Part shown: one piece after another, positions 1 to 27,542 of the stretch | How the letters are laid out: each line of letters begins with the position of its first letter | How positions within the stretch are numbered: position 1 is the first letter of the stretch | Source of the DNA: a virus | DNA: 27,542 bases | Reading direction: 5' to 3' (one strand) | IMG/VR virus record: IMGVR_UViG_3300008107_000303 | Span: 1 to 27,542 of that record | Made by a program: the position numbers and the translations under genes | Notes under the pieces: model-generated | The model's input: only the letters and a program-made list of their open reading frames with translations | What the model was told of the DNA's origin: nothing | Databases searched by the model: none

Positions 1-2
1 TA

Positions 3-41
3 CCTATATCTTTTGTTGAAGCTAAAGCAAAAGGCAAATGA
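3..41 (+). CDS. 3' end of an upstream gene (partial)
   Basis: The reading frame entering from the left edge gives PISFVEAKAKGK and stops at TGA (39-41). That stop overlaps the ATG of the terminase gene in an ATGA junction, the same 4-base coupling seen between terminase and portal. Only 12 residues are visible, so the product cannot be named. Position suggests a packaging gene such as a small terminase subunit, but nothing in the residues shows this. Confidence 0.4.
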   Translation, partial: PISFVEAKAKGK

Positions 42-2245
42 GTCTATATACCGTCATAAATGATCACATACCCATTCAAGCGAGAGTAAAGCACGAGTGG
101 AAGTATGGATATGACGAGAAGTACGATGTTGTTGTTATAAGCAAGGATGGAACTATAGGTGACATCTACGAGATAAACGGCTTGAAGATAGCCATTCCAA
201 TGTTACCAAAAGGCAACATACCAAACAGTAACAATAGATGGCAGGCACATGAGTATCCGAAAGAGTTGTCGAGACTAAAGACGATCTTTGATTGGAACGC
301 TATGCCGAACGAGTTCAAGGTAAAGTGGGTTGACTACATACAGGGCGAGTTCGAGAAGCGAGAGAACGGATACTGGTTCATAAATAAAGGCGTGCCCACA
401 TACATAACAGGCAGTCACTATATGTACTTGCAGTGGTCAAAGATAGACGTAGGTCTTCCTGACTTCCGTGAGGCGAACAGAATACTATTTATCTACTGGG
501 AGGCATGCAAGGCTGATGATAGGTCTTTTGGAATTACATATGGTAAGATACGTCGTTCTGGCTTCTCTTATATGGGGTCGTCTGAAACGGCGAATATTGG
601 TACTTTAGCGAAGGACTCGAAGATAGGCATACTGTCAAAGACAGGTACTGACGCCAAGGAAATGTTCATAAACAAGGTAGTTCCAATTGTCCGCAACTAC
701 CCATTCTTCTTCAAACCTATCCAGGATGGTAGCGACAATCCAAAGACAGAGTTATCTTTCCGACTACCTGCAAAGCGCATCACTCGCAAGAACATGATCG
801 AGGCAGACACTGAGGAGATAACAGGTCTCGATACTACAATTGACTGGCTGAATACAGCCGACAACTCGTATGACGGTCAGAAGCTATTGCTGCTTGTTCA
901 TGACGAGAGTGGAAAGTGGCTACTTCCAAATAACATTCTAAATAACTGGCGTGTTACAAAGACATGTCTTCGTCTTGGTAGTCGTATTGTAGGTAAGTGT
1001 ATGATGGGTTCCACAGTTAATGCACTTGCTAAAGGTGGACAGAACTTCAAGGACTTATATTACGACTCAGATCCAAATAAACGCAACGCAAACGGTCAGA
1101 CTAAAAGCGGACTGTATAAGTTGTTCATACCAATGGAGTACAACATGGAGGGCTTCATTGATGAGTATGGGCATCCTGTTATAGAGGATCCTGTTAAGCC
1201 AGTAATGGGAATAGATGGCAGGATGATAAAGATAGGAGCCGTTACTTATTGGAACAACGAAGTAGAAGCGTTGAAGCATGATCCAGACGCACTTAATGAG
1301 TTCTATCGTCAGTACCCACGCACAGAGTCGCATGCATTTAGGGATGAGTCTAAGCAGTCGCTGTATAATCTTACAAAGATATACCAACAGATAGACTACA
1401 ACGACAACCTTATACGCGACAGGGTGATTACTCGTGGTGGATTCCATTGGAAGGGTGGAGAGTTAGACAGTGAGGTAGTTTGGACTCCAGATACTCGAGG
1501 AAGATTCTTAGTTACTTGGATACCGCCAAAAGAGCTGCAGAATAAAGTGATTGTGAAAAATGGCAAGCGATATCCAGGCAATGAAGATATAGGCGCATTT
1601 GGATGTGACCCTTATGACATCTCTGGTGTAGTTGGTGGTGGAGGCTCTAATGGAGCATTGCATGGACTTACAGGGTCAGTCATGAGCTCCGACATACCAT
1701 CTAATATGTTTTTCTTGGAGTATATAGCTCGCCCTGCAACTGCTGAGATATTCTTCGAGGACGTTTTGATGGCTTGTGTGTTTTATGGGATGCCTGTACT
1801 TGCGGAGAACAACAAGGCTCGGCTGCTGTATCACTTTAAGAACAGAGGGTATAGAGGGTTTGCTATGAACCGTCCGGACAAGCATATAACACAGCTGTCA
1901 AAGACGGAGCAGGAGATTGGCGGAATACCTAACACTAGCGAGGATATCAAGCAGACGCACGCTGCTGGCATAGGTTCTTACATAGAGCAATATGTTGGCT
2001 ATGATGTTGAGGGGGAGTATAGAGATCCTGACAATCCAGGCACAATGTATTTCAACAGAACGCTTGAGGACTGGGCTAGATTTGATCCATCAAACCGAAC
2101 AAAGCACGATGCCTCCATATCTTCAGGTCTTGCTATTATGGCAATAAGAAGACATACATTTAGAACAGAAACAAAGAAGTCCAAAATTTCCGTATCTTTG
2201 TCGAGATATAATCAAGACGGAAGTTCCAGTCAACTGATCAGATGA
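38..2245 (+). CDS. terL: Large terminase subunit (TerL), DNA-packaging ATPase/nuclease
   Basis: Motor of genome packaging: it docks on the portal, hydrolyses ATP to drive DNA into the prohead and cuts the concatemer. The 735 residues show an N-terminal ATPase with a deviant Walker A (GKIRRSGFS, residues 169-177, no classical GK[ST]). A Walker B follows (LLLLVHDE, 283-290, acidic pair D289/E290), then a likely coupling segment near GSRIVGKCMMGST. The C-terminal RNase H-like nuclease has three well-spaced acids: D524 in GCDPYD, E590 in AENN and D691 in KHDAS. The deviant P-loop and overall sequence resemble terminases of crAss-like and other Bacteroidota phages. The start overlaps the upstream stop, and the end overlaps the portal start by 4 bases. 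A TATCTTTG box lies inside its 3' end. Function is secure from the motif set; family placement is inference. Confidence 0.93.
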   Translation: MSLYTVINDHIPIQARVKHEWKYGYDEKYDVVVISKDGTIGDIYEINGLKIAIPMLPKGNIPNSNNRWQAHEYPKELSRLKTIFDWNAMPNEFKVKWVDYIQGEFEKRENGYWFINKGVPTYITGSHYMYLQWSKIDVGLPDFREANRILFIYWEACKADDRSFGITYGKIRRSGFSYMGSSETANIGTLAKDSKIGILSKTGTDAKEMFINKVVPIVRNYPFFFKPIQDGSDNPKTELSFRLPAKRITRKNMIEADTEEITGLDTTIDWLNTADNSYDGQKLLLLVHDESGKWLLPNNILNNWRVTKTCLRLGSRIVGKCMMGSTVNALAKGGQNFKDLYYDSDPNKRNANGQTKSGLYKLFIPMEYNMEGFIDEYGHPVIEDPVKPVMGIDGRMIKIGAVTYWNNEVEALKHDPDALNEFYRQYPRTESHAFRDESKQSLYNLTKIYQQIDYNDNLIRDRVITRGGFHWKGGELDSEVVWTPDTRGRFLVTWIPPKELQNKVIVKNGKRYPGNEDIGAFGCDPYDISGVVGGGGSNGALHGLTGSVMSSDIPSNMFFLEYIARPATAEIFFEDVLMACVFYGMPVLAENNKARLLYHFKNRGYRGFAMNRPDKHITQLSKTEQEIGGIPNTSEDIKQTHAAGIGSYIEQYVGYDVEGEYRDPDNPGTMYFNRTLEDWARFDPSNRTKHDASISSGLAIMAIRRHTFRTETKKSKISVSLSRYNQDGSSSQLIR
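2193..2200 (+). promoter_or_regulatory. Possible Bacteroidota -7 promoter box inside terL end, before portal
   Basis: TATCTTTG fits the Bacteroidota -7 consensus TAnnTTTG and lies 41 bases before the portal ATG. It is the same octamer found in front of 9040, 9419, 18708 and 19503. It also encodes part of a VSLS peptide in the terminase, and no clear -33 TTTG is present, so it may be coincidental. Confidence 0.35.
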
Positions 2246-4686
2246 GTGAAAATAAAGTAGAACTAAAGGTCTCGGCTACCTCGTTCCCTGACATCAATGC
2301 AACAGCTGCAGTGAAGGACAGCAAGGAATATGGCCTTCAGGTAGCAAGGGCTATAGAGGGGGAATGGTTTAGGCGTGCAGGAAATAGCTGCCGTTATTAT
2401 GACCAATATGCAGAGTTTCATAGGTTAAGACTTTATGCTCGTGGAGAGCAGCCTATTGGCAAGTATAAGAACCTTCTTGCTATTGACGGAGACTTGTCGT
2501 ACTTGAACATCAACTGGGATATCGTAAAGATTGCTCCTAAGTTTGTTGACATCGTTGTAAATGGAATGGCAGATCGTATGTACAAGGTACGTGCTACTGC
2601 ACAGGATGCGATGTCTGCAGAGAAGCGCAACCTTTTCCAAGACATGGTTGAAGCTGATATGGTAGCCAAGGACTTCCTTGAGATGACCAAAGAGCAGTTC
2701 GGTGTTGACGCTTACAATGTAGATCCAAAAGACTTACCAAGGACAGACGACGAGTTAGCTCTGTATATGGAGCTAAGGTACAAGCCGTCTATCGAGATAG
2801 CTGAGGAGATAGCTATAGACAACTTGCTTGAGATGAATGACTTTACAGTTGTTCAGCGTCAGTGCGACAAAGACCAAACAGAGATAGGCGTGTCTGCTGT
2901 CAAGCATGAGTTCCTTTTGAATGATGGCGTTAAGGTTGAGTATGTTGACCCTGCATCAATGGTGTGGAGTGAGACATCAAAGCCTGACTTCTCTGACTGT
3001 TTTTATTTCGGTGAGGTAAAGAACGTACACTATACAGAGCTTCGTAAGATAAATCCAAACCTTACTGACGATCAGCTTAATGAGATACAGCAGTATGGCT
3101 CTGCGTGGTATAGCAACTATACTATCGTCAAGCAGTACTACGACAGCGCATTCTTAAATGAGACTGTAACGCTTCTGTATTTTAACTATAAGACAGAGAG
3201 GAAGTTTGTATACAAGGAGAAGTCAACTAAGTCTGGCGGTAAAAAGGTTATTGCTAAGGATGATACTTTTGTTAATGCTGAGGGTGAAAACTTTAGGGCT
3301 GTTGAGGTTCCAAAAGAGGTATGGTACGAAGGTGTTATTGTCGCTGGTTCTAACTACATATTGAAGTGGAACTTGATGAAGAACATGGTGCGTCCTAAGT
3401 CTCCATCACAGAAAGCACTTCCTAATTATATTATGTACGCTCCACACATGTACATGGGTCGATTTGACTCATTGGTGAAGCGTATGATACCGTTCCTTGA
3501 CAACATTCAGCTGACGCATATAAAGCTGCAGCAGATACAGTCTCGCATGGTTCCTGATGGTGTGTTTATTGACGCTGACGGACTAAATGATATTGATCTC
3601 GGTAAGGGTGCAGCTTACAATCCAGAGGAGGCATTGAAGCTTTACTTCCAGACTGGATCTGTTATAGGTAGATCATATACTCAAGATGGTGACTTTAACA
3701 ACGCACGAGTGCCTATTCAAGAGTTGCAGTCTAGCAGTGGATTCAATAAGATACAAGCACTTATAACTTCATATAACCAGAACTTGAGCATGTTGCGAGA
3801 CGTTACTGGTATCAACGAGGCTCGTGATGGCTCTATGCCACATCCTGACGCTCTTGTTGGAATACAGAAGCTTGCGGCACTCAATAGCAACACAGCTACT
3901 AGACATATACTTGACGGACGACTTTTGATGGTTAGACGACTTGCTCAAGCTCTGTCACTTCGTATTGGGGATGTACTTGAGTACTCTGACTTTAGAGAGC
4001 AGTTTGCTATGCAGATAGGCAAGTATAACCTTGCTATACTTGAGGACATTAAGGACTTATATTTGCACGACTTCGGTATATACGTTGACCTTATGCCGGA
4101 CGAGAAGGAGAAAGAGATGCTTGAGGCAAATATTCAGATATCACTTCAGCGTGACCAAATAGACCTTGAGGACGCTATCGACATCCGTAACGTGAAGAAC
4201 ATAAAGCTTGCGAATGAGCTTCTAAAGATGAAGCGCAGACGTAGGACGGAGGATATTAGAGCTCGTGAAGATCAGCAGATGCAGATGCAGTCACAGATCA
4301 ATATGCAGTCACAGCAGGCTGCTGCTGAGGCTAAGATGCAGTTATCTCAGATGGAGGCTCAAGCTAAGATATCTATCAAGGAGGCGGAGACTAACCTTGA
4401 GATACAGAAGATGCAGATGGAAGTCGAGATGAAGAAGCAGTTGATGGACCTTGAGTTCAGATACAACATGGAACTGAAGGGTATTGAGACTGACGGACTG
4501 ATGAAGCGCGAGAAAGAAAAGGAGAAAGCTAAAGACAAGCGTGTAGACTTACAAGCTACTCGTCAGTCAGAGCTTATTGAACAACGACAGAAAGGTCTTC
4601 CTGCAAAGAGCTTTGAGAGTTCTGGCAACGATATAATCTCAGGTGACGCAGGAGCTTTTGATCTTGAATCATTTATGCCTAAGTAA
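2242..4686 (+). CDS. Portal protein (crAss-like type)
   Basis: Forms the dodecameric ring at the unique capsid vertex through which DNA enters and leaves and onto which the tail assembles. The 814 residues include a segment highly characteristic of Bacteroidota phage portals, RDVTGINEARDGS (519-531), followed by an ALVGIQKLAALNSNTATRH stretch. From about residue 664 a basic patch (KRRRRTED) leads into a long Met/Gln/Glu/Lys-rich coiled coil to about residue 795, probably the barrel-like C-terminal extension pointing into the capsid. The position directly after terL (ATGA overlap) is classic. The length fits large crAss-like portals. The C-terminal tail (AFDLESFMPK) is acidic. I am confident of the role; the coiled-coil interpretation is inferred from composition. 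Confidence 0.9.
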   Translation: MSENKVELKVSATSFPDINATAAVKDSKEYGLQVARAIEGEWFRRAGNSCRYYDQYAEFHRLRLYARGEQPIGKYKNLLAIDGDLSYLNINWDIVKIAPKFVDIVVNGMADRMYKVRATAQDAMSAEKRNLFQDMVEADMVAKDFLEMTKEQFGVDAYNVDPKDLPRTDDELALYMELRYKPSIEIAEEIAIDNLLEMNDFTVVQRQCDKDQTEIGVSAVKHEFLLNDGVKVEYVDPASMVWSETSKPDFSDCFYFGEVKNVHYTELRKINPNLTDDQLNEIQQYGSAWYSNYTIVKQYYDSAFLNETVTLLYFNYKTERKFVYKEKSTKSGGKKVIAKDDTFVNAEGENFRAVEVPKEVWYEGVIVAGSNYILKWNLMKNMVRPKSPSQKALPNYIMYAPHMYMGRFDSLVKRMIPFLDNIQLTHIKLQQIQSRMVPDGVFIDADGLNDIDLGKGAAYNPEEALKLYFQTGSVIGRSYTQDGDFNNARVPIQELQSSSGFNKIQALITSYNQNLSMLRDVTGINEARDGSMPHPDALVGIQKLAALNSNTATRHILDGRLLMVRRLAQALSLRIGDVLEYSDFREQFAMQIGKYNLAILEDIKDLYLHDFGIYVDLMPDEKEKEMLEANIQISLQRDQIDLEDAIDIRNVKNIKLANELLKMKRRRRTEDIRAREDQQMQMQSQINMQSQQAAAEAKMQLSQMEAQAKISIKEAETNLEIQKMQMEVEMKKQLMDLEFRYNMELKGIETDGLMKREKEKEKAKDKRVDLQATRQSELIEQRQKGLPAKSFESSGNDIISGDAGAFDLESFMPK

Positions 4687-4687
4687 T

Positions 4688-4834
4688 ATGAAAAAAGGAC
4701 TGTACGCGAATATACACGCAAAGAGGGAAAGAATAAAGGCCGGATCTGGTGAGACTATGAGAAAGCCTGGAGAGAAAGGTGCTCCTACTGCAAAAGCATT
4801 TAAGAAGGCGGCTAAAACAGCAAAAAAGAAATAA
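4688..4834 (+). CDS. Small basic phage protein (48 aa), unknown function
   Basis: Starts with MKKGLYANIHAKRERIKAG one base after the portal stop; an upstream ATG at 4643 would overlap the portal and is less likely. The 48 residues are strongly basic and rich in Lys/Arg, Gly and Ala, with a GSGETMRKPGEKGAPTAKAF core and a KTAKKK end. I recall near-identical small proteins in many aquatic phage genomes beside packaging and head genes, with no assigned role. The charge suggests nucleic-acid contact or a capsid-interior role, which is inference. Its last 20 bases are almost perfectly repeated at 5062-5081. Confidence 0.8.
   Translation: MKKGLYANIHAKRERIKAGSGETMRKPGEKGAPTAKAFKKAAKTAKKK
4813..4832 (+). 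repeat. Direct repeat, left copy (3' end of 48-aa gene)
   Basis: TAAAACAGCAAAAAAGAAAT matches 5062-5081 at 19 of 20 positions. This copy encodes the KTAKKK end of the 48-aa protein. The two copies bracket the 69-aa gene at 4837-5046. Confidence 0.75.
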
Positions 4835-4836
4835 CT

Positions 4837-5046
4837 ATGAAAAAAATGTCTAAAAAATATCAAGATGTTGGTGGAACAAAAGGTTCTGCTAGAGTAGCAA
4901 GACTACAAAAAAAGGAGGATAAACTTGTCTATAGAGGGAGCAAAGCTGTAGATGAAGGTAGAGATAGGAAGGCTGATAGAATTTTAGGTAGAGCTGCAAA
5001 AGTTGAGAACCGTAAAATCAATCTAATGGTTAAGAAGAAAAAATAA
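4837..5046 (+). CDS. Small basic protein (69 aa), unknown; possibly inserted gene
   Basis: Begins MKKMSKKYQDVGG (MSKKYQ at 4846 is an alternative start) and ends in MVKKKK. It is rich in Lys, Arg, Asp and Glu and looks mostly helical, with no recognised domain. It follows the 48-aa gene by two bases. It sits between two near-perfect 20-base direct repeats, and the right copy would restore an uninterrupted end of the 48-aa gene coupled to the next gene. This suggests the gene was acquired after the flanking pair. It is short, but its position between two convincing small genes and the continuous frame support it as real. Confidence 0.65.
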   Translation: MKKMSKKYQDVGGTKGSARVARLQKKEDKLVYRGSKAVDEGRDRKADRILGRAAKVENRKINLMVKKKK

Positions 5047-5061
5047 TCGTAATTAAACCAT

Positions 5062-5081
5062 TAAAACAGCAAAGAAGAAAT
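5062..5081 (+). repeat. Direct repeat, right copy (leader of 71-aa gene)
   Basis: TAAAACAGCAAAGAAGAAAT differs from 4813-4832 at one base. Read in the frame of the 48-aa gene it again encodes KTAKKK and then TGA at 5081-5083, which would overlap the ATG at 5080 as ATGA. It looks like a stranded copy of that gene's 3' end. Confidence 0.75.
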
Positions 5082-5295
5082 GAGAAAGAATAAGGTAACA
5101 GTAAAGCCATTTGCGTCTGGTGTTGTTCAGAAGTCTGGATATGATTTGAGCTATGGAACTTCAGTATCAAAAGGACCTGTGTCTTTGAATGTAAGTCAGA
5201 GCACTGGAACTGGGTCTAGTCCTGACACTGAAGTCAGTGTTTCTATGTCTATTCCTATAACCAAGAGGATAAAGAATAAGAAAAAGAAGCTATAA
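5080..5295 (+). CDS. Small basic Ser/Val-rich protein (71 aa), unknown
   Basis: The protein begins MRKNKVTVKPFASG and ends in a lysine cluster (KNKKKKL). The middle alternates hydrophobic and Ser/Thr residues (SLNVSQSTGTG, EVSVSMSIPI), which suggests beta strands, unlike the helical neighbours on its left. No family is recognised. Its stop overlaps the next start by one base (TAATG), so it is probably translated with the 101-aa gene. It lies in the portal-to-scaffold interval. A minor capsid or packaged protein is possible but not shown. Confidence 0.65.
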   Translation: MRKNKVTVKPFASGVVQKSGYDLSYGTSVSKGPVSLNVSQSTGTGSSPDTEVSVSMSIPITKRIKNKKKKL

Positions 5296-5600
5296 TGAAA
5301 GACTCACGGCTAGAGAGAGCTGGTGTATCTGGATATAATAAACCAAAGAAAACACCAAGTCATCCTACTAAGTCACATATAGTTGTGGCTAAGGAAGGAG
5401 ATACCGTTAAGACTATCCGTTTCGGTCAGCAGGGTGTTAAGACAAATCAAACTGCTGGGCAGAGAGAAGCTTTTAAATCAAGGCACGCAAAGAATATTTC
5501 AAAGGGCAAACTGTCTGCAGCTTATTGGGCTGATAAGGTGAAGTGGAGTCCATCTAAGACTGCTCAACCTAAAAACAAAAAGTGGATAAAAGGTTCGTAA
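5295..5600 (+). CDS. Small basic conserved phage protein (101 aa)
   Basis: Starts MKDSRLERAGVSGYNKPKKT and carries the segments KSHIVVAKEGD, IRFGQQGV and FKSRHAKNISKGKLSAAYW ending near VKW. I recognise this pattern from small basic proteins found widely in phages and some large viruses and listed as a domain of unknown function; I am not certain of the family number. It is Lys/Arg/His-rich and ends KKWIKGS. It overlaps the 71-aa gene by one base, and a 53-base gap with a promoter-like box separates it from the scaffold-like gene. A nucleic-acid or capsid-interior role would fit the charge but is inference. Confidence 0.78.
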   Translation: MKDSRLERAGVSGYNKPKKTPSHPTKSHIVVAKEGDTVKTIRFGQQGVKTNQTAGQREAFKSRHAKNISKGKLSAAYWADKVKWSPSKTAQPKNKKWIKGS

Positions 5601-5622
5601 ATAGACATATCAAACTTTTTGT

Positions 5623-5630
5623 TAATTTTG
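5623..5630 (+). promoter_or_regulatory. Candidate -7 promoter box before scaffold gene
   Basis: TAATTTTG matches TAnnTTTG and lies 23 bases before the ATG at 5654 in a 53-base AT-rich gap. No obvious -33 TTTG is present. It would start the scaffold and capsid transcript. Confidence 0.4.
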
Positions 5631-5636
5631 TAACAA

Positions 5637-5648
5637 TTTAATTCAAAT
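5637..5648 (+). promoter_or_regulatory. 12-base leader element shared with 8208-8219
   Basis: TTTAATTCAAAT lies 5 bases upstream of the scaffold ATG. The identical 12-mer lies 10 bases upstream of the ATG at 8230. The genes lack Shine-Dalgarno sites, so an AT-rich unstructured leader may help initiation; shared AT-rich composition could also explain it. Confidence 0.3.
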
Positions 5649-5653
5649 CTAAT

Positions 5654-6739
5654 ATGGAAATCAAAGGAATGAGGCTTGTAAACGACGAGCCGAAGTCTAA
5701 GGCAGAAATCGAAGAGCAGTTGCTTGAAGAACATGCTAAAGAGACGCAAGAAGAGATTAAAGAAGAACCAAAGGCAGAAACGCCAGAAGTTATAAATGAA
5801 GAGCCAGTTAAACTAGCTCTTAATGATGAAGACGTTCTTTCATATATTAAAGAAAAAAAGAACCTTGAGATAAACTCTCTCGATGAATTTGATGCTCTTA
5901 TGCAGAAGCGTAATGAGCCTCAGATAGACATTGATGAAGAGGCTCTTGCATACAACAAGTACAAGAGGGAGACAGGTCGTTCTATCGAGGAGTTTATAAA
6001 GCTTCAGAAAGATTGGACGAAAGAAGATCCTGAAAGTACGTTGCGTGAGTTCTATCGTCAACAAGACCCAGACTTAACACAGCGAGAGCTTGAGTACAAG
6101 CTAAGGCAGTTTAAGTATGATGAGGACATTGATGACGAGGACGAGATTGCAGAGAAACGTCTCAAGATGAGAGAAGAGCTTAAGAAGGCTGTTGGTCATT
6201 TCGAGTCTCAAAAAGAACAGTACAAGATGCCTGTCGCGTCGGCAGACAACTTTGTTCCGGAGAGCGAGCGAGAGAACTATAAGTCTTACAAGCAATATAA
6301 GGAGTCGATTGGCGAAGTCGAACAAGAGAATCGTAAGAGGTCTCAATACTTTGCAGAGCAGACTGACAAATTGTTTTCAAGTGAGTTTGAAGGTTTCAAG
6401 TTCAAGCTTGGCGACAAGGACGTTAGTTGGAAGCCAGCAGAGGCTAATGCACTAAAGGATGCCCAGTCTGATGTCAGTAAATTCATCGGACAGTTCTTAG
6501 ATGACAAGGGGTATCTTAAAGATGCAGAGGCATTCCATAAAGCTATTGCTGTGGCAATGAACGCAGAGAGGTTAGCATCTTTCGCATACGAGCAAGGAAA
6601 GGCTGATGGTATCGGTCAGCTCGAGAAAGAGTCTAAGAACATCGACATGGTTCGTGAGACACCAAAGGTAGCTAAGGACGGAGGCATTAAGATGAGGATC
6701 GTAAACGACGGACAGCCAGACTTCAAGATAAGAAAGTAA
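5654..6739 (+). CDS. Acidic scaffold-like protein upstream of MCP
   Basis: The 361 residues are highly charged (many Glu, Lys, Asp), low in cysteine and mostly predicted helical or disordered. The first 60 residues are Glu/Lys-rich (EEQLLEEHAKETQEE). The segment from about residue 100 to 230 has coiled-coil character. The gene lies immediately before the major capsid gene, the usual place for a scaffold, and no separate prohead protease is visible in this window. The motif MRLVND-x-P at residues 6-13 is echoed at the C-terminus as MRIVND-x-x-P (347-355). The final stretch GQPDFKIRK is basic, consistent with a capsid-binding tail. Function is assigned from position and composition; direct homology was not recognised. 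Confidence 0.65.
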   Translation: MEIKGMRLVNDEPKSKAEIEEQLLEEHAKETQEEIKEEPKAETPEVINEEPVKLALNDEDVLSYIKEKKNLEINSLDEFDALMQKRNEPQIDIDEEALAYNKYKRETGRSIEEFIKLQKDWTKEDPESTLREFYRQQDPDLTQRELEYKLRQFKYDEDIDDEDEIAEKRLKMREELKKAVGHFESQKEQYKMPVASADNFVPESERENYKSYKQYKESIGEVEQENRKRSQYFAEQTDKLFSSEFEGFKFKLGDKDVSWKPAEANALKDAQSDVSKFIGQFLDDKGYLKDAEAFHKAIAVAMNAERLASFAYEQGKADGIGQLEKESKNIDMVRETPKVAKDGGIKMRIVNDGQPDFKIRK

Positions 6740-6764
6740 ATAACAAAACAAAAACAAAAACAAA
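6740..6764 (+). promoter_or_regulatory. A-rich translation leader of the major capsid gene
   Basis: The 25 bases before the capsid ATG are almost entirely A and C, with a CAAAAA unit repeated in tandem (AACAAAAACAAAAACAAA), and contain no Shine-Dalgarno site. Unstructured A-rich leaders are associated with strong initiation in Bacteroidota, so this fits a gene needing hundreds of copies per virion. Confidence 0.5.
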
Positions 6765-8162
6765 ATGGCTGGATCTATTACATCGGGTAGCGTATCGCTA
6801 ACCCCAAGTGCAGTTAAGGCGACGTTGTCGTCTAACTACATCTCAACTTTCGACTTGCTCGATCAGTATTTACCTGATCTTGATGAGAAAGAATTTGCTC
6901 GCTACGGAGAGCGTACTATTAGCGGATTCCTTTCTAAGATGTCTGCTGAACTTCCTTCTAACTCTGACCTTATTCGTTGGTCTGAAGAAGGTCGTCTTCA
7001 CACTAAGTATGAGAACGTTTCAACAACAGGTGCTGTATCTTCAGGAACGCAGACTTTCGACATCGGAGCTTCAAACCATAACTTCCGTTTGAATGAGACA
7101 GTTCTTCTTTCTTCTGCTTCAGACAACAAGGCTGAAAAAGCAATTGTAACTGCTATTGCTCCTGGCGGTGATGCTACTCAATTTACTGTAGCATACTACT
7201 CTGCTGCTGTTGGTGTAGGATTCACAAACCCTACTACAGATATTAAGGTGTTTGTTTACGGTTCTGAGTTCAAGAAGGGTGAAAGCGGAATGCAAGGATC
7301 TCTTGAGGCTGAAACTGAAGTATTTCAAGTTAAGCCTGTTATCATCAAGGATACTTTCTCTATCTCTGGTTCTGACATGGCTCAAATCGGATGGATTGAA
7401 GTTGAAACTGATATGGGTCTTTCTTACCTTTGGTATTTGAAGTCTAAGTCTGATACGCGTAAGCGTTTTGACGACAAGCTTGAAATGATGATGATTGAGC
7501 ATGTAAATGCAGACGCATCTTCTGGAGCTGATACATATTTCGGTGCTACAGGTACATGGGGTACAACAGGTTTATTTGAAGCTATCGAAGATCGTGGTAA
7601 CGTATGGTCAGGTGGTACTCCATCTACTCTTGCTGACTTCGATGATATCCTTGAGCAACTTGACGGACAAGGTTCTATCGCTGAGAACACATTGTTTATC
7701 AATCGTGCGTTCTCTTTGGCTATCGACGATATGTTGGCTGCACAGAACTCTTACGGAGTTGGTGGTACGTCTTACGGTTTGTTTGATAACAACGAGAAGA
7801 TGGCATTGAACCTTGGATTCACAGGATTCCGTCGTGGTTCTTATGACTTCTATAAGACTGACTGGAAATACCTTAACGATGCTACTACTCGTGGAGGTCT
7901 TGTTGGTGGTAAAGTTAACGGAGTACTTGTTCCAGCTGGAACTACTAACGTATACGATGAGGTTATGGGTAAACGAGTAGCTCGTCCGTTCCTTCACGTT
8001 CGTTACCGTGCTTCTGAGACTGAAAACCGTAAGTACAAGAACTGGATCACTGGTGGTGCTGGTGGTGCTACAAATAGCGATGTGGATGCGATGTATTGTA
8101 ACTTCTTGTCAGAGCGTGCGCTTTGTACATTGGGAGCTAACAACTTCTTCATCTTCAAGTAA
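6765..8162 (+). CDS. Major capsid protein, HK97-fold, crAss-like type
   Basis: Builds the icosahedral shell. The 465 residues begin MAGSITSGSVSLTPSAV and contain features I associate with crAss-like capsid proteins: GSEFKKGESGMQG (from residue 166), IIKDTFSISGSDMAQIGW, WYLKSKSDTRKRFDDKLE, and a C-terminal GANNFFIFK. Residues about 90-165 form a Thr/Ser/Ala-rich beta segment that may be an insertion in the E-loop region. Codon choice differs from neighbours: arginine is almost always CGT/CGC with little AGA/AGG, and C-ending codons are common, as expected for the most abundant virion protein. It has an A-rich leader and is followed at once by a strong terminator. The call is well supported by sequence pattern and location. 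Confidence 0.87.
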   Translation: MAGSITSGSVSLTPSAVKATLSSNYISTFDLLDQYLPDLDEKEFARYGERTISGFLSKMSAELPSNSDLIRWSEEGRLHTKYENVSTTGAVSSGTQTFDIGASNHNFRLNETVLLSSASDNKAEKAIVTAIAPGGDATQFTVAYYSAAVGVGFTNPTTDIKVFVYGSEFKKGESGMQGSLEAETEVFQVKPVIIKDTFSISGSDMAQIGWIEVETDMGLSYLWYLKSKSDTRKRFDDKLEMMMIEHVNADASSGADTYFGATGTWGTTGLFEAIEDRGNVWSGGTPSTLADFDDILEQLDGQGSIAENTLFINRAFSLAIDDMLAAQNSYGVGGTSYGLFDNNEKMALNLGFTGFRRGSYDFYKTDWKYLNDATTRGGLVGGKVNGVLVPAGTTNVYDEVMGKRVARPFLHVRYRASETENRKYKNWITGGAGGATNSDVDAMYCNFLSERALCTLGANNFFIFK

Positions 8163-8172
8163 GAATAAACTG

Positions 8173-8206
8173 GGGAGGGAGTCACATCTCTCCCCTTTCT
8201 TTTTAT
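8173..8206 (+). terminator. Rho-independent terminator after MCP
   Basis: A 9-bp stem pairs GGGGAGGGA (8173-8181) with TCTCTCCCC (8188-8196), including one G-U pair. It has a 6-base loop and is followed by a T-rich run (TTTCTTTTT). It is the strongest hairpin in the window and would make the capsid gene the end of an abundant transcript. Confidence 0.85.
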
Positions 8207-8207
8207 T

Positions 8208-8219
8208 TTAATTCAAATT
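8208..8219 (+). promoter_or_regulatory. 12-base leader element shared with 5637-5648
   Basis: TTTAATTCAAAT is identical to the element before the scaffold gene and lies just downstream of the terminator T-run, 10 bases before the ATG at 8230. No TAnnTTTG box is seen here, so the 244-aa gene may rely on terminator read-through. Confidence 0.3.
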
Positions 8220-8229
8220 ATATCAAATC

Positions 8230-8964
8230 ATGAAAACAATCAAATTCCTGCTTAAAAGCAGAAAAACACCTGTATCATTTCTCCTTCAATCGAAGGATAG
8301 ACCATCAAGCAGACTTCTTCACTTTGATGAAACAAAAAAGAAGAACCGAAGCTTAAGGTATGCAATAAATCAAGAGTCACCATTTGTTGACGAACAAGAC
8401 AATGAGGTAATAACTGAGCCAATCATATTTAGAGATGGCGAGTTAGATGTTCCTGAGTCTAATCCTGTTTTGCTGAACTTCTTGAGAATTCATCCTGGAT
8501 ACGATAGAGACTTTTATGAATTCGATCCAGTAAAAGAAGCAGAAGAACGAATCAATATAGAGAATTTAATATTGGACGCTCAGATAGCAGCTCGTGAACT
8601 GTCTATCGAGAAGATGGCATCTATTATCCGTATGTTTACAAGCAAGAACGTAGACAAGATGGACGCTAAGGAAATCAAGTGGGAATGTATGCAGATCGCT
8701 AAATCATACCCTGAAGACTTCTTGGAAGCCATCGACGATCCAGACCTTGAACTTGATGATATTGCAACACGAGCAATTCGTGATGGATTTGTGTCAGTTA
8801 GAAATGGAGGTAGAGACATACACTACAACCTAAAAGACAACAAGAAAAGACTTATGTCTGTTCCTTTGAATGAAAAAACTGAGTCAGCATTTGCTGCATG
8901 GCTTCAGTCAGATGACGGACTTGAGTTCTTCAAGTATCTCCGAAATCAATACGACGGAGAGTGA
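8230..8964 (+). CDS. Conserved-looking head-region protein (244 aa), unknown
   Basis: Starts MKTIKFLLKSRKTPVSF with a basic N-terminus. It continues with SPFVDEQDNEVITEPIIFRDGEL (around residues 55-75), a LRIHPGYDRDFYEFDP segment near residue 95, and a long acidic helical C-terminal half (SIEKMASIIRMF, AKEIKWECMQIAKSYPEDF). The alternation of a short beta-rich N-terminal part and a helical C-terminal part looks like a real globular domain. I do not recognise a named family. Lying between the capsid gene and the ring proteins, it is likely a head-completion or capsid-auxiliary protein, but that is positional inference. Terminators bracket it on both sides. Confidence 0.75.
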   Translation: MKTIKFLLKSRKTPVSFLLQSKDRPSSRLLHFDETKKKNRSLRYAINQESPFVDEQDNEVITEPIIFRDGELDVPESNPVLLNFLRIHPGYDRDFYEFDPVKEAEERINIENLILDAQIAARELSIEKMASIIRMFTSKNVDKMDAKEIKWECMQIAKSYPEDFLEAIDDPDLELDDIATRAIRDGFVSVRNGGRDIHYNLKDNKKRLMSVPLNEKTESAFAAWLQSDDGLEFFKYLRNQYDGE

Positions 8965-8973
8965 TAAAATAAG

Positions 8974-8997
8974 GCCGATAGAGATATCGGCTTTTTT
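8974..8997 (+). terminator. Rho-independent terminator after 244-aa gene
   Basis: A perfect 7-bp stem, GCCGATA (8974-8980) with TATCGGC (8985-8991), has a GAGA tetraloop followed by six T. The T-run runs straight into the promoter-like box at 9000-9007. Confidence 0.85.
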
Positions 8998-8999
8998 AT

Positions 9000-9007
9000 T
9001 ATCTTTG
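9000..9007 (+). promoter_or_regulatory. Bacteroidota-type -7 promoter box before 104-aa gene
   Basis: TATCTTTG followed by CAT matches TAnnTTTG. It lies 32 bases before the ATG at 9040, giving a short leader, and abuts the preceding terminator. The flanking TTTTTTAT...GCAT closely matches the second cassette at 9399-9417. Confidence 0.6.
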
Positions 9008-9039
9008 CATCTATTATTAACCCACTTATTTTTTTACAG

Positions 9040-9354
9040 ATGGAGAAGTTCTTAAAACTAACAGCAGGATCTAACGTTACTCTACTTAACGCGTCTAGTA
9101 TTCAGTTTGTTGCAACTACATTAGCAAACCCTACATTGGTAGATGTATTGTATGCTGCTGGTGGTGCTACAGCTGGAACAGATATCGTTCGTATTACGTC
9201 TTCTGCTACTGCTACTTCTGCAGCGCAAGTAGCATTTAGAGATGCTATCTATGCTGCTATTGAGGAGGCAAATAAGTCTGCTAGTAATCCAGATTCATTT
9301 GTTGTTCCTGCATTGCCTACTGGCACTACAATTGCAAGTGTTGCATTGAACTAA
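9040..9354 (+). CDS. Small virion-type protein (104 aa), unknown
   Basis: MEKFLKLTAGSNVTLLNAS begins a small Ala/Thr/Ser-rich protein with alternating hydrophobic and polar segments (IQFVATT, VDVLYAAGG, DIVRITSSATATS). A helix follows (VAFRDAIYAAIEEANKSA), then a final strand-like part. It lacks charged clusters and cysteine. Small proteins with this start and a similar strand-helix pattern occur near the capsid gene in Bacteroidota phages, so a capsid decoration or auxiliary protein is possible; I cannot prove it. It has its own promoter-like box upstream and a terminator downstream, so it appears to be an independently expressed single-gene unit, often a sign of a high-copy product. Confidence 0.72.
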   Translation: MEKFLKLTAGSNVTLLNASSIQFVATTLANPTLVDVLYAAGGATAGTDIVRITSSATATSAAQVAFRDAIYAAIEEANKSASNPDSFVVPALPTGTTIASVALN

Positions 9355-9370
9355 CATTACGTACTAATGT
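9354..9370 (+). other. Small AT-rich hairpin just after the 104-aa gene
   Basis: ACATTA (9354-9359) pairs with TAATGT (9365-9370) around a 5-base loop. It starts on the last base of the stop codon and directly precedes the terminator hairpin. It could protect the transcript 3' end, or be incidental. Confidence 0.3.
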
Positions 9371-9373
9371 ATT

Positions 9374-9404
9374 AAAAGGGCATTCATATCGAGTGCCCTT
9401 TTTT
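9374..9404 (+). terminator. Rho-independent terminator after 104-aa gene
   Basis: AAAAGGGCA (9374-9382) pairs with TGCCCTTTT (9394-9402), extendable inward by TTC/GAG with one G-U. The T-run continues to 9404, two bases before the next promoter-like box. Confidence 0.85.
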
Positions 9405-9406
9405 AC

Positions 9407-9414
9407 TATCTTTG
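9407..9414 (+). promoter_or_regulatory. -7 promoter box placed 4 bases before an ATG (possibly leaderless)
   Basis: TATCTTTG is followed by CATT and then the ATG at 9419. If transcription starts the usual few bases after the box, the mRNA begins at or next to the start codon. The upstream side is the T-run of the preceding terminator. Confidence 0.6.
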
Positions 9415-9418
9415 CATT

Positions 9419-10162
9419 ATGATTAACATCATCCGAAATACAGTACTGTCAATTCTCAGTAAGGAAAACAGAGGATATATCACGCCAGAGGAATTCAATC
9501 TGTTTTCAAGACAAGCACAGCTGGACATATTTACTAAGTACATGTACGACTACAGCCTAGCTTTGGCAAAGCAAAGTGCGCGTATGTATGGAACAGATTA
9601 CGCTGATGTTCCAGAGTTATTGCACGAAATAGTTGATAGGTTCTTAGTAGAGAATGCGCTTCAATACGACAACATTCAGAATAAATTTTATATGCCTGGA
9701 GATGACCCAAGTCAACCTTCAGAACAAAAGGCATATAAGATAATACGATTGACGTATGACGATATTACAGATATCGAAAAAGAAAGTTCAGCAAAGATAC
9801 GATACAGACTGAATTCAAATAAGATATCTCCAACAGAAGAATGGCCTGTATATGTCCTTGATGAAAATGGATCATCTGGTGATGCCGGAATTCAGGTATA
9901 TCCAACGACAATAACGACAAACGTTACTATAACATACATAAGGTATCCAAAAGATCCAAAGTGGACATGGCAGTTGCTGTCAAGTGGAGAGGCTCTTTTT
10001 GATCAATCTCAAAGTGATTTTCAAGATTTTGAGCTACCGTTACTTGAGTTGCCTAGGCTCGTTGTGCTGATCTGCAAGTATGCAGGTGTGTCTATAAGGG
10101 AGGCTGAAGTAGTGCAAGTGATGCAGAATGACGAAGCAATGGATGCTCAACAAAAGGCATAA
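9419..10162 (+). CDS. Tail ring / head-tail adaptor protein (247 aa)
   Basis: The N-terminal pattern GYITPEEFNLFSRQAQLDIF (from residue 19) and a late Tyr/Pro/Trp segment (TYIRYPKDPKWTWQ) resemble the conserved small tail proteins next to the connector in crAss-like and other Bacteroidota phages. There they form rings between portal and muzzle. The C-terminus is helical (LVVLICKYAGVSIREAEV). The gene stands first in a run of three tightly spaced genes ending with the muzzle, and is preceded by a terminator and a promoter box whose 4-base spacing implies a leaderless message. The role is inferred from order and remembered family pattern; the precise ring cannot be assigned. Confidence 0.7.
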   Translation: MINIIRNTVLSILSKENRGYITPEEFNLFSRQAQLDIFTKYMYDYSLALAKQSARMYGTDYADVPELLHEIVDRFLVENALQYDNIQNKFYMPGDDPSQPSEQKAYKIIRLTYDDITDIEKESSAKIRYRLNSNKISPTEEWPVYVLDENGSSGDAGIQVYPTTITTNVTITYIRYPKDPKWTWQLLSSGEALFDQSQSDFQDFELPLLELPRLVVLICKYAGVSIREAEVVQVMQNDEAMDAQQKA

Positions 10163-10165
10163 TAA

Positions 10166-11044
10166 ATGACAGAACAAACGTATTATAGTAATCCGGATAA
10201 CTGGGGATCGTATCAAGACACATCGCTTTCTGAGCTTGTGACAAACTTCATGCTTATACACACTGGCAACGACACGCTTGTTGGTAAGACTACGAGGGGC
10301 AAGGTTTTGTTCTACGCAAAGCAGGCTATACAGACATACAACTATGACGCGGCAAGGGAGCCTCGTGTGTTTGAGTACATCGTTCAAGATGACTTAAAGA
10401 TGATACTTCCTCATGACTACATAAACTACATTCGTATCTCTCTTGAGATTGAAGGAAGACTGTTTACCATGCATGAGAACTTGCAGGCTATATCTGCTAT
10501 AGCATACGATCAGGACGTTAATGGCAACCTTCAATTCGACATAAATGGTAATGTGCTTACGACTACATCCCAGCTTGATACCAGTCGTCTTAACCAGTCT
10601 ATATACTACGGGCCTGGTATCTATGACGGTTGTGCCGGTTGGTGTGTTGATGGTGTATGGGTATTCGGATATGCCCGTGGTGGTTATTATGGACTTGATA
10701 CGGACAGAGCGCGTTCTACCCCATCGTTCAGGATCAACAAAAGGGCAGGAATAATTGATTTCGATTCCAATATTTCTGGTCAAAGAGTTGTACTGGAGTA
10801 CATTTCTGACGGACTATATGCAGGAGACTCCGAGACGTATGTGCATAAGATGGCTGAGAAGTGGATATATGCATACATAAAGTGGTGTCTTCTTGAGAAC
10901 AAATCAGGTGTTCAAGAGTACCTTGTTAAAAGAGCTAAGAATGAGCAGTCTTCACTTCTAAGAAACTTGAAGATATCTCTTAGTAATTTAGCCGCAGGAA
11001 GACTGTTGATGGTAATGCGAGGTAAGGACAAAACAATTAAGTAA
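10166..11044 (+). CDS. Tail ring / connector protein (292 aa)
   Basis: MTEQTYYSNPDNWGSY begins a protein with features typical of Bacteroidota phage connector or ring proteins. These are VLFYAKQAIQTYNYD (helical, residues about 45-60), ILPHDYINYIRISLEI, a FDINGN segment, a Gly/Tyr-rich loop (YYGPGIYDG, GYARGGYYG), an FRINKRAGIIDFDSNISG hairpin, then VVLEYISDGLY and a helical C-terminal part. Cys-x3-Cys at CAGWC is unusual for the family and could be structural. It starts three bases after the previous stop and overlaps the muzzle gene by one base, so co-translation is likely. The general role is fairly safe, the exact position in the tail is not. Confidence 0.72.
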   Translation: MTEQTYYSNPDNWGSYQDTSLSELVTNFMLIHTGNDTLVGKTTRGKVLFYAKQAIQTYNYDAAREPRVFEYIVQDDLKMILPHDYINYIRISLEIEGRLFTMHENLQAISAIAYDQDVNGNLQFDINGNVLTTTSQLDTSRLNQSIYYGPGIYDGCAGWCVDGVWVFGYARGGYYGLDTDRARSTPSFRINKRAGIIDFDSNISGQRVVLEYISDGLYAGDSETYVHKMAEKWIYAYIKWCLLENKSGVQEYLVKRAKNEQSSLLRNLKISLSNLAAGRLLMVMRGKDKTIK

Positions 11045-14000
11045 TGGCTGACCTAAAGAATACATTTATACAAGGCGTTATGAACAAAGACCTTGACGAG
11101 CGCTTAGTGCCTCAAGGTCAATACAGAGACGCATTAAACATTACAGTAGAAACATCAGAAGGGTCTAACGTTGGAGCGGCACAGAACTCGTTAGGCAATA
11201 CTTCTGTTCCTAACAACCTAGACACAAAGACAGGGTATCCAAACGACAACTCAAGGTGTATAGGTGCTGTTGTTTACGAGGCGGCTAACAAGATATACTT
11301 CTTTATATCTTCAGACTCATACGATGGCATATACGAGTATGACGCTAATGAGGAGGAGATGCGAAGAGTTCTTCAGTGTACAAAGAACCCAACGTCAACG
11401 CTTAACTTTAGAAAAGAGTACGCCATAACTGGTGTCAATCATATCGTTGGTGCTGACGGTAATACGTTCTTGTATTGGACAGATGACTACAATCCTCCAA
11501 GAAGGGTGAACATATCAAGGGTTATATCCGATCCTGATGGTATTGGTGGTTACTCTATAGACGACCCAAGGATAGAGTACGATATAGATGTTATACTTGA
11601 GCCGCCAATGTATTCTCCTCACATTGAGTTGAGTGTAGACGAGACTGATCCAGAGGCAAACAACATGAAGGAGAAGTTCTTGTTCTTTGCTTACAGATAT
11701 CAGTATGTTGACAATCAGTATAGCTCACTATCTCCATTCTCTGCAGTAGCATTTGCTCCGGAAGACTACGAGTATGACTATGGCGTGGGCAACAACAAGT
11801 CGATGACCAATGCGTACAACCAAGTAAAGATATCTTTTGAGACTGGCAATGAGTTCGTAAAGGCTGTGCAGTTGGTTGTTCGTGACACACGAAATCTAAA
11901 TGTAGGTATCATTGATACTTATACGAAGGATGAACTGACAAGTTATAGTCAGTTAGGTGACTCTGCTACTTTGACGTTTAAGAACAACAAGATACTGGCA
12001 GCTCTACCTACAGACCAAGTGACACGACTGTTTGACAATGTGCCACTACTTGCTAAGGCGCAAGACGTTATTGGCAATAGGCTAGCTTATGGTAACTACT
12101 TGCAGTTTAGAGACATAGTTGATTGTACGGGTGATGAGATAAAGATAGACTATACATTGAATGTAAAGACATCTGACACAGCTACTCCTTCAACTCCAAA
12201 GCCAACATGGCATTCAGACCGTGACTATGAGTTTGCGCTACTGTATACAGACGGATATGGACGTATGACCACAGCGCTTACGTGTGATACTAATTCAGTG
12301 TACGTTCGCCCTGAGTTAAGTACTACAGCCAATCAGATCGTCATGACGATAAACAGTAAGCCTCCGTGTTGGGCTACTCACTATCGTATTGCTGTTAAGG
12401 AGAGCAAGACGAAGGTGTACAATATATTTCCAGTTCTTTATTATGTATCAGGTTCTTACCGATACTTTCTAATAAATCAATCTGACGTTAATAAGCTAAA
12501 GGTTGGCGAGTATGTTATATTTAAGTCTGACAATGATGGATCAACTCAGACAAACAAAAAATATAAAGTACTTGAGGTAGAGACAAAGACAGCAGGATTT
12601 ATATCCGGAGGTATATCTGAACTTGGTGGAGTATATTTTAAGATAAAGGTTGATTTTTCAAATGAGTTTCCAGCAAATGCTGTAACAAATTATGTGTATG
12701 AATCGAATGGTATAGGACCAAATGCAAATTCAAACGCACCATTGTACCCCAATCCTGTAACTAGTAGATTTTCTACAGTAGAACAACCAATACATTATGG
12801 ACAAGGAGACCCAAATGGAATTAGCACTCATTCATATGTACCAAACTTTGGCTTTACGGACACTAGATTTACTATTGAAATATTAAGTAATACAACATTT
12901 CAATACACGAGTCAAATAGATGCATCATCTGGATGGACACAAGGTACTATTATACAAGGAACTGAAACACAATTATTAAGAAGTGGGTTCCATATTGCTA
13001 GCATAGTATTTAATAGTAATAATTATGTTGTTGGTGATAGGTGGAAGGTAAATGCAAGAGGATTAAACCATTTTAATGGTAATTATTTTGGAGGAGTTGG
13101 TCTTCCAAATGGTCAATATGGAGAAGGTGATTATGGTGGAGGTGTAATAGTTAATAATGGATTTACATCACCAATACTTCCAGGATCAGTTGTTAGGATG
13201 CAGATGATACAAGATTTAGAAGGATCTCCATATACATCAGAGCAGATATTCCCTCAATCTCAGTCTTATTATCAAAATATAGAAGAGTGGTTTGTTGAGT
13301 CTGGAGCATACACATTGTTTCAACAATATAATAAAGAAGGTGAGCCAATTTTAAATTCTCAAGGTGTTACATTTAGAAGGGGATTATCAGTTGATTCAAA
13401 CTCATTTGCACAGTTTTCTTGGGAATCAATAACACAAGGATCTGGCACAGATCCTATGTATATGATAGTTCAAGGATATGGTTATGGAGAAGGTGAAATA
13501 AATGAGGTTAAATTCAAACTTTCAATTTCTCAACTTGATGCCACTGTAATTTGCGAAACATCTCCAAAAGACAAGGACGCAGAAATATACCACGAACTAT
13601 CACAGACATATCCTATAGAAAACGGATGGCATGCTGTGAATTGGCCGTTCACTGCATCTGAAGCAGTAGTTACAGGTCCGTTTGCTGGTAAGACAAGACT
13701 AAAGCTTACAGACAAGTCGAGACCTCACTACTTTACTGTCGGTGACTCTGTAGAGGTAGATGGAACTGATTACGATGTACTTGCGACAAGAGACAGATAT
13801 CAGATAACAATAGACAAGAACTGGACTGGTGCTGTCACTCCTGGAGGAGTCAAGCTGACAGGATCGGATAACCAAGACCAAACAAATGCATTTGTTCCAG
13901 CTATTATCGAGATAAATAACCCTGACAACTATAACTGTGACTACAATGCATGGACTTGGGGTAATGGTCTTGAGTCTGATAGGATATATGACGACTTCAA

Positions 14001-14934
14001 TGATACTACATTGGAGTTCTCTCCAAGAGCTACTACTGTAATAGAGAACTATAAGCAGATACGCAATGATGCATCAATTTGCTATAGTGGCATCTATAAT
14101 GAGAATACTCAGTATAACAGACTGAATGAATTTAATCTTAGTCTATCTAACTTCAAGTATCTAGACAGAGAGTTTGGAAGTATTCAGAAGCTACATGCGA
14201 GAGACTCTGATCTAATAGCATTCCAAGAGAACAAAGTGTCAACAGTGCAGTATGAGAAGAATGTGTTGTATGATGCTGTTGGTGGAGGTCAGGTTGTGTC
14301 TATACCGGAGGTGCTTGGCGGTCAGATACCATTCACTGGTGAGTATGGGATAAGTAAGAACCCAGAGTCATTCGCTCAATGGGGAAATCAGATATTCTTT
14401 ACTGACGCAAGAAGAGGTGTTGTTCTTGGTGTTACGACTACTGAGATAGGATCAAGGGATCAGCTTTTTGAGATAAGCTCTTTTGGTATGCGAGACTACT
14501 TTAGAGACTTGATGGTAGATAATCCTATAACTCAAAAGCTTGGCGCATACGATCCTCACAATCATAATTATGTGTTAGCAAACACAACACAGAGAGCTAT
14601 ACCTTGTACATTGTCTATAAGCAGGACTGAATTAAAGGTTCCGAAGAATGGCCCTGTTGGCTACTTCTTATTTAGAATAACAACAGATGCTGCTTGGACT
14701 ATAACACTTATAAATGCAGGGTTTGGTACTAACTGGTTGTCAGATGTTCCAACATCGGGTATAGGGTCTCAAGATATATATGGCTCTGTAGCTGCTAACT
14801 TAACAGCAAGCAACAGATCTGTAGACGTTAGGATCACATATTGTGATGGGCTAATAAAAACATTTACATTAAGACAAGCTAAGGGTAAGTCTGGTACATT
14901 AGTTTCTGTCGTATTAAATAGTAAAGCACAATAA
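11044..14934 (+). CDS. Muzzle / P22 gp10-like stabilization protein with C-terminal BACON-like domain
   Basis: At 1296 residues this is the main tail-stub protein. The N-terminal signature NKDLDERL-x-P-x-GQYRDALN (14-32) is the hallmark of stabilization or muzzle proteins in crAss-like phages, and FAQWGNQIFFTDARRG (1110-1125) with a following SSFGMRDYF marks the conserved beta-propeller-like end. From about L1190 to Q1278 the pattern changes to LSISRTELKVPKNG...ITTDAAWTI...WLSDVPTSGIGS...AANLTASNRSVDVRI...LRQ. That is a BACON-type Ig-like fold, linked to carbohydrate or mucin binding in Bacteroidota. Residues about 530-835 use clearly different codons (T- and A-ending) from both flanks, suggesting a recombined variable module. 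It overlaps neighbours by one base on both sides. The core call is strong; the BACON call is by pattern. Confidence 0.82.
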   Translation: MADLKNTFIQGVMNKDLDERLVPQGQYRDALNITVETSEGSNVGAAQNSLGNTSVPNNLDTKTGYPNDNSRCIGAVVYEAANKIYFFISSDSYDGIYEYDANEEEMRRVLQCTKNPTSTLNFRKEYAITGVNHIVGADGNTFLYWTDDYNPPRRVNISRVISDPDGIGGYSIDDPRIEYDIDVILEPPMYSPHIELSVDETDPEANNMKEKFLFFAYRYQYVDNQYSSLSPFSAVAFAPEDYEYDYGVGNNKSMTNAYNQVKISFETGNEFVKAVQLVVRDTRNLNVGIIDTYTKDELTSYSQLGDSATLTFKNNKILAALPTDQVTRLFDNVPLLAKAQDVIGNRLAYGNYLQFRDIVDCTGDEIKIDYTLNVKTSDTATPSTPKPTWHSDRDYEFALLYTDGYGRMTTALTCDTNSVYVRPELSTTANQIVMTINSKPPCWATHYRIAVKESKTKVYNIFPVLYYVSGSYRYFLINQSDVNKLKVGEYVIFKSDNDGSTQTNKKYKVLEVETKTAGFISGGISELGGVYFKIKVDFSNEFPANAVTNYVYESNGIGPNANSNAPLYPNPVTSRFSTVEQPIHYGQGDPNGISTHSYVPNFGFTDTRFTIEILSNTTFQYTSQIDASSGWTQGTIIQGTETQLLRSGFHIASIVFNSNNYVVGDRWKVNARGLNHFNGNYFGGVGLPNGQYGEGDYGGGVIVNNGFTSPILPGSVVRMQMIQDLEGSPYTSEQIFPQSQSYYQNIEEWFVESGAYTLFQQYNKEGEPILNSQGVTFRRGLSVDSNSFAQFSWESITQGSGTDPMYMIVQGYGYGEGEINEVKFKLSISQLDATVICETSPKDKDAEIYHELSQTYPIENGWHAVNWPFTASEAVVTGPFAGKTRLKLTDKSRPHYFTVGDSVEVDGTDYDVLATRDRYQITIDKNWTGAVTPGGVKLTGSDNQDQTNAFVPAIIEINNPDNYNCDYNAWTWGNGLESDRIYDDFNDTTLEFSPRATTVIENYKQIRNDASICYSGIYNENTQYNRLNEFNLSLSNFKYLDREFGSIQKLHARDSDLIAFQENKVSTVQYEKNVLYDAVGGGQVVSIPEVLGGQIPFTGEYGISKNPESFAQWGNQIFFTDARRGVVLGVTTTEIGSRDQLFEISSFGMRDYFRDLMVDNPITQKLGAYDPHNHNYVLANTTQRAIPCTLSISRTELKVPKNGPVGYFLFRITTDAAWTITLINAGFGTNWLSDVPTSGIGSQDIYGSVAANLTASNRSVDVRITYCDGLIKTFTLRQAKGKSGTLVSVVLNSKAQ

Positions 14935-17798
14935 TGAAGGCTAGTCAAAGTTTTAGTTATACAGGTAGCTCAACATATACATTTGACAATGTATTGCTTG
15001 AGGATGGTGGTGTTGCCTTGTTTGATTCAAGAACAGGTATCGGTGGGTTTGATTATATGCCTGCAGATGGTGATACCGTAACAGTGTTAGCTGGGTATGG
15101 AACAAATGCAAGTACTCAGAAGTTGCAGCCTGGACTAAATAATAAGGTGTACTATCTTGTTTCTGATACATTGTACACAGAAGATGAAAACAGCAGAATA
15201 GTATCTCTTGCGACAGAAATACCTGTTGTATATAATCCAAGTAATGGTGGATATTACGAGGGAACTTTTGTGTTCAGCAATCCAAATGATCTTGAGTATT
15301 TGTACTTGATATTTGACTACTCTGACAAGTTCGATGATGGTTCGGTGTCTTATTCCGGAAATGCTACAGAAAGAATAATAGAAGCGGATTTTGGAACTGT
15401 AGTAGGTAACGCTGGATTTGATTATGTTATAACAGACAAGCCTGTTAGAATACAAGTAAAGTGGAATGGAGTAATAGTTGGTGACACTGGGTATGTTGGT
15501 TTAAACACTTTAGCAAACTACAATGACCTTATAGCGGCTGGAGTCGCCCCTGAAAACATAGCTTTATCGTCTCCTTATAACGGTCTTGTAAACAACGGAA
15601 CTGGACAGATAAGGTTTAACAAGTACTTGTCTTTACCTAATTCCGTTGTATATGCATCTGCTGTTCTAAACTCTACATCATTCTTTATAACAGAGATAGA
15701 TCCAACACTTACAAGCTTCTACATAGACACTACTAATGGTACGCTTGCTAATGTCTGTTCGCAGATACCAAGTACTCAGTACTACCATGACGGAGCAAAT
15801 GCTCTACCTGCTGTTGGAGACAGGATATACACCACAAGTACGGGTACATTATTTGATGGAGGCAATGCATATCATCAGACGTCTACTACATCACTGGTTG
15901 TACCTCCTGTGTCTGGTGGTACATATGTAGCTATAGACAGCAACGGTGTTGTTTATGATGCTGGAGGGTGTGACTGCCTAGAGTACGCTCCGCCATTTGT
16001 GTATCAGGATGACATTACACTTGCTGTAGGTAAGCCTGTAAATATAAACCTTCTCGCTACTGGTAATCCTACTTCATGGGCTATAGTTAATTCACCATGC
16101 AATGACTATTCTATAACTGGAGGTACAAATGGTACTATATATAGTTATATTACATGTGATGGTCAGACAAAGAGAACAACAGTGTCTGCTAATAACACGG
16201 ACACGGTATCAGCAACAACTACCCCTACAGTTATTGCAGGAGGAGGATCTGCCACGCTTATTAGTCCATCACAACCAAACATACTGCCCAAAGGAATTAC
16301 TATATCTGAGTCTGGAGTTCTGTCTGGAACGCCTGCTGATTCGTGTTCATTCACTGTGGATATCGAGGCTACGAATTGCTTTGGAACATCAGTGACAAAG
16401 ACGTTGGCTATAGACGTGTATACAGGCATACAAATTAAACCATTCCTGATAGATGTTGAGAACTTCAAAGATACTGGCGACAGCGCTTGTGTGCTTGTTT
16501 CACCTAACTACTCAGTATATTATCATGACGGAGCTGGATATGTTCCTGAAGTCGGTGATCACATATTCAAAGACGAAAAAGGTCAAGAGCCTTTGATGGG
16601 TGGAGAGCTTTGGTATAGTATTGATCCGTCAACATATACGGTGAAGATAGACCAGTTAGGTAAGGTGTGTGAAAAGAATGAGTGCCCGTCTATTACTACA
16701 ACGACAACTACTACAACTACTACAACCACTACTACAACTTTGCCCACAGGAGATTACTTCATAGCTGAGTCTTGTTTAGCTCCTGGAGTAGAGGCAGTGT
16801 TGTTTGATGTTACTTCGTCCGGTCTTATTGTCACTGATGTTGTGAAGACTACAGATGGCAACTGCTGGACTATTACATCAACTACAACAGCTACGTTCCC
16901 ATATCTTGACATTGAGAACCCTACGGTTGTGTATGCTGACTGTAATACATGCCTTGGCGTTACAACAACCACCACCACGACAACAACTACAACAGCTGCT
17001 CCTATTACGTCATTTAGCATGGACAGTGATGGGTTCAATACTTCATCTCTTGCGTGTGACAACGGAGCTGCTCCTTGGACTACATACTACCATAACGGCA
17101 TAGGAGCTGTTCCTGCAGTAAACGATTTTGTTTACACTAATGCGCTAGGAACTATTCCATTTAACGGTCTATCTAAGTGGTACAAGGTGTCTACTGGTAT
17201 TGTCATACAAATAAGCATACTAGGTCAAGTCCTTGCTGTTGTGAACTGTGCAGCAACTACTACTACAACAACTACTACTCTGCCTACCTGGTATTATAAC
17301 GCGATTGAGTGTGGTAGCGCAGATCCGCCACAAGTGTTATCGCAACAAGCTGCTGCACAATTGGCTTTAGGTACTGTAGTTAAAATAACAAACGGTAAGT
17401 GCTTCACCATAGACTCTTACGCTATGAGTGGTCCAGCTGTAGGTACTATATTGTTTACATACGACAACTGTGTGGATTGTCAGGGAGTTACTACTACAAC
17501 GACAACTACAACGACGACAACTACAACGACGACAACTACTACCACAACGACAACTACAGCTGCACCACTTACAAAGGTTATAGCTAGATATGGGTTAACT
17601 AACTTAGCTTCATGTACTGGTGCTATATCTGACTACTGGATAGATGGACCAATGGGCACTCCAGGAAACAACATATACACAGATGCGAACGGAACTATCT
17701 TAGCTCCTGCTGGATGGTATAAAAAGCTGAACATCTCCACTTCATATTGGTGGAAGGATGGTACTGTTTGGACTGGAAATAGTTACGTATGCGTCTAA
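14934..17798 (+). CDS. Modular adhesin-like tail protein with four poly-threonine linkers
   Basis: The 954 residues have a beta-rich N-terminal part (1-275) likely to anchor to the tail. Module A1 (about 275-350, YYHDGAN at 283) comes next, then an Ig-like He_PIG-type domain (LPKGITISESGVLSGTP from 451, ending near 500). After these, A and B modules alternate: A2 (YYHDGAG at 529), 15 Thr (588-602), B1 (603-676), 11 Thr (677-687), A3 (YYHNGIG at 718), 8 Thr (775-782), B2 (783-852), 23 Thr (853-875), A4 (880-954). Both B modules end in C-x2-C (DCNTC, NCVDC) and carry an NGKCFTI / DGNCWTI core. This looks like a multivalent host-binding fibre or adhesin with mucin-like stalks. It overlaps the glycosyltransferase gene by 10 bases. 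Functions are inference from architecture. Confidence 0.8.
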   Translation: MKASQSFSYTGSSTYTFDNVLLEDGGVALFDSRTGIGGFDYMPADGDTVTVLAGYGTNASTQKLQPGLNNKVYYLVSDTLYTEDENSRIVSLATEIPVVYNPSNGGYYEGTFVFSNPNDLEYLYLIFDYSDKFDDGSVSYSGNATERIIEADFGTVVGNAGFDYVITDKPVRIQVKWNGVIVGDTGYVGLNTLANYNDLIAAGVAPENIALSSPYNGLVNNGTGQIRFNKYLSLPNSVVYASAVLNSTSFFITEIDPTLTSFYIDTTNGTLANVCSQIPSTQYYHDGANALPAVGDRIYTTSTGTLFDGGNAYHQTSTTSLVVPPVSGGTYVAIDSNGVVYDAGGCDCLEYAPPFVYQDDITLAVGKPVNINLLATGNPTSWAIVNSPCNDYSITGGTNGTIYSYITCDGQTKRTTVSANNTDTVSATTTPTVIAGGGSATLISPSQPNILPKGITISESGVLSGTPADSCSFTVDIEATNCFGTSVTKTLAIDVYTGIQIKPFLIDVENFKDTGDSACVLVSPNYSVYYHDGAGYVPEVGDHIFKDEKGQEPLMGGELWYSIDPSTYTVKIDQLGKVCEKNECPSITTTTTTTTTTTTTTTLPTGDYFIAESCLAPGVEAVLFDVTSSGLIVTDVVKTTDGNCWTITSTTTATFPYLDIENPTVVYADCNTCLGVTTTTTTTTTTTAAPITSFSMDSDGFNTSSLACDNGAAPWTTYYHNGIGAVPAVNDFVYTNALGTIPFNGLSKWYKVSTGIVIQISILGQVLAVVNCAATTTTTTTTLPTWYYNAIECGSADPPQVLSQQAAAQLALGTVVKITNGKCFTIDSYAMSGPAVGTILFTYDNCVDCQGVTTTTTTTTTTTTTTTTTTTTTTTAAPLTKVIARYGLTNLASCTGAISDYWIDGPMGTPGNNIYTDANGTILAPAGWYKKLNISTSYWWKDGTVWTGNSYVCV
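16695..16739 (+). repeat. Poly-Thr tract 1 (15 Thr)
   Basis: Fifteen consecutive ACN codons using ACT, ACA, ACG and ACC join module A2 to B1. The tract is flanked by SI and LP. Confidence 0.9.
16962..16994 (+). repeat. Poly-Thr tract 2 (11 Thr)
   Basis: Eleven ACN codons follow the DCNTCLGV end of B1 and precede AAP at the start of A3. Confidence 0.9.
17256..17279 (+). repeat. Poly-Thr tract 3 (8 Thr)
   Basis: Eight ACN codons (ACT and ACA only) lie between NCAA at the end of A3 and LPTW at the start of B2. Confidence 0.9.
17490..17558 (+). repeat. Poly-Thr tract 4 (23 Thr) with 15-base repeat unit
   Basis: Twenty-three ACN codons follow the NCVDCQGV end of B2 and precede AAP at the start of A4. 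Within it the 15-base unit ACGACGACAACTACA recurs in tandem, an imprint of repeat expansion. Confidence 0.9.
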
Positions 17799-18706
17799 AA
17801 TTAATAAGCGCCCAGCCTGCCACTAAGTATTATGCGTGGCAGGTTGAGGTGTATCTTACACAGTTCTTGCGACTTGGCTATAATCCTAAAGATATACATA
17901 TTGTCGCAGGATACACGTATGACATTGATCAGTCTTGGGCGGATCTATATCACGCATATCCTGATGTGGAAATACAATTTTATAAGTACAAAGAAACGGA
18001 CTATGCGCCTGCTATGCAGTCTGCTGTTCTCGCTCAACACTTCAAGAAATTTGAATGGTTGAAAGACTGTGCTATATTTTTCCATGACGCTGACTTTGTG
18101 TTTACCAAGTACTTTGATTTTTCACCATTTCTAAATGAAGAGACATGGTACTTCAGTGATACTATCAGTTACATTGGAGCGGACTACATAAAGAGCAAGA
18201 GCCCATCTATACTCGATATAATGTGCGCGACAGTTGGTATAGACCGGTCAGTAGTTGAGGCAAACCAGCAGAACTCAGGTGGCGCACAGAAGCTTATGAA
18301 GAATGTAACTTCTGACTACTGGATGGAGGTTAATGTACACTCGAACAATCTATATGCACTACTGAAGAAAGTGTCTCATATCAAGCCTGAAGACCATCAG
18401 TACGGCATACAGATATGGACAGCATCAATGTGGGCAGAGCTATGGACAGCTTGGAAGAGAGGCTTTATTGTAGAAGTACCAAAAGAGTTTGATTTCTGCT
18501 GGGCTACTTGTCATATCAGTCGTTGGGATGAGCTGTCGTTCTTCCACAACGCAGGTGTTGCAGCTCCCAATAGAGGGCTATTTTATAAGGGCGACTTTAT
18601 TGACAGACTTCCTTATGGAGTTGATGTAGATGTGGACATGGATCATTGCAGTCGTAGGTACTATGAATTAATACAGTCCGTACAGACTAAATTAGTATCT
18701 TTGTAG
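17789..18706 (+). CDS. GT-A-like glycosyltransferase in the tail operon
   Basis: The 305 residues begin MRLKLISAQPATKYYAWQVE, an N-terminal pattern I associate with phage and bacterial nucleotide-sugar transferases. FFHDADFVF (H99-D100-A101-D102) gives a DxD metal and nucleotide-sugar binding motif after a hydrophobic strand. Further conserved-looking blocks are SDTISYIGADYIKSK, NSGGAQ (162-167), WTASMWAELW (from 210), FCWATCH (to 242) and HNAGV (from H253). There is no signal peptide or membrane segment, so it is cytoplasmic. Its ATG lies inside the end of the adhesin gene (10-base overlap), implying coupled translation and a linked function, plausibly O-glycosylation of that protein's Thr tracts. 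Acceptor and sugar donor are unknown. Modification of host surface glycans is the main alternative. Confidence 0.75.
   Translation: MRLKLISAQPATKYYAWQVEVYLTQFLRLGYNPKDIHIVAGYTYDIDQSWADLYHAYPDVEIQFYKYKETDYAPAMQSAVLAQHFKKFEWLKDCAIFFHDADFVFTKYFDFSPFLNEETWYFSDTISYIGADYIKSKSPSILDIMCATVGIDRSVVEANQQNSGGAQKLMKNVTSDYWMEVNVHSNNLYALLKKVSHIKPEDHQYGIQIWTASMWAELWTAWKRGFIVEVPKEFDFCWATCHISRWDELSFFHNAGVAAPNRGLFYKGDFIDRLPYGVDVDVDMDHCSRRYYELIQSVQTKLVSL
18696..18703 (+). promoter_or_regulatory. -7 promoter box inside glycosyltransferase 3' end, 4 bases before next ATG
   Basis: TATCTTTG encodes part of the final VSL residues and is followed by TAGT and the ATG at 18708. The 4-base spacing to the start equals that at 9407-9414, so a leaderless message is again implied. 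No -33 element is evident. Confidence 0.5.
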
Positions 18707-18707
18707 T

Positions 18708-19463
18708 ATGGCGGCAGATACACTGACATATTCACCTACAAGTCAAGGTTGGACATCACGTTGGTCATATCATCCTGACTGGATGATAGGAATGAATAAC
18801 ACATTCTATACTTGGAAGAACGGTCAGCTTTACAAGCACGACACCAATCAGGTTAGAAATCAGTTCTATATTGAGGAGGTTCCAGGACAGGGTGGAAACA
18901 ATGTTAACTATCCGTCTACAGTGACAACTATTTTCAATCAAGATCCTACAGAGATGAAGGTATTTAAGACGTTGGAAATTGAGTCTAATGAACCTTGGAC
19001 GGCAGACATAACGACAGATGTAAACACGGGTCAAATTGACGATGACTGGTTTGCAAAGAAAGAAGAGGGGTGGTTTGCTTATGTCAGAAGGGATGCAGGA
19101 GACCTTGACCACACGGCAATATCTACTCAAGGCATAGGTCAGTGTCAGACATTTTCTTCTCTTGTTATAACATTTGGGTTCGGCATTGGCAATTCAGTCA
19201 GCCAGGGTGATACTATATACAAACTATCTGGAGGGTCTTTAGTTCAAGTTGGAGCAGTGGCATCACATAACTATAACTCCATAACACTCGTGTCGGCAAT
19301 ATCCACTCCAGCCCCTGGCGACTTTATTGTATATGTAAAGAACAGTGTAGCTGAATCGTATGGAGCTAGAGGCGCTTGGATGGAAGTAACACTTTCTAAT
19401 AGTGACACTTCAGAGGTTGAGATATTTGAGGTCTCAACAAATGTATTCAAATCTTTCCCGTAA
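18708..19463 (+). CDS. Tail structural protein (251 aa)
   Basis: The opening TLTYSPTSQGWTSRWSYHPDWMIGMNN and the segments FYTWKNGQLYKHD, VRNQFYIEEV, FNQDPTEMKVFKTLEIES and FAKKEEGWFAYVRR form a pattern I associate with tail proteins of Bacteroidota phages, next to or fused with the muzzle/stabilization protein. The middle (around residues 160-205) is a Gly/Ser/Val beta segment, and the end GARGAWMEVTLSNSD looks like a closing beta sandwich. It carries no signal sequence. Here it is separated from the muzzle by the adhesin and glycosyltransferase, and has its own promoter-like box. The structural role is likely, the precise part is unknown. Confidence 0.7.
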   Translation: MAADTLTYSPTSQGWTSRWSYHPDWMIGMNNTFYTWKNGQLYKHDTNQVRNQFYIEEVPGQGGNNVNYPSTVTTIFNQDPTEMKVFKTLEIESNEPWTADITTDVNTGQIDDDWFAKKEEGWFAYVRRDAGDLDHTAISTQGIGQCQTFSSLVITFGFGIGNSVSQGDTIYKLSGGSLVQVGAVASHNYNSITLVSAISTPAPGDFIVYVKNSVAESYGARGAWMEVTLSNSDTSEVEIFEVSTNVFKSFP

Positions 19464-19476
19464 CGCATTTTTTGCT

Positions 19477-19484
19477 TATCTTTG
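19477..19484 (+). promoter_or_regulatory. -7 promoter box before internal-protein genes
   Basis: TATCTTTG followed by C lies in the 39-base gap between 19463 and 19503, 18 bases before the ATG. It is preceded by a T-run (ATTTTTTGCT) as in the cassettes near 9000 and 9407, but without a convincing hairpin. It would drive the three cargo-type genes. Confidence 0.55.
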
Positions 19485-19502
19485 CTGTAAATTAATCACA
19501 CT

Positions 19503-20111
19503 ATGTTTGGACTAATTTCAGCAGGCGTATCATTGGCAGGTCTTGGTATGAGCGCATTGGAGGCTATAAAGGCTAACAGAGAGATGAAGAAAGCTCAATC
19601 TGAAGCTAATGCCTCTTTAAATCAACTTGCAGGTCTAACAAGAAAAAATGTATATGCTGGAATGGGTGGAGCTGACGTATCTAGTGTACAAACTCAAGCC
19701 TTAAATCAGCAGACAGCACAAGGCATGCAAGCTCTACAGGGCATGGGTCCAGAAGCGGCAATAGGTGGAACTGCAAATATGCTTCAAGGTCAAGCAGCAG
19801 CTATGGCAGATATTACTCAAGCTCAAGCACAAGAAGATCAAAGAGTAAAAGAAATGATAGCTGGAGAGCAGTCTGCAATTGAGCAAGAGAATTTGGCTAG
19901 ACAAGAGGCAGTAACAGGATATAGAGCTGGAGCCGCAGTAAATGCTCAACAACAAGCAGCCGCTGCTAGGTCATCGGCAGTAGAGGGTATGTTTGGTTCA
20001 GCTCTTGGAGCACTTCAATATGCTAAAAGTGATTTCGACCCAGATACTGGGCTGTATGTTGGCACTAAATGGGGTCAAGGTCAATTGAATGAAAATCAAG
20101 GAAATCAGTAA
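19503..20111 (+). CDS. Ala/Gln-rich internal virion (pilot/cargo) protein (202 aa)
   Basis: The protein opens with a hydrophobic Gly/Ala/Leu stretch (LISAGVSLAGLGMSALEAI) that could be a membrane-seeking helix. It then becomes a long Ala/Gln/Glu-rich helical region with coiled-coil character (TQALNQQTAQGMQALQGM, QAQEDQRVKEMIAGEQSAIEQ). It ends in a short Gly/Tyr tail (DTGLYVGTKWGQGQ). This composition matches ejected internal proteins of short-tailed phages (such as P22 gp7 or T7 gp14 types) that line or extend the channel during DNA entry. It is the first of three overlapping or adjoining genes with a common promoter-like box, and overlaps the next by one base. Homology was judged by composition and place only. 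Confidence 0.65.
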   Translation: MFGLISAGVSLAGLGMSALEAIKANREMKKAQSEANASLNQLAGLTRKNVYAGMGGADVSSVQTQALNQQTAQGMQALQGMGPEAAIGGTANMLQGQAAAMADITQAQAQEDQRVKEMIAGEQSAIEQENLARQEAVTGYRAGAAVNAQQQAAAARSSAVEGMFGSALGALQYAKSDFDPDTGLYVGTKWGQGQLNENQGNQ

Positions 20112-21664
20112 TGGCACTAGAAGATGTGGGATACATAAGTCGCGGCACAATTGATTGGGCTGGACTTACAAATAAAATAGCTGAAGGCATAAATCAAATT
20201 GGTGTCGATCAGAAAAAAGCTAGGGAGGAAAATCAGGCTACATTTGACCAAACAAACTCTCTATTAAACAAGCCATTAAATTTAGAGAAGCAGTCTCTAA
20301 ATACTTTTGTTATTAGCTCGTCTGATGCTGCAAAGAATCAACTCTTAGAAGCAAAAAGAGCTCTATACAATAGAGAGATATCTTCAGCAGAATATAAAAG
20401 AATCGCTGCAAATATGCAGGAGCATTGGCAGAACTTCGCTGAACAAGCAAAGACAGCTGACGAAAGATTCAAGTTATACCAAGAAAGAAATACGCCTGAC
20501 GCTAATGGCGTTATCGCTGCATCTAATGCAGAGGACTTTCTTATGGAGCAGTATCTAAATGCTGCCGACTTGAATAACAAGAAGATGGTCATAGGTAAGG
20601 ACGGTTCAATGTATCTTCAGCAGGTGGATCCAAACACTGGAGAGCAGGTTGGCGATCTTATTGACTACCGTGACTTTGCTCGTCCTGAAAATATGCAGAT
20701 AAACCGCATAAACTTATCTGAGGCAGTTAAGAACATCACAGGTAACTGGGCTTCATTTCAAGAATGGACAGATAAAGGTCGTGGCGGAGAGGAAACCGTT
20801 GAGTCTATTAGACTACAGCCTAAATATGAAGAAGCAAAAATAAATGCTGTAAATGCTATCATCAGCAATCCGAAAGCAGCTCTATCTGTAATTGTAGATA
20901 ATGGAGTACCAGGAGGTGGTATGTACTACATGAAAGATACAGAGGGCGATCGAATGATACAAGAGGAGATGGTTAAGAAAGAGGCAGCTAAAGGCAGTCC
21001 TCTTACTGAAGATGAAAAAAAGCAAATACGAATGTCTGCTGTTAAGTTTACAAAAAATGATGCAGGCGAGTATGTTCCTGAGCTTACGGACGAGCAGATG
21101 GAATTTGCAAAAGGTATAGCTGACAGAGCTATTGACATGCAGATGGAATATAGCATTACCGGTTCTCCAAGACAGCAATGGTCTTCTGGCGGTGGTGGCG
21201 GAGGCGGATCTAAAGATAGTGTTGCAATAAATGCTTACATAGCTTCTGCTGACGCAGTAACTAAAGGTGATTTTGCTGGATTTGACACTGACAATTATAG
21301 GTTTGAGTCTAAAAAAGATGCATCTGGTAAGCCATATGTACTCATAAAAAGAGTACTAAAAGATGGAAAAGGAGGTATTTTTGTAGATCAAAATAATCCA
21401 GTAAAGGTATATAGTCCTGAAGGAATGACTCAATACTTAAAAAATCTTGATGGAGATGTTCCAATGTACTTTAGGGGTAAAGAAGACTACAAAAAACTAT
21501 ATGGAGACGAATATTATAAGCCAGGTCAGCCTGCAGGATCGGGTGGAAAGCCATCTGCAACCACAATAAAAGCATCTGACATACCAGCAAAAGCAAAAGC
21601 AGCTGGATATACAACAGATGAGTACAAGAAGTTATTACAGCAAAAAGGTATCAAAATAATATAA
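20111..21664 (+). CDS. Internal virion/cargo protein (517 aa)
   Basis: Residues 1-130 are helical and Gln/Lys/Asn-rich (NKIAEGINQIGVDQKKAREENQ). The middle has mixed fold (MYLQQVDPNTGEQVGDLIDY, DYRDFARPENMQINR), then a run of seven glycines (360-366) acts as a flexible linker. The C-terminal part (KDSVAINAYIASADAVTKGD...GQPAGSGGKP) ends in AKAAGYTTDEYKKLLQQKG, a short helical motif of the kind found at the ends of phage internal proteins. No enzymatic motif is visible. It overlaps the previous gene by one base (TAATG) and lies one base before the giant gene. It probably travels in the capsid or tail and is ejected, judged from its place and lack of signal peptide. Confidence 0.65.
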   Translation: MALEDVGYISRGTIDWAGLTNKIAEGINQIGVDQKKAREENQATFDQTNSLLNKPLNLEKQSLNTFVISSSDAAKNQLLEAKRALYNREISSAEYKRIAANMQEHWQNFAEQAKTADERFKLYQERNTPDANGVIAASNAEDFLMEQYLNAADLNNKKMVIGKDGSMYLQQVDPNTGEQVGDLIDYRDFARPENMQINRINLSEAVKNITGNWASFQEWTDKGRGGEETVESIRLQPKYEEAKINAVNAIISNPKAALSVIVDNGVPGGGMYYMKDTEGDRMIQEEMVKKEAAKGSPLTEDEKKQIRMSAVKFTKNDAGEYVPELTDEQMEFAKGIADRAIDMQMEYSITGSPRQQWSSGGGGGGGSKDSVAINAYIASADAVTKGDFAGFDTDNYRFESKKDASGKPYVLIKRVLKDGKGGIFVDQNNPVKVYSPEGMTQYLKNLDGDVPMYFRGKEDYKKLYGDEYYKPGQPAGSGGKPSATTIKASDIPAKAKAAGYTTDEYKKLLQQKGIKII

Positions 21665-21665
21665 T

Positions 21666-24600
21666 ATGCCAGAATTTGATGAATTCGGAATTCCGATAAG
21701 ATCTAAGTCGAAACCTACTGTTGACGAGTTTGGTATTCCTATTAAAAAAAAAGAACCTACGGCATCACCTTCTCAATCGGTTCAAAAACCTTCTTCATCG
21801 GCTACTCAAGGCAAGAAAAAGTCTCAGCCTTCGGTATCTTCATACGAGGTAATAAGTGAGAGAAAACTTCCTGATGGATCATACCAAACAGTTATAATGG
21901 GTGATGCTGGAAAAGGAAGAAGAGCATATGCAATAAAAAAGTCTCCTGATGGAAGAGAATCGTGGTATGAATATAGTCATACAAGTCAGGCAGGCGACAA
22001 GTGGCTTGACATATATGATAAGCCTATAACAGATCCATCAAGAGTTTCTACACTAAATAAAAAATTTGGTAAAAAGGCATCAACAGTATCGAATCAAGAC
22101 ATATTCACAGGATTTCCTAATAAAGAAGAAAATGAATATCGTGTTGACAAGCTAGTTAATGGTCAAGAGGTATGGTCTGTAAGACGTAAAGGTCAAGAGG
22201 AGTTCACTGTTATATCTGATGAAGGTTCCATAAGTGCGTTAAATCGTCAATTCGGAAAATCTGTAAAACCATCTGAAGATGCTAAGAAAAAACGTGAAGC
22301 TCAAATAACAAGGCAGCAGTCTTACACAGAATTCAAAGACATAAATACTGAATTTGTAGGTGGAGAAGAGGAGGAAGCTGTAGTAAAACTTCGCAATGAT
22401 TATGGCAAACTAGGGTTCAAGTTTGATGAAACAGGTAAGGGAGATCAGGTAAGAGTTACTGCTTCTAATGGGAAACAAACTATAATAAACCTTGACAACT
22501 GGACAGACGAGACAGATAGAGAGAATGCTAGAAATTTGCGTAAATTCTTACAAGAAAATCAGCAATTAGGAGATTATGTTGACTTGGAAAATGAAGAGAT
22601 AAAAAAGTCTAAAGAAAAATATCTTGACATAACTAAAGTTGATTTTGACGAACAGAGGGCTAGACTTATGTCCGCTGGGTCTCAGAAGGAGTTTGAAAAA
22701 GCTAAGGAAGAAAATGCGAAAGAAATAGCTTCAAAGCCAATAGCTGCTTTAGGAGCTGAGGCAATGGAGTTAAGAGAAAAGATAGTTACTGGTGACTATA
22801 ATAGACAACAAAGAATAGCTGATCTTAGCCGTGTAGCTAATACAGAGGAGGAAAGAAAAGATTTAGCCGCTATAGCTGTAGCTAATAGAGACTCATTTGT
22901 TCAAAAGAATAAGATAAATGACAAATATGTCAATGACTTAGCGCTTTCAAGAAAAGATGTAGTAAATGAATTGAGCGAATTAAATAAAGAGATAGAAAGG
23001 GTAAACTCTTCACAATCATCAATGACAGAAGAAGAGTACAACTCTGAAATGTCAAGACTTAAAACTGAGTATGATGATTTAATAATTAAAGACAATCAAA
23101 TAAATTCAGACATAAATAAGGTATACACGATAGAGGAGCAAAATCAAAAAGATGCTGCTTTATATTTCGCATACAATGAGCAGCAAGGTAGCGTAGGAGG
23201 TGGGCTTTGGAATAGCTTTGTTAAAGGCGTATTCGGATTTACAGGATTAGTGGATCCAGATGCCCCAGACTTTTTTGCTAAAATGCTTGGTAGCGAAATG
23301 ACTACAGAAGAATTTATGCAATCAGAAGACAGGTGGGATATAACAAAAGCATCGTTTTCAGTTGCTGAGTCTGTTGGTGCTTTAGCTGCTGCTGTACTTA
23401 CTGGAGGAACTACTAAAGCTGCTGGAGCAGGAAAAATATTGACAAAATCAGCAGAAACTCTTCCATTTTTCTCAATGTCATACAATGAGATAAAGTCTGA
23501 AATGGACAGCGAAGAGTTTAAGGGTATACCGTCATGGCAAAAGGAAGGTCTTGCAATTATTTATGGCCTTGGCGTAGGTTATCTTGATAAGTTGTCTACT
23601 ACTTTTGGAGCCACAGGTAAGATACCTCAAGCTATATCTAAGGGGATTATATTTAGAGCCATATCTGGACTTGGTAAGGATGCAACCACTGATGCTATTG
23701 AAAGAGCCATTGCTTCTCAATTCAAAAAAGATATAGCAGCTGGCTTAATAAAAATTGCAGGAGGAAATGTATTAGAGGGAGCCACTGAAGGTGTTCAGTC
23801 TTTGTATGGATCTGCTCTTAAAGCTGGATTCAATTGGATGCAAGGTAAGGATGAAAATGGAAAGGAAATAAAACCATTTGATGTATCTAATTGGGCAAAA
23901 GACGCATTATATGAGGCATATATGGGTGCGCTTGGCGGAACAATAATGAGTGTTCCTTCTGGAGCTGTAAGGGGTATAAAGAATGGATTCAATAGATTAA
24001 GTCCATCTTATATGGAGATGACAAAAAAAGTCATCGAAGACTCTAACCTCAGATCAATGCTCATCACAGACATTAAGACAAAACTTATGTCTGGCAAGAT
24101 AACAAAAGATGAAGCTCAGGAGCAAATAAATGCAATAAAAGAAGCGTCTGGTCTATTTGCAAAGATGCCTGACAATCTATCTCCAGAGGGTGTAGCCCAG
24201 TCTACTGATCTTTTGATAGAGCGTTCAAAGATAGAAAAAGAAATTGCCGGAAAGGAGGACAACCTGGTTGTTGCTCAGAAGGCAAGGATAGCAGAAATAA
24301 ATAACGAACTACAAACAATCAGTCAAAATGCCGTTCAAAAGCAAACAACAAGTGAAGTACCTGTACAGCCAGAATCCGAAGTTAGCGGAGAAGTGGCGCA
24401 AGGAAAACCCAAAGCAGAACCTCAAGGCGCTACCAAAGAAGGTGTCAGCAAAGAAGAAATAGCAGCAAAGGAAGAAGAGTTTAATGCAGCTTGGGATGAG
24501 AAGAATGCATTACGAATGAATCTTATAGAGCAAGGTCTTACTGAGGATGAAATTCTTGATAATGAAGAATTTATAGCTAAAAATAAGATAGCATCAAGCT

Positions 24601-27542
24601 TATTATCAGAACTAAATGAGCTCAATGATAGATCGAAGAAGGCCGTTGCACAAGCCGCGCAGCCAGAAGCAGATCTTGGCGATCGCGCTGTCGAAGGCAG
24701 GAGTGAAGCGGAAGTAACTACTACTCAACCTACTTCTGTTCAGCCGACAACAAGACAAGTTGTAAATAGACCAGCTACTTTATCTGAATATGGTGGAACT
24801 ACATTTGATTCTCCATTAAAAGGAGATGTATATGTTGAAGGTCAGCAAGTTGTTTTTGAAGATCGAGCTACTGGAAGAATTTACGAATTAGGAAATGTTG
24901 ATCAAGTTATAGACACTCAAGTACCTGGTCTTAACACTGAGCAAGAAAGAATCTCTATAACTAGGGAAGGAAAAGTTTCTATAGATGGAAACAATTGGAA
25001 TATTCAGTCAGAACTTCCAACGCAAGGAATAGAATACACGCCTGCTGGAGAAGTAATGAGGGTATCTTTGAAAGATGATACAGGCAGAACAGCAATGTTT
25101 GATGGTCAAGATGCCATTGATATAGCCTATCAGATAGAGCTTCAGAAGTACCAGACTCCAGAACAACAGCAATTTATTAATGAATTATTAGAGCAAGATG
25201 AAGAATTCAAGCAAGCAACAGCAAATATCAAACCTACAGAAGCTGCAGCAGTTGTCGAAGAAGAAGCAGCTCCAGATACTGTACCGGTTGCAGAAAAAGA
25301 AGTAGATGATGAAGTGAGTAGACTTGAGGAATTTTTTGGGAAGAAAACTCCTAAGTTCCAAAAGGGAGAGCAAGGTGCTGTTGATTTTGATGATGTGGAT
25401 AAGATAACAGAAGAAATAAATCAGATGCCTGAAGATAGTGCTAATTTTGATGTTCCATCAAACTTGAGTACTAAAAACAAGTCAAACATAAAATCTTTAA
25501 TCAAAAGATTTGCTCAAAAACTAAAGTCTATTAAAAACGGAGGTATAATAAAAGATATATCTGAATTTAATGGAATACCATTTATTTTTACCATATCTGA
25601 TCAACTATCATCTGGACAGGTTAAAAATCCATTTACAGGAAACACAATAGACGTGAATGGAGGGCTTGGGTTCAGCCTTACTGATGGGAATGAAAATAAT
25701 GCTTGGGCGAATACTACATCTGCAGAAGCAGAGAAGACATTGTCTAGAGCAAAAGAGGTATATAACAAAAACAAGGATTTATTTGACAGGCTTTGGGCAG
25801 AAGGGAAATTACCAAATGGCCATGTACCTATGGCTGTAGTAAAAATGGGTCAAGACTCAATACTTACTAATGAGGCTTTATTTAGATTTGCTGCAGACAC
25901 TATAAGAAAGAATTTTTCAAAATCAGAAAGAACAGACTCATTAAATGGTCTTATAGAGGACATAGTTGACTTTGAGATAGAATCAGAGAATAGGCGTAGA
26001 GAAAAGGCTGGGGAGAAACCTATGAGTGACAAGGAGATAGATTCAATGTCAAAATCTGTAATGTCTTCTGATAAAGTCATCAAATTCATAAAAGACAAGA
26101 AGTTCGGAACTATAGACGAGCTACTTGATAACATGAATGAACTAACACCAATAAGTAGCAGGGCAAGAATAACAAAAATACTTTTTACTGGAAGTGTAGA
26201 CAAGAAGACGAATCCAGAAAGAGGTAATGTAACAAAAAAGTCCGCTCTTGCACTTGTTGGAAATAAAGATAAATCGTTTAGAAAATATATACACCTTAAC
26301 ACTATAAACGAATCAATACAAGAAGAGGCCACTAAGGATATACCAAAGAATCATGTGATAGCGATTGTTGGAGTAGATGTTATAAATGGGAAAGTAACGT
26401 CATCAAGTAACGGAGAAGTCGTTCACAGAAATTACCCTTATGGAGTAAAAGGTAAATTGATAGGGGTTCTTGAAAATCCTGTAAATGTTGCTGACGTATT
26501 TCCAGAAGCATACGCTAGGGTTTTTGTAATGAATAAGCCTAACAAGAGTGGCGTATTCCCATCTGTAGATGTAACTGTGGATCAAGCCATAGCTTCTAGC
26601 GGAGCTATAGCATCAATGAAGACACTAAGAGGAGCTAAACTATCTTCAAAAATCACAGATCTACAGAAGCTTCTAGCTAAAATGAGGATAGCATTTCCTT
26701 CTGTTTCAGTCTTTGAAACTCAAGAGGAATTCAACAAGGCAATTCAAGATCCAAATGTAAACAAGTTTATAAGAAAGGGTGATGTTATCTATGGCTTCAC
26801 TATAGATGGAAAAGTTTATTTAAATCCAGAAAAAGCTAATTCTAATACGGCCATACATGAATTTGCACATATATGGATGGGATTCCTTAGAGAAAACAAT
26901 CCAGAGTTACTAAGAAAGGGGTTCTCACTATTAGAAGGAACTGACATACTTAGAAAGAAGATAGAAGAATTTGGAGATACTGATCTTGCAAGAGAAGAAG
27001 CAATGGCTGAGATAATTGCAAGTAAAGGAGAGGCTATAATTGAAGCTGGAAAAAAATCTAAATTCAAGAATTGGCTTAATGCTACATTCAATTATATAAA
27101 GTCTAAGTTTAAGGCATTTGATAAATTGACACCTGAAGAGTTCCAAAAGTTGTCACTAAATGAATTTGTAGATGGATCTCTGAGTGTTCTTCTTGGTGGA
27201 AAAGAGGTAACTGAAGCTGACATAAAGTCACTCCAGGTGATGTTCTCAAAGACCAACAAGATAGATGACATAATATCTATAGCTAGAGAGAACGGGTTTT
27301 CTGATGCTGCTATAAAGAAATATTTAGAGAAGTCAGGATTTGATCAGAAAGATATTAACGCTGCAATGAAGCAGAGAAAAGCTCCATCTGTATCTAAAAT
27401 ACTCGGAAAGCCTGCACCCAAGAAAGTTACTGTAAACGAAGCAGCAGCACTAAAAGATCAACTAAGACTTGAGGCTCGTGCTGCTCGTCAGTCTTCACAA
27501 TCACTCAAACAAAAGCAACGTCAGCTTGTAGCTCTCATCAAC
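21666..27542 (+). CDS. Giant multidomain internal virion protein with HEFAH metallopeptidase motif (5' part, runs off window)
   Basis: One open frame of 1959 codons with no stop up to the window edge, starting one base after the preceding stop. The N-terminus has a doublet DEFGIPI (5-11 and 20-26). Two related modules end in LNKKFGK (130) and LNRQFGK (192). Coiled-coil, Glu/Lys-rich stretches follow, then a Gly/Ala hydrophobic region (about 564-590, 625-645, 751-770) that may insert in membranes. A disordered Gln/Thr/Glu-rich part comes next, then a compact region at about 1280-1640 (GGLGFSLTDGNENNAWANTT). A zincin motif HEFAH (1731-1735) has candidate third ligands E1777/E1778 or E1782 in REEAMAE. 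This resembles large polyvalent proteins of Bacteroidota phages. Likely ejected cargo; the peptidase may act on host or phage proteins. Confidence 0.78.
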   Translation, partial: MPEFDEFGIPIRSKSKPTVDEFGIPIKKKEPTASPSQSVQKPSSSATQGKKKSQPSVSSYEVISERKLPDGSYQTVIMGDAGKGRRAYAIKKSPDGRESWYEYSHTSQAGDKWLDIYDKPITDPSRVSTLNKKFGKKASTVSNQDIFTGFPNKEENEYRVDKLVNGQEVWSVRRKGQEEFTVISDEGSISALNRQFGKSVKPSEDAKKKREAQITRQQSYTEFKDINTEFVGGEEEEAVVKLRNDYGKLGFKFDETGKGDQVRVTASNGKQTIINLDNWTDETDRENARNLRKFLQENQQLGDYVDLENEEIKKSKEKYLDITKVDFDEQRARLMSAGSQKEFEKAKEENAKEIASKPIAALGAEAMELREKIVTGDYNRQQRIADLSRVANTEEERKDLAAIAVANRDSFVQKNKINDKYVNDLALSRKDVVNELSELNKEIERVNSSQSSMTEEEYNSEMSRLKTEYDDLIIKDNQINSDINKVYTIEEQNQKDAALYFAYNEQQGSVGGGLWNSFVKGVFGFTGLVDPDAPDFFAKMLGSEMTTEEFMQSEDRWDITKASFSVAESVGALAAAVLTGGTTKAAGAGKILTKSAETLPFFSMSYNEIKSEMDSEEFKGIPSWQKEGLAIIYGLGVGYLDKLSTTFGATGKIPQAISKGIIFRAISGLGKDATTDAIERAIASQFKKDIAAGLIKIAGGNVLEGATEGVQSLYGSALKAGFNWMQGKDENGKEIKPFDVSNWAKDALYEAYMGALGGTIMSVPSGAVRGIKNGFNRLSPSYMEMTKKVIEDSNLRSMLITDIKTKLMSGKITKDEAQEQINAIKEASGLFAKMPDNLSPEGVAQSTDLLIERSKIEKEIAGKEDNLVVAQKARIAEINNELQTISQNAVQKQTTSEVPVQPESEVSGEVAQGKPKAEPQGATKEGVSKEEIAAKEEEFNAAWDEKNALRMNLIEQGLTEDEILDNEEFIAKNKIASSLLSELNELNDRSKKAVAQAAQPEADLGDRAVEGRSEAEVTTTQPTSVQPTTRQVVNRPATLSEYGGTTFDSPLKGDVYVEGQQVVFEDRATGRIYELGNVDQVIDTQVPGLNTEQERISITREGKVSIDGNNWNIQSELPTQGIEYTPAGEVMRVSLKDDTGRTAMFDGQDAIDIAYQIELQKYQTPEQQQFINELLEQDEEFKQATANIKPTEAAAVVEEEAAPDTVPVAEKEVDDEVSRLEEFFGKKTPKFQKGEQGAVDFDDVDKITEEINQMPEDSANFDVPSNLSTKNKSNIKSLIKRFAQKLKSIKNGGIIKDISEFNGIPFIFTISDQLSSGQVKNPFTGNTIDVNGGLGFSLTDGNENNAWANTTSAEAEKTLSRAKEVYNKNKDLFDRLWAEGKLPNGHVPMAVVKMGQDSILTNEALFRFAADTIRKNFSKSERTDSLNGLIEDIVDFEIESENRRREKAGEKPMSDKEIDSMSKSVMSSDKVIKFIKDKKFGTIDELLDNMNELTPISSRARITKILFTGSVDKKTNPERGNVTKKSALALVGNKDKSFRKYIHLNTINESIQEEATKDIPKNHVIAIVGVDVINGKVTSSSNGEVVHRNYPYGVKGKLIGVLENPVNVADVFPEAYARVFVMNKPNKSGVFPSVDVTVDQAIASSGAIASMKTLRGAKLSSKITDLQKLLAKMRIAFPSVSVFETQEEFNKAIQDPNVNKFIRKGDVIYGFTIDGKVYLNPEKANSNTAIHEFAHIWMGFLRENNPELLRKGFSLLEGTDILRKKIEEFGDTDLAREEAMAEIIASKGEAIIEAGKKSKFKNWLNATFNYIKSKFKAFDKLTPEEFQKLSLNEFVDGSLSVLLGGKEVTEADIKSLQVMFSKTNKIDDIISIARENGFSDAAIKKYLEKSGFDQKDINAAMKQRKAPSVSKILGKPAPKKVTVNEAAALKDQLRLEARAARQSSQSLKQKQRQLVALIN

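What the first reader, a model, noticed from the sequence alone, without database searches (positions are those of the whole stretch)
26820..27090. Zinc-peptidase motif in an ejected-type giant protein
HEFAHIWMGF at residues 1731-1740 with REEAMAE 45 residues later fits a gluzincin-like active site. A peptidase delivered with the genome could cut host defence or surface proteins, or process the giant protein itself. The substrate is unknown.
Basis: partly seen in the sequence, partly recalled or inferred. Interest (0 to 1): 0.55.

Follow-up and report, generated by a model that had tools for sequence, protein, structure and literature searches.

The report
Swappable peptidase in phage ejection protein
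A giant protein that a Bacteroidota-infecting phage probably injects with its DNA carries a genuine-looking zinc-peptidase domain, which sits with a constant partner domain in a slot where related phages carry other enzymes, so it looks like one interchangeable tool for the first minutes of infection.

Summary
The motif is real: HEFAHIWMGF at residues 1731-1740, REEAMAE at 1776 of a giant ORF cut by the contig end. The domain (about 1640-1853) belongs to a widespread phage family: 107 of 107 distinct copies keep HExxH and a third-ligand glutamate, E1778. In loci found through the neighbouring domain alone, 77 of 78 keep HExxH and 76 of 77 the glutamate. AlphaFold gives a zincin layout (pLDDT 85.9); leading structural matches are metallopeptidases, none decisive (Z up to 7.3). 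The peptidase is not part of the conserved body: of 63 giants with the same C-terminal body, 7 carry this zincin, 25 another HExxH domain, 31 none; the slot can hold ART, kinase, acetyltransferase or ParB domains. A ~400-aa partner domain precedes it in 79 of 80 loci found by that partner; the last contig ends there. Best reading: an exchangeable early-effector module of a polyvalent protein, acting after ejection on a host protein; required self-processing is unlikely. Substrate, activity and delivery are untested. New variant of a known kind (Iyer et al. 2017).

The parts
21666..27542 (+). Giant protein gene (1959 aa seen, cut by contig end)
   Evidence: full-length relatives of 2719-3859 aa in L002, L003, L004, L009
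21666..24461 (+). N-terminal body (aa 1-932) shared with relatives that carry other cassettes; aa 3-49 with the DEFGIP repeats match the N-terminus of Cellulophaga phage phi38:1 gp101
25380..26630 (+). Partner domain (aa 1239-1655), found only directly before this zincin; strands interrupted by a long helical stretch in the model
26583..27224 (+). Zincin-like metallopeptidase domain (aa 1640-1853)
26856..26870 (+). HEFAH motif: H1731 and H1735 (predicted zinc ligands), E1732 (predicted general base)
26997..26999 (+). E1778, predicted third zinc ligand, in the second helix
27363..27542 (+). Start of the conserved C-terminal body (aa 1900 onwards; continues beyond the contig)
19503..20111 (+). 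202-aa protein at the place of small virion proteins shortly before the giant gene in elemoC, phi13:2 and phi38:1
   Evidence: synteny only; no blastp match
20111..21664 (+). 517-aa protein directly before the giant gene; C-terminus matches phi38:1 gp100 (structural protein)
11044..14934 (+). Muzzle protein (PF25731 crAss_MUZ, 53 bits against a cut-off of 27)
6765..8162 (+). Probable major capsid protein (phrog_13704 'virion structural protein'; 49% to elemoC gp28)

Best explanation
Residues about 1640-1853 are a zincin-like (gluzincin) metallopeptidase domain. With the ~400-aa partner domain before it, it forms one two-domain unit lodged in the exchangeable middle of a giant 'polyvalent' ejection protein of a crAss-like podovirus of Bacteroidota. 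Shown by sequence: the motif, its conservation with a third-ligand glutamate, the constant pairing, and replacement of the whole cassette by unrelated ones between close relatives. Inferred: the giant protein is packed in the virion and leaves through the tail with the DNA; the conserved N- and C-terminal bodies do the packing and passage; inside the host the unit refolds, binds zinc and cuts a host protein (defence, regulatory or envelope), the partner domain choosing or gating the target. Cutting the giant protein itself to free the unit is possible as an extra step but cannot be a general need.
For: Motif at the stated place, 0.0023 expected. H1731, E1732, H1735, W1737, G1710 and E1778 in 107 of 107 distinct copies (HExxH was part of the search pattern, E1778 was not). 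Test free of that bias: 80 loci found by the partner domain only, 77 of 78 with HExxH and 76 of 77 with the glutamate. AF2 model pLDDT 85.9, pTM 0.80: helix-strand-helix-strand-strand, HExxH helix, glutamate helix. Leading structural rows: anthrax lethal factor, PPEP-3, PprI/IrrE, ArdC, ACE2; lower down N4 vRNAP residues 2124-2348, the HExxH subdomain C1 of the N4 paper. Two-domain model pLDDT 89.7, pTM 0.87. Partner domain followed by the zincin in 79 of 80 loci, the other cut by its contig end. Slot occupancy 7 / 25 / 31 of 63; 14 of 33 pairs of giants with C-bodies at least 80% identical differ in class; L125 against L127 at DNA level 88.3% and 83.1% on either side of cassettes of 2.0 and 3.0 kb that do not align. 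Other occupants: ART-PolyVal 4 of 24; ddrB-ParB 3, Kinase-PolyVal 1, GNAT 1, Pol-beta 1 of 31. Synteny with cultured podoviruses.
Against: No PDB sequence match at E up to 5, no Foldseek PDB match at E <= 0.001, and VIA Z below 8, which the tool warns may be a common arrangement. HExxH also occurs in 2-oxoglutarate oxygenases (8s5f, Z 4.0), so hydrolysis is not proven. No proteomics or activity data. Delivery is inferred. Two natural copies have lost the active site (L246; second copy of L114), though both proteins hold another HExxH zincin. The window protein itself has no Pfam domain above cut-off.
Confidence: 0.6

Rival explanations
1. Self-processing enzyme: the zincin cuts the giant protein, in the head or after ejection, to free the cassette or let the long chain pass the tail.
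For: Proposed for MPTase domains of polyvalent proteins in general, with P1 DdrB processing as precedent (PMC5512222, passages). The peptidase sits between conserved bodies, and the partner domain is always next to it.
Against: 31 of 63 giants with the same C-terminal body have no HExxH in the slot, and phi13:2 gp127 and phi38:1 gp101 have none at all, so passage and assembly do not need it. N4 vRNAP with a comparable domain is packaged unprocessed (PMC5512222).
Confidence: 0.27
2. The HExxH domain binds iron and 2-oxoglutarate, or is another non-hydrolytic enzyme, rather than a peptidase.
For: 8s5f, an HExxH 2-oxoglutarate oxygenase, is among the structural rows (Z 4.0); the N4 paper raises the HExxH/radical-SAM parallel for its C1 domain; one of 96 members matched TIGR04267 at E 0.0078.
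Against: The invariant glutamate in the second helix, 47 residues on, is the expected gluzincin third ligand (established knowledge; also PMC5512222); most higher-ranked structural rows are peptidases.
Confidence: 0.08
3. A structural relic: the domain is a packing or docking module whose active site no longer matters.
For: Anthrax lethal factor domain I, a zincin fold without catalysis (recalled), is the top structural row; L246 and L114 show natural loss.
Against: 76 of 77 glutamates and 77 of 78 HExxH kept in loci found without the motif, while overall identity to the window domain falls to 18%.
Confidence: 0.05

Closest known systems
Zincin-like MPTase domains of phage and plasmid polyvalent proteins (Iyer et al. 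2017, PMC5512222)
   Same: HExxH helix and a glutamate helix after a small strand-rich core; in very large phage proteins; the same slot in relatives carries ART-PolyVal, Kinase-PolyVal, ddrB-ParB; predicted delivery with the DNA.
   Different: No Pfam or NCBIfam model covers this clade; whether it is one of their 12 clades was not testable. It is tied to a partner domain, and close relatives exchange the cassette.
Coliphage N4 virion RNA polymerase gp50, subdomain C1 (residues 2124-2375; PMC12633501)
   Same: HExxH domain inside a giant ejected protein; fold overlap 2124-2348 (Z 3.2).
   Different: No RNA polymerase domain recognised in the window ORF or in full-length L002; different phage lineage.
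Anthrax lethal factor / PPEP (M34-like) zincins
   Same: Highest structural rows of the zincin model: 1j7n_B Z 7.3, 5d1t Z 6.7, 9g5j_B Z 6.6.
   Different: No sequence match; secreted proteins, not virion cargo; similarity of fold only.
PprI/IrrE and ArdC
   Same: Zincin folds, Z 5.8 and 5.1; PprI responds to nucleic acid and ArdC is carried by a conjugative plasmid (recalled).
   Different: Smaller proteins with other partner domains; no sequence match.
Giant 'structural proteins' of Flavobacterium phage elemoC (gp20, 3694 aa), Tenacibaculum phage Gundel_1 (gp74, 2482 aa) and Cellulophaga phages phi13:2 and phi38:1
   Same: elemoC, phi13:2 and phi38:1: same gene order after TerL, portal, capsid, rings and muzzle. 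Gundel_1: a giant structural protein just upstream of TerL and portal in another gene order, with the orthologous zincin (A3 profile, 172.7 bits). elemoC: an HEIFH domain at residue 1543, 24% over 179 columns.
   Different: phi13:2 and phi38:1 giants have no HExxH.

Membership tests
Zincin-like metallopeptidase (gluzincin type) | HExxH on a helix | tested here: met
   Residues 1731-1735 in model helix 91-109; 77 of 78 in the motif-free sample
Zincin-like metallopeptidase (gluzincin type) | Third ligand glutamate on a following helix | tested here: met
   E1778: 107 of 107, 76 of 77, in model helix 137-162
Zincin-like metallopeptidase (gluzincin type) | Three-dimensional zincin fold | tested here: inconclusive
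   Secondary-structure order fits and the leading VIA rows are zincins, but Z < 8 and no Foldseek PDB match at E <= 0.001; ligand distances were not measured
Zincin-like metallopeptidase (gluzincin type) | Zinc binding and peptide hydrolysis | not testable with these tools
   Needs protein
Polyvalent proteins | Very large phage protein predicted to enter the cell with the DNA | tested here: inconclusive
   Size and gene position fit; delivery not shown
Polyvalent proteins | Several unrelated effector domains from the shared repertoire | tested here: inconclusive
   Window ORF: zincin plus an unassigned partner domain, no Pfam domain above cut-off. Relatives with the same C-body carry ART-PolyVal, Kinase-PolyVal, ddrB-ParB
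N4-type virion RNA polymerase | RNA polymerase domain in the same chain | tested here: not met
   No such Pfam match in the 1959 aa seen nor in full-length L002
M34-like (lethal factor, PPEP) | Sequence relationship to the family | tested here: inconclusive
   Profile search of PDB sequences empty; fold similarity only
PUA-like (YTH/ASCH) domain, for the partner domain | Fold match | tested here: inconclusive
   YTH 4rcj_A Z 7.0 over 149 residues, ASCH 5guq_A Z 4.2 and 5y6c_A Z 3.8; no such Pfam match among 16 members

The most novel reading that the evidence does not exclude
The partner domain is a PUA-like reader of (possibly modified) nucleic acid, and the unit is a phage-delivered, nucleic-acid-gated protease: on entering the cell it senses DNA or RNA and cuts a host regulator or defence protein, in the manner of PprI, with the two-domain unit traded between phages in both orders as an exchangeable warhead.
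Probability: 0.08. Interest if true: 0.85.

Novelty: new variant of a known kind. Interest (0 to 1): 0.52.

Why it matters
Zincin domains are the commonest domain of polyvalent proteins (PMC5512222), yet whether they process the giant protein or attack the host is open. Here nature supplies the comparison: giant proteins with C-bodies 84-93% identical that hold this zincin, another zincin, or none. That makes the question directly testable in flavobacterial phages, and it marks a defined slot in which early phage effectors can be looked for.

Tried and rejected
A conserved junction motif 'NAVQKQ' at the edge of the cassette as a cleavage site: the scan found it in 3 of 145 ORFs only (one further copy stands in the window ORF itself), so dropped.

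One search printed 23 loci as lacking HExxH; that was my too narrow pattern (HE[FY].H). Searches show HEMGH and the like, one true loss (L246) and one domain cut off before the motif (L256).

Partner domain against the domain behind the distant zincins: the small alignments gave only 7%, hardly better than a control (4.2%). With 78 and 15 sequences it rose to 92.5%, E 4.9e-7, with controls at 0.1-0.8%, and 11 of 25 single downstream segments scored 40% or more against at most 0.5% for 24 control segments. 14 of 25 scored lower, some near zero. I treat the relation as likely, not proven.

YTH/ASCH resemblance of the partner domain: Z 7.0 at best; kept as a lead only. Families absent from the structural rows are not taken as excluded.

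Papers: (crAss-like + zincin) found 0; one search unrelated papers; and one search found 0; some searches gave the polyvalent and N4 papers. I found no paper on this two-domain unit in these searches, which see only the open library. No virion proteomics was found in the passages read of PMC8776804 and PMC7077304.

Full report
What is there. The window is one IMG/VR record of 27542 bases. Its last ORF, 21666-27542, runs off the end after 1959 residues.

The phage. TerL, portal and a virion structural (capsid) protein match PHROG families 6681, 6547 and 13704, and ORF 11044-14934 matches the crassvirus muzzle model PF25731. TerL is 65.6% identical to MW202828, an uncultured podovirus, then 42.5% to the Flavobacterium elemo phages, 37% to Cellulophaga phi13:2 and 32% to Tenacibaculum Gundel_1; of the 87 matching records all but MW202828 are named after flavobacterial genera. 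In elemoC, phi13:2 and phi38:1 the same order ends in a giant gene labelled structural or virion structural protein; Gundel_1 places its giant gene just before TerL and portal. In the crassvirus structure, proteins encoded behind the muzzle gene are virion cargo for which an ejection model is proposed (PMC10172136, passages). That the window's giant protein is ejected cargo is inference from this.

The domain. A first scan gave 7 relatives, a profile scan 80 kept of 208 confirmed viral loci and 32 genome loci, the latter mostly Bacteroidota. A profile finds the domain in 118 of the 122 loci then held, not in L005-L008. Of 123 hits three lack the motif: two are second fragments of one domain, the third is a decayed second copy in L114 next to an intact one. 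Those three were dropped, and identical stretches merged, before the alignment of 107 distinct domains, in which H1731, E1732, H1735, W1737, G1710 and E1778 are all invariant. HExxH was in the search patterns, and W in the genome pattern; E1778 was in neither. Because of that bias I searched with the preceding domain alone: of 79 zincin hits 78 cover the motif, 77 have HExxH, and 76 of 77 have the glutamate; 64 of 66 distinct sequences have all of them. One of those two is only cut short before the glutamate (L243). The true exception, L246, has an HEAFH elsewhere in the same protein, as L114 has a second, intact copy.

Structure. AF2 on 96 sequences gives pLDDT 85.9 and pTM 0.80, with the zincin order of elements. 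Foldseek finds no PDB match at E <= 0.001. VIA rows are led by anthrax lethal factor (N-terminal domain 7.3, residues 564-776 6.7), PPEP-3 (6.6), PprI (5.8), ArdC (5.1), then ACE2; N4 vRNAP 2124-2348 stands at 3.2. The tool warns that Z under 8 may be a common arrangement; the weight lies in the conservation together with the agreement of the leading rows. BFVD matches include Gundel_1, elemoC and polyvalent-labelled proteins.

A fixed pair. The ~400 residues before the zincin form a domain present in 53 of 206 large ORFs, all 53 with the zincin; an iterated profile finds it in 78 of 112 zincin ORFs and in none of the other 94. In the 80 loci found by this domain alone, 79 have the zincin directly behind it (median gap 7 residues) and the last ORF ends with its contig 34 residues after it. 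The joint model has pLDDT 89.7 and pTM 0.87. Its best structural row is a YTH domain (Z 7.0), with ASCH at 4.2: a lead towards a PUA-like fold, no more. Stand-alone phage proteins of 420-470 aa in BFVD match stretches of 316-459 columns of the joint model, partly outside the zincin to judge by their length, so the partner may exist alone elsewhere.

An exchangeable slot. I then searched by the C-terminal body (80 of 110 loci kept). Of these, 67 are complete at the 5' side and at least 1900 aa long, 63 distinct. Seven have this zincin, 25 another HExxH, 31 none in the middle. The other HExxH domains as a set are distant relatives (22 of the 25 aligned; hhalign 97.1%, E 5.2e-11). Pfam on all 31 cassettes without HExxH: DUF7178 4, ddrB-ParB 3, Kinase-PolyVal 1, GNAT 1, Pol-beta 1; on 24 of the 25 others: ART-PolyVal 4. 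Among pairs whose C-bodies are at least 80% identical, 14 of 33 differ in class; L125 (zincin) and L130 (ddrB-ParB, no HExxH) are 93.3% identical there. L125 and L127 align at DNA level at 88.3% and 83.1% around cassettes that do not align. Behind many of the distant zincins lies a domain that is probably related to the partner domain, so the pair may occur in both orders.

Mechanism. Because the bodies persist with or without a peptidase, and cultured relatives phi13:2 and phi38:1 have giants without HExxH, the zincin is not needed for assembly or ejection in general. Its slot holds domains of different chemistry, several from the known repertoire of polyvalent proteins (PMC5512222, passages). 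I therefore read it as an early effector acting on a host protein after ejection, with facultative self-release as the main rival. Zinc binding, hydrolysis, substrate and delivery remain untested.

Comparison. It works like, and by its sequence features belongs with, zincin-like MPTase domains in polyvalent proteins; no Pfam or NCBIfam model covers it. It shows no N4-type polymerase domain. What this work adds is the constant partner, the motif-free conservation test and the clean cassette exchange.

Noticed in passing
window 11044-14934 and 18708-19463: The muzzle gene seems split: ORF 18708-19463 matches the muzzle C-terminal domain (PF25729, 57.7 bits) and the C-terminal end of elemoC gp24, with two ORFs between the pieces.
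   Followed up: partly
window 14934-17798: 954-aa ORF with long runs of threonine, tail-fibre-like by eye; no Pfam match.
   Followed up: no
window 17789-18706: 305-aa ORF inside the structural genes with a DxD-like stretch (FHDADFVF), glycosyltransferase-like by eye; no Pfam match.
   Followed up: no
window 21678-21740: Two DEFGIP repeats at the giant protein's N-terminus, in a stretch that matches the N-terminus of phi38:1 gp101 (44.6% over 56 columns); perhaps a packing signal.
   Followed up: partly
L246, ORF at 1975; L114, ORF at 5957: The two proteins with a decayed HExxH each carry a second HExxH zincin-type motif, as if one active copy were needed.
   Followed up: partly
L009 6046-17622: 3859-aa relative with two HEFGH motifs, residues 1615 and 2500 of the protein; only the second is the orthologue.
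   Followed up: no
L092 7541-14062: A zincin giant protein lies in a record titled as an Aenigmatarchaeota chromosome (CP070801.1); provirus or assembly mix-up was not resolved.
   Followed up: no
L002 6338-14494 and L003 5837-14464: The N-terminal bodies also change between relatives (L002 and L003: C-body 68%, N-body about 33%), so the giant protein is mosaic on both sides of the cassette.
   Followed up: partly
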